In this document: one piece after another, positions 1 to 64,000 of the stretch
Layout of the letters: the number at the start of each line of letters is the position of its first letter
How positions within the stretch are numbered: the first letter of the stretch is position 1
Source: Prorocentrum cordatum
Lineage: Eukaryota; Sar; Dinophyceae; Prorocentrales; Prorocentraceae
Assembly (NCBI GenBank): GCA_963575745.1
Contig: CAUYUJ010018055.1
Coordinates: 1-64,000, forward strand
Direction of reading: 5' to 3'
Length of the DNA: 64,000 nt
Made by a program: the position numbers and the translations under genes
The notes under the pieces: generated by a model
Seen by the model: only the letters and a program-made list of their open reading frames with translations
Databases searched by the model: none
Told to the model about the DNA's origin: nothing

Positions 1-184
1 GGCATTCTCGGGCCGAAAATGGCAAACAAAAAAAAAACCTCCCGTCGCGATCTGCTTGACAACGCGAGGAGGTCTGGGACTGACTCCCGCTTGCGCTGGC
101 CCCCCGTTTCTTGAAACCCGAAGGCTGAGGAGCAAGAGGGCGCCGCGGCCACGCCGAAGGGACACGCACCGATGGTCCCGAAGA
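1..184. other. Short leader sequence, nothing recognised
   Basis: Mixed-composition DNA with one A10 run near position 30. No coding signature or repeat was recognised. Confidence 0.4.
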
Positions 185-535
185 GGAGGAGGGGGACGAG
201 GAGGCGGATGATGAGGGGGAGGTGGGGGAGGAGGAGAAGGAGGGAAAGGAGGAGGAGGAGGAGGAGGAGGAGGAGGAGGAAAAGGGGGAAGGGAGGGAGG
301 GAGGGAGGGGAGAAGGAGGAGGAGGAGGAGGAGTAGGGAGGAGGAAGGAGGGGGGGAGGGGGAGGAAGAGGAGAAGGCGAAGGAGGAGGAGGAGGAAAAG
401 GGAAGGGAGGGAGGGAGGGAGAGGAGGAGGGAGAGGAGGAGGATGAGGAGGAGGAGGAGGACTAGAAGGAGGAGGGGGTGAAGGAGGAGGAGGAGGTGGA
501 GAAAAAGGAGGAGGAGGACGAAGAAGAACAAGAAG
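185..535. repeat. (GGA)n / polypurine low-complexity tract
   Basis: About 350 bp of nearly pure purine on the + strand, mostly GGA/GAG trinucleotides with GGGA interruptions. The Glu/Gly/Arg-rich open frames here follow from the repeat and are not genes. Confidence 0.9.
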
Positions 536-837
536 GCGCCGGCTGCCACGCCGAATGGGGATGCTGCGATGGCCCGGTACTGGCTCGCACCCGCTCCCCC
601 GCCCCCCCACGTTCAAGCAGAGAGGGCACTCGTGTGCACCGGCCCTGGGCCCGGGAGCGGCCCGGCCAGGATATGGCCCTCGACCCTCGATCTTCGACCC
701 TCGACATCCAGCTCTCCAGCGCGCGCGCACGAGGAGATGGGGAGGGGGTTCGGGGGGCCCCGTTCTCGAGGCCGGGGGATTGTGGAGTCGCACGTCGTTT
801 TGATATGCTTTGTATCGAGTGGAACGCTCCTTCATCT
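536..837. other. Unassigned GC-rich DNA
   Basis: No domain, repeat or RNA was recognised between the purine tract and the gag relic that reads toward it from the right. Confidence 0.4.
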
Positions 838-1799
838 TTATATGTTTTGATGTTGCTTTGTCATGTTTCTGTTCGCCGTGATCCTCGCGATCCCCCGAAT
901 ATGCTTGTCCATCTTGAGGCGGCTCTCTCGCGTCGTGACTAGGGTCTGGTGGTAGTCATCATCTGCTCCCGCCAAGAACGCGTCGGCTTCGTCCTCGAGG
1001 TAGAACGGGCGACTGCTGTCCAAGTCGCCTTCCTCGTCCGCGTCCGTGCATGTGTAGACTCCGTGATCATCGTCCCTTTCGTACCAGTAAACGTCGTCGT
1101 CCTGGACCCAGTGCTCACCGTTGTGCTGGTCCTCTCCATCAACTTGTCCAGTCTCGGTGTCGTTCGCGTGCACTGTCCACGTCCAGCCCGTCCTGTTGCC
1201 CTGTCCTCGGTGCCTACTTCCGCCGCGACGGAATGCATTCTTCTGCGTTGTCGAGATCTTCGCGAAATGGAGCGTCTCGTCTGCCCTCGCGACCACCTGT
1301 TTACGTTCGTCCTTGTCAACGCCGCTGCGCTTCAACGTGTGGTACCCGAGCTCATTCGAATTGATCTTCGTGTCCAGTCCACCTCCTCTAAGTTCCGCCT
1401 CGCCACCTCCATGGCCGAACAAAACGCCGCCATGGGCTCCTTACCTTTCCTGTCGAAGTGTGCGAGGTCGAAGAACGTGTCGAACGCTTCCGGCAACTCA
1501 CGGAAACTGCATTTCGCGAGGCGCTCGGTCTCTAGAAACTTGAACAGCACATTCGCTCTATCCTCCACGGCGTAGTCTCTCGGGTCCGTCTGCTCGATCA
1601 GCACGCTGGTCGAGCTGTCCGCGCCAAGGCGGTTCCGATACAACTTCGGGCCCAGGGCGGCGCGTTGTTCCTTCGACTCGCACCCTAGGTCCGCCGCCTG
1701 AACAGCCCTCCTGTAGCTGGTGAAATTCTTCGGCGCCCCGCCCTTCAGCACCAGGATCTTGGGATCCACTGAACTGTTGTAGTTGTCTCCGCTCGCCAT
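838..1799 (-). pseudogene. Copia-type retrotransposon gag fragment, frameshifted
   Basis: Reads from an ATG at 1799 (MASGDNYNSSVDPKILVLKG) into a gag-like region containing SFRELPEAFDTFFDLAHF and, in another frame, NELGYHTLKRSGVDKDERK. The frame changes near 1380-1420, so at least one indel is present. The arrangement (short N-terminal domain, central KRSGxxKDERKQVVA-like block, acidic C-terminal part ending near 838) resembles the capsid regions of dinoflagellate Copia elements as I know them. No protease, integrase or RT follows, so this is a truncated relic. The class assignment is from recall of the family and is moderate. Confidence 0.55.
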
Positions 1800-2283
1800 G
1801 GGTCGTGGGGGTGGCTAATCCCCGCAATCTTGTCCTGGAGTCCGTGGGGCCAACCACGGAGCTCCGCTACCAACCTCGTTCTCGCTCGTGCTCTCTCCTC
1901 CGATCACCCTCAGCGTGTCGTAGGAGTCACGGCTCGGAGAACTCGATCGAATCGACCGAAACTTTGCTATCGCTGCCAGCATCCCGCTGCAGCTGCTCTG
2001 GGGGACGGGCGCTCCTTTTGCTTGGGCCCAAACGCCGGCGCTACAGGTAAGCGTGTCGGTCCAGTGAAACAGGAGAAAACGGGTCTTGACCCCCCACAGC
2101 TCACACAGCCCAGCACCGCAACTCGCGATGTGTGCCACCACACGAGGATGTCTCGAGAAATAACAGTGGAGGTTTCGAGCGCCACTTAATAGGGGCGACA
2201 AGTAGGTGGGCAAAGAGAGAGAGAGAGAGAGAGATTATCCCAGTGCGACCCTACCTAGGAGTTGGAGCATTTAGGAAAGCAAC
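1800..2283. other. Unassigned DNA with a short (GA)n
   Basis: Upstream (on the minus strand) of the gag relic. Only a (GA)n of about 22 bp at 2214-2235 stands out. No LTR or PBS was identified. Confidence 0.4.
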
Positions 2284-2432
2284 ATCTACATCTACACCGA
2301 CAACTACATTTACATCTACACCTGCATCTACATCTACATCAACATCAACAGCGAGACTCACATCTACATCTACATCTACACCTACATATACACCTACATA
2401 TACATATTCATCTACACCTACACCTACATCCA
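2284..2432. repeat. (ACATCT)n hexamer microsatellite
   Basis: Imperfect ACATCT/ACACCT/ACATAT hexamers for about 150 bp. Confidence 0.9.
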
Positions 2433-2992
2433 CATGCTATGCTATGCTATGCTGCGCTATACCATGCTATGCTATGCTGCGCTATGCTATGCTATGCTAT
2501 AACTTGCTGCGCGATGCTATGCTATGCTAGGCTATGCTACGATATAATATGCTGCGCTATGATATGCTATGATATGCTGTGCTGCGCTATGCTGTGCTAT
2601 GCTGTGCTATGCTGTGCTATGCTATGATATGCTGCGCTGCGCTACGCTATGCTATGCTATGATATGCTGAGCTATGCTATGCTATGCAATGCTATGCTTG
2701 GCTATGCTATGCTATGATATGCTGTGCTGGTGCTGCGCTGCGCTCTACTGCGCTGCGCTAAGCTAAGCTAAGGTAAGCTAAGATGTGCTAAGCTAAGCTG
2801 CTAAGCTAAGCTAGGCTACGCTAGGCAAAGCTAAGCTAAGACAAGCTAAGCTAAGCTAGGCTAAGCTAAGCTAAGCAACTATGAGATAAGCTAAGCTAAG
2901 CTAAGCTAGGGTAGGCAAAGCTAAGCTAAGCTAAGCTAAGCTAAGCTAAGCTAAGATGATAAGCTGAGCTAAGCTAAGCTAAGGGGGCGCAA
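2433..2992. repeat. Pentamer repeats (GCTAT)n then (CTAAG)n
   Basis: Two abutting pentanucleotide arrays. GCTAT with GCGCTAT variants runs to about 2755, then AAGCT/CTAAG units to about 2992. The switch is gradual, as if one pentamer evolved into the other by point changes. Confidence 0.9.
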
Positions 2993-3128
2993 CTGGGGGA
3001 ACCGCGGGGCGGATACTGGGGGGGGCGGGGACTGGGGGAACCGCCCGGGGCGCGTTCCACTGCCCGGCCCCTTTAAGCTAAGAGAGTAAGAACCCTCTAG
3101 GCAGAGCCTAGGTAGGGAAAAACAAAAA

Positions 3129-3163
<35 letters not shown>

Positions 3164-3500
3164 AGAGAGACAGGTGCACTTCTCCAGCCCCGACTGCCCC
3201 CTTCGGGGCTCTAAAGGGCCCCTTGGGGGGCCATAAACTGCAGCCCTCGCTGCCCCCCGCATGTGTCGCCCCCCCCAAGCCAAAAGAACATCCCTCGAGA
3301 ACATGAGACAGACCCTCCGCTGGCCAAAACACACATTGAACACCCGAGGTTACCCTCCCCGGATGCCCAAGACCAGCCAACGACCACGAAGAACGCCAGG
3401 GTACCGTAACCTCCCCGAACCGACCTCGGCTTTGATGGGCCGACTCTCCACCACCACTACCTTAGGTCAGACGAGGGAGAAGGGAGGCTGGGGAGGTCCT
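2993..3500. other. Unassigned DNA with (GA)n at 3130-3171
   Basis: A 40-bp (GA)n is the only repeat. No coding signature was recognised. Confidence 0.4.
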
Positions 3501-3570
3501 TCTCCTCCTCCTCCTCCTCCTCCTCCTCCTCCTCCTCTCCTTCTCCTCCTCCTCCTTCTCTTCCTCTCGG
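3501..3570. repeat. (CTC)n microsatellite
   Basis: Roughly 60 bp of TCC/CTC repeats. Confidence 0.9.
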
Positions 3571-3767
3571 TGGACAAACCTCCCTGTAGTAAACCTCCCT
3601 TTCATGAAAACGGCCGGGGACCGAAACCGACGGACCTGGACCCGCAAAAATGACGGCCGCGACGCCCTCTCGCGAGCCGAAAACGGCCAACTCCTTCATC
3701 GACGTGTCAGGTTAGGAGGTCTATCCACCCCCGATCCTCCTCCCTCTCCTATCTTGGGCGCCCGAGC

Positions 3768-3985
3768 TATCCGGGGTAACTCGGGCCCGGGGTAACTCGG
3801 GTTCGGATTCCCGAAAAAGGAACCCGAGTTAGCCCTGACCCGAATTACCCCTGATAGTTCGGTGCTCTGGACGCCCGAATTATCCGGGGTAACTCGGGCC
3901 CGGGGTAAGTCGGGTTCGGATTCCCGAAACAGGAACCCGAGTTAGCCCCGACCCGAGTTACCCCTGATGATATTCGGGGCTCTGC
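3768..3985. repeat. Tandem pair of ~112-bp hairpin-forming units
   Basis: Two near-identical units (about 3768-3857 plus spacer, and about 3872-3985). Each holds GGGGTAACTCGGGCCC and the inverted pair AACTCGGGTTC ... GAACCCGAGTT around a 15-nt loop. The outer flanks TATCCGGGGTAA and TTACCCCTGATA are also roughly complementary, so each unit can fold back almost end to end. Confidence 0.75.
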
Positions 3986-3987
3986 CT

Positions 3988-4026
3988 CTTCTCTCCTCCT
4001 CCTCCTCCTCCTCCTCCTCCTCCTCC
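3988..4026. repeat. (CTC)n target tract at the LINE 5' junction
   Basis: About 39 bp of TCC repeats run directly into the SL-headed 5' end of the LINE. The same repeat resumes at 10558 immediately after the LINE 3' end. Confidence 0.8.
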
Positions 4027-4048
4027 TCCGTAGCCATTTTGGCTCAAG
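4027..4048 (+). other. Genomic copy of the dinoflagellate spliced leader
   Basis: All 22 nt agree with the conserved dinoflagellate SL (D = T here), including core GTAGCCATTTTGGCTC and terminal AAG. It is followed by ACTTATGC, not by a GT donor, so it is an mRNA-derived leader copied into DNA and not an SL RNA gene. Confidence 0.9.
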
Positions 4049-4186
4049 ACTTATGCTTTGGCGGGCTGAGCCCGCATTGGCAAAAACGGATACCGCTAGT
4101 CCGCGGCAGCTAACTGTGTGTACGGAGGTCCCTCGATCGAGGGGTTCGCGAGCCTCCAACCTGACCCCCCCCCAGCCGTCGCTGCC

Positions 4187-5260
4187 ATGGCCCCGCCGCC
4201 TGAGAAGCAGGATTGGCTGTGTCGCTTTTGTGTGCAGCGCTCTGGTGAACCTTGGGTCAATCCAGGGTACAAGATGTACTGTGCTGGGCGAGTCATCGAC
4301 GGATGTGGTGGGATGCACAAGGGAGCGTGCTATCTTCGCAATGTGGAGCCCAAGGTCCCGTCGGTGCGCAAGCCCAAGCCTGAGCGCCCCCCTCCGTGGG
4401 CAACGGCATCGGACACGGCCAAGTTGCTCGCTCGGCTGCAGGCGGAGGTCGCCGAGCTTCGCAAGCAGAATGCCCAGAAAGTCCCCAGTGGGGTGCAGCC
4501 TGGTGTGCAGCTCGCCGAGCAGAGCAAGTCGGAGGATGATGAGGACGCGAAGATTATGTTGCAGGTTGGGGCTCAAGAGGGCATCCATGCGGCATGTGTC
4601 GGCGTGCCAGGCATGGAGCAGGTGGCTGCGGATGCGCTGGCGGCCAAGAACGCGCTGCTGGAGAAGAGGCGTTCCAAGCAACCGCTATGTGCGCAGATTC
4701 GGCAGTTGTCCACTAAGCTGCAGAATGAGACGTCCAAGTTGCAGAAGCTGGAGAAGGTTGCGTCGGCTAAGGCGGCTGAGCTTACGCAATTGCAGAAAGA
4801 TGCGGCAGAAGCTGAGTCCAAGGCGGCAGCCCAGAGGGTGGTCATCGTGGAGCTCGAGGGCCAGCTGCAGCAGCTGGGCAAATCTGCTCCGCAGCCTCCT
4901 GATGGTGCTAAGCCTGCTGCTGGTGGGCAGATCGACACGTCGGTGCTGGACGCTTTGCTGGGGGCGGCTGGCATTCATGGAGAGTTACTCGTTGCGGTCA
5001 AGGCCAACCCGCTGGTGGACAAACTGGTGGTACCTGTTCAGGTGTCTGATGGGAGTGGGGGTTCCACTGGTTCGGATAGCGAGCCGTCCCAGAAGAGGCC
5101 GAAGATCAAGGAGCCTGACTTTGACGATATGGAAGAAGACAAGTTGCGAGAAGGTCTCTCGGCAGTCGGCTTTGTCGGAGAGCTACCGTCAGAAGTTGAA
5201 GAGTTGCGGGCGATGGCCAAGAAGGCCTTCAGTGGCGCGACGGCCTGGAGCCCGTATTAA
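4187..5260 (+). CDS. LINE ORF1 protein (Zn-binding/coiled-coil)
   Basis: 357 residues from the first ATG (MAPPPEKQDWLC); an upstream open frame from 4118 lacks an ATG. A Cys/His cluster at residues about 11-48 (C-x2-C, then further Cys and a His in CGGMHKGAC) looks like a small zinc-binding module. A charged, Leu/Ala-rich region at about residues 75-250 has heptad character (KLLARLQAEVAELRKQ; KLQNETSKLQKLEK) and is a likely coiled coil. The C-terminal third is acidic and ends at a TAA. LINE ORF1 proteins usually bind element RNA as multimers, and this one's position before ORF2 supports that role. No RRM or esterase motif was recognised. Confidence 0.75.
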   Translation: MAPPPEKQDWLCRFCVQRSGEPWVNPGYKMYCAGRVIDGCGGMHKGACYLRNVEPKVPSVRKPKPERPPPWATASDTAKLLARLQAEVAELRKQNAQKVPSGVQPGVQLAEQSKSEDDEDAKIMLQVGAQEGIHAACVGVPGMEQVAADALAAKNALLEKRRSKQPLCAQIRQLSTKLQNETSKLQKLEKVASAKAAELTQLQKDAAEAESKAAAQRVVIVELEGQLQQLGKSAPQPPDGAKPAAGGQIDTSVLDALLGAAGIHGELLVAVKANPLVDKLVVPVQVSDGSGGSTGSDSEPSQKRPKIKEPDFDDMEEDKLREGLSAVGFVGELPSEVEELRAMAKKAFSGATAWSPY

Positions 5261-5306
5261 TAGCTGGATAATCATACTTGTGCTACGATGTTTATTGTCG
5301 TTTGCC

Positions 5307-8300
5307 ATGATGATGTCTGGTACGTTCTCAAGTTCGTCTCTGCCTACTACCTCGACCTCGGGGGGTTCGGCATGCAGCGCTGGGAGTTCGGGGGCGACTG
5401 GGTCCTCGGCGTCGAGCGGTGCACTCACTGGGCCTGTTGCGAAGCAGGCTCAGCAGAGGTCGCCACATGTGCTACCTCCTACTGGCGAGACATGGTCGAC
5501 ATGCGGCTTGTCTACTTCGGTTTCCGACGCCAGCGGCTGTATGCACTGCTCACCACCCTCGCCTTCGGCGGCATCGGGCGGCAGAGGGTACCAGCAGCCG
5601 CAGGCGTTTCTCTCGCCCCCTGTGGAGCTCCTAGCAGTTTCGAAAAATGTGTCAGGACAGCCACCTGCGCAACTCTTACATTCAGGTGAGTGCGGTGGCG
5701 ATGAGAGGGTGGTCAAGGGCTTCATCACGACGGCGAATGTCTCGAGCGGCGGCCCTCTCATCAAGTGTTTAGCAGCTGGCCCGCCCAGCTCCATCATCGC
5801 GGTGCAGGAGCATCATGGTATCTCGTCTCGGCTGGGTTCGTTGCAAAATCAGGCGAAGGATCCCGGCTATCATGGTGTGTGGAGTGCTGCGGTGCCGTCT
5901 GAAGGTGGTGGTACCTCTGGTGGCGTGGCTATCCTCACCAAGACGCACATCTCGGTCACTGCGGCGCCCTACTTCGACCAGGATATTGCGCCTGGAAGAC
6001 TTTGTGCTGATCATGTTCGCTGGGGAGTGCGCAATGGCATCGTGGTTGTGTCAGCTTATTTTCATGATTCGGTCGGACTCAATGACGAGAACGCGTTCAT
6101 TCAGGCCCACCTGCAACACTACTTGCTGTTGCTCTCGGCTTTAAAGCTTGACTGGGTTTGTGTAGGCGACTTCAACATGAGCTCGGATGTGTTGATGACA
6201 GGTTGGAGCCAAGGGTTCCCAGGAGTGCATTGTGTTCCGCGGGAGAATACTTGTGTGAAAGGCCAAGGCAGTATCATCGACTTCGGCATAGTTTGCAGCA
6301 ATTTAGCTTTGCGGGTGGGTTCACCTTGGGTGGACCTGGAGTCTGAGCTGTATCCACATCACCCTGTCCATTTTCCCTTGGCTGTGAAAGACGTTGAGGC
6401 GTGGGCTCGCCTGCCCGTCGAGCCTCGTGGCTGGGGGCCCGAGGCCCCGATTGGCTGTGCGCCTTTCCCGCGGACTCGTGAATGGAAACGCGCATTGCAT
6501 TGCGTTCTGACAGCTGGGGGCCAGGTGGGCCTACAGCGCGCTTGGGACCAGGTGTTGCGTAGTATTGAATGTGAGCTTTCTGACCGATGGGGACACAGAC
6601 ATTTGGATCGTTCGTCGCATGGAGGCCGTGGGGGTGACGTTGCCTTTCGCATGGTGAAGCTTGAGTGGAAGCCCCCGCGGCGGAGAGTGTACCAGACCCA
6701 GCAGGTGGCGGCGCTGCAGGTGGCAGCAGGCTGGCTCAGGCATGGTCGCGCTATGTGGCAGCATGTTTGTGAACTTGGGCAGAGGCTGATGGCGGCCAAC
6801 GTGGTGTGCTCGGTCACTATTGGTCAGACGTCTCGTGTAGTTGAGTTGCTGTGTGAGCTGAATCAGTTCTACTTGAAGATTGTTCGGGCGTCGGAGACGC
6901 TTGGAAAGCTGGATGTGGACCTGGCGCAGTTCTTGGCTCGTGGCATCACCGTCTGGACAGACCCCGTGGCTGGACACACAGTACAATGCTTCCTGGATCG
7001 TGCTGATGAGGCTAGGAAGAAGTTCGAGCGTGAGCAAAGGGCCAGTTGGCGTCAGTGGGCTCGCGATGCGCTAAGTGGAGGTGCTTCAATGGCGCATCGT
7101 TTTACTCGTGTTCATCCGTTGCATGAGGTGCTGGAGCCGACCACTCGGGCCAGCCCCCATCAATTAGCACAGCGGGAGATGGAAAAGTGGAAGAAGATCT
7201 GGACGGTGCATGGCCTTACGCAGTGGTCTCGGCCCTCCGACTTCGACGACTGGGACCACCTGCCCGAGATGTCCGTGGCCACGCTGCGGGCTGTTTGCCT
7301 GAAGCTCAAGGCGAAGACGGCGGTGGGTCAGTCGGGGATTGCTCCTCGAGCGTTGTGGCACCTCTCGGACGCAGGTCTCATCGTGCTGTCAAAGTTGTTT
7401 CAGCGGTGCGAGAGTTTGGGATTCTGGCCAGACAACCGCATATTCACCACGCTGGTTAGGCTGCCGAAGGAAGGAGGCGGGTCTCGTCTCATCGCCTTGG
7501 TACAGACGCTGGTTCGGGTGTGGGCTAAGGCCCGCAGCTCCATCAGTCGGCAGTGGGTTGCTCAGACAGACCTTTGCGATGTCTGGGGGGCTGGAGGCGC
7601 TGGTCGCACTTCCTCGGCGGCGGCGTTCGAGCATAACCTGATGGCGGAGGTTGCGTCGCTGCTTGGCTGGCACACGGCGACGGCGGCGGTGGATGCGTGG
7701 AAGGCCTACGAGTCCGTCAGCCCTGGCGAGCTGCTTAGTGAGGCCCGCCACCATGGCTTTCCCCTTAGGCTGGCCTGGATGGTGATCGAATACCATCGCC
7801 AGCCGAGGGTACTGAAGGCGTTCACTTCCTTTTCAGAGGCCTTTGTACCATGGCAGGGCATGCTTGCAGGCTGTGCCCATTCCACCTCCCTCCTCACGCT
7901 CCTCACCCTACGCTCTGTGCGGCGAGTCCGAGCGAGTGGCGTCGTGCCCCGCGCATTGGTCGATGACCTCACGATTCAGTGGGTGGGGGCGGAGGCGGGT
8001 GGGATCTCTAAACTGTTTACTGCGCTGGCCAATTTTGAAGCTGATGTTAAACCTTTGGGAATCGTTCTCCAGGACTCGGCCTCGGGGAAGTCTGGCTACG
8101 TGGTGGCCAATCGTAAGGTCCTGCGGGCCTCGAAACCCTGGGCTCGCGCGGTTCGGCTGGAAGCCAAGCGTAACATGCGGAATCTTGGTCACGAGCTCTC
8201 TGGGCGTGAGCGCAGGCGGCCGCTCACCCGACAGAGAATCGCTAAGCTTGGTCGTCGCATGAACCGTGTTTATCCTCTGCAGAAGGCGGCTGGGACTCGG

Positions 8301-9485
8301 GTGTCCGTCCTGTGGCGCACTGGCCTGCTTCCAGGTGCTAGTCATTGCTGTGCCGTTTCTGGGACCACGGACGCCGAACTTCGGAAGCTGAGAGCTGCTG
8401 CGGGGGCTTTGGTTGGCGCGAAGGGTCGCGGGGGGTCCCTGACGGTCTACTTGGCGTCTCAGGCGGATCCGTGGTGTGACCCGATTTTTGAAGCCACGAT
8501 TGCCCCAGTCAAACACTACGCCCAGGTTATTTGGATGCAAACTGTGTCCCTGGGCACTCTCGAGAGGGCCTGGAGGGTCTTGGCCGAAAAGCGGGGTCAG
8601 AAGTTCTCCTGGCTCCATGCCTCGGGCCCGCTTTCGGTGGTGGCGCTGTCTCTCCTTCGTGTTGACTGGTGCATGGAGTCTTCTGTGCTGATCCGTTCCG
8701 ATCAGGGAATGGTGTACTCTTTGCTACAGATTGATCCGCAGCATTCAATCAAGTTGCTTCGTGCTGGCATCCAGCGCTGGCAGATGCGTCGCATCCAGGC
8801 TCATTTTCCTGGTTTCCCCGAGGACGCCGAGTTGTGGCCCCGTGGGATCCGTGCTTGCGCTGGGTCCAAGTGGGCCGCGCTCAAAAACCCCAGGTCGGCT
8901 GGAATCCTTCGGTCTCTCTGGTCCGACTCCTGGTGGCCCCAGGCCAAGTTGCATGACAAAGGGCTCGCCCCCGATCCTAAGTGTAGGGGCTGCGGAGCAG
9001 GCAGAGAGACGTGTGGTCACCTGTTGCTCGAGTGCCCAGTGCTGCGTGAGCAGCTGCTGGAGTTTGAAGATGAAGTTCCGATTTCTGAGTCCCTGGCCAA
9101 AACTCGCGATCGGTTTCTGGACCAGGGGCCGGTTGGGCGACCAGGGGCCGCTCTGGACCCTGAGAGTTTTGAGTTGTCGGTTGGGCTCCCGTTGCTCCTG
9201 ATGAGTCCCCCTGACCCTCCGTGTGACCCACCGATTTTTTGGTGGGGGGATTGGGAATCTAATCCCTCGCAGTGGTCCAATGCTGCATTCACGGACGGGT
9301 CAGGTATGTGGTCGTCTCAACCTGAGATTAGGGCGTGTGGCTGGGGTGTGGTCCAGCTGAGCGCGTCGGGCATGCCACTAAGAGCGTGCTATGGCAGGCT
9401 CGGAGGCGCCAGCCAAACGGTTGGTGAAGCCGAGCGGGTCGCCTTTTTGCGAGCGGTGGAAAAATCCCGTCGCAGCAGGTCGTAG
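5307..9485 (+). CDS. LINE ORF2: endonuclease, reverse transcriptase, start of RNase H
   Basis: Starts at the first of three consecutive ATG codons 46 nt after the ORF1 stop, in a different frame. Residues ~130-380 carry an exonuclease-endonuclease-phosphatase fold: VQEHHG (Glu), GGVAIL, VVSAYFHDS, VGDFNM, SIIDFGIV and YPHHPV at the usual SDH site. RT follows at ~700-900, with motif A as AAVDAWKAYESV, motif B as WQGMLAGCAHS and motif C as LVDDL, so the catalytic Asp residues are present. A zinc finger CRGCGAGRETCGHLLLEC lies near residue 1225. RNase H begins with AAFTDGSGMW near 1327 and is cut off by a stop at 9483-9485 after a frameshift in an A5 run at 9460-9464. The function is target-primed reverse transcription; activity in this copy is doubtful because of the shift. 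Confidence 0.85.
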   Translation: MMMSGTFSSSSLPTTSTSGGSACSAGSSGATGSSASSGALTGPVAKQAQQRSPHVLPPTGETWSTCGLSTSVSDASGCMHCSPPSPSAASGGRGYQQPQAFLSPPVELLAVSKNVSGQPPAQLLHSGECGGDERVVKGFITTANVSSGGPLIKCLAAGPPSSIIAVQEHHGISSRLGSLQNQAKDPGYHGVWSAAVPSEGGGTSGGVAILTKTHISVTAAPYFDQDIAPGRLCADHVRWGVRNGIVVVSAYFHDSVGLNDENAFIQAHLQHYLLLLSALKLDWVCVGDFNMSSDVLMTGWSQGFPGVHCVPRENTCVKGQGSIIDFGIVCSNLALRVGSPWVDLESELYPHHPVHFPLAVKDVEAWARLPVEPRGWGPEAPIGCAPFPRTREWKRALHCVLTAGGQVGLQRAWDQVLRSIECELSDRWGHRHLDRSSHGGRGGDVAFRMVKLEWKPPRRRVYQTQQVAALQVAAGWLRHGRAMWQHVCELGQRLMAANVVCSVTIGQTSRVVELLCELNQFYLKIVRASETLGKLDVDLAQFLARGITVWTDPVAGHTVQCFLDRADEARKKFEREQRASWRQWARDALSGGASMAHRFTRVHPLHEVLEPTTRASPHQLAQREMEKWKKIWTVHGLTQWSRPSDFDDWDHLPEMSVATLRAVCLKLKAKTAVGQSGIAPRALWHLSDAGLIVLSKLFQRCESLGFWPDNRIFTTLVRLPKEGGGSRLIALVQTLVRVWAKARSSISRQWVAQTDLCDVWGAGGAGRTSSAAAFEHNLMAEVASLLGWHTATAAVDAWKAYESVSPGELLSEARHHGFPLRLAWMVIEYHRQPRVLKAFTSFSEAFVPWQGMLAGCAHSTSLLTLLTLRSVRRVRASGVVPRALVDDLTIQWVGAEAGGISKLFTALANFEADVKPLGIVLQDSASGKSGYVVANRKVLRASKPWARAVRLEAKRNMRNLGHELSGRERRRPLTRQRIAKLGRRMNRVYPLQKAAGTRVSVLWRTGLLPGASHCCAVSGTTDAELRKLRAAAGALVGAKGRGGSLTVYLASQADPWCDPIFEATIAPVKHYAQVIWMQTVSLGTLERAWRVLAEKRGQKFSWLHASGPLSVVALSLLRVDWCMESSVLIRSDQGMVYSLLQIDPQHSIKLLRAGIQRWQMRRIQAHFPGFPEDAELWPRGIRACAGSKWAALKNPRSAGILRSLWSDSWWPQAKLHDKGLAPDPKCRGCGAGRETCGHLLLECPVLREQLLEFEDEVPISESLAKTRDRFLDQGPVGRPGAALDPESFELSVGLPLLLMSPPDPPCDPPIFWWGDWESNPSQWSNAAFTDGSGMWSSQPEIRACGWGVVQLSASGMPLRACYGRLGGASQTVGEAERVAFLRAVEKSRRSRS

Positions 9486-10453
9486 TCACTGATCTTTTGG
9501 GCCTGGCCAATGAAGCTCAGGAGTGGAGTGCGGAGTCTGAAGGTCCAGGGGCTGAGCATGCCGCGGTGTGGCGGCAGATTCGTGCTGCGGTCGTGCGTCG
9601 CGGAGGGGTCCCGCCCACCACTCATTGGTGTCCTGCCCATAGGGACCTCTCGGATGCGGCCCTGGCGACCCCTGGATCTGGCCCGCCGTTTTTGTACGTC
9701 CTGGGAAATGCCTGGGCTGATTTCTTTGCCAAGGCTGGTGCTGCCAGCCAGATGGTTGGACAAGGCACGGCTGATCTGTTTCGGATCGCGCTCAAGGAGT
9801 GTCAGGAGTTCGCCAAATATCTGGCTTGGGCTGGGGGTCGGGCCATTGATCTGGGGATTGGGGCGTCGTCGTTGTCGGATGGGGCTGCTCGTTCTCGTCC
9901 GAAGCCTGGCCCCCGCCCAACCCCTGTCGAAATTTTAGAGCCTGGTGAGCCCCTCGCGTGCCACAGCATGTATAGGAGTGACGCCGCCCAGGAATGGAGA
10001 TGCAGGCGGTGTGGAGTCGCCACCAGGACTGCAGCTGGTCTCCGCGCCCTCAGGTCCTGCTCGGCGCGCTGCACGCCTACCGAGGTGCAGCGCTGGCAGG
10101 CCGCCCGCGCTTTCTCTCGCTGCTCCGATTGGAGGCCGACCTCCGATGCGGTCCATGTCGCCCTTGAGGCGGCGGCAAGGGTCCTTGAGACGGGCCCCAC
10201 CTGGGTGCCGAGCCCTGGGGAGGGCTCTGGGGCTCGGCGTTTTGGCGACTTGGCCCTGTTCCGCGACCTCGGCCATCGGATGGCTGAGGCGGGTGCGTAC
10301 GTCTTTTGTGAGCGGTGTGCGTGCTGTGCTGGGGAGTCTGGGCGGGTGCTTGGTCTCAAAGCCCCTTGTCAGGGACCTTCGGAGGTCCCCAAGACTCTCA
10401 GCGCTCAGAAGACCCGCCTCCAGAGGTTGAGGAGTGGGCTGCCGCCTAGATAG
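9461..10453 (+). pseudogene. LINE ORF2 C-terminus (rest of RNase H and Zn-finger tail) in a shifted frame
   Basis: Continues ORF2 in the next frame: QQVVVTDLLGLANEAQEW, then THWCPAHRDLSDAA and YVLGNAWADFFAKAGA, the last two RNase H motifs (His and the GNxxAD Asp). A further Cys-rich stretch WRCRRCGVATRTAAGLRALR and YVFCERCACC suggests extra zinc fingers at the C-terminus. One additional A in the A5 run at 9460-9464 would put this in frame with the upstream part, so the break is a single-base indel in a homopolymer, either real or an assembly error. The stop is at 10451-10453. Confidence 0.8.
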
Positions 10454-10557
10454 CGGCTGAGGGTCCTGGGTCCTGGCTGACACCGATCTGGGGCCCTCGA
10501 GTTTTTGTTTTCTCTGTGTAGAGTGGGTTCGGGCGACTTGGACTCACCCTCTACTGG

Positions 10558-11062
10558 CGTCTCCTCCTCCTCCTCCTCCTCCTCCTCCTCCTCCTCCCTC
10601 CTCCTCCCTCTCCTCCTCCTGCTCCTCCTGCTCCTCCTCCTCCTCCTCCTCCTCCTCCTCCTCCTCCTCCTCCTCCTCCTCCTCCTACCTGTGGCAGTGG
10701 TGGTGGCAGACTGGCCAAGCAGGCCCTGTGCCTCTCGGCCCCACGGCGCACGGCGCCCGCAGGCCGAGGGAGGGCGCGGCCGCGCCCGGAGGAGGAGGCC
10801 CCCGCCGCGGCCCCACCGCGGGCATGCGCGAGCCGGCCCAGCACCACAGCCAGGGCAGCAGGCACAGGGCGGCCTGGGGGGGGGGGGGGGGGCGCGGCCC
10901 TGGAGGAGGAGGAGGAGGAGGAGGAGGAGGAGGAGGAGGAGGAGGAGGAGGAGGGAGGAGGAGGAGGAGGGAGGAGGAGGAGGAGGAGGAGGAGGAGGAG
11001 GAGGAGGAGGGGGAGAAGGAGGAGGAGGAGGAGAGAGAGGAAGAGGAGGAGGAGTAGGAAAA
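10558..11062. repeat. (CTC)n block, G17 run and (GAG)n block
   Basis: CTC repeats at 10558-10687, a GC-rich bridge, a 17-nt G run at 10876-10892, then GAG repeats on the same strand at about 10901-11060. The CTC and GAG blocks are complementary and could pair as a long hairpin or triplex. The Leu/Pro/Ser/Glu ORFs here are repeat artefacts. Confidence 0.9.
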
Positions 11063-11189
11063 GAAGGAGGAGGGAGAGGACTGGGCCGCGGAGGGGAGGT
11101 TGCCGTCACTCGCTCGTCCACTCCCCGTGCCCTCGTTGGCTTCGCGCGTGCGTGCTTTTTTGGAGCAGCGGTCCAGTCTGCTCCAGCAC

Positions 11190-11800
11190 TGACGAGGTCC
11201 CCAAAACGGCCCCAGGAGGCCCCGACGGCGATCCAACAGGGCCCCCAGTCGCCGAGCCATCGCTCCAAGACGCCCACGATGGCCCCCAGACGGCCCAAAG
11301 AGGACTCCAAGATGCCGCCCCAAGAGGCCTCCAAGAGGCCTCCCAAGAGGGACCCATGAGGCACGAATCATTGATTTTCCGTTGGCTTTTGAAGGTCGTT
11401 GGCTTTCTTGCCCTTTCGGCTTCCCGACGCTCCAAGACGGTCCAAGAGGCCTCCAAGATCGCCTCGAGACGGCACAAGAGCCCTCCAAGAGGGCCCCAAA
11501 ACGACCCAACAAGGGCCCCAAGACGGCCCAAGAGGCGCCCACGACTGTCCAAGACGGCCCCAAAAGGGGCCCAAGAGAGAGAACACGAACCCAAAATCCG
11601 AGCCTTCCGCCCCAAGACGCCTCCAGGAGCTCCCCAAGAGTCGCCTAGGAGGGTCTCAAAAGGCCCCCAAGAGGCCCGCAAGATGCCCCAAGAGGCCCAA
11701 AAGAGGCGACAAGAGGACCCCAAACGGCCCCCAAGAGGCCTCAAAACTGCCTCCACGAGGCCCCAGAGAGGCCTCCCACGAGATCGCAACGAAAATCCAA
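11190..11800. repeat. Degenerate CCAAGAGGCC minisatellite
   Basis: About 600 bp of irregular 10-14-bp units around CCCAAGAGGCC / CCAAGACGGCC. It opens long frames in several phases on both strands, none resembling a protein family. Confidence 0.7.
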
Positions 11801-11854
11801 TAGGCTCCATACTCACAGCCCAGGCACGGTGGCGTGATGGGCCGAAAGCCATTA

Positions 11855-12035
11855 CTGGGTAGTCGAAGCCAATCTGGCGCCAACCTGGCAGGCCCAATCT
11901 GGCAAACGGGGGCAATCTGGCGAGGGGGCCAACGCGAATCCAGTCTGGCGAATAACCCAAATCCTCCCATATGGCCAGGCCAGATTGGCCCTTGGGGCCC
12001 AATCCAGTCTGACAGTCTGGCCTTCGACTACCCAG
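11855..12035. mobile_element. MITE-like element A, copy 1 (181 bp)
   Basis: Ends are inverted repeats CTGGGTAGTCGAAG and CTTCGACTACCCAG. The interior contains several CAATCTGGCG-type short repeats. A second copy of exactly the same length lies at 17686-17866, about 95% identical by eye. No target-site duplication is visible. Confidence 0.8.
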
Positions 12036-12099
12036 GCAGGGGTACCCTACGCAAGATGCAATGACAGATGGCGAAGCCCAGCCATCCCGCAGGAGGGGC

Positions 12100-12500
12100 A
12101 GATGAGGCGGAGGAGCGCAACGGGGACGAAGAGGGAGGAGGGGCAGCAGCAGCAGCAGCAGCGGCAGCAAGGAGCAGCACCACGCGGGGCAAGCAGGAGC
12201 AGCTGCAAGGGGTGCGGAGGCGGGGGGGGCGGAGGAAGAAAGAGCCAGTGGGAGGATGAAAGGGGAGGGAGGGAGGGAGTAGGGAGGAAGGAAGGAGGGA
12301 GAACCCGCAGGAGGGGGGGAAGTAGGGAGGATGAAAGCAGGGAGGAGGGGGGAGAAGGAGTAGGGACCAGAGGAAGCAGGGAGGGAACAAGGAGGCATGG
12401 AGAAGCAAGGAGAAGGAGGGTGGAAGGAAGGAACAAGGGAGGAAGGGGCGGAAAGGAGGATGAGAGGATGAGTAGAATAAGAACGTGAAGATGGAGGTAG
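12100..12500. repeat. GA-rich low-complexity tract
   Basis: Purine-rich (AGGAGG, GGAAGG) with a CAG/GCA patch at 12146-12180. Confidence 0.75.
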
Positions 12501-12599
12501 GAGAAAGGATACGGGAAAATAAAACAGGGAGTAATGGGACCATAATCAACCCAACAACGTTGACGATGCAATACACCAGCCCAGCCCATGCCCGTCTTC

Positions 12600-13010
12600 A
12601 ACTGTCAATTCGAATCCGCCGATCTGGCGCGCGAGTAGGGGAGGGGTGACTGGGGTGGCTCTGCCGGGGTACGGGGAGGGGGAGGGGGGCGTGTCCGGTG
12701 GCGTGGGTTCCGGTGGCGTGAAGAGGGGGGGGGTCTGGTCCCCCGTCATGTGGACAAGAGGGATTGGGGGAAGGGGGGGGTCCGGTGGCCGGGGTGGCTC
12801 TGCCGGGGTAGGGGGAGGGGCGGTGGGGTCTCCGGTGGCGCGGGCTCCGGTGGCGTAGGGGGGGTGGGTCCCGTCCCCCGTCCCGCCTGCGAACAGGGGG
12901 AATCGGGGGAAGACGGGGGGGCGATCCGGTGGCGCGGGTTCCGATGGCGTGCATGGGGAGGGGAAGGGGGGGGTCCGTGGCGTGTGAGTTTGAAGGAGCC
13001 TCAGCTACAG
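12600..13010. repeat. G-rich minisatellite (TCCGGTGGCG units)
   Basis: Recurrent TCCGGTGGCGTGGG / GGGGGAGGGG modules. The many G3-G8 runs give strong G-quadruplex potential on the + strand. Confidence 0.75.
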
Positions 13011-13219
13011 CCTCGAGGCTGAGCTTCAGCCTCTGGGGGGTTTGCCGGGGTGGGTCGTCCGGGAAAGAGGGCAGGGAGGGGTGCGCGAGTGCGCGGATTA
13101 ATGTTCGTCCGCGTACGCGAGAAAGGAATCTGGGAAAAAGGGAGAGAGAAATGAAACGGGACAAGAGCAGAAAACGGGATATGAATGAGAGGGGGGAGAC
13201 GAGAGTGGCGGTGAAATGC

Positions 13220-13730
<511 letters not shown>

Positions 13731-14640
13731 CTGCGAGCGTGTGCGTGCGTGTCTGTCGGCGAAGTGTCGCCGCCCAGTCTGGGGGGCACCCCAAGCGACC
13801 CAGATCGGCGGCACTGGCCGAAGGCCACTACAATATTGCACTTGCCAATTTCGGCGAGCGCCCGCTGGAAAAGAGATGGCCCCGTTGACCTGCATGAGAA
13901 GGGCGTGCCTGTGTTGTGTATCACCCGGCGAATGTAGCAGTTCTTCGAGCATGAAGAGCGGACACCTGAGTGTCAGAGGGGAACGCTATCCATCCACGTA
14001 CCTGGTGGCACATGTCAAAACCATGTGCTGCGCCGAAGCAAGACAACGATTTTGACAATGGGCCGCCCTACATCAAGATATCTGTTGAGTCTTCAAACTG
14101 TCGGGCTCAACGGGATGAGAAAATCCCAACCGGGAGTTCGGTGTTGAAACAATAGCGGGCCGTCATCCATCAAATGAAAGGGTTACGATTCCAGATACTA
14201 GAGTCTCAGCAGCCTAAGGCGATCGCCGCTCATTGTGGCCGCTCGAAACATCTCACAGTTCAGAAATTGAGTGGAAAACTCAAGCAATATTCCACTGTTC
14301 CAAATCTGCAAGAAATTGAGTGGAAACTCAGGCAATTGATCGACTCCCTTCGGCAAGGACGGGTTGTGGAGATGGTATCCCGGTGGTCCTTGCAAGCACG
14401 CACGGCACACATGCCCGACAGCAACGCACGCTCCAGCGTTTGGGAAAGAGAGCGCCCTCCATCCATGTAACCACTGGAAGCGTTCAAGCAACACGTGCCC
14501 GCTGGTATGGCTGGGGCAAAGTGTTGTAACCGAGCTCCTCGGGGGCTCCGTACGCCCAAACCGCCCGACCGACACGCCTAGCGGTTGGACGAGGAGACCA
14601 CTTGTAAGGGAGATGGGTGCAGAACGGGGAGGACGGGGTT
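13731..14640. other. Unassigned DNA with a short duplicated motif
   Basis: About 900 bp of mixed composition without a recognisable gene. A 47-48-bp direct repeat starts at about 14264 and 14311 (GAAATTGAGTGGAAA...CAAT); each copy contains a small palindrome around GAGTGGAAACTC. Confidence 0.45.
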
Positions 14641-15700
14641 GACGAGGGTGAGAGGGAGAAGCGTAAGGAGGCGGGGCAAGGAGGATGGGAGGGAGGAGGA
14701 GTGGGGAGGAGGGGTATCCAGATTAGGATTCGTAGCGATGGGGAAGCGTAGGAGGAAGAGAAAAAGGAGGAGGAGGAGAAGGAGGAGCAGGAGGAGGAGG
14801 ACGAGGAGGAGGAGGAGGAGGAGGGGGAGGGGGATGGACGGGAGAAGGAGAGGAGGAGGTGAAAGAGGGGGGGAAAGAGTGGTGCAGAGGGAAAGGATGA
14901 GCAAGAGGGGGGAGGATGATGCAGAGGGAGGACGAGGGAGGAGAGGGAGGTGAGCGGGAGGGAGGGGGAGCAGCAGGAGGAGAAGCAGAAGCGCCCCCTT
15001 TTACTCTCAGTCAGTCAGTGCGCCCTCGAGTAGCGCTAGAGCCAAGCAGGGGCTCGCCAACTCACGCGGGGACAATATTTGTACAGGGGCGGACAGGAAG
15101 AGGTAGTAAAGAAGAGGAAGAGATGAGGGAAGAGGACGAGACGAGGAAGGGGGAGAAGGGAGGAAGCAGAACGAGGGAGGGAAGAGGACGAGGAGGGAAG
15201 AGGAAGAGAGGAGGGAAGAGGACGAGAAGAGGAAGAGAGGAGGGAAGAGAACGAGAAGAGGAAGAGAGGAGGGAAGAGGACGAGGGAGGAAGAGGAGGAG
15301 CGACGACGAAAAGACGACGGGCGAGGGACGAGGAAGAAAACAGAGGAGGAGGACCGCGGGGGGGAGAGGACGAGGAGCGGGACGCAGAGGGGAGGCAGGG
15401 CCAGACACCGGAGCGCGGGGGGCGGGGGGGGATGAGGAGGGGCACGAGGTGCAGAGGAGGCCGAGGGGAAGGAGGAGGAGGACAAGGCGGCGGAGAAGGA
15501 GGAGGAGGAGGAGGAGGCGGAGAAGGAGGAGGAGGAGGAGGAGGAGGAGGAGGAGGAGGAGGGGAAGGAGGAGGAGGAGGAGGAGGAGGAGGAGGAGGAG
15601 GAGGAGGAGGGGAAGGAGGAGGAGTACAAAGAGGAGGGGAAGGAGGGGGGAAGGAGAAGGAGGAGGAGGAAGAGAAGGAGGATGCCAATAATACGAGGAC
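14640..15700. repeat. Long GA/GGA polypurine region
   Basis: Near-continuous purine on the + strand, interrupted by a short mixed segment at about 14990-15090. (GGA)n is densest at 14755-14830 and 15470-15630. Confidence 0.9.
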
Positions 15701-17036
15701 GGGAGGAAAAACAAACGGCAGAGATGAGAAGGGAGAAACGAAAGGTTGAACGGGAAAGGGGAGCGGGAGACCCGAATGGGGAGGGGAAGGAAGGAGAACT
15801 GGACGAAATGGGGGGCGGCAGGAGAATGACCAGAGGAGAAGAAACATCGGGAGGAATATCGGGAGGCACAAGGGGGGAGGAGGAATACAGAACACGACGC
15901 GGAGGAAAGGAGACAGAGAAAAGAAAAAGTGAAAATAGGGAGAATAATCAAAAGACGAACAGCGAGAGGGAAATAGCGTGGGAGATGCAGCACGCGTCCT
16001 CCCCATCGCCTTACACCGCCTCATTCATCCCATCTTCCCGCGGCCCCCCCCCCTCCCCTCCGCCACCCCCCCCTTCCCTCTCCCCAGACCCCCTTGAGTC
16101 ATGAAAACATCACGACGCTAAGTTTTTCGCTATTTGCGGCCTCCGGGGGCCCTTACCGGCCCTCAGGCCCGTCAAAAAACGATTCAGGATGAAAAGCCGG
16201 TCCCGGGGAATGGGTCCGGCCCTCTGGGGGTCGCGTCATGAAAAAATCATGACGTCGGGGGTCTGGGTCCCGTTCCTCCCCCCTCCCCCCTTCCTGCCCC
16301 TCCTCCTCCTCGCCAGCTCCAGGGCGCCAAGGGTGCTGCCCTATGACGCCCTGCAGAGAAAACACACCGGAGACCCCGCCGTGCGCGAGGCGACGGGCGC
16401 GCCCGGGAGACCGGCCGGCGGGCGCGCCGGGGCCCACCCAGGGGGAAGCCGCCTGGGTCCGGCGCGTGGCGACGGGCGGCCAGGTCCAGCGCGGAGCCCC
16501 TGGGATTCCCGGGCCTCGGGTTCAGCGGGGCCACACGGGGCCACATGAACGCCCGGGGTTCTGTTGCATCCTCGGGGAACTGTCCAACCGCAGCCCTATC
16601 CGCGTCGAATCCGTGTCGGATCCGTGTCGGACTCGTCGGATCCGTGTCGAATCGGTGTCGAATCCACGTTGAATCCACGCCACATCCACGTCGAGTCGGC
16701 ATCGAGCCCGCGTCGGGCACCAGAAAAGACACGTATTTGGGGGACAGGCGAGGTCCCCCGAAGGTGCAACGTAAGCCTGGGGGCCTCGCGTGCTCAGGGG
16801 GGCAGCACTCCGCGCCTCTGGGCACGACGAGGGAGAGAAGCACCAGCAGTAGAGAGGGGATCCCACCGTCGATCTTCGGCAGGCCCACACAGGCGCCCCG
16901 ACCGTGCGAGCCCCCATGCTCGACGCTGGGAGGGTGCTAACGGCCCTTTCGGATGCGGTTGGCGCGTGTCCTACCACTCCCCGATGTGTGCCTCTGCAGC
17001 TCTTCAACAGCAAACATCGGGACTCCCTGGCCCAGT
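15701..17036. other. Unassigned DNA with TCG-rich short repeats
   Basis: Purine-rich to about 15980, then GC-rich. At 16590-16720 there are about a dozen 9-11-bp units of the type GTCGAATCC / GTGTCGGATCC. No gene recognised. Confidence 0.5.
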
Positions 17037-17039
17037 TTA

Positions 17040-17191
17040 CCAGCCTGGAACATATCCCTATCCCTATGCTGGGCACCTCCTCATCACGATGCCAATCTTG
17101 GAGATTTCCTTATTTTTTGAGGGCGAATCCCTAAGATTGTCATCGCCTTTTGGCGTGTCAATCTTAGGGATAGGGATACGTTCGAGGCTGG
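17040..17191. mobile_element. MITE-like element C with TA target duplication
   Basis: A 152-bp segment whose ends are about 28-bp inverted repeats with two mismatches: CCAGCCTGGAACATATCC at the left; the right end read in reverse is CCAGCCTCGAACGTATCC, and both continue CTATCCCTA. TA lies directly outside both ends (17038-17039 and 17192-17193), as for Tc1/mariner-type MITEs. The interior is AT-richer than its surroundings and has no coding capacity. Confidence 0.75.
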
Positions 17192-17445
17192 TAACACGTG
17201 GGTGAGCAGCAAACGTTGCCTCCCCTCTTCCCCACTCTCCTCACCCCGCCCCTTCCCCCCCCTTCCACCTGGGGACTTGCAGGGGAGAGGGGCGACTGCG
17301 CCGCTCACTTCAGGCCTTGCCGGCCGCGCTCACCCGTATCGTGGACACCGCCGCGGCGGCGGCCCAGCTGAGCCCCGCAGCCAGCACGAACATCGCCGCG
17401 TAGCCTCTGCTGCTGCCGCTCCCGCTCATGCTCCTCCCGCCCCTC

Positions 17446-17572
17446 TGGCCATCGATCGGACGTCCATTTCCTGTGTTTTTGTTGGTTTCGTGCGTGGTTT
17501 TTCGCCAAATGATCAAGGATGTTCCTCGATGGTCCTCGCCGAAGGAAAAATGCACACGTCCGAGCGATGCCA
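17446..17572. mobile_element. MITE-like element B, copy 1 (127 bp)
   Basis: Ends TGGCCATCGATCGGACGT and, inverted, TGGCATCGCTCGGACGT. A copy of 128 bp at 63053-63180 is about 95% identical, and similarity stops sharply at both TIR ends. Confidence 0.8.
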
Positions 17573-17685
17573 GGTCCTGGTGATGTTCCTCTGCTCCTCC
17601 TGCCCTTCCTCCTGCGCTTCGCTCCGTGGAGGCACCACTGGGCGACAGTGTCGGACAAAAAGCGCCCCTGCGTGCTGACGAAATT

Positions 17686-17866
17686 CTGGGTAGTCGAAGC
17701 CAATCTGGCGCCAATCTGGCAGGCCCAATCTGGCAAACGGGGGCCATCTGGCGAGGGAGCCAGCGCGAATCCAGTCTGGCGAAGAACCCAAATCCTCCAA
17801 TATGGCCGGGCCCGATTGACCCTTGGGGCCCAATCCAGTCTGACAGTCTGGCCTTCGACTACCCAG
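17686..17866. mobile_element. MITE-like element A, copy 2 (181 bp)
   Basis: Same orientation and length as 11855-12035, with identical TIRs CTGGGTAGTCGAAG / CTTCGACTACCCAG. Confidence 0.8.
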
Positions 17867-17964
17867 AAGTTGCTGTCCGCATGCCGCCGTGCGCCAGCTG
17901 GGCGCCCGCCTCCTGTCTCTGCTCTGCTCGGGTGGTTCCTGGTGGGTGCCGCGCCTTCTGTGCA

Positions 17965-18220
17965 GCAGCTCCCCCTCCCCCTCCTCCTCCTCCTCCTCCT
18001 CCTCCTCCTCATCCCCCCCTCCTCCTCCTCCTCCTCCTCCTCCTCCTCCTCCTCTCCTCCCCCCTCCCCCTCCTCCTCCCTCCTCCTCGACCTCCTCCTC
18101 CTCGACATCCTCCTCCTCATCATCCTCTTCTTTCTCCTCCTGATCCACTTCCTCCTCCTCCTCCTCCTAATCCTCATCTTCCTCCTGCTCCTCCTCCTCC
18201 TCCTCCTTCTCCAATCCTTT
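17965..18220. repeat. (CTC)n polypyrimidine tract
   Basis: About 250 bp of CTC/TCC repeats. Confidence 0.9.
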
Positions 18221-18334
18221 TCCTTATACCATCTTCCTGTCGCACCCCGAGGCAATGTTTGGGGGCGGGCTAGGCGTATTTCACGGGACTTCCTCGTCAG
18301 TTATATCCCTGGATCTCAAGCCTGGCAACATATT

Positions 18335-18770
18335 CACAGATGGAGGACGGGCCTGTTTCAAAATATGGCTTTCTCCTTAGCGCCCACCACGATCGTTTTA
18401 TAGACATGTATAAGAGCTTCACGGATGGAGGGCGGGTCTTGTTCAAAAGGCGGCTCTCGCCTGAGCGCCGCTCACATTCGTGGTAAAACTTTGCAAGGAT
18501 GTCATGGGTGGGGGGCGGGCCGTTTTCAAAATGTGGCTCTCGCCTGACCGCCGCGCACTTTCGTTTTAAACATTCACAAGAGCTTCGCGGATTGAGGGCG
18601 GCCCGTTTTCGACATGTGGCTCTCGCCTTAGCACAGCGCACATTCGTTTTCAAACTGCGCGAAAGCTTTACGGATTGAGGGTTATTCCTTTTCAATACGT
18701 ATGTGACTCTCGCCTTGGCGCCGCGCGCATTCGTTCTTCCAGAAGTTGCAAGAACTTCCCGGACTCCCAT
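18335..18770. repeat. Five diverged ~85-bp tandem units
   Basis: Each unit contains GGATTGAGGGCGG-like, TTTTCAAAATGTGGCTCTCGCC-like and GCGCACATTCGTTTT-like blocks. Units start near 18343, 18428, 18510, 18593 and 18676 and differ by 15-30%. Confidence 0.7.
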
Positions 18771-19074
18771 GATCAACGTACCAGAAATACTGCGTTGGAC
18801 GGAACAGGATTATGAGGCCGCAACAAATACGTTGATTCGCGGTGTTGAAGTCCCAGGAATGGCGTTTGGGCACGACTCAGAATCGTCAAAGCGCAACAGT
18901 CAGGTTGATGTGTGGCGTTGGAACCCCGAACACAATGTTTTGCCATGCGGTTGTCTTCAAGCGGTTGTCTTCTCACGAGGGAGTCCCCCTCAGTGGAAAT
19001 GACTCGTTGCAGGGGCCCATGAAGAGGGAACGTAGAGGGAGGGTTTAATTCAACATCGTTGATGTCTCTTGGGT
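18771..19074. other. Unassigned DNA
   Basis: No feature recognised. Confidence 0.4.
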
Positions 19075-19555
19075 TTACACTGGTCCTCCTCCTTCTCTTC
19101 CTCGTCCTCCTTGTCTTCATCCTCGTCTTATTCCTCGTCCATATTTCATCGCCTCCTCTCCTCCCCCTCCTCCTTACTGTTCCCCTTCGCGTCGCCCGCC
19201 CCGATCCTCTCCTCCTCTCTTTGAAATCCTGTTACGTGCGCTTGCCAATAGCAGCGTGGGGCGCAAGGCTGGACTGACTGCTCCTCCTCCTCATCCTCCT
19301 GCTCCTCCTCCTCTTTTTCCTCCTCCAGCTCCTCAGCATCATCATCATCATCATCATCATCAGAGTCTCTTCTTCCCAAGCATCATCATCCTCAGCATCA
19401 ACAGCATGATCACCACCATCCTCATCATCACCATCACCATCATCATCGGCATCACCCTCATCATCGCCACCAGCACCTTCAGCATCCTCATGACCAGCAG
19501 CACCACCACACACATCATCACCACCTTCATCACCAACGCGCATCCTCGACACCAT
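19075..19555. repeat. CT-rich tract and (CAT)n/(CAC)n tract
   Basis: CTCCTCCT to about 19340, then CATCAT/CACCAT repeats to about 19540. Confidence 0.9.
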
Positions 19556-19652
19556 GGCGGTCCTTTTTATCGACAGACGCGCGCCAGAGCGTCATACGTG
19601 TTCTTTGGCGCAAAACTCACGTGGCCCACCCATACGGCCCGCGCCATCCTCA

Positions 19653-19965
19653 AACAGCACGCGTTTTCCGAGATGGCAGGGCCAACGATGAGCAACCATT
19701 CGTGATCGCATCGTGCCCCGCCAGGCCAAGGCCACTTGGTGCCCCCACCTATCATCGGACACCCCGTCGGGCCGCGACTGGCAGGAACAGGGGCCAACGC
19801 CGCCCCGAAGGGCCGCGACCCATGGCCATACGAGGAGCGCTGGACCTACCCGCCTGCGGCGAAGTGTGGGCGCCACTGGGGTCTGCTGAGCCTCCTGGAG
19901 CCAATGCGGCCCACCAGGGCCGGTCTCCGAGACCCCAACGACACGCTCTCCACGAGAGCGGGGCG
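19653..19965. repeat. Dispersed ~310-bp repeat, copy 1
   Basis: Direct copy of 20341-20655 at about 80% identity. Shared landmarks are GCAGGGYCAACGAYGAGCAACC, ATCGCATCGTGCCCCG, CACCTATCATCGGACACC and GGGCGCCACTGGGGTCT. A GAG microsatellite (20019-20078) and GC-rich DNA lie between the copies. Confidence 0.75.
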
Positions 19966-20018
19966 GGGAGCTTCCCAGGAACCAAACAGGGCATGCAACT
20001 TCCGAAAGGGAGGAGGAT

Positions 20019-20270
20019 TATGAGGAGGAGGAGGAGGAGGAGGAGGAGGACGAGGAGGAGGAGGAGGACGATGACCGATGCCCACGTCACAAGGCCGAAC
20101 CGGCGGGGGCATGGCTTCGGGGGCATTCATGGGGGGGGCAACTGGGCCCAAAGAGCAGGGGAGAAGCCGTCGCGCCACGCGCTGCTCCCCCGCCATGCCC
20201 CGAAGAGGAGGATGAGGAGGAGGAGGAGGAGGCGGAACGGGAGGCGGGGGCGGAGGCGGAGGCGGAGAGC
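20019..20270. repeat. (GAG)n tracts
   Basis: GGAGGA repeats at 20019-20078 and 20203-20270 with GC-rich DNA between. Confidence 0.85.
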
Positions 20271-20340
20271 TGTGGCGCGCACGCACCCCACCCACGCGGC
20301 CCGCACCCTCCTCGCAACCGCCGCTTCAGCTTGCAATTCG

Positions 20341-20655
20341 GAAGCCATGTTCACACGCGTCTTCCGAGCTGGCAGGGTCAACGACGAGCAACCACTGGCG
20401 ATCGCATCGTGCCCCGTCGGGCCAAGGCTACGTGGCGCCTCCACCTATCATCGGACACCCCGTCGAGCCGCGACCAGCAGGAACAGGCGCCAACGTCGCC
20501 CTGCAGGGCCGCGATCCTCTGCAAAATGACGGGCACTGAACCTACCCGCCCGCGGCTAACGGTGGGCGCCACTGGGGTCTACTGAGCCTCCAGGGCCAAC
20601 GCGGTCCACCAGGGCCAGGTGTCTGAGAACCCCGACGACACACTACATGAACGCG
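20341..20655. repeat. Dispersed ~310-bp repeat, copy 2
   Basis: See copy 1. Several 5-20-bp deletions are present relative to it. Confidence 0.75.
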
Positions 20656-20819
20656 GGCCTTTCAACACGTATAGTTTGTCGGGCATGTCCCCCTACAGGC
20701 GGATGTTGTGCGAAACATGAAACATGGACAGACATATGCAAAAACAACAAAAGCAGGCAAACAACAATCGTCCCGTGACTGTTTAAACTGTTGTGGGGTA
20801 ATCCTCCTGTAGACGTACA

Positions 20820-21369
20820 GGCCCGACTTAATTCTAGCTATTCCAAAACCTCGATACCCGCCCTCTTCGTCTGCGATCGTGACCCCTCTAAGGACATATC
20901 TTCCCTACCTGCCGCGTGCATTTAGCGCAGCCCCTCAAACAGGGGAAGGACCAACTGATGGAAAGGGGAGGGAGAAGGAAAAAGGATGGAGCACGGGATT
21001 AGCAAGATGGGGGTTCGGAGCAGGAAGCACATGGCAGAACCAGACGGGCTGATCGGACAGGTAGACCCTAATAGGCGGGTCGGGAATGCGGGCCCAAACG
21101 GCCAGGTCGAGCAGGCGGAATGCTGAAGCGTGAGTACTGCATGAATCGCGAGAGGTCGCGAGCGATAGCGCGACTCCCATCTGAATCGCGAGCGAAAACC
21201 AAAGCGAAAGCGTGATTCCTAAGCGTCGAGGGCGCGGCGTTTGAAGAAATTCAGAGAAAATCACACGAGAGCGCGATTCCTGCATTAACTGTTAAAAAGT
21301 GCCGGGGGCGAGCGCGATTTCACAATAATAAATGATGGAATATCAGGCGGGAACTATTGTTGGTGTAAC
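20820..21369. repeat. Dispersed composite repeat family, copy 1 (left part)
   Basis: Carries the landmarks of a family seen at least six times in the window: TTCGATCG-like, CTACCTGCCGCGTGCATTTA, GCGCAGCCCC, GGGGAAG, GGATGGAGCACG, GGCCAGGTCGAGCAGGCGG and GCTGAAGCGTG. These are followed by 44-bp units GAGAGCGCGATTCCTG (21120-21330), then the start of a next copy (GGCGGGAACTATTGTTG). This next copy is split by the BCCT retrogene; its right part resumes at 25179. Confidence 0.75.
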
Positions 21370-21395
21370 ACGGGGCCAGGGGACAACTTTTTTTT

Positions 21396-22434
21396 CTCTT
21401 GGCCAGCGTCTTCGCGCAGCACCTGTCTGTAACACTGCAAACTATGTGACAGAAGTATTGTAAGGTATTCAATCTCTTTCCGAGAGCAGGCCAGCGCGAT
21501 GCCTTCGCGACGGCGGGAGGCGGGAGGCGAGAAGGGGGGAACCAAGGAGAGTCGAGGAGGGAGGGAGGAGGGAGGAGGGAAGGAGGTGGTGCCCTTCGGC
21601 GCTGCTTTAAAAACGGGCAGAGATGGCCCGACAATTGCAGAAAGTACCGGCTTACAACTGGTAGTAGGTGTCCAGTGCTGCATATTGGGGAATATGTCTT
21701 ATAGTCCCCAGCCTAATGGCACAAAATCGGCACAGGGTGCCACGCTGCCACCAGAATGTAGGAAGGTGGGTTCCACTCGCCTTTGAAACCGTTACCGTAT
21801 CACGTCGTCCTCTGTGGAAAAACATGGTCGGCGAGGTTGCCTCACGCGGGGAAAGAAGAGTGGATGCTCAAGACACAAGGTCTGAGGCTGACAGTGGCTG
21901 CCCGCGCCACATTTCTCAACGGTGGCGACCATTTAGCGGGCTGGATCAAAGTTCACAAGAGCACCTTACTGTGTCTAGGCTGTACAATGCACAAAAAAAA
22001 GGCTGGCGAATCCATCCAGGCGGCGGGCGACGCCACTCATCGTTGCTTCCCTGGTCCGTGGTCCCCACCCCTCGATCCATAGCTTCACCTTCCCTGGGAA
22101 AACCGCCGAGATGGTTGTGGGCGCCGCAGCCGCGCCGCGCTCGCACGCACCGGCATACGTAGAGTATTGGGCGTCACGCGCACTGCTTTGGGGAAGATCG
22201 CTTTTGCAACACCCAGCTTTGTGGCACACAGTCACAGCGGGTACTATTCGGCTTGGGGCGCCGTGATTTTACAAAGTCTCCCCAGCCTGCTCTGAAATCG
22301 AAGCCCTATCTCGATTATCAATGATTCCTCTTTCTCCGCTTCCTCCACCACCTCCACTTTACCCTGCCCTTCCCCCCCCCACCCCCTCCCCGCGGGGCTG
22401 GTCGTCCGGGCGCCACCTTGTCCGCCCTGGTGGA
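21396..22434 (-). other. 3' UTR of the BCCT retrogene
   Basis: About 1,040 nt between the transporter stop and the genomic poly(A). No other gene or canonical AATAAA signal near the tail was recognised. Confidence 0.7.
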
Positions 22435-25077
22435 TCAAATATTCTCGGCGCCCTCCTTCACCTCCAGGTCGTCGTTCTTCTTCTTGTTCTCGATCGGCAC
22501 CGTGAACTGCGCCTCGATCTGGGAGAGGGTGAACATGGGCGCGAATATGCCGCAGAGAAGGTCCGTGGCGATGTCGCCATGCTCGATGAAGTGCTTCACG
22601 CGCATGTGGTTGCGGAGCAGGCCAACGAAGGTACCGAACCCGATGTAGAACGTGCAGCCGATGAGCGCCCATTGGTAAAGGGCCGCAGTACAGATGGTGA
22701 CAATGATTGCCATGTAGTACAGCAAAGAGAAGGCGCCCATCCACAAGCCAAACGTGACGCCCGGACCGAGGCCAGAGAAAGGCCATTTGCCGACGTGCAC
22801 CACAGCCCTGCCCATGGTTAAGCCAGGCACGGCCGTGTTCTTCAAATGAAGTACGATATTCTTCGCGTTGAAGATGAACGTTGAGAAGGCTTTCCGGTTA
22901 GGGTCGAGCCCACCGTTCTCCTCCTGGCACAAGATCACGAGCGACTGCGAGCACCAAAACATGACAAATGTGTAGGGCAGGCCCGTGATGATGGACGCCG
23001 CCTGGAGGGCCTTCAGAGCAGCGTCTGGATCTTTGGCGTTGTTGCCAGAGTACAGCAAGGCAATGGCGGTGGCCCCTTCTGTGAAGGACCAGAAGACGCG
23101 CTGAAACACGGGGGGGTCTGGGTGGCCGTTGGAGGAAAGGATGTCCACCACGAACGATCCAGAATCCGACGAGGTCACGAAGTAGAACGTCAAAATCATG
23201 AGCGTGAGCGCGCACAGCATGTCGGAGTAGCCCCGCGGACCGTACGAGGAGATCTGGTCGAAGAGGATGTCTGCCGTAGCCTGGTTGTACAGGCACACGG
23301 TACCATCCTGGAGAGGCACGAAGCAGTCCGGCTGGCTGGTGTTCGGGAACTGGTCGTAATTGTCAGCGGCCAGCTCGTTGATTTCGGTCATGTACTTCTC
23401 ACACTCAGTACCTTCGTATGCCGATATGTCGATTGCGGTAGGATCGGGTTTCGCGCCGCACGGCACTTCCTCCCACGAGGTATGCTTAACGCACTGCTTG
23501 CCCTTTCCGTCTTGGGAAGGATCCACGTACCTGGTGAACTTCGCCCTCTTGCACCTGCCGTATCCGCCGTGGTAAGTATCGTCCAGCACGCACCCGGGGG
23601 TCCAGCCCATGCTCAGATTCTGCTTATCCGTCAGAGTGTACTGATCAGACCAGGACGATCCCCCACCGTAAGCTTGAGAGCACAGGCCCGCTGAGTCTGC
23701 CATGCGCTGCATGCGAATGCCCTCGGTGCCCCACACGCAGAACCAGACAATGCTGTAGAGGGTGGGCACAATGAGCGTGGACATGATGAAAACTCGAAGG
23801 GTCCTGCCTTTGGAAATCCTCGCAATGAATGTGCCAACAAACGGGCCCCAAGAAATCCACCATCCCCAGTAGAAAATGGTCCAATCAATGATCCACTTGT
23901 TTCCGCTAGTGCCAGAACCACCGAGCCCCATGTCTTTGGAGCCGAGACGCTCCCAAGCGTCGCAATGGAATCCAATCTTCACGATGTACCACAAGTAGTA
24001 ACCAGTAACCTGCACAATGTTGTCCAGAATGAGGTAGGTCTCGCCGTTCAACGCCACGACAAGCATTAAGAAGGTCCCCATTGCGAAGACGCACTGTGAA
24101 AGGAACTTGATACCAGAGCCGAGGCCCATCACCACCGACACTGTCGACATGCAGGTGATGATCAGGATGATGAGGATCATGGTCGTCGTGTTTCGTTGGA
24201 TGCCGAACGATTCCTGACCATCATCACAGGAATATCCCTGGCCACCACATCCAGGAACTGAATACTTGTCCTCGTTCGGGATGGCAAAATTCTCCCCGTG
24301 GTGAGTCCCCCAGCTGAGGCGCTGCAGGCCAGCGTTGATCGACATGGCGCCCAGTCCGAGGGACGTGCAGACGCCTGCGATAGAAGTCACGATGGAGAGG
24401 GCATCCACGGTGTCTCCCATCCATCCATAAACGTTGTCGCCAATGAGAGGATAGAACGCGTACCGGACGGTCATTGGGTATCCACGCCGGTAAGTCATGA
24501 TGCCAAGCGTAGCCCCCATCACCACGTAGGGGATCCAGCCATGAACGCCCCAGTGGAAGACGCTCACCATCAGCGCGTGCGTCGCGTCCTCGTCCACGTT
24601 GCCGTAGCCCTTGACCGTGGAGAGGAACCTTGGGGAACCCCAGCCTTTGAAGTGCCACATCGGCTCCGCAACTGCGTAGTAGAACAGGCCTGTGGCGACA
24701 CCGCAGCAGAACAACATTGAGAACCAAGTCGCAGTGCTGAACTCCGGTTCATCGTCGTCCTTTCCGAGCTTCAGCTTACCGTGCTGGACCATAGCCCAGA
24801 GCAAGACAATGACCCAGATGTCCTGCGAGACGATGTAGAACCATGTCCACACCTCAGGGATCCAGCCCCAGGCGACTTCGTCCATAGCGAACTTCATGTA
24901 GTCTGGCTCAACGCAGCAAAGGATCACGAAGACCCACAGGAAGATTGTCGAGCAAATGAACACGAGGGGATTCATCACGACGACCCCTTTCATCTCAAAG
25001 TGCCAGCACTTCCTCATGTGCGCTTCCGTCTCTGGCGGGGCCTCCTCATACTTGCAAACCGATGCCAGCGCTGCCAT
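22435..25077 (-). CDS. BCCT-family betaine/choline/carnitine-type transporter
   Basis: 880 residues from the ATG at 25077 (MAALASVCKYEE). The frame is open to 25218, but that extension reads through the leader and target site, so the internal ATG is chosen. The hydrophobic profile fits about 12 membrane segments, beginning with MNPLVFICSTIFLWVFVILC. The BCCT signature DWTIFYWGWWISWGPFVG lies around residue 400 and is followed by TFIARISKGRTLRVFI. Other family landmarks are MWHFKGWGSPRF, FHWGVHGWIPYVVMG, AFYPLIGDNVYGWMGDTVDA and TSSDSGSFVVDIL. The protein should sit in a cell membrane and take up a quaternary-ammonium osmolyte such as glycine betaine; the substrate is not deducible. It is longer than bacterial homologues (500-700 aa), with a Cys-rich, probably external loop at about residues 470-610. 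No introns and no disruptions. Confidence 0.93.
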   Translation of the reverse strand: MAALASVCKYEEAPPETEAHMRKCWHFEMKGVVVMNPLVFICSTIFLWVFVILCCVEPDYMKFAMDEVAWGWIPEVWTWFYIVSQDIWVIVLLWAMVQHGKLKLGKDDDEPEFSTATWFSMLFCCGVATGLFYYAVAEPMWHFKGWGSPRFLSTVKGYGNVDEDATHALMVSVFHWGVHGWIPYVVMGATLGIMTYRRGYPMTVRYAFYPLIGDNVYGWMGDTVDALSIVTSIAGVCTSLGLGAMSINAGLQRLSWGTHHGENFAIPNEDKYSVPGCGGQGYSCDDGQESFGIQRNTTTMILIILIITCMSTVSVVMGLGSGIKFLSQCVFAMGTFLMLVVALNGETYLILDNIVQVTGYYLWYIVKIGFHCDAWERLGSKDMGLGGSGTSGNKWIIDWTIFYWGWWISWGPFVGTFIARISKGRTLRVFIMSTLIVPTLYSIVWFCVWGTEGIRMQRMADSAGLCSQAYGGGSSWSDQYTLTDKQNLSMGWTPGCVLDDTYHGGYGRCKRAKFTRYVDPSQDGKGKQCVKHTSWEEVPCGAKPDPTAIDISAYEGTECEKYMTEINELAADNYDQFPNTSQPDCFVPLQDGTVCLYNQATADILFDQISSYGPRGYSDMLCALTLMILTFYFVTSSDSGSFVVDILSSNGHPDPPVFQRVFWSFTEGATAIALLYSGNNAKDPDAALKALQAASIITGLPYTFVMFWCSQSLVILCQEENGGLDPNRKAFSTFIFNAKNIVLHLKNTAVPGLTMGRAVVHVGKWPFSGLGPGVTFGLWMGAFSLLYYMAIIVTICTAALYQWALIGCTFYIGFGTFVGLLRNHMRVKHFIEHGDIATDLLCGIFAPMFTLSQIEAQFTVPIENKKKNDDLEVKEGAENI

Positions 25078-25125
25078 CTCGGCACGACGTTCCGTTTGCA
25101 GAGAGCACGCTCCGAACTGGAGAAG

Positions 25126-25178
25126 CTTGAGCCGCAAATTGCTTGAGCCAGAATGGCTTGAGCCAAAATGGCTACGGA
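25126..25178 (-). other. Genomic spliced leader plus two SL relics upstream of the BCCT gene
   Basis: Minus strand from 25178: a complete 22-nt SL, then CCATTCTGGCTCAAG (25156-25142, one mismatch to the last 15 nt of the SL), then CAATTTGCGGCTCAAG (25141-25126, more decayed). Relics lacking CCGTAG are what results when a retroposed leader is trans-spliced again at its own internal AG. This stack suggests up to three rounds of expression and retroposition. Confidence 0.88.
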
Positions 25179-25198
25179 ACGGGGCCAGGGGACAACTT

Positions 25199-25890
25199 CG
25201 GCCAATTGTTGAACTCATAATAAAACAGTGAACGAGCCCTGGGGGGAAACAAACATGTCACCAGGGGGAATAAAATGTGCGCCGGAAGGGGGGGGCATCA
25301 ACAATATCTTTGTTTTCCAGCAGTTATAATTCAACCGTAGCAGCACCATCGCCAACAACAACGACAGCAACAAAACAATTTCAAGACTGTTCGATCATAT
25401 GCTCTCGGGTGCCATTCAACACGTCTATCCCGAATCCTCTGTACCCGCCCTCTTCGATTCGATCGCCCCCCCGTTTTGGGTATATTTGCATGGCTTGCCA
25501 CGCGCATTTTGCGCAGCCCCTAAAACAGGGGAAGGGAGAACGGATGGAAGGGGGAGGGAGAAGGATGGAGCACGAGAGACATCAGCAGGAAGGGGGCCTC
25601 GAGCAGAAATGACGTAGCAAAACCAGGTTGGCAAATCGGGCGGGCAGACCTTAAAGGCCGGGTCGAAAAGTGGGCCCAGGCGGCCAGGCCGGAGAGGCTG
25701 GATGCTGAAGCGTGCGTCCTGCATACATCACGAGGAAGTCTCGAGTGATAGTGCGATTCCCAAACAACTCATGAGAAAGGCCTGAGCGAGAGCGTTATTC
25801 CTGAGTGTCGAGGGCGCGGCGTCTGAATACATTGCGAGGCAGTCCCACGCGAGAGCGCGATTCCTGCATGCATTGTCAGCCCACGTGAGA
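25199..25890. repeat. Dispersed composite repeat family, copy 1 (right part) with 44-bp satellite
   Basis: Continues the copy interrupted at 21389, then CAACAA-type sequence, the ACACGTCTATCCC / TTCGATCG / GCGCATTTTGCGCAGCC block, the GGCGGGTCGAAAAG block and 44-bp units (GAGAGCGCGATTCCTG) at 25720-25890. Confidence 0.75.
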
Positions 25891-25907
25891 GAGCGACTTT
25901 GGCCGAC

Positions 25908-26048
25908 AGGGAGTGGGGGGCCCCTTCCCCCCCGACGCACGGGGCATTTTTTTACTGCGGCCAAGCGTGGGGAAGTGCCGCCAAAGCGGCCACCCGAGGA
26001 ACGCGGGGGGGGGGGCGAGGGGGGGCGAGGCCCGACACGGGCCCGGCC
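25908..26048. repeat. Direct repeat R1, copy 1
   Basis: About 140 bp starting GACAGGGAGTGGGGGG, about 93% identical to 26580-26716. Confidence 0.75.
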
Positions 26049-26427
26049 CTCAGCCCCCCCCCACCCCCCCACGCGGAAGACACTGGCCCCTGCATCAGCG
26101 TTCGTCAACAGGGGGCACCTGGGCCACCAGCTCGGGTCGGCATTCACACATTTCCCATCCGCGGCCATGCCGCTGCGCTTCTATTCCCACCCCTTTCCCT
26201 AATTGATCCGCGACCATGCCGTTATGATTCACATGGCTTGCCCGCGCGCGCGGAGCCACCCGCCTCGGCGGTAGTTCGGCATGCATTGGTTACGCGCGCG
26301 CGGATGCCGCCCACCTCGGCGGCGCGGGGGGGCCGCCCACCTCGGGATTGCTTCCGTCTTCGCGCCCTGCAGCTGCGCGCCCCCCCCCACCTTGTCCCGG
26401 TGAGGGCGGGCGGGGGAAAAGGGAATG
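26049..26427. other. Unassigned GC-rich DNA
   Basis: Contains CCACCTCGGCGG-type short repeats. No gene recognised. Confidence 0.4.
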
Positions 26428-26580
26428 AGGCGCTTGGCACTGCGACGGGGGTGGGTCGCGCAGCGCCACGCGCTCGTCGCCGCTCGCTCCTGGGCGGCGG
26501 CGCGCGGGCGCTCTTCCCCTTTTCCTGTCAGCCCAGCATGCCCGGCCCTACCCTGCCCAGAGCCGGGGCAGGCTAGACTG
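26428..26580. repeat. Direct repeat R2, copy 1
   Basis: About 150 bp including CGCTCGCTCCTGGGCGGC and CCTGTCAGCCCAGCATGCCC, about 88% identical to 28903-29055. Confidence 0.75.
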
Positions 26581-26716
26581 ACAGGGAGTGGGGGGCCCCT
26601 TCCCCTCCCGACGCACGGGGCACGTTTACCGCGGCCAAGCGCGGGGAAGCGCCGCCACATCGGCCACCCGGAACGCGGGGGGGGGGGGCCCGAGGCCCGA
26701 CGCGGACCCGGCCCTC
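26580..26716. repeat. Direct repeat R1, copy 2
   Basis: See 25908-26048. Confidence 0.75.
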
Positions 26717-26779
26717 AACCATGCGTTGCGCGGCCGGGCCCACCATGAGTTGCGTCACCCCCGGGACAGGCAGAACTCC

Positions 26780-27400
26780 CCTACCGCGCTTGCGGTTGTC
26801 CGCAGGCGCGACCCTTGCCGTTTCTCCGGCGTTGCGCCCTTGCGCTCGCCAGGCAACGTTCACGATGGGCACGCTTGCGCTGCGTTCGTGCGCGCGCCCG
26901 GGCGCTTGCCCAACCGCTCTTGCGGTTGTCCGGCGCAACCGCACTTATGGTTGGTCACAGTCGCTTCTACGCCCACGGTGGTCACGCTGTTTTGCATGCG
27001 CACGCGCGCGCGGGCGTTTGCCCAACCATTATCATGGCTACTGGCTCAATCACACTTATGGTTGACCGCAGACATTACTACTTCCACGATGCGCACACCG
27101 TGCTGCATGCGCGCGCGAAGACGGGCGCTTGCCCAACCCCCCTTATGGCTTTCGGTTCAACCAAACTTGTGGCTGCTCGCAGTCAAATACTATTGGCGCT
27201 TCTGTGTCGTTGCGCTCTTGCGCGCGCCCAGGCTCAACGTTCACGATGCGCGCATAGCACTGCATGCGCACGCGTGCACATTTGCCGGTCCAACCACACT
27301 CATGGTTGCCCGCAAGCTCGACCGATGGCGCCACTCTCGCGTTGCGCTCTCGCGCGCGCCACGCGCGTTCACGATGCGCTCACTGCGCAGCGTAGCGCGC
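26780..27400. repeat. Diverged ~125-bp tandem repeats
   Basis: Four to five units share GGGCGCTTGCCCAACC, CTTATGGTTG, TCACGATGCGC and GCATGCGCACGCGCGCG. Divergence is high and no coding role is apparent. Confidence 0.6.
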
Positions 27401-27820
27401 GCCCGCGCGGGCATTGTGGCCAGCTTCTTTTTCTCGCATCGGGAACCCGTGCTTTGCCAGCGCCGCTTCGCGCCTGACGCCTGGGCCCGCGGCGCCGCTG
27501 ACTTCGGCGAACTCCGCCATGACTGCCGGCTGCCCGACGGGCGCTTGCTGCGCGCCGCTAGCGCACCAAGAACATATCCCAGGGCAGACGCAAACTGATG
27601 CGAGGCGCGGCCCTGCTCCGCAGGGCGGCTTGCCGCTACGCCCCTTCTCTAGTGCAATGCTAGTGCACCGCAGGTTTGGACACTGCTGCCTGAAGGCCGC
27701 GCAGAGCACGCGTGTTAAATATGCGTGAAAGTGCGTCGCCGCGCCAAAGAGGCCCTTTCGCGTCGCGGTGAACCACCCTAGCGTGACTCCTGCGTCGCTG
27801 CAATTGAAATTCACGCGTTT
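27401..27820. other. Unassigned GC-rich DNA
   Basis: Possibly the decayed continuation of the retroelement fragment at 27821-28564. No readable domain was found. Confidence 0.35.
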
Positions 27821-28564
27821 TCAAAGCTGCCAGAGCGTGGGCCCATCGGTTGCCCCGCGACCAAGATGGGCGGCCAGCTGTGCTTGCGCTGCCCTATCGC
27901 GCCACGCGCCTGGCTTGTTTGAAGCCTCTACTGCGGCGGCCCATACTGCCGGCTTCGCGCGTGTGCTTGCGGGCAGCACTGGCTCGGCTGCGCGCAGCTG
28001 GAACATGTGCGCCAACTCCGCGGCCTCGCGTTGTTTCGCGACCTCGGCAGGGCGTGGGAAGGGGTCGCTGCTATTTGATTCGGATGGCACGTACCCGGCC
28101 CAAATATGCACGCGCAGGGTGGCGGCAATCAACCATATTGCTGCCGCGAGTTCGCGGCTTTGCTCGTAGCCCGCGGACCCGCTTGAAATATTATGGAGTG
28201 CCGCCGCATTGTCCTCCCAGATTTCCAGGGGGGCTCCTCTCAGGACCGCTGGCTTGGACAAAAGAAGCACCAGCACCGCGAGCAATTCAGCCTGCGTGTT
28301 GCGCTGCTCCTTACCGAGTTTCCGCAGTCCTTGGCGCAGCCCCGCTGGTATTTCTTGCGAAAGGCTCCACTGGCCCGCGCCTTCCACAAAAAGCACTGCA
28401 CCTACTGCTCTCGTGGCGGTCTCTGTTTCCCATGAGCCGCCCACCCAGGCCATGGCCCGCTCGCGCGGCCGCCCATGCTCCTGGCAAGAATTCAAAGGTA
28501 CGCGCAGCAAGGCTTGCCACCATTCCAGCGTGTGATCCACCTGCGGCGCCCGTCCTCCTGAGGC
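27821..28564 (-). pseudogene. RNase H-like fragment of a DIRS/YR-type or related retroelement
   Basis: Minus-strand frame with AVGAVLFVEGAGQWSL, QRNTQAELLAVLVLLL, IWEDNAAALHNISSGS and HIWAGYVPSESNSSDP. The acidic DNxxAL step and the YVPSxxNxxDPxxR ending match the RNase H domain that follows RT in DIRS-like and some Gypsy-like elements. RT itself is absent, so the element is truncated on its 5' side. Beyond 27821 the similarity fades. Family placement is tentative. Confidence 0.5.
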
Positions 28565-28902
28565 GTCCAACCTACGCGCATCTTCCCTGGATGCCTTCAA
28601 TCGCACGCGCTGCCAACCTCGGCCTCCATTTGTTGGGCCCGAGAGCGTGCTTGCTGCTGTTGTTGGACCCCAAACGGCCTGAGCCTGCACACCCAGGGGG
28701 TGCAGTCGCCTCGGTCGACGCGGGCCACAAGGACCACCCGCGGGTGCAAGCACTGTTTGGGAGTAGCCCTTGCTCCCTCCCCTCCGGCCGTGGGCGGGGC
28801 CGCATCCTGCGCGCCCTCCGCACCCATGGCGTGCTTCTGCGCGCATCGCGTGAAAGAAACAAAACCAGCGCGCTCCCACATTGGGAGAAGGGTACGGAAA
28901 CG
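28565..28902. other. Unassigned GC-rich DNA
   Basis: Lies upstream (minus sense) of the RNase H fragment. No motif recognised. Confidence 0.35.
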
Positions 28903-29055
28903 CGGCGCTTGGCATTGCGCCAAGGGGGGGGTTCACGCACCGCCACGCGCTCATCGCCGCTCGCTCCTGGGCGGCTGCGCGCGGGCGCTCTCCCCCCCTC
29001 CCCTGTCAGCCCAGCATGCCCAGCCTTATCCTGCCAAGAACCGGGGCAGGCTAGA
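28903..29055. repeat. Direct repeat R2, copy 2
   Basis: See 26428-26580. Confidence 0.75.
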
Positions 29056-29069
29056 ACTACAGTGTGAGG

Positions 29070-29680
29070 ACGTATTAGGCGAGAGCCATTGTTGTTGTAG
29101 TCCGGGGCCCAACCTTGCAATTTGTGCACGAACACCTTCCCAGAATAAAACACATGGTGCGAGCCCGGATGGGGGGCACTTCGTTAAGAAAACATGTGCA
29201 CCGGTGGGAGGGGTCAACAATAGTTAGTCTCCAAGGATGAAGGTTCAACAAAAACACCAACAACCAAACAATGGCGACGACGACAACACCAACAACAATG
29301 AGTCTAAGGCTGCTCGTGCCTACCTGCTCGCGTCCCGATCACCACGTATGTCCCAACGCCTCGGTACCCGTCCTCTTCGTCTTCGATCGTACCCTCTTTG
29401 GGGTATAGCTCCCTTACCTGCCACGCGCATTTAGCGCAGCCCTTGAAACAGGGGAAGAGAGAACGGATGGAAGGGGGAGAAAGAGAAGGTTGGAGCAAGA
29501 GAGAGATCGGCAGGAAGGGAGAGGCAGAAGGATGGAGCACGAGAGAAATCGGGCGGGAACCGTTGTTGTAGGTCGGTGCCCAATAACGCAGCTGGAGCAC
29601 GAACATCTTCCCATGTTTTAAAAAGATGGTAGCGACTGGGGGGGCGCTTCCATAGAAAGAACAAGAATGTGCACCTGCGA
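29070..29680. repeat. Dispersed composite repeat family, copies 2 and 3 (partial)
   Basis: GCCATTGTTGTTGTAGTCCGG, GTGCGAGCCCGG, GGGGTCAACAATAG, CAACAA DNA, TCTTCGATCG, CCTGCCACGCGCATTTAG and GCACGAGAGA(A)ATCG appear in order; a second start (GGCGGGAACCGTTGTTG) follows at about 29551. Confidence 0.7.
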
Positions 29681-29689
29681 GGGGATCAA

Positions 29690-30060
29690 CAATAGTTGTT
29701 CAAGGGCGAACATTCAACGACAACAACAGCAATAACACCAATAACAACAATACATACAATAGCAGCAACGCCACCACCACCGCGAACGACAACAACTACA
29801 CCAAGATCAACTACAACACCCCCAATAGTAACAATAACAACATTACCTCCACCAGCAAGAATAGAATTTACAATAACAACAGCAACGCCAACAACAATAT
29901 CAAGCAATCACCATCTTCATCAACAACAACTGAAGCAACAACACCTGTAGCTACAAGAGCCACATCACCACTGCTGACAACACGACCATCAACAACTGCA
30001 GCAACACCAACTACAACAACAATACCAACACCAACAGCAACACCAACAACAATCCACTCA
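29690..30060. repeat. (CAA)n / ACA-rich low-complexity tract
   Basis: AACAAC/ACCACC/CAACAA-type DNA continuing the internal microsatellite of the dispersed repeat. Confidence 0.85.
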
Positions 30061-30139
30061 CGACTAGTTGATCTAGGATGCCGATTGGGCTTTCATGCGT
30101 CTCCACTTCCCTCGCACTCGCCCTCGATGTCCACCAACA

Positions 30140-30320
30140 GCAACGACATCAGTCATTTCAAAAGTGCTCGCTTTGACCTGCTCGAATGCCATTCGGCACG
30201 TGAATCCCAAAACCTCGGTACCCGCCCTCTTCGTCTTCGATCGCACCCCTTCTTGAAGTATCTCTTCCCTACCTGCCGCGTGTAAGTGGCGCAGACCCTA
30301 GAATCAGGTCCGGTGATAGC
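30140..30320. repeat. Dispersed composite repeat family, partial copy 4
   Basis: Retains TCGGTACCCGCCCTCTTCG, TCTTCGATCG and CTACCTGCCGCGTG only. Confidence 0.65.
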
Positions 30321-30359
30321 GACTACAGGCGGTCCCCCGCCATATCGCGCGAAGAAACT

Positions 30360-31090
30360 CAAACTCTGAAAACACATGTTCAACACACTACGCCATTCCC
30401 TGCGAAAACTCCAAAACCTCCAAAAACTTCTACGAATATCTAAGCCAAAACCTGCGAAAATCTAAAACCCCCCAAACATCTTCAACTGACCTCTGAGCCA
30501 AAACCTTGGCAAATCCCAAAACCAAACAAACATCGTTAAGCCAAAACCTGGAATAATCTCAAACCCTGAAAAAAAAACTCTTGAACATCTCGAAATCAAA
30601 GCCTGAAAAACAAATCAAACCAAACAAACACTTGAAACCGAATATCGAAAAACTCTAAACAAATACGTAAACAGTACTCTGTAGCAACTTTCCAAAAACT
30701 CTAAATGCCCAAATGTCCAAACCAAATCTACAAGAACTCTAAACGAATGACTGGTCGCCTGACAATGTCTAAGCCAACTCTGAATAATACCATAAAAAAC
30801 ATGCAAACCTCTGCGGCCTCCGAAACTTTTAAAAAAGAGCAACGTCTAAAACAATCCGGCCGTTTATTGTTAAGTTTTCAAAAGCGCATCTGTTTTTAGA
30901 TCTCTCTGTTTCAGGTGTTCTGGGGATTCGATTTCAAGTATTTTTTGTGGGATTTGAGATGTTCCCAGGTTTTGGCTTAGACATTGTTTGAACTGTTTTG
31001 GGGGGGTGAGATTTTCCCAGGTTTTGGTTCAGATATGTTTTCAAGTCATTTCTGAGTTTGAGTTTCCTGGCGAAGATCTTCCGAAGATTT
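30360..31090. repeat. AT-rich imperfect foldback (inverted repeat) element
   Basis: The left arm (about 30390-30650) repeats AAGCCAAAACCTGNGAAAATCT. The right arm (about 30930-31060) contains AGATTTTCCCAGGTTTTGGTT and related inverted forms. The arms are separated by about 250 bp of unrelated AT-rich DNA. Both arms are themselves built from tandem ~60-bp units. Confidence 0.65.
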
Positions 31091-31690
31091 TGGCAGGTGT
31101 TCTCGGTGGTCCTCCTGTAGTGAAACTGCCGAACCTGACCCTAGAACAGGGGAAGAAAGGTAAGAGTGAAGAGACAAGGGGATGGACAACGATGGAACAC
31201 GACAAAAATTCAGGAGGGGAAGACACACACACAGACACGAATAATCGCCGATTCCCCAGAAAATATAAGAAAAGATGGGCAGTGGGGGGGACGACAGAAA
31301 CTCCGAAAATATGGAGAATTTATTGGTATGTATCTGTTTGTATGTCCCAGGGCCCCTTCAAACATTTGCACGAGGAGGGTCGGGGCGTGTCGGCAGCAAA
31401 ACCACCTTGGCGTGTCGGGCAGGCGGGCCCGGGCGGGCGGACAGGCCGGGCGGGCCCAGCCGGCCAGGTCGAGCGGGCGGGCCGCCACATGCGAACCCTA
31501 CCCCACCCTCCCCCTCAGAAATCGTGGGGGGTAGGGGTAGGGTTCGCATGTGGCCCCCTAAGGACGTCCAGAGCGAGAGCATAATTCGCAAGACTTGGGG
31601 GCACGGCGCCGCGAGAGCGAGGATTCGTTTGTAGATTAGGAAGACCTCCCGCGCAAGAACGTCGTTCGCGGAAATCTCAGGCGGGAGCCG
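31091..31690. repeat. Degenerate dispersed repeat with GGGCGGGC-rich block
   Basis: Traces of the composite family (CCTAGAACAGGGGAAG; GGCCAGGTCGAGCGGGCGG; GCGAGAGC). A local inverted pair CGAACCCTACCCC / GGGGTAGGGTTCG lies at 31493-31546. Confidence 0.55.
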
Positions 31691-32125
31691 TTGTTGTTGT
31701 AAACCGGGGGCTCCGGACGCCATCTGGTGACCACAAACTTTCCCTGATAGAACATCGGGAACGAGCCCCGGGAGGAGCACTTTCATTGAAAAGTACAATG
31801 GTCACCGGGGGTGGGATCAACAATATCAACAACAACATCATCATCAACAACAACAACAGTAAGAGTAACAACAACATCAGCAGCAACAACAACGACGACG
31901 ATTACATCAACAACAACAGCAACGAAAACAAAACAACACCAACATCAACAACAACAACAGCAGCAAACAACAGCAGCAAGCATTTTAAGACTGTTCGCCC
32001 TTATCTGCTCGAGTGTCGAATAACGCGTATTTCCCAAAACTCTCGATACCCGCCCTCTCCGTCTTCGATCGAACCCCCTTTGGGGGGTATACCTTTCTTC
32101 CCTGCAGGCCGGGCCCCGGCAAGCG
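31680..32125. repeat. Dispersed composite repeat family, copy 5
   Basis: GGCGGGAGCCGTTGTTGTTG, CCGGGGGCTCCGGACG, GAGCCCCGGGAGGAGCAC, GGTCACCGGGGG, CAACAA tract, TCTTCGATCG. Confidence 0.75.
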
Positions 32126-32224
32126 GCGGGGCGCCGCGGACCGTCGGCCTGGCCAGCGGCAACGCTGATCGGCGGGGCGGCCGCGGACCGTCGACCCGAC
32201 CCCCAGAGGGACGAACAGGGAATT

Positions 32225-32998
32225 GACCACGACGAGGACGACGACGACGACGTCGACGACGACGTCGACGACGACGGCGACGACGACGGAGACGACGAGC
32301 GAAAGCGAGAGCGAGAGAGAACGACAGCAGTGCCACGAAGGACACTAAGCAGGCCACGAAGGGCGACAGCGGGGACACGAACCGAATGCGTATGGGGCCA
32401 CGAAGAGCGCGAACAAGCGGGGGCCACGAAAGGCAGATAATGCGGAGCCACAGATGGCAACGATGGGGCCACTGAATGTAGCAACTGGGCCACGTAGGAC
32501 AGTGAGGGGGCCACAAACGGTGACAGCGGGGCCACGAAGGGCATGCACATGGGGCCAAAACCGGCGCGAACGAGGGGGGCCACGAAGTGCATCCGTATAT
32601 TGGGCCGCGGAGAGCAAAAACGGGGCCACTGAGGGCAGCAACGGGGCCACGAAGGGCGACAGCGGGGCCACGAAGGGCATGCATATGGGGCAACCACGGG
32701 CGCGAACGAGCGGGGGCCACGAAGGGCATGCATATATGGGGCCACGAAGGCAGCGAGGGGGCCAAGAAGGGCTGCAACGGGGTCACGAAGGGCAGCGAGG
32801 GGGCCACGAAGGGCTGCAACGGGGCCACGAAGGGCAGCGAGGGGGCCACGAAGGGCTGCAACGGGGCCACGAAACAAAGCGAGGGGACCACGAAGGGCTG
32901 CAACGGGGCCACGAAGGGCAGCGAGGAAGCCACGAGGGGCAGCGAGGGGGCCACGAAGGGCTGCAACGGGGCCACGAAGGGCAGCGATATCCCGATAC
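32225..32998. repeat. (GAC)n tract and GGCCACGAAGGGC tandem array
   Basis: GACGAC repeats at 32230-32300, then about 25 irregular units of GGGGCCACGAAGGGC plus a 6-12-nt spacer. At 32765-32975 the array settles into a regular ~42-bp dimer (GGGCAGCGAGGGGGCCACG / GGGCTGCAACGGGGCCACG). Confidence 0.85.
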
Positions 32999-33249
32999 CT
33001 AGGTAATGTGTGAGGGAATCCCAGGCGCGAGCGCGACTCCTGGGTGCCTGGGTGTCGGGAGCGCGGCGCTTGAGTAAACTGTAAGAAAGTCCAACGCATG
33101 GGCGCTATTCTACACTAGATTGCAAGCAAGTCTCCAGCGAGAGCGCGACTCCAGACCGCCGGGAGAGCGATTCCTGAATAATTTATAGGGAAGTCCCAAG
33201 CGAGAGCGCGATTTCTGAATAACATGCGAGGATGTCTCGGGCGGGAGCG
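32999..33249. repeat. 44-bp satellite segment into which the LTR element inserted
   Basis: Units of the type AGTCCCAAGCGAGAGCGCG / ATTCCTGAATAA. It ends at GGGAGCG, whose last five bases GAGCG form the left target-site duplication of the LTR retrotransposon. Confidence 0.75.
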
Positions 33250-33519
33250 AGTCGAAAGTGAGCCTGGCAGGTCAAATAGCATCCGTCTCCATGGGAGGCG
33301 GGCGAGCTCACATTACATCCAATTCCATGTCGAAGGAATACGATATGGGGAGTGGATGGTTAAGATAGGATAACATCGATGTATTGGTCTTTCCAGCACA
33401 TAGCGAACACTAGGGTAAGTGTCCGGGCAAATAGGGCGCGCGTGCCTTGAGCCAAAGGCAACGGCGCGCGAGCTATACTCCCGATACTATAACATCTCCC
33501 AAGGAGCTACCCTTGAAGT
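33250..33519 (-). repeat. 3' LTR
   Basis: Same length as the 5' LTR; 16 substitutions, no gaps. The adjacent internal DNA on the sense strand is a pyrimidine tract (CTCTCCGTCTCC, then CCCCTCCCG); a typical polypurine tract would be purine on that strand. Confidence 0.88.
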
Positions 33520-33897
33520 CGGGAGGGGTGGAGACGGAGAGTATAGCCGCGCAGCCGTTAGGCTCTACAAAGGCCGCGCGCGCGACTGTTTGCAAGAAAA
33601 CAGTGTGTACAGACTGGCCTGACACCAGACTGTAAGGCGAGTTTCCTCGCAAGGCATTTCACGCAAATACGAGATAGCCCCTTCGGACGATGAAGGGCTA
33701 TCGGATCAGCTGGAGGTAAGCCAAACGGGCCATACCTCACCGAGCAAACAGGTATTGAGGCAAAGAGCCTAAATCATATAAAGCCGGCTCGTTGCCAGGC
33801 GTGAAATGTGAGGCTCGTTTCCGAGCACCTAGAAGGGCGCCTCTGTAGTAGGCGCCCATGCTGGCAAATTGGCCGCGGGGGGGGCAACAAGGACAGA
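33520..33897 (-). other. 3' untranslated region of the LTR element with several hairpins
   Basis: Holds two perfect copies of the 14-nt hairpin family (33637-33650, stem GCGAG/CTCGC; 33813-33826, stem GCTCG/CGAGC). It also holds an 11-bp bulged stem around GATAGCCC...GGGCTATC (33673-33702) and a 7-bp stem GGGCGCC/GGCGCCC with a 9-nt loop (33835-33857). Confidence 0.7.
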
Positions 33898-34385
33898 CTA
33901 AAATTGATTAGACTTGGGTTTGTTCCTGTCCTCGGGACCCCGAAAGGGAACAAATTGCTTCACGTCATCCTTGAATGACTGAGTGCCTGACATCACTTCC
34001 AAAAGCAGCTCCCGATCGATGCTTCCCTTTGTATGCCCATCTGCGGTCAAATCTCTAGTATCACACCACTGCACGTTATGTACTATACCTATATCCATGA
34101 GCTCACGTACCCAGCTGTTATGTCCAAGCAGAGTCCGTTCTGTCGGTATCTTACGATCCTTGCTTGATGATGATTTATAAACCGACTCAGCGTGTATGGT
34201 AAGAGATGCTTTAATGGCTAGGCCTCCAACTTCACGCATATCTCGTAGTTGTCGTGGACTCAGAGCCCCTGCCTTGAGCTCGTGGAGAGTGATGAGCGTA
34301 GGGTAGCACTCATCGAGGTTACGCGCAGCTGCGAGTGCCTCCGCAGCATAGTTGGACCTCACCTGCAGTCGGTGTGATTTGCATA
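33898..34385 (-). pseudogene. RNase H C-terminal part of the LTR element
   Basis: Begins CKSHRLQVRSNYAAEALAAA just inside the insertion junction (TA at 34384-34385). It continues LDECYPTLITLHELKAG, MREVGGLAIKASLTIHAESV, ERTLLGHNSWVRELMDIGIV and QWCDTRDLTADGHTKGSIDR, a Copia RNase H ending, then a basic tail and TAG at 33898. The N-terminal RNase H residues are 9 kb away at 43454-43560. Confidence 0.8.
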
Positions 34386-34455
34386 CTTGGCCCCAACAAA
34401 AGTTTCCTTGGAAACTCGCAAGAGGAATGATATGCATGTAAACCCGTCGGCAAGG
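34386..34455. mobile_element. Truncated left end of the TIR module
   Basis: 70 bp matching the first bases of the modules at 37274, 40020 and 42677 (CTTGGCCCCAACAAAAG, then TTTCCTTGGAAACTCG). It diverges at 34456. Confidence 0.75.
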
Positions 34456-34562
34456 CCGTCTCGGTTTCTGGACGTTCCCGACGGCTTTTCTAATTCAGCC
34501 GCGTATATTTGCATTACATCACGTGTTAAGTGTGTTTTCTTTATTGTGTGGCCCATTTCTTT
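34456..34562. other. Unassigned DNA between module end and PP2C exon
   Basis: AT-richer. A (TA)n of about 20 bp starts at 34570. Confidence 0.4.
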
Positions 34563-34791
34563 TCAACGGTATATATATATATATATATCGCCTGACTCCG
34601 TGGCGACGCGGACGTGGTGGTCTCTGGTGATGAAGAAGCGCGTGTAGCTTCCCGTGAGGGCCGACCTGCGCCACACCTGGATGGATACATCCCCAATGTG
34701 GCAGTGCGACATTTTGGTGCCAGTCGCCGAGAAGAAGCCGACCGTGGTAGAGCCGTGAAGCGTCGTGGTCTGGATGGCGAGATGCACGAGC
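34563..34791 (-). pseudogene. PP2C-type protein phosphatase fragment, exon 2
   Basis: Minus strand from 34791, after an AG acceptor: LHGSTTVGFFSATGTKMS, then HCHIGDVSIQVWRR. These match the GS(S/T)TxxxxxL and xNxGDSxxxxxR steps of PPM/PP2C phosphatases (the GD Asp is present). The frame then runs RSALTGSYTRFFITRDHHV into a (TA)n repeat and stops at 34563. The domain normally continues for 100 or more residues, so the gene is cut here by repeat or module DNA. Confidence 0.6.
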
Positions 34792-34907
34792 CTCGCAGTT
34801 TATGCTGTTGTGGTTTGTGCTTACTTTTGGTGTTTGGTGTGTGCGTGTGTTGTTGTTTTCGTTGTTTAGTTTTTGGTGTGTGCGTGTGTGCTGTTGTTTT
34901 TGTTTAC
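34792..34907 (-). other. Intron of the PP2C fragment
   Basis: 116 bp, donor GTAAAC at 34907 and acceptor CTGCGAG ending at 34792. The interior is rich in CAACA/ACACA repeats. Splicing keeps frame (phase 2) between the two exons, and the acceptor AG is followed by G, as is common in dinoflagellate introns. Confidence 0.55.
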
Positions 34908-35371
34908 AGGAGCCTCGCTGCCCACGACGCAGGGGCGTCCGTGGCCATGCTCCGCACGTCCCCGCCGATCTCGCGGACCACCTGGGAGTCGAACTCTTGC
35001 TTGTCGCAGGCCCAGTGGAACCGCGCGCGGAGCAGGAAGCGGAGGCAGTTCCGGAGGTCCCAGGAGAGGTCCTCCGGGTTGAAGCGGGGCGCGACGCCGC
35101 TTACTCCGTCGCACACCACCCCCCACTGAGCCGCCGCCGCCGTCATGTCGGCGTTGGGTTTGTCGAGGAAGGGGTGCTGCGCCTTGGCGGCGTGCCTGGA
35201 GGCGAGGCGGAGCATGATCGGCATTGCTGCCGCGTGGGTGCGTGGAAGCTGCGCCGCGAGTTCTGCGTCGAGGCAGGCTGGGGCCAGAATAGATTGCAAC
35301 ACAAAAGACGGAGTTGGCGTGGATGAGGAAGGAGGGGCGAGAAGGCGGGAGCGAAGGAGATAGGAAGGCAA
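34908..35371 (-). pseudogene. PP2C-type protein phosphatase fragment, exon 1
   Basis: Open on the minus strand from 35371 (ATG candidates at 35371 and 35224). NADMTAAAAQWGVVCDGVSG contains the DGVxG metal-binding motif of PP2C phosphatases, with an upstream Asp in NAD; VAPRFNPEDLSWDLRNCL follows, as in the PPTC7-like branch (DPxxFSxxL). It ends at a GT donor at 34907 in the codon after WAARL. Ser/Thr phosphatase activity with Mn/Mg would be expected of a whole protein, but the C-terminal half is missing. It is a host-type gene piece, nested within the LTR element insert. Confidence 0.6.
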
Positions 35372-35449
35372 GAAGAGGGGGCGGAGCAGGGCAGAGGGAC
35401 GAACCGCGGAAGCGGAGGAGGACCAGGATAAGGATCAAACAGTCGTGCT

Positions 35450-35758
35450 GCGCTCCTCTGGAGCATTTCGTCTGTTGTTTGCCTGGGATTGTTTCGCTTC
35501 CGACTGGTGTGAGCTTTACGCCCCCCTGGAGCATTTCGCCCCGTATCTGGCTGGAGCATCTCGCCCCCGCGTGATCTGGGGCATTTCGCCCCTACGTGAT
35601 CTGGAGCATTACGCCGCTTGGAGCATTTCGCCCCGTATCTGGCTGGAGCATTTCGCCCTTGCGTGATGTGGGGCATTCCGCCCCCTGGAGCATTTCGCCC
35701 CGCACCTGGCTGGGGCATTTCGCCCCTATGTTATCTGGAGCGCCACGCCCCGCCTTCT
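35450..35758. repeat. GGAGCATTTCGCCCC tandem repeat
   Basis: About eleven units of (C)TGGAGCATTTCGCCCC followed by 6-20 variable bases (GTATCTGGC, GCGTGATC). Antisense reading gives a GRNAPG-type peptide repeat that is not a gene. Confidence 0.8.
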
Positions 35759-36095
35759 CTCCCGTCAACTGTAGTTTGGGGGCGGTGGTAACTTAAAATA
35801 CTCCGTGCAATAGCTGCGCTTCATCTGCGCTTCACATTCACCACGGGCACACGACGCAAGCGGGACAAATGAGGAAGGGGGACAACGGAGGGGAAGGAAG
35901 ATAACGAGGAAGAAGGGAGGAGGAGGAGGGATGACTGGAACAGGGCACGGCGTGAACTACATGGTCGCACCCCCCGAAGATCTACCTTTTGGCGGGTTCT
36001 GGGATGAACCTTCGAGTTGTCTGTCTCTCCTCGCCGCTTCCTCGCCCCTTCCTCGCCAGGATTGTCCTCGCCCCGCCCTCGCCTGCAAGCTCCCG
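35759..36095. other. Unassigned DNA
   Basis: Purine-rich at 35868-35930; no gene recognised. Confidence 0.4.
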
Positions 36096-36499
36096 CTAAC
36101 CTGGCCAGGCGTTTTTTTTTCTGGTCTGGGAGCTCACAGAACCTGGCCAGGCGTTGTTTTTTTCTGGTTTTTCTGGTCTGGGAGCCCACAAAACCTGGCC
36201 AGGCGTTGGTTTTTCTGGTTTTTTCTGGTCTGAGGGCTCAGAAAACCTGGCCAGGCGTTGGTTGTTTCTGGTTTGTCTGGTCCGACGGCAGTAGTTAGCA
36301 AGCCCCCAACCTCCAGGCCAGGTTTTGCGGGCTCCCTGACCAGAAAAACAAAAAAAACCAACGCCTGGCCACGTTTTCTGAGCCCCCAGACCAGAAAAAA
36401 CAAGAAAAAACCAACGCCTGGCCAGGTTTTCTGAGCTCCAAGACCACAAAAACCAAAAAAAACCTACGCCTGGCCAGGTTTTCTGAGCTCCCAAACCAG

Positions 36500-36591
<92 letters not shown>

Positions 36592-36665
36592 GCCTGGCTA
36601 GGTTCTCTGAGCTCCCAAACCAGAAAAATCAAAAAAACAACGCCTGGCCAAGTTTTCTCAGCCCC
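36096..36665. repeat. Large inverted repeat of 55-60-bp units with a 91-nt A run
   Basis: The left arm has four tandem units of CCTGGCCAGGCGTTG plus a T-rich stretch plus CTGGTCTGGGAGC. After a 40-bp spacer (about 36282-36320) the right arm has six units in the opposite orientation (GCTCCC...ACCAGAAAA...CAACGCCTGGCCAGG). One A-rich stretch of the right arm has expanded to 91 consecutive A (36500-36590). Confidence 0.85.
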
Positions 36666-36699
36666 CAGGAGGAGGAGGAACGGGAGAAGGAGGAGGACA

Positions 36700-36701
36700 A
36701 C

Positions 36702-36743
<42 letters not shown>

Positions 36744-36744
36744 G

Positions 36745-36790
<46 letters not shown>

Positions 36791-36815
36791 CAGAGAGAGA
36801 GAGAGATAGAAGGAT
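36700..36815. repeat. (GA)n microsatellite
   Basis: GAGAGA with GATA and GACA interruptions. Confidence 0.95.
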
Positions 36816-36974
36816 AACGGAAAAAAGGGTGGGGCACCGAGGTTGAAGGAGGGAGATCAAAGGATGGTCTTGGGCAAACCACCGCGGCTGTGGGCAACGA
36901 TGTTCAGCGAAGCCTTTCAAAACGATCGGTCTCAAGACAACACAAAAACGACGGGAACGTTCAGAAACCGCGAC

Positions 36975-37271
36975 GCCTCGGCAAGATGAAAAGTCGCGCG
37001 CGCTGTTATGTCCAAGCAGAGTCCGTTCTGCCGGTATCTTACGATCCTTGCTTGATGATGATTTATAAACCGACTCAGCGTCTATGGTAAGAGATGCTTT
37101 AATGGCTAGGCCTCCAACTTCACGCATATCTCGTAGTTGTCGTGGACTCAGAGCCCCTGCCTTGAGCTCGTGGAGAGTGATGAGCGTAGGGTAGCACTCA
37201 TCGAGGTTACGCGCAGCTGCGAGTGCCTCCGCAGCATAGCTGGACCTCACCTGCAGTCGGTGTGATTTGCA
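36975..37271 (-). pseudogene. Duplicate of part of the LTR element RNase H
   Basis: 36999-37271 repeats 34112-34384 almost exactly (CKSHRLQVRSSYAAEALAAA through ERTLLGHNS). It joins at 36998 to a second short piece of the TIR module (CGGCAAGATGAAAAGTCGCG). This looks like a local duplication of RNase H plus adjacent module DNA. Confidence 0.8.
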
Positions 37272-37273
37272 TA

Positions 37274-38045
37274 CTTGGCCCCAACAAAAGTTTCCTTGGA
37301 AACTCGCAAGAGGAATGATATGTATGTAAACCCGTCGGCAAGATGAAAAGTCGCGCGCGCGTGCTCAGCGTTCGCACGCACCAGATCCCAAGACGTCCCA
37401 TGGCCACAACATCCTTCCAGGAATGCCTCAGGCCACGGACGATAACGTCCAGAGGACCCAGGATGATGCCACCCCAACGCGATCCCGCCATGGATTCTGG
37501 ACCGTCTCAGGCCGACTCGCAGATGACGAAACACATGAGCAACGCGTGACGCCGAGATGGCCCGATGGCAACAAGATGGATCCAAGCGCACCCAGGGTGG
37601 CCTCATAATGACCACGCGATGGTTGCGTGATCCAAACATGACCGGGATATGATCTCAAGATGACCTCAAGACGACCCCAACACGGCAGTAATACTGCAAC
37701 TTATGAGCCCCATCTTACTTCGAGCCGATCCCAGCATGGTGGGATCCGTGAACGGCCCGGGATTTTGGTCTACCCCATTTAAATGGGTGGGATTTGGACC
37801 GTCCTGAACTAAATTTATAATATTAAAGCGGAATAAGCCAGGCGGGATCCCGCCCGGCCCACGGAGGAAGACAACATTGCCAGGCTTCTACGGGGGTAGG
37901 GGGTTCGGAAGGGGCGTCGTTTACTTCCGCTGACATTGGCAAGCCTTCCGGCGGCCTTCCCCTGTCTTCCGCCTCGTTTCGCTTCCGTCGACTTCCGCCG
38001 GCCAGCGTCGTGATGAAAATTCCAGGAACTTTCATTGGGCCGATG
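37274..38045. mobile_element. TIR-ended module M1 (772 bp)
   Basis: Left end CTTGGCCCCAACAAAAG + TTTCCTTGG; right end, reversed, CATCGGCCCAATGAAAG + TTCCTGG. The interior has palindromes CCCATTTAAATGGG and GGCGGGATCCCGCC and no coding capacity. Two further copies lie at 40020 and 42677 in the same orientation, nearly identical. Confidence 0.8.
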
Positions 38046-40019
38046 CGTCGGTTTTAACATCCCGCGCGACAGGGATGGCAACTCAGTTCGGCAGTGGGAC
38101 AAGCTGGCGTCATGGCCAACGCGCGTCAGAGGCACCAGCGAACCTGGAGCCAAAATGGCTACGGACATGCGGGGGCTCGGACAGGCTGCGTCGGTTTGTA
38201 CATCCCGCGCGACAGGGATTGCAACTCAGTTCGGCAATGGGACAAGTCGGCGTCATGGCCAACGCGCGACAGAGGCACCAGTGAACCTGGAGCCAAAATG
38301 GCTACGGACATGCGGGGGCTCGGACAGGCTGCGTCGGTTTGTACATCCCGCGCGACAGGGATGGCAACTCAGTTCGGCAGTGGGACAAGTCGGCGTCATG
38401 GCCAACGCGCGTCAGAGGCACCAGCGAACCTGGAGCCAAAATGGCTACGGACATGCGGGGGCTCGGACACATCCCGCGCGACATGGCGCCAACAACGCGC
38501 GTCAGGCAGTGAACCTGGAGCCAAAATGGCTACGGACATGCGGGGGCTCGGACAGGCTGCGTCGGTTTGTACATCCCGCGCGACAGGGATGGCAACTCAG
38601 TTCGGCAGTGGGACAAGTCGGCGTCATGGCCAACGCGCGTCAGAGGCACCAGTGAACCTGGAGCCAAAATGGCTACGGACATGCGGGGGCTCGGACAGGC
38701 TGCGTCGGTTTGTACATCCCGCGCGACAGGGATGGCAACTCAGTTCGGCAGTGGGACAAGTCGGCGTCATGGCCAACGCGCGTCAGAGGCACCAGCGAAC
38801 CTGGAGCCAAAATGGCTACGGACATGCGGGGGCTCGGACAGGCTGCGTCGGTTTTTACATCCCGCGCGACAGGGATGGCAACTCAGTTCGGCAGTGGGAC
38901 AAGTCGGCGTCATGGCCAACGCGCGTCAGAGGCACCAGCGAACCTGGAGCCAAAATGGCTACGGACATGCGGGGGCTCGGACAGGCTGCGTCGGTTTGTA
39001 CATCCCGCGCGACAGGGATGGCAATTCAGTTCGGCAGTGGGACAAGTCGGCGCCATGGCCAACGCGCGTCAGAGGCACCAGTGAACCTGGAGCCAAAATG
39101 GCTACGGACATGCGGGGGCTCGGACAGGCTGCGTCGGTTTGTACACCCCGCGCGACAGGGATGGCAACTCAGTTCGACAGTGGGACAAGTCGGCGTCATG
39201 GCCAACGCGCGTCAGAAGCACCAGCGAACCTGGAGCCAAAATGGCTACGGACATGCGGGGGCTCGGACAGGCTGCGTCGGTTTATACATCCCGCGCGACA
39301 AGGATGGCAACTCAGTTCGGCAGTGGGACAAGTCGGCGTCATGGCCAACGCGCGTCAGAGGCACCAGTGAACCTGGAGCAAAATGGCTACGGACATGCGG
39401 GGGCTCGGACAGGCTGCGTCGGTTTTTACATCCCGCGCGACAGGGATGGCAACTCAGTTCGGCAGTGGGGACAAGTCGGCGTCATGGCCAACGCGCGTCA
39501 GAGGCACCAGCGAACCTGGAGCCAAAATGGCTACGGACATGCGGGGGCTCGGACAGGCTGCGTCGGTTTGTACATCCCGCGCGACAGGGATGGCAATGCA
39601 GTTCGGCAGTGGGGCAAGTCATGGCCAACGCGCGTCAGAGGCACCAGCGAACCTGGAGCCAAAATGGCTACGGACATGCGGGGGCTCGGACAGGCTGCGT
39701 CGGTTTGCATCCCGCGCGACAGGGATGGCAACTCAGTTCGGCAGTGGGACAAGTCGGCGCCATGGCCAAGAAAAGTACGGACATGCGGGGGCTCGGACAG
39801 CGCACTCAGCACGATGGCCAACAGAGGCACAGCGAATGGAGCAAAATGGCCACGGACATGCGGGGGCTCGGACAGGCTGCGTCGGTTTGTACATCCCGCG
39901 CGACAGGGATGACAACTCAGTTCGGCAGTGGGACAAGTCGGCGCCATGGCCAACGCGCGTCAGAGGCACCAGCGAACCTGGAGCCAAAATGGCTACGGAC
40001 ATGCGGGGGCTCGGACAGG
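38046..40019 (-). repeat. 143-bp tandem array A1 with a spliced-leader-like 22-mer in each unit
   Basis: About 14 units, most 143 bp apart (38144, 38287, 38430, ...); one is 85 bp and some are truncated. On the minus strand each holds the SL core GTAGCCATTTTGGCTC in a 22-mer that differs from the canonical SL only at position 20 (A to C, giving CCAG), followed directly by GT. Downstream bases can form GTTGGC-CATGAC-GCCGAC and CATCCC-TGTCGCGC-GGGATG hairpins, and GTTCG can pair with CGAAC about 55 nt away. The SL Sm-like site ATTTTGG is intact. Either a variant SL RNA gene array or a satellite derived from one. Confidence 0.75.
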
Positions 40020-40792
40020 CTTGGCTCCAACAAAAGTTTCCTTGGAAACTCGCAAGAGGAATGATATGTATGTAAACCCGTCGGCAAGATGAAAAGTCGC
40101 GCGCGCGTGCTCAGCGTTCGCACGCACCAGATCCCAATACGTCCCACGGCCACAACATCCTTCCAGGAATGCCTCAGGCCACGGACGATAACGTCCAGTG
40201 GACCCAGGATGATGCCACCCCAACGCGATCCCGCCATGGATTCTGGACCGTCTCAGGCCGACTCGCAGATGACGAAACACATGAGCAACGCGTGGCGCCG
40301 AGATGGCCCGATGGCAACAAGATGGATCCAAGCGCACCCAGGGTGGCCTCATAATGACCACGCGATGGTTGCGTGGTCCAAACATGACCGGGATATGATC
40401 TCAAGATGACCTCAAGACGACCCCAACACGGCAGTAATACTGCAACTTATGAGCCCCATCTTACTTCGAGCCGATCCCAGCATGGTGGGATCCGTGAACG
40501 GCCCGGGATTTTGGTCTACCCCATTTTTAATGGGTGGGATTTGGACCGTCCTGAACTAAATTTATAATATTAAAGCGGAATAAGCCAGGCGGGATCCCGC
40601 CCGGCCCACGGAGGAAGACAACATTGCTAGGCTTCTACGGGGGTAGGGGGTTCGGAAGGGGCGTCGTTTACTTCCGCTGACATTGGCAAGCCTTCCGGCG
40701 GCCTTCCCCCGTCTTCCGCCTCGTTTTACTTCCGTCGACTTCCGCCGGCCAGCGTCGTGATGAAAATTCCAGGAACTTTCATTGGGCCGATG
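40020..40792. mobile_element. TIR-ended module M2 (773 bp)
   Basis: As M1, with CTTGGCTCCAAC at the left end; joined to arrays on both sides. Confidence 0.8.
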
Positions 40793-42676
40793 CGTCGGTT
40801 TTACATCCCGCGCGACAGGGATGGCAACTCAGTTCGGCAGTGGGACAAGTCGGCGTCATGGCCAACGCGCGTCAGAGGCACCAGCGAACCTGGAGCCAAA
40901 ATGGCTACCGGACATGCGGGGGCTCGACAGGCTGCGTCGGTTTGTACATCCCGCGCGACAGGGTGGCAACTCAGTTCGGCAGTGGGACAAGTCGGCGTCA
41001 TGGCCAACGCGCGTCAGAGGCACCAGCGAACCTGGAGCCAAAATGGCTACGGACATGCGGGGGCTCGGACAGGCTGCGTCGGTTTGTACATCCCGCGCGA
41101 CAGGGATGGCAATTCAGTTCGGCAGTGGGACAAGTCGGCGTCATGGCCAACGCGCGTCAGAGGCACCAGTGAACCTGGAGCCAAAATGGCTACGGACATG
41201 CGGGGGCTCGGACAGGCTGCGTCGGTTTGCACATCCCCGCGACAGGAATGGCAACTCAGTTCGGCAGTGGGACACTCGGCTTCCATGGCCAACGCGCGTC
41301 AGAGCACCACGAACCTGGAGTCCAAAATGGCTACGGACTCGGGGCTCGGACAGGCTTGCGTCGGTTTGTACATCCCGCGCGACAGGGATGGCAACTCAGT
41401 TCGGCAGTGGGACAAGTCGGCGTCATGGTCAACGCGCGTCAGAGGCACCAATGAACCTGGAGCCAAAATGGCTACGGACATGCGGGGGCTCGGACAGGCT
41501 GCGTCGGTTTTTACGTCCCGCGCGACAGGGATGGCAACTCAGTTCGGCAGTGGGACAAGTCGGCGTCATGGCCAACGCGCGTCAGAGGCACCAGTGAACC
41601 TGGAGCCAAAATGGCTACGGACATGCGGGGGCTCGGACAGGCTGCGTCGGTTTTTGTAACATTCCCGCGCGACAAACGAAACGGGATGGCAATTCCAGTT
41701 CGGCAGTGGGACAAGTCGGCGCCATGGCCAACGCGCGTCAGAGGCACCAGCGAACCTGGAGCCAAAATGGCTACGGACATGCGGGGGCTCGGACAGGCTG
41801 CGTCGGTTTGTACATCCCGCGCGACAGGGATGGCAACTCAGTTTGGGGGGGAAGGGGGGGGGGGGGGCGACAGTGGACAACCGCGTCGTTGCCACGCGCG
41901 TCAGAGGCACCAGCGAACCTGGAGCCAAAATGGCTACGGACATGCGGGGGCTCGGACAGGCTGCGTCGGTTTGTACATCCCGCGCGACAGGGATGGCAAC
42001 TCAGTTCGGCAGTGGGACAAGTCGGCGTCATGGCCAACGCGCGTCAGAGGCACCAGGAACCTGGAGCCAAAATGGCTACGGACATGCGGGGGCTCGGACA
42101 GGCTGCGTCGGTTGGCTACACATGCGGAGGGCTCGGACAGGCTGCGCAACGGTTCGCAGTGGGACAAGTCGGGTCATGGCCACGCGCGCGAGGCACAGTG
42201 AACCTGAGCCAAAATGGCTACGGACTCGGACAGGCGCGTCGGTTTGTACATCCGCGCGACAGGGTGGCAACTCAGTTCGGACAGTGGGACAAGTCGGCGT
42301 CATGGCCAACGCGCGCGTCAGAGGCACCAGCGAACCTGGAGCCAAAATGGCTACGGACATGCGGGGGCTCGGACAGGCTGCGTCGGTTTGTACATCCCGC
42401 GCGACAGGGATGGCAACTCAGTTCGGCAGTGGGACAAGTCGGCGTCATGGCCAACGCGCGTCAGAGGCACCAACGAACCTGGAGCCAAAATGGCTACGGA
42501 CATGCGGGGGCTCGGACAGGCTGCGTCGGTTTGTACATCCCGCGCGACAGGGATGACAACTCAGTTCGGCAGTGGGACAAGTCGGCGTCATGGCCAACGC
42601 GCGTCAGAGGCACCAGCGAACCTGGAGCCAAAATGGCTACGGACATGCGGGGGCTCGGACAGGGGGCTCGGACAGG
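40793..42676 (-). repeat. 143-bp tandem array A2 with SL-like 22-mers, partly degraded
   Basis: About 13 units with the same structure as A1. Small deletions accumulate at 41220-41350 and 42100-42290, and one unit has an insertion with a G-rich run at 41842-41868. Confidence 0.75.
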
Positions 42677-43451
42677 CTTGGCTCCAACAGAAGTTTCCTT
42701 GGAAACTCGCAAGAGGAATGATATGTATGTAAACCCGTCGGCAAGATGAAAAGTCGCGCGCGCGTGCTCAGCGTTCGCACGCACCAGATCCCAAGACGTC
42801 CCATGGCCACAACATCCTTCCAGGAATGCCTCAGGCCACGGACGATAACGTCCAGAGGACCCAGGATGATGCCACCCCAACGCGATCCCGCCATGGGTTC
42901 TGGACCGTCTCAGGCCGACTCGCAGATGACGAAGAACATGAGCAACGCGTGACGCCGAGATGGCCCGATGGCAACAAGATGGATCCAAGCGCACCCAGGG
43001 TGGCCTCATAATGACCACGCGATGGTTGCGTGGTCCAAACATGACCGGGATATGATCTCAAGATGACCTCAAGACGACCCCAACACGGCAGTAACACTGC
43101 AACTTATGAGCCCCATCTTACTTCGAGCCGATCCCAGCATGGTGGGATCCGTGAACGGCCCGGGATTTTGGTCTACCCCATTTTTTAATGGGTGGGATTT
43201 GGACCGTCCTGAACTAAATTTATAATATTAAAGCGGAATAAGCCAGGCGGGATCCCGCCTGGCCCACGGAGGAAGACAACATTGCTGGGCTTCTACGGGG
43301 GTAAGGGGGTTCGGAAGGGGCGTCGTTTACTTCCGCTGACATTGGCAAGCCTTCCGGCGGCCTTCCCCCGTCTTCCGCCTCGTTTTACTTCCGTCGACTT
43401 CCGCCGGCCAGCGTCGTGATGAAAATTCCAAGAACTTTCATTGGGCCGATG
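42677..43451. mobile_element. TIR-ended module M3 (775 bp)
   Basis: The right end abuts TA (43452-43453) inside RNase H; the left end of the whole block abuts TA at 37272-37273. TA on both sides is what a mariner-like insertion would leave. Confidence 0.8.
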
Positions 43452-43453
43452 TA

Positions 43454-43964
43454 GTCCGTCACAGAGGTGAACGACGGATTTGCCTTGAGGCGAGTTTCCT
43501 CGCCGTAGTACATTGGCCCCGCGTATGCCGTAGCCCTTGGTCTCATCCTCCTCCTCCCCGGTGAGCTTCCGATGCCCCGAGTCGCTGTGTATGTCAACTT
43601 CACTCGTCGGCTTCATCCGAGGGAAGGTGATGCGTTTCGGGCTGCTGATCAGCTTTCGCGTCACAGCATTCAGTCGCCTGACTTGCAGGTTGGTGGGCTC
43701 TTGGATTTTCTGGAGAGAGACCGCGTATACCATGAGCCAGATTTGAGTAAGAAGGGCATAGGCGAGGGCTCCTCGCAAGCTGACGAACATGTCGGTAATG
43801 AGTTTCGTGGCTTTGGCATCGGCCGCCGCTCCTGTAAGTTCTGGGTGTGTGATAAGACGTAGGTGTTTGATATACTCGTCCTGATCCATGATCACATCCC
43901 CTCGGCCATTCCCCTTGGCGCAGTTCGTATACGAGTGTTTGTTAAGCTTGCATGTGCCAAACAC
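43454..43964 (-). pseudogene. RT-RNase H junction, 5' part before the insertion
   Basis: Third frame: FGTCKLNKHSYTNC, DVIMDQDEYIKHLR, ELTGAAADAKATKLITDMFV, LRGALAYALLTQIW, QEPTNLQVRRLNAVTRKL, then the start of RNase H, SEVDIHSDSGHRKLTGEEED and GYGIRGANVLRRG. It runs to VVHLCDGL and is cut at the TA at 43452-43453 by the inserted TIR module. The expected continuation CKSHRLQVRS is found at 34383 and again at 37271. Confidence 0.75.
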
Positions 43965-45510
43965 CTTTTCGACACGTTGTACATAGTCGTCAATCTTTTC
44001 TCTAGGCCTGTCATATTAATATCATCTACACGTTTTGCCGTTAGCAAATCTTGGCTGAATTCAAACTCAGGAACATAACTGGTCGGTGCAAGGCCTATAG
44101 CTCGTGCGGTCGTACGAAGTTTGAGAGAGAACGCTCTTGGGGCGTCCTTTGTATCCGTTCCTGGTTTGAGGCACCTGAGGCAGTGTCGGCTTTCGTCATG
44201 GGATGAAAAGCCGGGTAGTGAACGGAGTACCTGGGCACTTCCCGGTGGAAGGGCGAAGCAAACCATGCGAGTTTCCTCGCCGGTGGCATGGGCAAGTTCC
44301 TCATAGGTCAGACCCTTGAGGAACGCCTTGTCGATATCCATGGATGCTAAGATCCACTCTGGATGGCACGCCGCCTCACTTGCCAGGAGTCTCTGGGACT
44401 GCCCTCGGGCGTTTCCCGAGAAAGTTTCCACATCGAAAGCCTCAGTATCCATAAATCCACGAAGGACAAGTCTGAGACAAATGGTTTTAACGTTCTCGGT
44501 ACCCACCTTCACAAACTTCCACTTATATGCATACATGGAAGTCATGATGTTGGAAGCTTTGGAATAATCGTACATCTCACAGCATCGGTTATCAATCCAG
44601 ATTATGAGTTCAGTGTACAAAGCTTCACTGACCTTTTTTGGATGTGCTGCTATTTCGGCTTTGGTGAGTAGGTCATCTTCTTTGACTACCACAGCGCGTT
44701 TAGCAGCAGAGGATACATATACTCTCATCGTTGCGACCATATCCGTGTCGAGCTGTGCAAGTTGAGTCTGATCCAACACTACCTTTGACATTTCTGATGT
44801 AAAACAAAACTCAACATAGGGACCATATTCATCACTGTCAAGAGAGTAGCTCTCATCAGTTGTGGTTGAGCAGAGAGAGACTAGACAGGGCTCTCGTGGT
44901 TCAGGCTCGTCTCCGAGCAGTTCCGACAATACGAGATCTTCTTCGTCCACAGATGCTGAAACCAAAACACATTGGTCGGGCAGCATGGTTGTTGGGACGC
45001 AGTAGAGATAATCGTCGGTAGTTGTCGTGGGATGAAGGTCCATACGTAACTCGTCGTACCACTCTTCCAGTATCATAGCTTCGATATTATGTTCCTCGCT
45101 TTCTGCATAGATTGTCGACAGAAGGCCTTCACTCGGCGACGAAGCACCTGGGGTATCTGGTGGAGGCCTGTTTCCAGGCGAATCGTGTTCTCCAGACGTG
45201 GTGCTTGAGTGCTGATATTTGGCCAGGTCGTCGTGAAATCCTAAGGAAGGGACATGTGAAGTCAAGCATTGAATAAGTCTGGAATGAGTGCTACCAGTGA
45301 TTTGAGAAATGTTCAAGCCAGTGCCCACACACTCATAGCAGTGGAAGGCTGGGCTGATATCATTGTCGTAGTGGATCAGCGTAGACCCGGCGGCGTACTT
45401 TACTGCAGGTAGACTTGACACACTTTTGGCCCATCTAACTGCTACTACGTGTTCTACTCGGAAATAATTCCGCACGAGATACTGTAGCGCTAGATGCACT
45501 TGCTGTCGTC
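43892..45510 (-). CDS. Copia-type reverse transcriptase (RVT_2)
   Basis: Reads in a frame shifted from integrase (change near 45510). An acidic linker precedes the RT. Conserved parts are AHPKKVSEALYTELIIWID, LRLVLRGFMDTEAFDVETFS, WILASMDIDKAFLKG (motif A Asp), KPGTDTKDAPRAFSLKL (motif B, the Copia-specific DAPRAF) and AKRVDDINMTG (motif C, VDD). The normal His-Val-Asp-Asp is Arg-Val-Asp-Asp here. The frame is lost near 43960, where the fingers-to-RNase H connection moves to another frame. Hairpin copies at 44267 and 44905 are read in frames different from those in gag. Confidence 0.8.
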
Positions 45511-45603
45511 TGGAAGATTGAGGTTTTCATTGTAGTCTGGGATGTAGCCGAAGACTTCGGCAGGTTTCCCTGCACCGAGGTGTGCCACATACGGAAGGAC
45601 GCT

Positions 45604-46785
45604 TTACATGGCCATATTATCCATGCCAAGTTCCCGTGCGAGGAGGCATTCAATGTATCGTGTGCGACGAGCATCAGGATACATCACAATTACCTCACGA
45701 GATCCTGCCCTGGCAACAATATGTCCTCTTTCCGGCACGTTACGGATCACAGGGAATGGGCCGTTCCAGCCTCCATGATCGTCCTTAGTGGCAGTGGGTC
45801 GATGGTAGTCGACCAGATCGCCTGCTGAGTAAAGGCGAGCACCATCTGGAGCCGTTGTAGCCCTGAGAGCACGATTTGTCTTGGCCACAGCAGTGGCTTG
45901 AGTTATGGCTTCTCGGCAAACTTCCCTCACACGGAGTTCCCGTTCATGGCCTGATGTCTCGGGCCCCTTGGGAAAGTCAAGGGTGTCGAGGTCAGGAAGA
46001 AAGGAGGGCTGACGTCCGGTGTGTGCTTGGTCTGGCGATACTCCGTTGTAAAACGTGAAGGCGTTGGCAACGAAGATGCCTTCAGCCAAAACTCTAGTGA
46101 ATACAACAGGGATGTTGTGTCTATTCAGCTCTTCCTCAATCATGTGGAGGACGCCCCTGAAAAGGCCGCTTCGTGACTCAATTGAAGTCGCGTGTTGGCC
46201 AGGCGCTCGGATACGGAGTTCTGCACCCTTATTGGCCATCATGGCCTTAGCGGCATCATTGTTCAGGGCGCCTTCTCCGTCTGAGTATAGGACTTTGAAG
46301 TGTCCATGATAGGCAATCCAGCAGTAGTGGTAGGCGTCAAGTATAGCATCACGTTCTCTGTCGGAGATTTCTTGGCCTGCCGCCAGGCGAATACAACGAT
46401 CCATAATGTGAAATATGGTCCGTTTCTTGTAAAACATGAGATCCATTTCGCCTTCATCGAGCCAATTACCAGGAAGGCTCATCGAAGGTAATGTTGAGTT
46501 TCCTGGACGTTCCCCTGCTCTGCATTCCCGACAGGTATCGCAAACTTCTTTGATCATATTCAGTCGGACGCTGTCCAGTCCCACTTTGTCTAGGATTAGC
46601 CTCATCTCGGGTTCCTTCGCATGATACCACAGCAGGTGCAGTTTACGGAGTTCCTGTTTAACGACATAAGGTTCATGACTACGGAGATTTTGCAGACTGT
46701 GTTGGGCGTCGAATCTCGTCCAGTCGGGTAGTCGTGGAGCCCCCGAGACGGTGGAGGCAAGCGGGTTCCTTGTAGCTCTCCGCAG
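45604..46785 (-). CDS. Integrase (zinc-binding and DDE core)
   Basis: Same frame as the preceding segment after one TGA. The N-terminal HHCC module is QELRKLHLLWYHAKEPEMR ... CDTCRECRAGERPG. The core has GEMDLMFYKKRT (first Asp), KVLYSDGEGALNNDAAKAMM (second Asp) and APGQHATSIESRSGLFRGVL (Glu, with spacing close to 35 residues). A C-terminal SH3-like part includes YSAGDLVDYHR and GPFPVIRNVP. It catalyses insertion of element cDNA; the 5-bp duplication at the element ends is what Copia integrases make. Ends at TAA 45604-45606; coding continues in the same frame for about 30 codons before a shift. Confidence 0.8.
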   Translation of the reverse strand: MRRATRNPLASTVSGAPRLPDWTRFDAQHSLQNLRSHEPYVVKQELRKLHLLWYHAKEPEMRLILDKVGLDSVRLNMIKEVCDTCRECRAGERPGNSTLPSMSLPGNWLDEGEMDLMFYKKRTIFHIMDRCIRLAAGQEISDRERDAILDAYHYCWIAYHGHFKVLYSDGEGALNNDAAKAMMANKGAELRIRAPGQHATSIESRSGLFRGVLHMIEEELNRHNIPVVFTRVLAEGIFVANAFTFYNGVSPDQAHTGRQPSFLPDLDTLDFPKGPETSGHERELRVREVCREAITQATAVAKTNRALRATTAPDGARLYSAGDLVDYHRPTATKDDHGGWNGPFPVIRNVPERGHIVARAGSREVIVMYPDARRTRYIECLLARELGMDNMAM

Positions 46786-49503
46786 TCAGTCTCCTTCGTC
46801 AGCTGCATCTGGTGGTGGTGGTACGCCTTGTAGGCGGCCACGACGGGCCGCTACCTGTGGCGCTTCGCCAGAGGACGCAGCAGGCGCGTTTCCACGCTCG
46901 GGGGCGTCTCGTAGCATGTCGTAACTGCTGGCACCAGATGTCGGATCAACGTTACCGAAGGATCGTGGTCGCGGTGGCCTGGCGCGTGCGCCTTGGCGGC
47001 CACCTGGCGCTGAAGCTCGGCCCTCACCAGGTTTAGGTAAGGGTTTCCACCAAGCTGGCACGGTCTTACCTTCGGGGTCGTGGTCATCTGGAAGTTTAAA
47101 CGGTTCAGCAACACGACATTTACCAGATTCGGTATCGAGGTGGTTCTTAACACCTTTGCTTCTCGTAAGATCCCTCTGGCATGCGGGACATGGCCAATAT
47201 ACAGAGATGGAATCATGATACTTACACTGCGTAGGGTCTCTGTTGTGGCTAGGACTGTCCTTTCGGACGTTGTCGATGCATGCCGGGCATGTGGCCACCT
47301 TTGGGATGATACGATCACCGATGCGTCTCACACCTTCGCCTGGTTCGGCTTGATCAGGAAGGTCAGCAGGGTAAGCATGTGCAGTACTTGTAGGCGCGTT
47401 TCCGCGCGTAGTATCAATGGCTTTCGCCAAATAGACGGCTTCCACAAAGGCAGACTGCAGTCGTCGAGTGTATTTTTGTGCCAGTGAAAGCTCTCTGTTG
47501 CAAGGTTGTGCGTGCACAGGCTGACCGTTGCATTTGAGTCGCTCAAAGGGTTTAAGAATCGTCTCGTCATTGCTGGTGAAATTTGTCGGCTTCTTAATAT
47601 AGTCACCAGCCGTATCTTTGAGTCCCGTCGCACACTGATCAATGCGTACGGTTGTAATGTGTGGTCGGTTGGCAAGTTTCTTCCATGGGGAGATATAATC
47701 CACCCATGTTCCTGTAGGTTGTTCGCGTATAAACCACCTCCGTGCATCATCTTGAGTAACAGCAATTTTACCACAATAAGTTATGTGTGGTATATCTTCT
47801 TTGTGGTGCTGTTCCCAAGTGTTGTGATTGACTTTGTAGTTTTAGTAGGATGGTGGTCCTGTGGTGCGGCAACTGGGTTGTAGCATGGCAACTCGTACGT
47901 AGCATGTAGCGAAGTAGTGATCTACCACCCGCTGCACCGATGGGGTCTCCCAGGTCGACATATGCGGTCTTGTCTAGGTTGCCTCCTGAGGAGAGTCCCC
48001 TTGAGAAGGCAAGCTCTGAAATACCACCCTCACCGCCACAAAGCTCCAACCTATCCACGCAGTTGTTATGACTATAGCATAGTGTAGCAACTATGCTGTA
48101 TATGTCAGCGTGTGTGTCGGGCATAGCTGTGGGGAGGGTAAGGAACAGGTCGTCGTCCTCATCGGAGCTTATCAGCTCAATAGGGACGTCAGTACTCCAG
48201 GTCGCCATAAGATCCTGTCCGAGTCCTGACAAGTCGTCGCCGCAATCGTCGTTTCCGTCTTCAACGTGTTTTTAATGCGACGAGGCTTGATGCCTGCTTC
48301 CTTTTCGGCTTTGGGCCTTTCCTTCTGCTTGATACGCGATCCTGTAGGTAAGACTTGCTCGTTTTGTTCGCCGGTCTGCGTGCCCATTGTCGTGGTTGGG
48401 TGGGCACACGCGTCAATCGCCAGAGTCGGGAGGGGGGGAGAACAGTCATCTATGATGACGCGTCGAGGTTTCTGTGGTGATTGAGTCGGCTCGTTTCCGA
48501 GCAAGACCGGTTCCTCGGGTTGCCAATACAACCGAGTGCTGATGTTGGCAACCCCTGCAGGTAGTGGTGCATGCCAATCATACCCTGTTGGTTGATCGGC
48601 GACTGAGATATCCTGAATAACCGCATTGGTATCCAGGTTAATCGTTACACGTCGGATAACATCAGACCATTTCGGTCCTCCTGTGTTGGTCGTCACGTAG
48701 TGATGGATGTTATGGTCCGTGCGTGTATAGGTGTTCAGATATATTGGCACGTTTCCGTGCGTGGTGGTGCTTCCCAAGATTCTGTCGTTCAGGTGACGGA
48801 TGAGTGTAGTACGTGTCTGAGCTCGCCATTCAGCATGCCGTACCGTATGACCATACCAATCCAACACATGTTGTGGTATCGCCTGTTTGCATGTACGTGC
48901 CCACAGTTTCGAGCTAATCGGTATTGATGTCGCTACCTGCATATAAGTACCACTCGGTGTACTGTCTTGCATATTGAACCGAATACCGAAATGACACAAA
49001 CGCATCCGTATCACTGACAATTTAAGATCTTCCAGGGTATCACGTACTGGAGATAACTTCCAAACAGATCCTGGGAAACCAAATATTATGATTTTCATGC
49101 GGAGTTTCCTGGCTTTTATCAAAAGGTTCTGGATACGTGACCAATGTGGGGCCACTCTCTTTCCTGGAGTTCGTACATACCAGTCACCCGGGGTACTAAT
49201 CCATATGAGAGTGTAATCTCCACTGATCACCGCACCCAGGCAATCTGTGCCCACGCTCGTCATAAGCTCATTGTGGGAAATACGATCACAGATATAACCT
49301 CGGGCGCGGAGGTCGGCGCAAGCCTCTCTCGTATCTTCAATGACAAAAGCCCTCTTACTAAGGCAGGTTACCCCGCTGTCCTTGTTACCCCCCGGCTTTT
49401 CGGCCAACAGGCAAGACGACGAGGGGGCGACGTCGCCCTGCCATCTTCAAGATAAAGAAGATGTGCCTGCAATGTCTGCCAGCATCTGGGCTCCCCTCAG
49501 ATG
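46786..49503 (-). pseudogene. Methyltransferase-like segment with zinc fingers, multiple breaks
   Basis: Frame 1 (49503-~48274): FVIEDTREACADLRARGYIC, LIWISTPGDWYVRTPG, MKIIIFGFPGSVWK. A shift in an A5 run (48269-48273) leads to another frame (to ~47930) with VDRLELCGGEGGISELAFSR, resembling the SAM-binding motif I of cytosine methyltransferases. It then returns to the first frame with VRVAMLQPSCRTTGPPS (PxC loop position), a TAA at 47842-47844, FIREQPTGTWVDYISPW, VRIDQCATGLKDTAGDYIKK and PTNFTSN. Cys/His clusters follow (ATCPACIDNVRKDSPSHNRD; YWPCPACQRDLTRSKGVKNH), then a Pro/Arg-rich tail and TGA 46786-46788. I know this layout from other dinoflagellate Copia elements; enzymatic function is unproven. 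At least two frameshifts and one stop. Confidence 0.6.
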
Positions 49504-50855
49504 CTAGAGCTCAGCACTGCAGCGCGCCGTGGCCTCAGAGGCGGATTGCTCCGCAAATGCTGTCAGCATGGATGGATTATCCATCAGCTGCTTCAGCACG
49601 CCTTCGGACCTCGCGTCGCTGACTGTCGGCAATTCACGGTTCGTGTACCCCATCACTATCTTCCGGCGGGACCGCACAGCGTCCATGGGTACACTTCTAC
49701 CATGCTGGGCCAGTGCCCTGGCTACGAAGCAACCGAACGTCTCAAGATCGTCGATGCTGTCGCCTCTCATCGTAGCCTTGGCGAGCGTCTCCAACAAACC
49801 CTGAGGCAGGTTTCCCTGCAATCGCTCGCGCTCCCGCGCCGGGGTCGGCTCGCCCGTCAGCACCGTCTGGAATGACGTGCTGATTGAGCTCGAGGCGGGT
49901 TGCCCCGCAGCTCCAAATCGATCACACCTGATCGACAGATGCCCTGACGGCAACTTCGTCGTCGGCATGATCTTGGAACCCTCGGGGAGCTCCATCTTGA
50001 CCTGCCCCTTCCCAGGGAATATCAGCTTCTCCTGGCCTCGTTCAAGCACAATGATCGTGCGTTTGTCCTGCATACTATCGAGGCCTAGGATGGCTGGCAG
50101 GTCTTTGCCACAGCCTGACACAATGTTCGTCTTGTACGAATCGAGCTGGGTCGAGCCCTGGTACTCGCAGGCAATACTGAATGTGCCTACGGTATCCGCT
50201 GGGGCCGACCCTTCGCCGACCCCGTTGATGTTCAAACGAGAACGGGGATCGAACGTAAAGTACGGCCGCGTGCCTCAGCAGCCTGGACGAACTTGCGGCT
50301 CGTGTTCTCACCCATGATGTTGATCTTCGAGCCTACATCGATGAGGATAGAGTTTCCACCATCGTCCAAGAACGTCTTACTCGGCTGCTTGATGTACACC
50401 GTTTCTGAAGTGTCGGCTGTGCCGTCTGGCGGGTTTCCCCGCGAGTCGGTCGCACTCCCTGGCGGGCTACCCCGCATGACGCTGGCATACGGCCTGCCTT
50501 CGGCCATACGTACCAGGTCGATGTACTGGAAGTACGACACGTGCTGAAAATGAGCGCCACGTTCCTCCCGCCAGTTGGCATACTCATAACGTATGCTCTT
50601 ATACTGCTCGCGGGTCGTGCGTCTCGTCAGAGTCAGATACAAGTGAAGGGCAATGTCCTGCAACCCCTCATTCGTGAGGTGATCCCTGTACTGCAGCCAC
50701 TCCTCGAACTCCTCGTTCGTCGCTGTGATGTCAACGGCCCTGGCTGCTGTTGCTGCTATTGCCACTGAGGAACCTGAGAGGTCAAACGACGCACCATCAG
50801 TCTCAGGATTGTCGGCGTCCAGCATAAAAGTTGTGTGCGCATTATCCATTTGATT
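49504..50855 (-). pseudogene. Aspartic protease (retropepsin-like) segment, frameshifted
   Basis: The upstream part (50855-~50262, same frame as RING) runs through EEFEEWLQYRDHLTNEGLQD, a helical linker, to NSILIDVGSKINIMG, where the D-V-G-S occupies the DTG(S/A) active-site position. The next part is one frame over (from about 50262): LNINGVGEGS, TVGTFSIACEY and ILGLDSM, the flap and second conserved LGxD-like step of single-domain retropepsins. One indel near 50250-50265 explains the change. The domain is followed by GQEKLIFPGKGQVKMELP and ends at TAG 49504-49506. The D-V-G variation and the shift make activity unlikely in this copy. Confidence 0.65.
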
Positions 50856-51641
50856 CTAGAAATGCCGAACACGCAGCTCACGCAACTGATCAGGGTCCAG
50901 TGCCGTCTCTGCCCCGCCCCCACTCTGGGGAGACATCTGAGGAGTGTTAGGCAGGTTTCCCTGCTGAGGCGCCGTCATCGGGATAAGCTGATCGAAGTAT
51001 CCCGTCTCCATCGGCGGCCTCACCTCCTCTGGCAGGTTTCCCTGCTGCTGGGGCTGAGCTGTCTGCCTATCTAGCATCCTGGCTGTCATCTCCTCCACCA
51101 TGCTCCTCAACTCCCGCAGCTCTCTCGCTGCTTGCTCAGGAGTCTGAATGAAGGAGCCTGTCCACGGGAATGCTGACGCTATGATGCCAGGTGCTCGGCA
51201 GATAGCACATGGTGGCTGCTGAGGATCTCCCTCGCGCTGATTTGCGACATGGCCCACCGTGTTTGAACTCCAGCACCCCTCATGGAATAAGTGATTACAC
51301 CTCAAACGATAAACACTTTCCCTGGGCTGAAATTCTTCGAGGCATACCGCGCAGGTATCTTCCATCCCAGTGAAAACTTCCACATCTGCTGCTCTGGGAT
51401 ATACCCGCCGCTGTCTCTCCAGGACCGTTTCGGAGGGCATGAAGGCTGCTGGGGGATCCACTGATGGACCCAGCACCTCCGGCACTCCGGCAGCCACAGC
51501 TGGAGGGGCTGCTGGCGCGGAGGCTGTAGGCGCCACAGCAGGCGATGTTCCTCGCAATGGTGAGCCTCTGCTCCTCACGACCTCAAGCGCGGCTGCGCGC
51601 GAATGATCACGCACGTTCTGCACGGCCTGTCTGCGCCTAAA
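50856..51641 (-). CDS. RING-H2 finger segment of the polyprotein
   Basis: Same frame as the KptA segment after one TGA. An Ala/Pro-rich start leads to DTCAVCLEEFQPRESVYRLR, CNHLFHEGCW and PPCAICRAPG, giving C-x2-C-x14-C-x-H-x2-H-x2-C-x21-C-x2-C, a complete C3H2C3 (RING-H2) set. RING-H2 proteins usually act as E3 ubiquitin ligases by recruiting E2 enzymes. A helical ELRELRSMVEEMTARML stretch follows, and then a Gln/Pro-rich tail containing two copies of the 14-nt hairpin. Ends at TAG 50856-50858. Alternative: a structural zinc module without ligase activity. Confidence 0.75.
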   Translation of the reverse strand, partial: FRRRQAVQNVRDHSRAAALEVVRSRGSPLRGTSPAVAPTASAPAAPPAVAAGVPEVLGPSVDPPAAFMPSETVLERQRRVYPRAADVEVFTGMEDTCAVCLEEFQPRESVYRLRCNHLFHEGCWSSNTVGHVANQREGDPQQPPCAICRAPGIIASAFPWTGSFIQTPEQAARELRELRSMVEEMTARMLDRQTAQPQQQGNLPEEVRPPMETGYFDQLIPMTAPQQGNLPNTPQMSPQSGGGAETALDPDQLRELRVRHF

Positions 51642-54179
51642 TCATGCCTGTTGAGTACGGTATGTCTGCCTGATATAATCAGGCACACCTCTACTGCCAG
51701 ACGGTATCGAATGGGCAGTGGGTTGGACAGCCACATCTGGCGTCGTCGGCGCAGGCATGAAGGCCATGTGCGGATACATGGACTGATCACTACAGCGCAC
51801 GTTAGTGAGGCTGTGGAACTGATCCGCCATTTCACGAACAAACTTGTTCGGGACTCTAGACCCATCAGGGTACAGTGGCGGATTCATGTGTGCTGGCGGT
51901 GGCCTCTGGCCCTGGGCCATGCTCGGGTGAGCATTGAAGGCTGGGGTGAAGGCTCGTTGCCGAGCAGGATCCCTTGGATTGGGACCCTCAGGCTCCCAGG
52001 GCCAGGCCGGCCTCCACCTCTGACCACTTGGGTGCGGCAGATTATGGATCTGCACCTGCTGCACAGCGGCTGCCACCCTTGCACGGTAGTCTTCAGGCAC
52101 ACCAGCGACAGAGGTATGACCAGCAAACGGTCGTGAATGGCCTGGGGTGCCGGGCAGGTTTCCCTGCTGACTCGTTGGAGTGCCAGGCGGCATCATGTTC
52201 AGGAGAGCTGCACCATGCTCAGCCCTAGCCGCTGCGATCCTCTCCATGAGGGTGCCACTCGTGGCAGGGCGACCAGGAGTCCCGAACGGAGACTGTGCAG
52301 GTGGCGTCGCCATTGGGGTCATGCCTCTCGGCGTGTGCATACTTGGCGAGGGGCTACCATGCATCTGCTCGAATCGAGCAGGCTCTCCAAAGATGCGGCC
52401 GAACGTCTGCGGGTCTCCCTGCGGCTCAGGCATCTCATTTCTGAGTCCATTTATACGCAGGTTTCCCTGCATGGTCTGACGATTTCGCGTCGCCATGGCG
52501 GACATTGCCCCCTGGCCAGCGGCCCGGGGGTCTTGTTGGTATACCCTGTCGGCCAATTGCTCCACCTGTTCAGGGTTCAGAGCGGCCGCTATCTGGCCCA
52601 GGTCCGAGGTGCTGATGGCCTGCCAAGATATGGCGCTAGGCCCTTGGCTTGGGGCGCGGCGTGGTGCCGCGCTCCCGGCCTCACTCTCGGTGATCATGAA
52701 GATCTGGTGGGCCTCAGGCTGGTTTCCCAGCGTGGCAGGGCTGTAGTGGTCCCCGACCTCCCTGTGGAGGTAGACCATGGGAGGGTCGACGCCCTCTTGG
52801 TCTCGGGACCACTGGCATTTGACGCTGGCACTGCCAACGTCAGCCCACCTGCCAGGGTTCGAAAGCACGGCGGGGAGAACACGCACCCGGCGATCCCCCA
52901 GGCACTCTGGATTGCGCCAGTGCTTCCCCGTGGCAAGGTCCTCTACATGGGAAATGTAGTAAGGTTCGATGATACCATTATTTCCCTCGGACAAGAGGAC
53001 TCCGTTATCAGACCAACCGAACTTTATACCATCTTGCATGGCCTTGTGCCAATCTACGAAGATGATCATGTCAGATTCTGGGCCCCACCCACTGTTCACG
53101 GCACGACGGCGGACCGTCGGCACGAAGTGGATGCGCGACCGGCCTGTCCTCCGTTTCTTCGTGTTGTGCTCGGGTCTACAGGACAGGCCGTGCCACAGAA
53201 TGCCTTCGAAGGCATCCCACCGAGTGCCATGCATGGCGACCTCGGGGCACGGGGCCGGTCTCCCGGCAGGTTGGTCGCACAGTACAATATAATTGTACAG
53301 CGACCATGGAGCTTTCAATGTCCATGAATGCCCCTGAGAGGAGCGGATGAAGATCTCGGGCTCGCCGGAGTCCCGCACTAACACCTTGAACTGAAGGCGC
53401 TGTTATTCTTCACCGTCTGGTTCACGGACATGAACCACTTCCATCATGATGGCCGCCAGTCGGTCCACCGATCGACCATATAGGTTCGCGGTGATGACCT
53501 TGGCCTCGTCATGTCTGGGATTGTACCCATCATGCCTCGATCGCCCGGTTTTCCATGGATACTTATTCACGAGCTCTACGAGGTTAATCCAGCCATCATG
53601 ATCATCGAATGTAGCCAGATCCCACACAGGATCATGTGCTCTGTCCGGCGCATGTCTGCATATCCTACTGAGAGCTTTGCTCAGTTGTTTGAGGGTGTGA
53701 TTGGATCTCGGGATAATGTTGTCTTGCCTGCATTTTCGCATGAATTCCTCATCCACCGAGCGCATCGGTGGGAGTTTCCGCAGAGCAAGTCTATCCCTGA
53801 TCACACTCGGAGTCCCACTGGTGAAGGACGTGTCTCCTGGGCGGCGCAGCTGATCCACGGGCGGGTTTCCCCGCACAGGAGCCTCTGTCGCTGAAGAGGC
53901 TGCGGCTCCTGACGAGGAGGAAGCTGCAGCAGCAGCGCCTGGCGGGTTTCCCCGCGGTGATCCGCGACTGGCGCTACCCCTAATCGTCGGCACCCAGTTG
54001 CCCCTAGACATAGCACCTTCGTCGGACCTTTTGGAACGGGCCGCCACAGGCGAAGCTGGCGCAGGGGCATACCCTGTGCGCTCGAAAGCCGCCGCCTTCT
54101 TGGCAATGGAACTGCTACGACTAGGCGGGCGTCTCCGTTCCTCCACAGGGTCCTGAGGTTGCTGCTTGGGCTCAGATAC
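51642..54179 (-). pseudogene. Tpt1/KptA-family RNA 2'-phosphotransferase domain (one in-frame stop) plus Gln/Pro-rich tail
   Basis: Tpt1/KptA enzymes move the 2'-phosphate left by RNA ligation onto NAD+. The N-terminal lobe is in the part 54179-53403: QLSKALSRICRHAPDR (canonical LSKxLSxxLRHxP, with the Arg-His pair) and DGWINLVELV (GWVxVxxLL). After an in-frame TAA at 53403-53405 the same frame continues QRLQFKVLV, then IFIRSSQGHSW (RxxQGHS), MHGTRWDAFEGILWHGL (HGTxxxxxxxIxxxGL), RSRIHFVPT (RxHxHLS position), MIIFVDWHKAMQDGIKFGWS and NGVLLSEGNNGIIEPYYI. The catalytic Arg/His positions I can place are all present. A Gln/Pro/Met-rich ~450-residue tail without a recognised domain follows, ending at TGA 51642-51644. 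The stop falls between the two lobes, inside the domain, so either the copy is inactivated or the stop is read through. Confidence 0.8.
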
Positions 54180-56300
54180 TTATGCTGGAGTTGCGCCAAT
54201 CGGCGATCTCGGAGTTTCAATGCGAGGCGCCTCCATCTGCACATCTGGCCCAGGATCCTCAGAGCGCGCTTTCGGTCTCACATCCGAAGACGACTTCGGT
54301 GCTGGAGTTTCACTCTTAGCCTTCGATTGTAGTGGGAGCGGGGGTTTCTTAGCCCCCTTCATGTAAATATTTTTGGAGCCCAACAGCATTTGGCGAGTTG
54401 CCTCGCGCGCGCGTTCTTCAGCTATCCGCATGCGTTCCTCATCCGCCGCAACTCGCTGGGCCTTCTGTTCATCCTTAGATGTCGATTCTGGTTGTTGGGG
54501 CTGGCTGGAAACGCCGGGCGAGTTTCCTCGCATTCCAGGAAGATTAAAGAACGCGTCTTTTTCTTCCTGGGTCATGGGCACCAGTCCTCCCCTTGGAACC
54601 GGAGGAGGCTTATCCTCTTCATCTTTCGGCTCCAAGTGACCCACGATCCCGAGACGACGATTGACCTCTGCGATCTCGTCCTGTGTCATCGGGATCAGAG
54701 GCGGATGGACGCCCTCCTTTTGAGGGGTTTTGCCCCTGTTTGGGCTCAGACCTTCATGGTTTCCTACAGGGCATCCCGGCCTGTGGTTCTGGAACGGCTC
54801 GGAACATGGTCCACGCGCTGCTTGAGGCCTATGCAACTTGCGAGCCGCGATAACGTTTCGCAACTGTGTCCGCACTTCTTCAATTTCAGGGCGGCGGATG
54901 TTTGTTGCAATTTGATAGCCTCCGCGGATGGCCTTACCCTGAGGGTCCCTATAGGCAGGGTTGCCCTTGCCGAAGGCCGAATGTTCCCCTTTACGGCATC
55001 TTGGATCACTGTACGGAAGTAGTTCGCCTCCTCGCCTGAGAGCGTGTTCCTTTGGGCCAGCTTGCCTCCGCTCACGGGGAAGCCGAGCCTGAGGGTGTGG
55101 CTCTCCTCTGACGCGCGGATGGGAACGAGACCTCCCAGCATTCTCATCAGAAGAGGCTGCCGAAGCAGCCTGAGTAGAAGCCGGCGGAGGCGCCGGCGGA
55201 GGCTCCTGTGCGATCCCAGGTGGATCGGCTAGTAAAGGCGGGTTTCCCTGCTGGCTGGAGCTCGGCGCAAATGGCGCTTGTGTCGATGGTGATGGTGCTT
55301 CAGGCTCGTCAGGATCAAAGTCCACCTCTACCTCACCGTTGACTTCCATCATGAGGATTGTGGCTTCATCCTCGCCTAGCCCGCAACCGTCGCCCTCTTC
55401 TTCTTCTGATGTAGAGCTACCAATGATGATGGCCATTGGCGCAGCCGGGACAGGCAGGTTTCCCTGCATAGCCGGCGTCTGTGCGTCGCTCGGCTGTCCC
55501 GGGGCAGGCGGCACGGTTGTCGGCTCAGGCTCGTTGCCGAGCACAGGCTGCGCAGCAATGTTGCGCATGGCAGTGTTATTTGGCCATAGTCCCGCCGCCT
55601 GGAGACCCCATCCTGGCGGAGGAAGAGCCTGGCCGCGCATGGCGATGGCCCTTTCAAGGGCATCGCGCCATCTCCCTCGGGAGTACCACACATGCCTCTG
55701 CACGTCCTCAGGGTGCACGCTGTCGATGGGGGTCAAAGCTGCCAACGCTAACTCCGAGTCGTCGCAGGCGTCAGTGTCCTGCAGCATCATGATGCCAGCT
55801 TCGATGCTTTCTTGACTCTCGGGATATGCGATGGTCAATACCTCGTGCATCCTCATGAGGGTTTGCAGTAGTGTGCGTGGTCCGTACTCGCCTGGAGCAA
55901 GCGAACCAGGGGGTGCAAATGGGACCTCTGGTGCGCCTGCAATGAAAGCTTGAACGGGCGCTTGAGACTCCATTTCTATAAGTTCACCATACCTTCGGGG
56001 ATAGATGGGCCTGTTTCCAGGCGGGAGTTCAGGTGGAGGTTGGAGGTTGCGGTCAACCTCGGAAGGCGAGGCCTCAACAGTGATGTCCTCGCCACTGCTT
56101 TCGTGGGCCATGATGTTGCCTGGGTCCCCAAACATCCAGTCGAATAAAGACAAAGGCTGGTTTCCCAGCGAACCGTGATCCACGGGGGTGAGCTCGTTGT
56201 TGCCAACAACGAACCTGCGGACGTACTCGAGGTAGTACGCGTACAATCCATGACCATACGCCTCGAGCTCGTCGACGTTGTCCATGCAACTGACCCAAGT
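54180..56300 (-). CDS. Pro/Glu-rich central segment of the polyprotein, function unknown
   Basis: In frame with gag after one TAA; ATG at 56285. About 700 residues, rich in Pro, Gln, Glu and Ala, with acidic patches (SSTSEEEEGDG), a basic patch (RLPRERRQAGPKEHALRRGG) and a repeated IPMTQDEIAEVNRR / VPMTQEEKDAFFN motif (tandem-like copies ~35 residues apart). A helical, charged region KDEQKAQRVAADEERMRIAE precedes a Lys/Pro-rich tail. No family recognised. The scattered GNxP tetrapeptides are translations of the hairpin repeat, not a protein motif. Ends at TAA 54180-54182. Confidence 0.55.
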   Translation of the reverse strand, partial: TWVSCMDNVDELEAYGHGLYAYYLEYVRRFVVGNNELTPVDHGSLGNQPLSLFDWMFGDPGNIMAHESSGEDITVEASPSEVDRNLQPPPELPPGNRPIYPRRYGELIEMESQAPVQAFIAGAPEVPFAPPGSLAPGEYGPRTLLQTLMRMHEVLTIAYPESQESIEAGIMMLQDTDACDDSELALAALTPIDSVHPEDVQRHVWYSRGRWRDALERAIAMRGQALPPPGWGLQAAGLWPNNTAMRNIAAQPVLGNEPEPTTVPPAPGQPSDAQTPAMQGNLPVPAAPMAIIIGSSTSEEEEGDGCGLGEDEATILMMEVNGEVEVDFDPDEPEAPSPSTQAPFAPSSSQQGNPPLLADPPGIAQEPPPAPPPASTQAASAASSDENAGRSRSHPRVRGEPHPQARLPRERRQAGPKEHALRRGGELLPYSDPRCRKGEHSAFGKGNPAYRDPQGKAIRGGYQIATNIRRPEIEEVRTQLRNVIAARKLHRPQAARGPCSEPFQNHRPGCPVGNHEGLSPNRGKTPQKEGVHPPLIPMTQDEIAEVNRRLGIVGHLEPKDEEDKPPPVPRGGLVPMTQEEKDAFFNLPGMRGNSPGVSSQPQQPESTSKDEQKAQRVAADEERMRIAEERAREATRQMLLGSKNIYMKGAKKPPLPLQSKAKSETPAPKSSSDVRPKARSEDPGPDVQMEAPRIETPRSPIGATPA

Positions 56301-58289
56301 TTAAAATATCTGTTCCATGGCCTCAAAATCCTGGAGGCTCAAGTATTCGATGAATGGTTCACTTGAGCCACAATGGACTTCGGTCGATCTGCCCTTTCCA
56401 TTTCCCTTCGCTTGACAATCTCTCACAAGATGGTCGGTGCTATCACAGTCATGGCACTTTACAACCTGGCCGTCTCTACCTCGCGGGTTTCCCCGCCTAC
56501 CTTTGCCTTTTCCTGGGGTCTCTCCACGGCCTTTGCCGCGGCCATTTCCCCCGAAGAATATCTCATCATACTGTTCATCCGAGAGCCTCTGGAGGAATGC
56601 CGCGACGCCTCGTCCGTTCAACCTCCGACGGCCCCGCTTGCCTTTACCTTTTCCTTTGAAACTCCTCCGTATCCTCCTCCTAACACGTCGCACTGGTTTT
56701 CGTGTGAACCTTCTCCACCTCCGTTTAGCCTGTTGTAATAACCAAAATAGGTGTTCAGCACGCTGGTGGTCAGTTTCCATATTCATAATATCTGACCAGT
56801 CTAAAGCTTCAAGACCGTCGGATGATGCAGTATCAGTGTCGGTGCCGGAGTCGAAATTATATTCTCCCAAGTAGGTGGACACACCGTCGGCAAGGGGGTT
56901 TGATTCACCCCACAGAGAACGGTTTGGTTGAGGTTCTCTGGAAGGAGGGCTGGTTGCCCAGCTTGGTTGTGGTCGATCCCCTGCTGATAAAGCAGTAGAT
57001 TCTCCGGGATCGTCGGCCCATATGCTTGAGGGCCCGTTTCCAGGCTGGGCTTCAGTGGTTAAGGTAGTGTAGAAATTTCCACTACCAGATCCCCTTCCCC
57101 TTCCAAACACAGATCCTATATTGCCAGGAGACCGTTCTGCTAGGTGGCCTATCGAACGCATCCTCTCCAGCAACTCATCATGCTGTTGTTGAGTTCGGGG
57201 CATTTGATGATTGAGTGGCTGTAAGAGTTGCATGGCTCGCTGGTCGCCGACGCCTATGGCGCGGAACAGGATCGTGGTTAGTAACTGGAAGTTGGGAAGG
57301 TCGAGTCCCACCGACTGTGCCTCAAGTCGGGCCATTTCGAATCGGGTTAGAGTGACATCGATTCGTTCTCCGTGAGGCACATGGAAGTCGATGAGCTGCG
57401 TGCCGGAAGTGAGCTGGCGCTCATCTTCCAGGCGCTCGAACTTCATGCTTAGGAGGAACATGATGTAGGTCACTGGGTCTGTGTGGACCCCATCGAGGTC
57501 AGCATCATAGTTTATAATGTCAGGTGGTACCCTCATGGCGAGTGTCCTCGCTAGGCCACCTAGGCCGCGTTGCATGGCGGCCGCTTGGGCCTGTGGCGTC
57601 ATACGTCCGCTAGTGACGTTGAGCCATGCGTTGACCTCATAAGCGTACTCACGAAAAGGTACGTTGCCTTGAGGGTCCCAATATGGGCCATGTGTTTGCC
57701 CATCGGTGCTGTTTTCTCCGCGGCGCATGTGTCCGATTGCTGCCCCCAGCGCGAACCATATGATAGCGAATATAACCAGCCCAAGGCTGTGTAGATAGGG
57801 GTGGTTATTAGGCGCGTTGCCGCGCTGGGGTAGCGCCTTGTTGAGTCTTCGAGGCGCTCTATCTGGCGGATCTCTCCGCCCATGCTTCAAGTATTGCGCT
57901 TTGGGATCGTTGCCGAGCGGTTGGTAGTAGCGCAGTGATGAAGCGTATATGGTACCAATGTTGTTGTCTAGACGTCGTACCTCTCGTGTTGCTTCTTGCT
58001 CTTGTATAGATCCTCGCAAACGTACTGGGAGTGGTAGCGCAGGGTGGTAGGTGGTCACGAGGATCGTGCCGAAGAGTATGAGGATGAGAAGAGCAAGAGC
58101 TGACCACACGAGGGTGCGGCCAGCTCCGCTACCAAGTCGAAAGTGAGCCTGGTAGGTCAAATAGCATTCGTCTCCATGGGAGGCGGATGAGCTCACATTG
58201 CATCCAATTCCATGTCGAAGGAATACGATATGGGGAGTGGATGGGTAAGATCGGATAAGATCGATGCATCTGTCTTTCCAGCACATAGC
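56301..58289 (-). CDS. Gag: two N-terminal hydrophobic segments, capsid, CCHC nucleocapsid
   Basis: 662 residues from the first in-frame ATG (58289), which lies inside the 5' LTR; the open frame reads through the PBS into gag. Hydrophobic stretches at residues ~58-79 (TLVWSALALLILILFGTILV) and ~166-187 (LHSLGLVIFAIIWFALGAAI) look like membrane segments. The capsid-like region follows (YEVNAWLNVTSGRMTPQAQA; PVTYIMFLLSMKFERLEDE; ERIDVTLTRFEMARLEAQS), with a mid-protein RMRSIGHLAE block typical of dinoflagellate elements. Near the C-terminus is a Lys/Gly/Arg-rich run (KGKGKGKRGRRR) and a zinc knuckle CHDCDSTDHLVRDC (C-x2-C-x4-H-x4-C). The frame ends at TAA 56301-56303 but stays open in the same frame beyond it. 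Confidence 0.82.
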   Translation of the reverse strand, partial: AMCWKDRCIDLIRSYPSTPHIVFLRHGIGCNVSSSASHGDECYLTYQAHFRLGSGAGRTLVWSALALLILILFGTILVTTYHPALPLPVRLRGSIQEQEATREVRRLDNNIGTIYASSLRYYQPLGNDPKAQYLKHGRRDPPDRAPRRLNKALPQRGNAPNNHPYLHSLGLVIFAIIWFALGAAIGHMRRGENSTDGQTHGPYWDPQGNVPFREYAYEVNAWLNVTSGRMTPQAQAAAMQRGLGGLARTLAMRVPPDIINYDADLDGVHTDPVTYIMFLLSMKFERLEDERQLTSGTQLIDFHVPHGERIDVTLTRFEMARLEAQSVGLDLPNFQLLTTILFRAIGVGDQRAMQLLQPLNHQMPRTQQQHDELLERMRSIGHLAERSPGNIGSVFGRGRGSGSGNFYTTLTTEAQPGNGPSSIWADDPGESTALSAGDRPQPSWATSPPSREPQPNRSLWGESNPLADGVSTYLGEYNFDSGTDTDTASSDGLEALDWSDIMNMETDHQRAEHLFWLLQQAKRRWRRFTRKPVRRVRRRIRRSFKGKGKGKRGRRRLNGRGVAAFLQRLSDEQYDEIFFGGNGRGKGRGETPGKGKGRRGNPRGRDGQVVKCHDCDSTDHLVRDCQAKGNGKGRSTEVHCGSSEPFIEYLSLQDFEAMEQIF
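58123..58134 (-). promoter_or_regulatory. Primer binding site candidate (initiator Met tRNA type)
   Basis: The sense strand reads TGGTAGCGGAGC directly after the 5' LTR. Plant and other Copia elements commonly use TGGTATCAGAGC, complementary to the 3' end of initiator methionine tRNA; this is a close variant beginning with the obligatory TGG. Confidence 0.65.
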
Positions 58290-58404
58290 GAACACTAAGG
58301 TAAGTGTCCGGGCAAATAGGGCGCGCGTGCCTTGAGCCAAAGGCAACGGCGCGCGAGCTACACTCCCGATACTATAACATATCCCAAAGAGCTACCCTTA
58401 AAGT
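58135..58404 (-). repeat. 5' LTR
   Basis: 270 bp. On the sense strand it starts ACTTTAAGGGTAGC and ends CACTTTCGACT; it does not have TG...CA ends. It contains a GC-rich hairpin (GCGCGCCGTTGCC ... GGCACGCGCGC) whose loop region includes TTTGGCTCAAG, the last 11 nt of the spliced leader. Confidence 0.88.
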
Positions 58405-58430
58405 GAGCGGGGGTCCTGGCTAAATAGTGC
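58405..58430. repeat. Right target-site duplication (GAGCG) and satellite remnant
   Basis: GAGCG at 58405-58409 matches 33245-33249. Removing the LTR element joins GGGCGGGAGCG to GGGGTCCTGGCTAAAT, a normal satellite unit. Confidence 0.85.
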
Positions 58431-58645
58431 GGAAGTCTGAGGTGGGAGCCGTTGTTGTTGTTGTTGAACTCTCACTCTTGAAGAATAATTCTTGTTGATC
58501 CCCCCCTACCGGTGCACATTGATTTTTTCGATTGAAGTGCCACCCCCGGGGCTCGCACCTTGTTTTTCTCAAGGAAAGTCTTCCTGCTCAAACTGTGCCC
58601 CTGCCCCCCGGGCTACAACAACAACGGCTCCCGCCTGAGACTTCC
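58431..58645. mobile_element. Foldback/TIR element of the dispersed family (215 bp)
   Basis: About 30-bp inverted ends: left GGAAGTCTGAGGTGGGAGCC + GTTGTTGTTG; right end reversed GGAAGTCTCAGGCGGGAGCC + GTTGTTGTTG. The interior contains the family landmarks in inverse order (GGGGCTCGCACC). Confidence 0.75.
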
Positions 58646-59060
58646 TCGATTTTTACTCAGGACCCCCGCTCCCGCCTAAGACTTCCGCGCAATTTACTCA
58701 GGAAAGGCGCTCCCGTCTGAGACTTCCTCGCAATGTAATCAAGACCCCCGCTCCCGCCTGAGACTTCCGTGCAATTTACATGGGAACGGCGCTCCCGCCT
58801 GAGACTTCTTCGAATTTTACTCATGACCCCCGCTCCTGCCTGACATTTCCGCGCAATTGACTCAGGAACGGCTCCTCGCAATTTAGTGAGGACCCCCGCT
58901 CCCGCCTGAGACTTCCGTGCCATTTGCTCAGGAACGGCGCTCCCGCTTGAGTCTTCCTCGCAACTTAGTCAGGGCCCCCGCTTCCGCCCGAGATTTCCTC
59001 ACAATGTACTCAGGACTGCGCTCTCGCGTGCGACGTCCTCACAAATTATTCTGGAATTGC
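58646..59060. repeat. 44-bp satellite, reverse orientation
   Basis: About nine units of CGCTCCCGCCTGAGACTTCC plus GCGCAATTTACTCAGGA, the reverse complement of the satellite at 21120, 25720, 33000 and 60310. Confidence 0.85.
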
Positions 59061-59400
59061 GTTTCGGCGCTCAGGAACCACGCACGCGCCAAGGACGCCT
59101 TCACAACGTGGTATCTTCCCTCTTCCTTCGTCCTTCCCCCTCCCCTTCCTCCCACTCTCCCTCGTTCTTCCCCTCCTCCTCTTGCAGGGCCCGCGCCAAT
59201 TCCAATGGCGGGCAGAGAGATGTACGCCCCCGAAGGATTGTCCGCCCGTTCCGGTTTGCCCGTACGTCTAAGCCCGCCGGCCCCAGCAAAGAGAAATAAT
59301 CCCCCCGAAAGGGGTGTGATCGAAGACGAGGAGGGCGGGCATCAAGGGTGTAGGGTATACGTGTTGAATGACTCGCGGGCAAGTAAGAGCGTACAACCTT
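59061..59400. other. Unassigned DNA with traces of the dispersed family
   Basis: CT-rich at 59110-59180. At 59280-59400 it carries the reverse complement of the ATCGAAGACG / ACACGTGTTGAATG block. Confidence 0.5.
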
Positions 59401-59950
59401 AAAATGGTTGTTGTTGTTGTTGTAAACCGGGGGCCACCGACACAGTTTGACCCTCAAGACCTTCCCTGATAAAAAACAGGGTGCGAGCCCCGGGAAGGGC
59501 ACTTCAATCGAAAAAACAATGTTCACCGGACGGGGGGGATCAACAATAGTTATTTTTCAGAAATGGGAGATTAAACACAACCACAACCTCAACCACCACC
59601 ACGACAACAACACCAACAACAACAATCATTGTAAGACTTGTCGCTCTGACCTGCTCGCGGGCCATTCAACACGTACATCCCAAAACCTCGGTACCCGTCC
59701 ATTTCGTCTTCGATCGTACACCCTTGGGGATATATCTTCCGTGCCTGCAACGTGTTTTCAGTGCAGCCCCGAATAGAAGGGGAAGAGAGGACGGATGTAA
59801 TGGAACAATTAAGCACGAGAGAAATTAGCAGGGGGGGCTAGCAGCAGAAAACACGTGGCAGAGCATGACAGGCTGATCGGGCGGGTAGTCACTGGCGGGC
59901 GGGTCGGAAAGGAGGGCCCAGGCGGTCAGGTCGAGCAGGCTGGTTGCCAA
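59401..59950. repeat. Dispersed composite repeat family, copy 6
   Basis: GGTTGTTGTTGTTGTTG, CGGGGGCCACCG, GTGCGAGCCCCGGG, GGGGGATCAACAATAG, CAACAA tract, TCTTCGATCG, GCACGAGAGAAATTAGC and GGTCAGGTCGAGCAGGC. Confidence 0.78.
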
Positions 59951-60540
59951 CAACAGCAACGACTACAACAACAACCATTTGATAACTGTTCTTTCTTATC
60001 TCCTCGTGGGCCATTCAACACGTCTGAACAAACGCTCGATACCTGCCATCCTCGTCTTCGATCGTTCCCCCTCGGGGGTATATACTTGTCGTACCTGCAA
60101 CGTGTATTTCGTGCATTCCCAAGGCAATGGAAGAGAGGCCGGATGGAAGGAAGGGACAAGGGGGAGGGAGGAGGATGGAGCACGAGAGAGAATAGTAGGT
60201 GGGGGGCTAGGAGCAGAAAACATGTGGCAGAACCAAAAGGGCAGACCGAGCGGGTATACCCTAATGGGCGGGTCGGGAAGGCGGACCCAAGCGGCCAGGT
60301 CGAGCAGGCGGGTTGCTGAAGCGTGAATACTGCATGGATCGTGAGGAAGTCTCGAGCGATAGCGCGATTCCTAAGGTAATCGTGAGGAAATACAGAGCGA
60401 GAGCGTGATTCCTGAGTGTCGAGGGCGCGGCGTCTGACTAGGCTGTCCCACGCGAGAGCGTGATTTCTGCTTAAATTGTGAGGACGTCCCGGCGAGAGCG
60501 CGACTTGGAAATACAATGTGCGGAAGTCTCAGGCGGGAGC
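59951..60540. repeat. Dispersed composite repeat family, copy 7, with 44-bp satellite
   Basis: CAACAACAACC, CCTCGTCTTCGATCG, CAGGTCGAGCAGGCGGG, TTGCTGAAGCGTG, then 44-bp units at 60310-60530. Confidence 0.78.
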
Positions 60541-60686
60541 CGCTGTTGTTATAGTTCGGGGCCCAACGGCCCAGATTGGTGACACATCTCCTTCCTTTTT
60601 TATATATAACAAAAAAAACGCGTGCGAGCCCCAGGAGGAGCACTGTCATATAATGCATGCTGGGCAGGGGGGATCAACAACAATTA

Positions 60687-60867
60687 CTCTGGATTTCGTA
60701 ATAAAGGGAGGGGGGTCTCATTTCGGGGGGGGGGGTCTCTTCCAGGCTATCTTGGAGGGCCTGGGGGGTCTGGGGACGATGTTTTGGAGGGTTCTCCCAC
60801 GGGGGAGGTCTGAAATGGCTTGTCTTGGAGGGTCCAGACCCCCTCCCTTTTATTACGAAATCTGGAG
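60687..60867. mobile_element. MITE-like element D, copy 1 (181 bp, TA duplication)
   Basis: Ends CTCTGGATTTCGTAATAAA and, reversed, CTCCAGATTTCGTAATAAA; TA immediately outside both (60685-60686, 60868-60869). G-rich interior. Confidence 0.82.
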
Positions 60868-60869
60868 TA

Positions 60870-61095
60870 GTCTTTAGACATGAAAAATCAACGAAAACGA
60901 CGACGGCAGCGACAGCGACGGCGACGACGACGTCGTGGGCCTGCGAAGGCATAGCCTGGGCCGGCGGAGCTGCCCGCCTCGCCGCCGGCGCCGCGCGCCC
61001 CGAGGAGCCACAGCAGACCGCCCGTGAGGCTCCCGCCGGCGATGAATCCTCGATGGGGGCAGCGGGAATATTCGTAGGAGCGTCTGCCGGGAGGC
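60870..61095. other. Spacer between the inverted MITE copies
   Basis: (GAC/GCG)n at 60895-60935, then GC-rich DNA. No gene recognised. Confidence 0.45.
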
Positions 61096-61097
61096 TA

Positions 61098-61278
61098 CTC
61101 CAGATTTCGTAATAAAAGGGACGGGGTCTGGACCCTCCAAGACAAGCCATTTCAGACCCCCCCCCGTGGGATAACCCTCCAAAACATCGTCCCCAGACCC
61201 CCCCAGGCCCTCCAAGATAGCCTGGAAGAGACCCCCCTCCGAAATGAGACCCCCCTCCCATTATTCCGAAATCTGGAG
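61098..61278. mobile_element. MITE-like element D, copy 2 (181 bp, inverted)
   Basis: Same length as copy 1, opposite orientation. TA on the left (61096-61097), TG on the right. The pair forms a ~590-bp inverted repeat. Confidence 0.82.
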
Positions 61279-61799
61279 TGCCGTCAGAACGATCCAGGGC
61301 TACTGAGCTCGATGCATGCCCCCCCCTCTCGGATCCGAGGGCTGGGGGCTTGGGCGAGTGCTGTCCGAACGGACGGAAGGGGGATTGGAGGAAGTTCTCT
61401 ACGTGTTTACCATGAGAGAACAAGCATGTTACCCGCGGGCCTCCTCGAAGCCGAAGGACGACCCGCCCACTCACACGTTTATCCTGTCAGTCCCGACCCT
61501 GCGCCTAGCCGCCAGAACACGACAGCACCAGGAAGGCGCGCGCAGCGGCGGTGTGGGGGGGAACGACGGCGAGCGACCGAGCGGGGCCAAACAAACTAAT
61601 AATCAACAAACTCCCCCGAAAGTTTTCAACCTGTCTCCGGGTGCTTCCCATCACGGATTCTCGCCAGAGAGATCATCGCACGCATGGGCAATGTGCCTGG
61701 GGAGGTGGGCAAACACAAACACACATGGCTCTACCTTTGGGCCCCAGCATGGTGGCATAACTCATAAGGCCCACAAGCACTGCAGAGTGTGGGCCCTCG
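61279..61799. other. Unassigned DNA
   Basis: No gene, repeat or RNA recognised. Confidence 0.4.
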
Positions 61800-62880
61800 A
61801 TCCTCCTCCTCCTCCTCCTCCTCCTCCTCCTCCTCCTCCTCCTCCTCTCCTCCTCCTCCTCCCTCTCCTCCTCCTCCTCCTCCTCCTCCCTCCCCTCCTC
61901 CCCTCTCCTCCTCCTCCTCCTCCCTCCTCCTCTCTCCTCCTCCCCTCCTCTCCTCCTCCCTCCCCTCCTCCTCCTCCTCCTCCTCCTCCTCCTCTCCTCC
62001 TCTCTCCTCTCCTCCTCCTCTCCTCATCCTCCTCCTCTCCTCCTCTCCTCCTCCTCCTCCTCCTCCTCCTCTCCTCCTCTCCTCTCCTCCTCCTCCTCTC
62101 CTCTTCCTCCTCCTCCCGCCTTTTCCCTCTTCTTCTTTTCCTCTTTCTTTTTTTTCCCCCCTTTTTTGTGATTTTTTTTCCCCCCCTCATCTCCTCCTCC
62201 TCCTCCTCCTCCTCCTCCTCCTCCTCCTCCTCCTCTCCTCCTCTCCTCCTCCTCCTCCTCTCCTCCTCCTCCTCCATCCTCTCCTCCTCCTCCTCCTCTT
62301 CCTCCTCTCCTCCTCCTCCTCCTCCTCCTCCTCCTCCTCCTTCCTCCTCCTCCTCCTCCTACTCCTCCTCCTCCGCTCCTCTCCCTCCTCCTCCTTCCTC
62401 TCCTCTCCTCCCCTCTCCTCCCCTCCGCCTCCCCTCCTCCTTCCTCCTCCTCCTCCTCCCTCCTCTCCTCTCCCCTCCTTCATCCTCCTCCTCTCCTCCT
62501 CCTCCTCCTCCTCCTCCTCCTCCTCTCTCTCCTCTCCTCTCCCCTCCTCCTTCCTCCTCCTCCTCCTCCTCCTCCTCCTCCTCTCCTCTTCCCTCTCATC
62601 CTCCTCTCATCCTCTCCTCCTCCTCCTCCTCCTCCTCCTCCTCCTCTCCTCCTCCTCCTCCTCCTCCTCCTCCTCCTCCTCCTCCTCCTCTCCTCTCCTC
62701 CTCATCCGCTCCTCCTCCTCCTCCTCGCCTCCTCCGCCTCATCCATCTCCTCCCTCATCCTCCTATGCCTCCTCCTCCGCTCCTCCTCTCCTCCCCTACC
62801 CATCCTCCTACCTCGCTGGATCCTTTCTTGAGTGATCTCTGCTGTCCTCCTCCTCCTCCTCCTCCTCCTCCTCGATCATT
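61800..62880. repeat. (CTC)n polypyrimidine block, about 1.1 kb
   Basis: Largest simple repeat in the window; broken by a T/C-rich patch at 62110-62190 and a few other substitutions. The 685-residue Pro/Ser/Leu frame across it is an artefact. Confidence 0.95.
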
Positions 62881-63052
62881 ATCCTCGACCTCCTCCTCGA
62901 TCCTCCTCCTCCTCGAGCCCTCCTCCACGCCCCTGTCCCCTCCCGCGGCCTGGGCCCCGAAGGCCCCCCCCCCCCCCCCCAGGGCCCCCAGACCCTACGG
63001 AAGACCCCGAGGCACCAAGAACAGACCCCAGGAAAGCGCCAGCCCCAGAAAC

Positions 63053-63180
63053 TGGCCATCGCTCGGACGTCCATTTCCTGTGTTTTTTTCGGTTTCGTGC
63101 GTGGTTTTTTCGCCAAATGATCAAGGATGCTCCTCGATGGTCCTCGCCGAAGAAAAAATGCACACGTCCGAGCGATGCCA
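63053..63180. mobile_element. MITE-like element B, copy 2 (128 bp)
   Basis: Same orientation as 17446-17572; left TIR TGGCCATCGCTCGGACGT. Confidence 0.8.
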
Positions 63181-64000
63181 AGAGAAAACGCGAACTGGAA
63201 AGCCTCGGGTTTGGCTGGGGGGGGGCGCTGCAGAGTGCAAGCCATCAGGGACCAACGCCAACCAGAAAAGCGCTCCTTCTGCAGCGGGGACGAGTCACGC
63301 GCGCGGCGATCGCCCTGAGCGAACAGCCCCATCGTCGACTCCGTCAGCGCATTGGCGGGGCACGCACGGCTGACCAGGAACTTGCCCGATCTATAGAAAT
63401 CATGTTCTGGCCTCCTCCTCCTCCTCGTCGTCCTCCTCCCTTTCCCCTCCCGCTTCTCTCTTGCTTCCTGCTCCTCGGTCATGGTGCGCACCGTTTTTCT
63501 GCTTCACCGTCGAGCGGGTGTGCCTCAGATTGCCACGAAGAGCTGCTAGCCGTGCGCTCTTCTGCCCACGCGTCCTTCCGGATGCTGGGCTCGGCCAGCC
63601 AGCTGGAACCGGAGCAAATGGGGGAGGAGCGCGGAGGAAAGCATCGCCAGGGGGCCTCGGGCACTCCCGGCGCGCCTCCAGCTGGCCACCCGTGTCCTCA
63701 TCCTCGCGGCCCGCACGCGGAGCCGCCGCCCGTCCAAGCACGGGGCGCTCTCACGGCCAGTCTCCAGCCTGTCAGCCTCGAGCTCCGCCCAGGGGTCCAA
63801 GACCCGACGAAGCTTCGCTCGTAGCGCGGCGAGGCAACCGGCCCGCGCGCGGCCAAACTTCCACTCCGCGGGCTGGGCACCTCTGTGCAAGCACTCTTCC
63901 GAAGCGAGGCGCGCTGGCACGGCGCTCAGACGCAGCAGGCTTCCAATGTTGGCGGCCCTGGGCAGCAGTAGACCTCCGAGGCCAAAAGTCGGCGTGAGCG
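63181..64000. other. Unassigned GC-rich DNA
   Basis: A short CCTCCT tract at 63410-63440; otherwise nothing recognised. Confidence 0.4.

Follow-up and report, generated by a model that had tools for sequence, protein, structure and literature searches.

Covarying GNRA-tetraloop hairpins dispersed along the sense strand of a Ty1/copia-like LTR retrotransposon

A decayed LTR retrotransposon and its coding parts

The window (the whole 64-kb stretch of DNA that we analysed) contains a decayed Ty1/copia-like LTR retrotransposon (Table 1), within which an insertion of ∼9 kb is nested (edges approximate). A target-site duplication, cgctc, flanks the element at both ends, and the site immediately 3' of the 5' LTR is labelled as primer-binding-site-like based on what we take to be a resemblance to a tRNA. 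The LTR pair, the duplication and this site support the claim of a preliminary description that all hairpins reported below belong to one LTR retrotransposon. The LTRs run ACTT..GACT and lack TG..CA termini; no polypurine tract was found before the 3' LTR, where the sense strand is C-rich. The window also holds spliced-leader (SL) copies, which make a dinoflagellate host very likely, as well as a BCCT gene tagged with SL and a LINE-like ORF.

The gag-like frame has an Arg-rich stretch and a CCHC-like stretch, the Pfam match of the latter scoring under the cut-off. The RVT_2 match of the reverse transcriptase (RT) frame (E=2e-5, 24.7 bits) does not reach the curated threshold of 31.6; PF07727 is listed for 21 of 36 relatives. 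The frame 46785-45607, upstream of the RT, where an integrase would be expected, has no Pfam match. There are five in-frame stops in the frame 58391-50235, and the frame changes beyond it look like decay.

Hairpin census and consensus

A search of the 64 kb for GCNNG-GNRA-CN'N'GC with Watson–Crick pairs found 31 hairpins on the minus (sense) strand and none on the plus strand (34 on the minus strand if G-U pairs are allowed). Twenty-nine of the 31 lie within 43490-57825 and the other two, at 33637 and 33813, in the 3' UTR, confirming the preliminary description on its ∼30 dispersed copies at 43490..57825, their sense orientation and its two UTR copies. The loops of the 31 are GAAA (23), GCAA (six) and GAGA (two). 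When an A-U closing pair is also accepted and the element is counted with 33915-43462 omitted, its minus strand has 33 intact copies and 11 more with one deviation; its plus strand has no intact copy and one one-deviation copy. No intact copy was found in 33915-43462 or anywhere in the 64-kb window beyond the element, and copies with two deviations show no excess in the window (31 on the minus strand, 32 on the plus strand).

The same motif emerges from a scan of the core (43460-58410) for any 5-bp stem with a 4-nt loop, in which neither the loop nor the outer pairs were presupposed: 31 of 60 minus-strand hairpins have a GNRA loop and all 31 start with GC, versus one of 60 on the plus strand, which does not start with GC. 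In the consensus, the stem has 5 bp: the outer G-C and C-G pairs are fixed, the two inner pairs are free yet complementary, and the closing pair is G-C (A-U in two of 33). The stem carries a GNRA tetraloop and is followed on its 3' side by a C, which is present after 30 of the 33 intact copies (P=5e-14), whether they lie in coding sequence or in the UTR. Regular spacing was set aside, as the 42 core copies are spaced 33 to 1095 apart (median 261). Rfam gave no matches at gathering score in the 64-kb window.

Table 1. Positions of the retrotransposon features and of the hairpin copies in the window
Feature	Position	Strand	Basis or remark
Ty1/copia-like LTR retrotransposon, decayed	33250..58404	-	LTR pair, TSD, PBS-like site, RVT_2
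5' LTR, 270 bp	58135..58404	-	254/270 identical to 3' LTR
3' LTR, 270 bp	33250..33519	-	pairs with 5' LTR
Primer-binding-site-like tggtagcggagctgg	58120..58134	-	immediately 3' of 5' LTR
Gag-like frame, Arg-rich stretch and CCHC-like knuckle	56304..58391	-	ORF translation
Reverse transcriptase frame (RVT_2)	43895..45526	-	Pfam
Hairpin GCGGAGAGATCCGC, A-U closing pair	57866..57879	-	relaxed scan
Hairpin GCGCGGCAACGCGC	57812..57825	-	pattern scan
Hairpin GCTGGGCAACCAGC	56949..56962	-	pattern scan
Hairpin GCGGGGAAACCCGC	56483..56496	-	pattern scan
Hairpin GCTGGGAAACCAGC	56156..56169	-	pattern scan
Hairpin GCCTGGAAACAGGC	56009..56022	-	pattern scan
Hairpin GCTCGGCAACGAGC	55529..55542	-	pattern scan
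Hairpin GCAGGGAAACCTGC	55454..55467	-	pattern scan
Hairpin GCGAGGAAACTCGC	54518..54531	-	pattern scan
Hairpin GCGAGGCAACTCGC	54393..54406	-	pattern scan
Hairpin GCGGGGAAACCCGC	53942..53955	-	pattern scan
Hairpin GCGGGGAAACCCGC	53861..53874	-	pattern scan
Hairpin GCCGGGAGACCGGC	53254..53267	-	pattern scan
Hairpin GCTGGGAAACCAGC	52718..52731	-	pattern scan
Hairpin GCAGGGAAACCTGC	52457..52470	-	pattern scan
Hairpin GCAGGGAAACCTGC	52154..52167	-	pattern scan
Hairpin GCTCGGCAACGAGC	51952..51965	-	pattern scan
Hairpin GCAGGGAAACCTGC	51032..51045	-	pattern scan
Hairpin GCAGGGAAACCTGC	50951..50964	-	pattern scan
Hairpin GCGGGGAAACCCGC	50429..50442	-	pattern scan
Hairpin GCGGGGCAACCCGC	49895..49908	-	pattern scan
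Hairpin GCAGGGAAACCTGC	49806..49819	-	pattern scan
Hairpin GCGGAGCAATCCGC, A-U closing pair	49541..49554	-	relaxed scan
Hairpin GCACGGAAACGTGC	48747..48760	-	pattern scan
Hairpin GCTCGGAAACGAGC	48489..48502	-	pattern scan
Hairpin GCGCGGAAACGCGC	47394..47407	-	pattern scan
Hairpin GCAGGGAAACCTGC	45560..45573	-	pattern scan
Hairpin GCCTGGAAACAGGC	45166..45179	-	pattern scan
Hairpin GCTCGGAGACGAGC	44905..44918	-	pattern scan
Hairpin GCGAGGAAACTCGC, within conserved RT motif, without 3' C	44267..44280	-	pattern scan
Hairpin GCGAGGAAACTCGC	43490..43503	-	pattern scan
Hairpin GCTCGGAAACGAGC, 3' UTR	33813..33826	-	pattern scan
Hairpin GCGAGGAAACTCGC, 3' UTR	33637..33650	-	pattern scan
One-deviation copy GCTCGGCAACGATC	57905..57918	-	relaxed scan
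One-deviation copy, loop GACA	57538..57551	-	relaxed scan
One-deviation copy, U-G pair	57032..57045	-	pattern scan with G-U
One-deviation copy, A-C mismatch	55238..55251	-	relaxed scan
One-deviation copy, A-C mismatch	52409..52422	-	relaxed scan
One-deviation copy, loop GTAG	50462..50475	-	relaxed scan
One-deviation copy, loop GGCA	49709..49722	-	relaxed scan
One-deviation copy, G-U pair	49363..49376	-	pattern scan with G-U
One-deviation copy, U-G pair	46884..46897	-	pattern scan with G-U
Doubtful copy, loop GCGG, chance possible	46375..46388	-	relaxed scan
Doubtful copy, loop TGAA, chance possible	55648..55661	-	relaxed scan

Evidence for selection on RNA structure

Chance and composition are ruled out, in line with the preliminary expectation of no copies by chance: 29 hairpins are found in the core, versus a mean of 0.0075 (maximum 1) in 400 dinucleotide shuffles of it. 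The control on unrelated DNA comprised 209 viral loci (1.70 Mb), each fetched for holding one exact copy (15-mer) and drawn from two 15-mer searches (at least 120 and 89 stretches); counting both strands, these loci contain another 16 hairpins, or 9.4 per Mb, far below the 33 in 15.6 kb here. That structure rather than sequence is kept also holds: the inner pairs are complementary in 29 out of 34 core pattern matches, versus 5.0 (maximum 13) in 10 000 shuffles of the arms, and the covariation score is 0.550 versus 0.107 (for 38 copies, 33 of which were chosen as paired).

Could the peptide be what is kept, with xGNxP linker turns under selection and the hairpin a by-product? One codon phase, read xGNxP, does hold 16 of the 20 hairpins of the frame 58391-50235, a preference that corrects the preliminary account of the copies as being read in different frames. 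Its view that no peptide is selected stands: synonymous-codon shuffling of this frame leaves 0.81 hairpins (maximum 5) out of the 20, so RNA, not peptide, explains them; the hairpin occurs in other codon phases and in the 3' UTR; and residues 1 and 4 are coupled as reverse-complement codons. Peptide selection, refuted in the main by the shuffle, is thus hardly credible, and RNA-level selection on the hairpins is well supported, the DNA-level evidence coming from one copy of the element. Matched stem changes around a constant loop are the pattern expected for a repeated recognition signal on the element's RNA.

Two other properties were considered and rejected. In the frame 58391-50235, each of the five stops is separated from its closest intact hairpin by 93 to 308 bases, which leaves the proposed recoding role unsupported. 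Special accessibility is not seen either: mean stem probability is 0.74 for the hairpins in place versus 0.84 for the same 14-mers placed at random, so that isolation from neighbouring structure is no better than under random placement.

In three one-deviation copies (57032, 49363 and 46884) there are wobbles available to the sense RNA only, but two others (55238 and 52409) carry A-C mismatches, for which a wobble could form only in the antisense RNA. Wobbles therefore do not discriminate between the two strands, and the earlier argument from them fails. Overall, the preliminary reading stands on the single element, the sense strand, the kept structure and the exclusion of chance, and finds no support on wobbles and recoding. 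The fraction of intact copies is 0.77 (the denominator including one-deviation copies minus background), versus 0.67 predicted from the age of the LTRs on the assumption that every copy was intact when the element inserted. With this fraction and the similar numbers of G-U and A-C deviants, post-insertion selection is not needed; as far as one can tell, this copy has decayed neutrally since insertion.

GNRA is the classical docking loop, and its presence in 31 of the 60 core sense hairpins would suit an RNA scaffold, in which the loops dock in receptors, either within one RNA molecule or between two, and so compact or dimerise the genome with no protein involved. Docking, however, is not known to require fixed outer pairs or a 3' C, and five of the 11 one-deviation copies (two of these five doubtful) carry non-GNRA loops. 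We consider such a scaffold improbable.

Relatives and the origin of the copies

The relatives were compared as protein sequences alone. Among X1-G-[NDHY]-X4 instances with X1 in LPHQR, 21 out of 63 have codon-complementary residues, versus 11.5 when shuffled (P=0.0012); for all 163 deduplicated instances the excess is marginal (37 versus 27.9, P=0.035), and the GH, GD and GY classes are each not significant alone. An excess is also seen with any third residue (244 out of 1116 versus 192.5), and the offset control X1-X5 with class NDHYS is itself nominal (52 versus 41.1, P=0.029). This weaker, partly hand-picked evidence suggests that linkers comparable to those of the element show codon-complementary residues in relatives, which may use other loops. 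Searches of viral contigs (RT, RT alignment, KptA and gag queries) and of genome contigs (RT alignment and integrase queries) found no relatives.

The copies might instead be a tiny selfish hairpin that multiplies in the element, being copied or inserted at reverse transcription, and their conservation would then reflect recent spread and not function. The unit is short and uniform, and if insertion took place while the element was RNA or cDNA, a strand bias would result. The LRRG..HL linker, found in 12 relatives, is 15-16 aa long in eight and 25-29 aa in four, and three of the latter have codon-complementary, hairpin-compatible peptides within the extra length (P0005, RGNA twice; P0021, HGHV and HGRV; P0006, RGDT); the fourth, P0010, has none there. 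Against such spread, shared flanks stop at C(T), and there are no clear target-site repeats: of nine lengths only k=4 is nominal (P=0.02), and it is nominal also at offsets -1 and +3. Loops are constant and stems vary, the opposite of what is described for sponge mitochondrial repetitive hairpin-forming elements (RHEs; PMC2800124). Substitution seems to have created the 44267 hairpin, which lies in a conserved RT motif and encodes T where E stands in 22 of 23 relatives, with no indel, and the segment with the 43490 hairpin is as long as that of P0011 (15 aa), which lacks a fitting peptide there. The parasitic role proposed earlier is thus disfavoured, and we regard it as unlikely.

Proposed function

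We favour, at somewhat less than even confidence, dispersed recognition hairpins in the sense RNA, selected during replication and most likely bound by Gag for packaging. The genomic RNA would bear an array of ∼40 copies of one recognition hairpin, its structure selected during replication of the element lineage. The element's own Gag, with its Arg-rich and CCHC-like region as the obvious candidate, would bind each hairpin, and many weak contacts would mark, condense and package the roughly 16-kb RNA. Packaging, or recognition of the element's own RNA, is the leading candidate among the roles proposed. Packaging of Ty3 is said to require both UTRs and POL (PMC11381356), a precedent for packaging signals beyond the 5' end; the same source describes cis signals of Ty1, Ty3 and HIV-1 at the 5' end, which counts against an array.

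A host factor acting in nuclear export, translation, stability or silencing avoidance could be the partner instead of Gag. The strand, covariation, shuffle and coding-independence evidence fits this equally, as do the likeness of coding and UTR copies and the uniform motif with its 3' C. Yet intact hairpins are absent from the rest of the window, including the BCCT gene and the LINE-like ORF, which gives no indication there of a signal in general host use, and the other loops that relatives may use would suit an element-specific partner. We think a host factor rather unlikely.

If the Gag-bound array is correct, an LTR retrotransposon would label its RNA from end to end instead of relying on a 5' signal only, a strategy that has been suggested for some small RNA viruses. 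In Symbiodinium, Copia elements are reported to be the most abundant type of retrotransposon (PMC5890265), so that such a signal could then reach a large part of these genomes. More tentatively, dinoflagellate Copia elements may possess a family-specific distributed RNA identity code: dozens of small hairpins with free-but-paired stems and a GNNA loop typical of the family, spread over coding and non-coding RNA and read by Gag to distinguish its own giant RNA from any other, with loop and Gag coevolving between families. The pairing can be looked for in protein sequences too, as complementary codons flanking Gly-Asn, which opens the idea to testing on public dinoflagellate data.

Comparison with known systems

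In lambda N/boxB, too, a short hairpin whose fold resembles GNRA serves as the target of an Arg-rich peptide; that system differs in its pentaloop, its few copies and its role in antitermination. Among the matches listed in one open-access library, no paper describes such an array in its title or abstract opening. The dinoflagellate Copia elements of PMC5890265 belong to the same superfamily and probably the same host group; 'hairpin' and 'stem-loop' do not occur in the main text of that paper. Organelle RHEs are likewise short repeated hairpins, described with conserved stems and variable loops (PMC2800124), whereas here the reverse is found, on one strand only and mostly in coding sequence. 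Packaging or dimerisation signals of retroviruses and LTR retrotransposons (Ty3, PMC11381356; the MMTV purine loop, PMC8096270) are likewise structured cis elements in genomic RNA, some bound by Gag, but are described there at the 5' end, in contrast to ∼40 copies along a whole element. Dispersed RNA packaging signals are reported for positive-strand RNA viruses (STNV-1, parechovirus and enterovirus; PMC7793301): as here, many small stem-loops across the genome share a sparse loop motif, but our array, a putative signal, lies in an LTR retrotransposon, and its motif is much more restrictive (outer pairs, GNRA and 3' C).

A dispersed family of sense-strand hairpins

A strict scan of the 64-kb window for 14-nt GCNNG-GNRA-CN'N'GC hairpins (consensus pattern: GCNNGGNRACNNGCC) found 31 on the minus strand, which is the sense strand of the retrotransposon, and none on the plus strand. 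29 of them are inside 43490-57825, and two more are found at 33637 and 33813 in the 3' UTR. Dinucleotide shuffling of the element core (43460-58410; 400 shuffles) gave a mean of 0.0075 hairpins and a maximum of one. The preliminary description, which reported about thirty hairpins on the sense strand and none expected by chance, is borne out in these respects. The core contains 60 hairpins of any kind with five base pairs and a 4-nt loop: 31 of these have GNRA loops in the sense orientation, all starting with GC, and one has a GNRA loop in the antisense orientation.

If pairing is not required, GCNNGGNRACNNGC has 38 minus-strand and three plus-strand matches in the 64-kb window. Out of the 38 minus-strand matches 31 are Watson–Crick paired and another three are paired via G-U, while none of the three plus-strand matches is paired. 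Four minus-strand matches are unpaired, including two within the element that each have an A-C mismatch (see also the table). Once an A-U closing pair is admitted, the minus strand of the element has 33 intact copies and 11 copies with a single departure from the motif, versus no intact and one such deviant copy on its plus strand under the same criteria (both counts exclude 33915-43462).

Covariation and flanking bases

All four pairs (GC, CG, AU and UA) are used at the inner positions 3/12 and 4/11, with 37 double-sided changes over the two inner pairs and two at the closing pair. Paired cells make up 98.9% of the alignment and the covariation score is 0.550 (0.107 when shuffled), but 33 of the 38 rows were picked for pairing, so the unbiased test is to shuffle the arms alone of the 34 core matches: on average 5.0 of the shuffled matches are paired (at most 13), versus 29 observed, confirming that the middle pairs vary yet stay complementary.

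The base 3' of the hairpin is C in 30 out of 33 copies (P=5e-14) and the base 5' of it is G in only four (P=0.03); thus the stem mostly ends at five pairs and the 3' C is free. No clear repeated flanks were found among nine lengths tested: only k=4 is nominally significant (P=0.02), and k=4 reaches nominal significance at offsets -1 and +3 too. Folded together with their surroundings, the hairpins are unremarkable: their mean stem probability is 0.74 (>0.5 in 23 of 31 hairpins), as compared to 0.84 for the same 14-mers at random places and 0.68 for other hairpins of the same size.

Coding context

Of the intact hairpins, 20 fall in the frame 58391-50235, which spans 2719 codons and has five stops; 16 of the 20 are in one codon phase, yielding xGNxP. 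Shuffling synonymous codons of this frame (1000 times) leaves a mean of 0.81 hairpins (maximum five), and two intact hairpins are situated between the RNase-H-like frame and the 3' LTR, outside coding sequence; it is therefore not the peptide that is conserved, in agreement with the preliminary description. All 15 Asn codons within the frame's hairpins are AAC (elsewhere in the frame, 50 are AAC and 34 AAT). The proteins seem to tolerate one codon phase best.

Possible traces in related proteins

Hairpins in the common phase demand reverse-complement codons for residues 1 and 4 of X-G-[N/D/H/Y]-X. Among 36 related proteins, 30 of 85 X-G-[ND]-X instances are codon-complementary (16.2 when shuffled), and none of three offset controls for this class is above chance. 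The count is likewise raised when any third residue is allowed (244 of 1116 versus 192.5), there is no excess for H by itself (10 versus 10.0), and for the class NDHYS the X1-X5 offset control is nominally significant as well (52 versus 41.1, P=0.029). With two conserved RT motifs and duplicates taken out (180 instances, 163 after deduplication), 37 are codon-complementary versus 27.9 (P=0.035). The signal is found where residue 1 is in LPHQR, a subset that derives from the window motif but was picked after the results for the unfiltered set were known (21 of 63 versus 11.5, P=0.0012; 24 versus 18.5 with G-U allowed, P=0.044); for other first residues it is 16 of 100 versus 15.8. Of the single classes in the filtered set, GN reaches significance (14 of 35 versus 8.6, P=0.015), and GH, GD and GY do not.

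Hand-picked examples include the LRRG..HL site (RGNS in the window, RGNT in P0002, RGHT in P0018, and RGNA twice in P0005 at the places occupied by HGHV and HGRV in P0021) and a linker near 45179 (PGNR in the window and P0001, RGNT in P0008, GGNT in P0003); counter-examples are HGNT in P0010 and further linkers without fitting residues. GH in P0013, P0017, P0018 and P0021 implies a GACA loop, so that, judging from the peptides, loop types may vary among families.

Origin and history of the hairpins

The 44267 hairpin, which is without the 3' C, sits in the RT motif TGEKER, at a position where the window has T in place of the E seen in 22 out of 23 aligned relatives, and the alignment shows no indel; on this evidence, substitution alone seems able to create a hairpin. 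The LRRG..HL segment, located in 12 of 23 relatives, is 15-16 aa long in eight and 25-29 aa in P0005, P0006, P0010 and P0021; three of these four have fitting peptides in the added length, so length gain too can accompany hairpins.

The DNA-level evidence comes from one decayed copy, whose LTRs (270 bp each) have 16 differences (K2P 0.062). 77% of its hairpins are intact (the remainder being the one-deviation copies minus the plus-strand background), versus 67% predicted from LTR divergence if every hairpin was intact at insertion and selection was zero afterwards. Copies with two deviations show no excess in the 64-kb window (31 minus, 32 plus), and inner-pair deviants are G-U (three) and A-C (two) about equally often, so the wobbles pairing solely in sense RNA, pointed out in the preliminary description, do not tell the strands apart. 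Taken together, these results probably place selection in the lineage that replicated, with the present copy undergoing decay.

Other features of the element and the window

The RVT_2 match of the element scores under the curated cut-off; PF07727 is present in 21 of the 36 relatives, and one relative, P0019, bears a name that assigns it to Polarella glacialis and gives it an RT domain of Ty1/copia type. In the gag-like frame, an Arg-rich run occurs along with CHDCDSTDHLVRDC, a CX2CX4HX4C pattern (weak Pfam match, 0.075). To our knowledge, a RING finger, found here in the same polyprotein as a Tpt1/KptA domain, is unusual in copia elements.

The sequence that we take to be the dinoflagellate spliced leader (SL) occurs 26 times in the window with at most one mismatch. 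Taken with the Polarella relative, these copies make it very likely that the host is a dinoflagellate. 24 of these matches (23 of them exact) are in 143-bp tandem repeats of a nested insertion, an array resembling SL RNA genes. The LINE-like and BCCT ORFs are likely SL-tagged retrocopies.

Features of the element and its surroundings
Feature	Position	Strand	Remarks
LTR retrotransposon	33250-58404	minus	LTRs, 5-bp TSD cgctc, PBS-like tggtagcggagctgg
GC-rich inverted repeat	58135-58404	minus	inside LTR; by-eye reading
Two hydrophobic, membrane-like stretches	about 57720-58115	minus	start of gag-like frame; by-eye reading
Tpt1/KptA RNA 2'-phosphotransferase domain	52983-53690	minus	in polyprotein, interrupted by stop in this copy; Pfam main part E=1.5e-16, first part only 0.04; PDB 7yw3 E=2e-9
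RING finger	51192-51359	minus	zf-RING_11 E=2.9e-9
Nested insertion	37993-42770		inside retrotransposon; 143-bp tandem repeats
RNase-H-like frame	34494-33901		from comparison with ends of relatives; no Pfam match
Unpaired GCNNGGNRACNNGC match	33787-33800	minus	3' UTR; C-A plus U-G
Unpaired GCNNGGNRACNNGC match	10034-10047	minus	outside element
BCCT transporter ORF	22435-25218		uninterrupted; exact SL close to 5' end
LINE-like ORF	4028-9485		Exo_endo_phos, zf-RVT; exact SL directly upstream
Predicted tRNA-Ser(CGA)	3849-3937	plus	~90 bp upstream of SL and LINE-like ORF

A possible partner and known parallels

The evidence calls for a partner recognising a short sense-RNA hairpin at many sites, and the motif looks like a protein footprint (fixed outer pairs, tetraloop and 3' C, with free inner pairs). 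The simplest partner would be the element's Gag, acting via its basic region, and the simplest purpose of such recognition would be packaging; we infer both.

Packaging signals of Ty1, Ty3 and HIV-1 are described at the 5' end, and Ty3 packaging is said to also require both UTRs and POL (PMC11381356). Hairpins of sponge mitochondria, which spread as mobile units, have conserved stems and variable loops (PMC2800124), the opposite of the hairpins of this element. The nearest parallel is found in small RNA viruses with dispersed packaging signals (PMC7793301).
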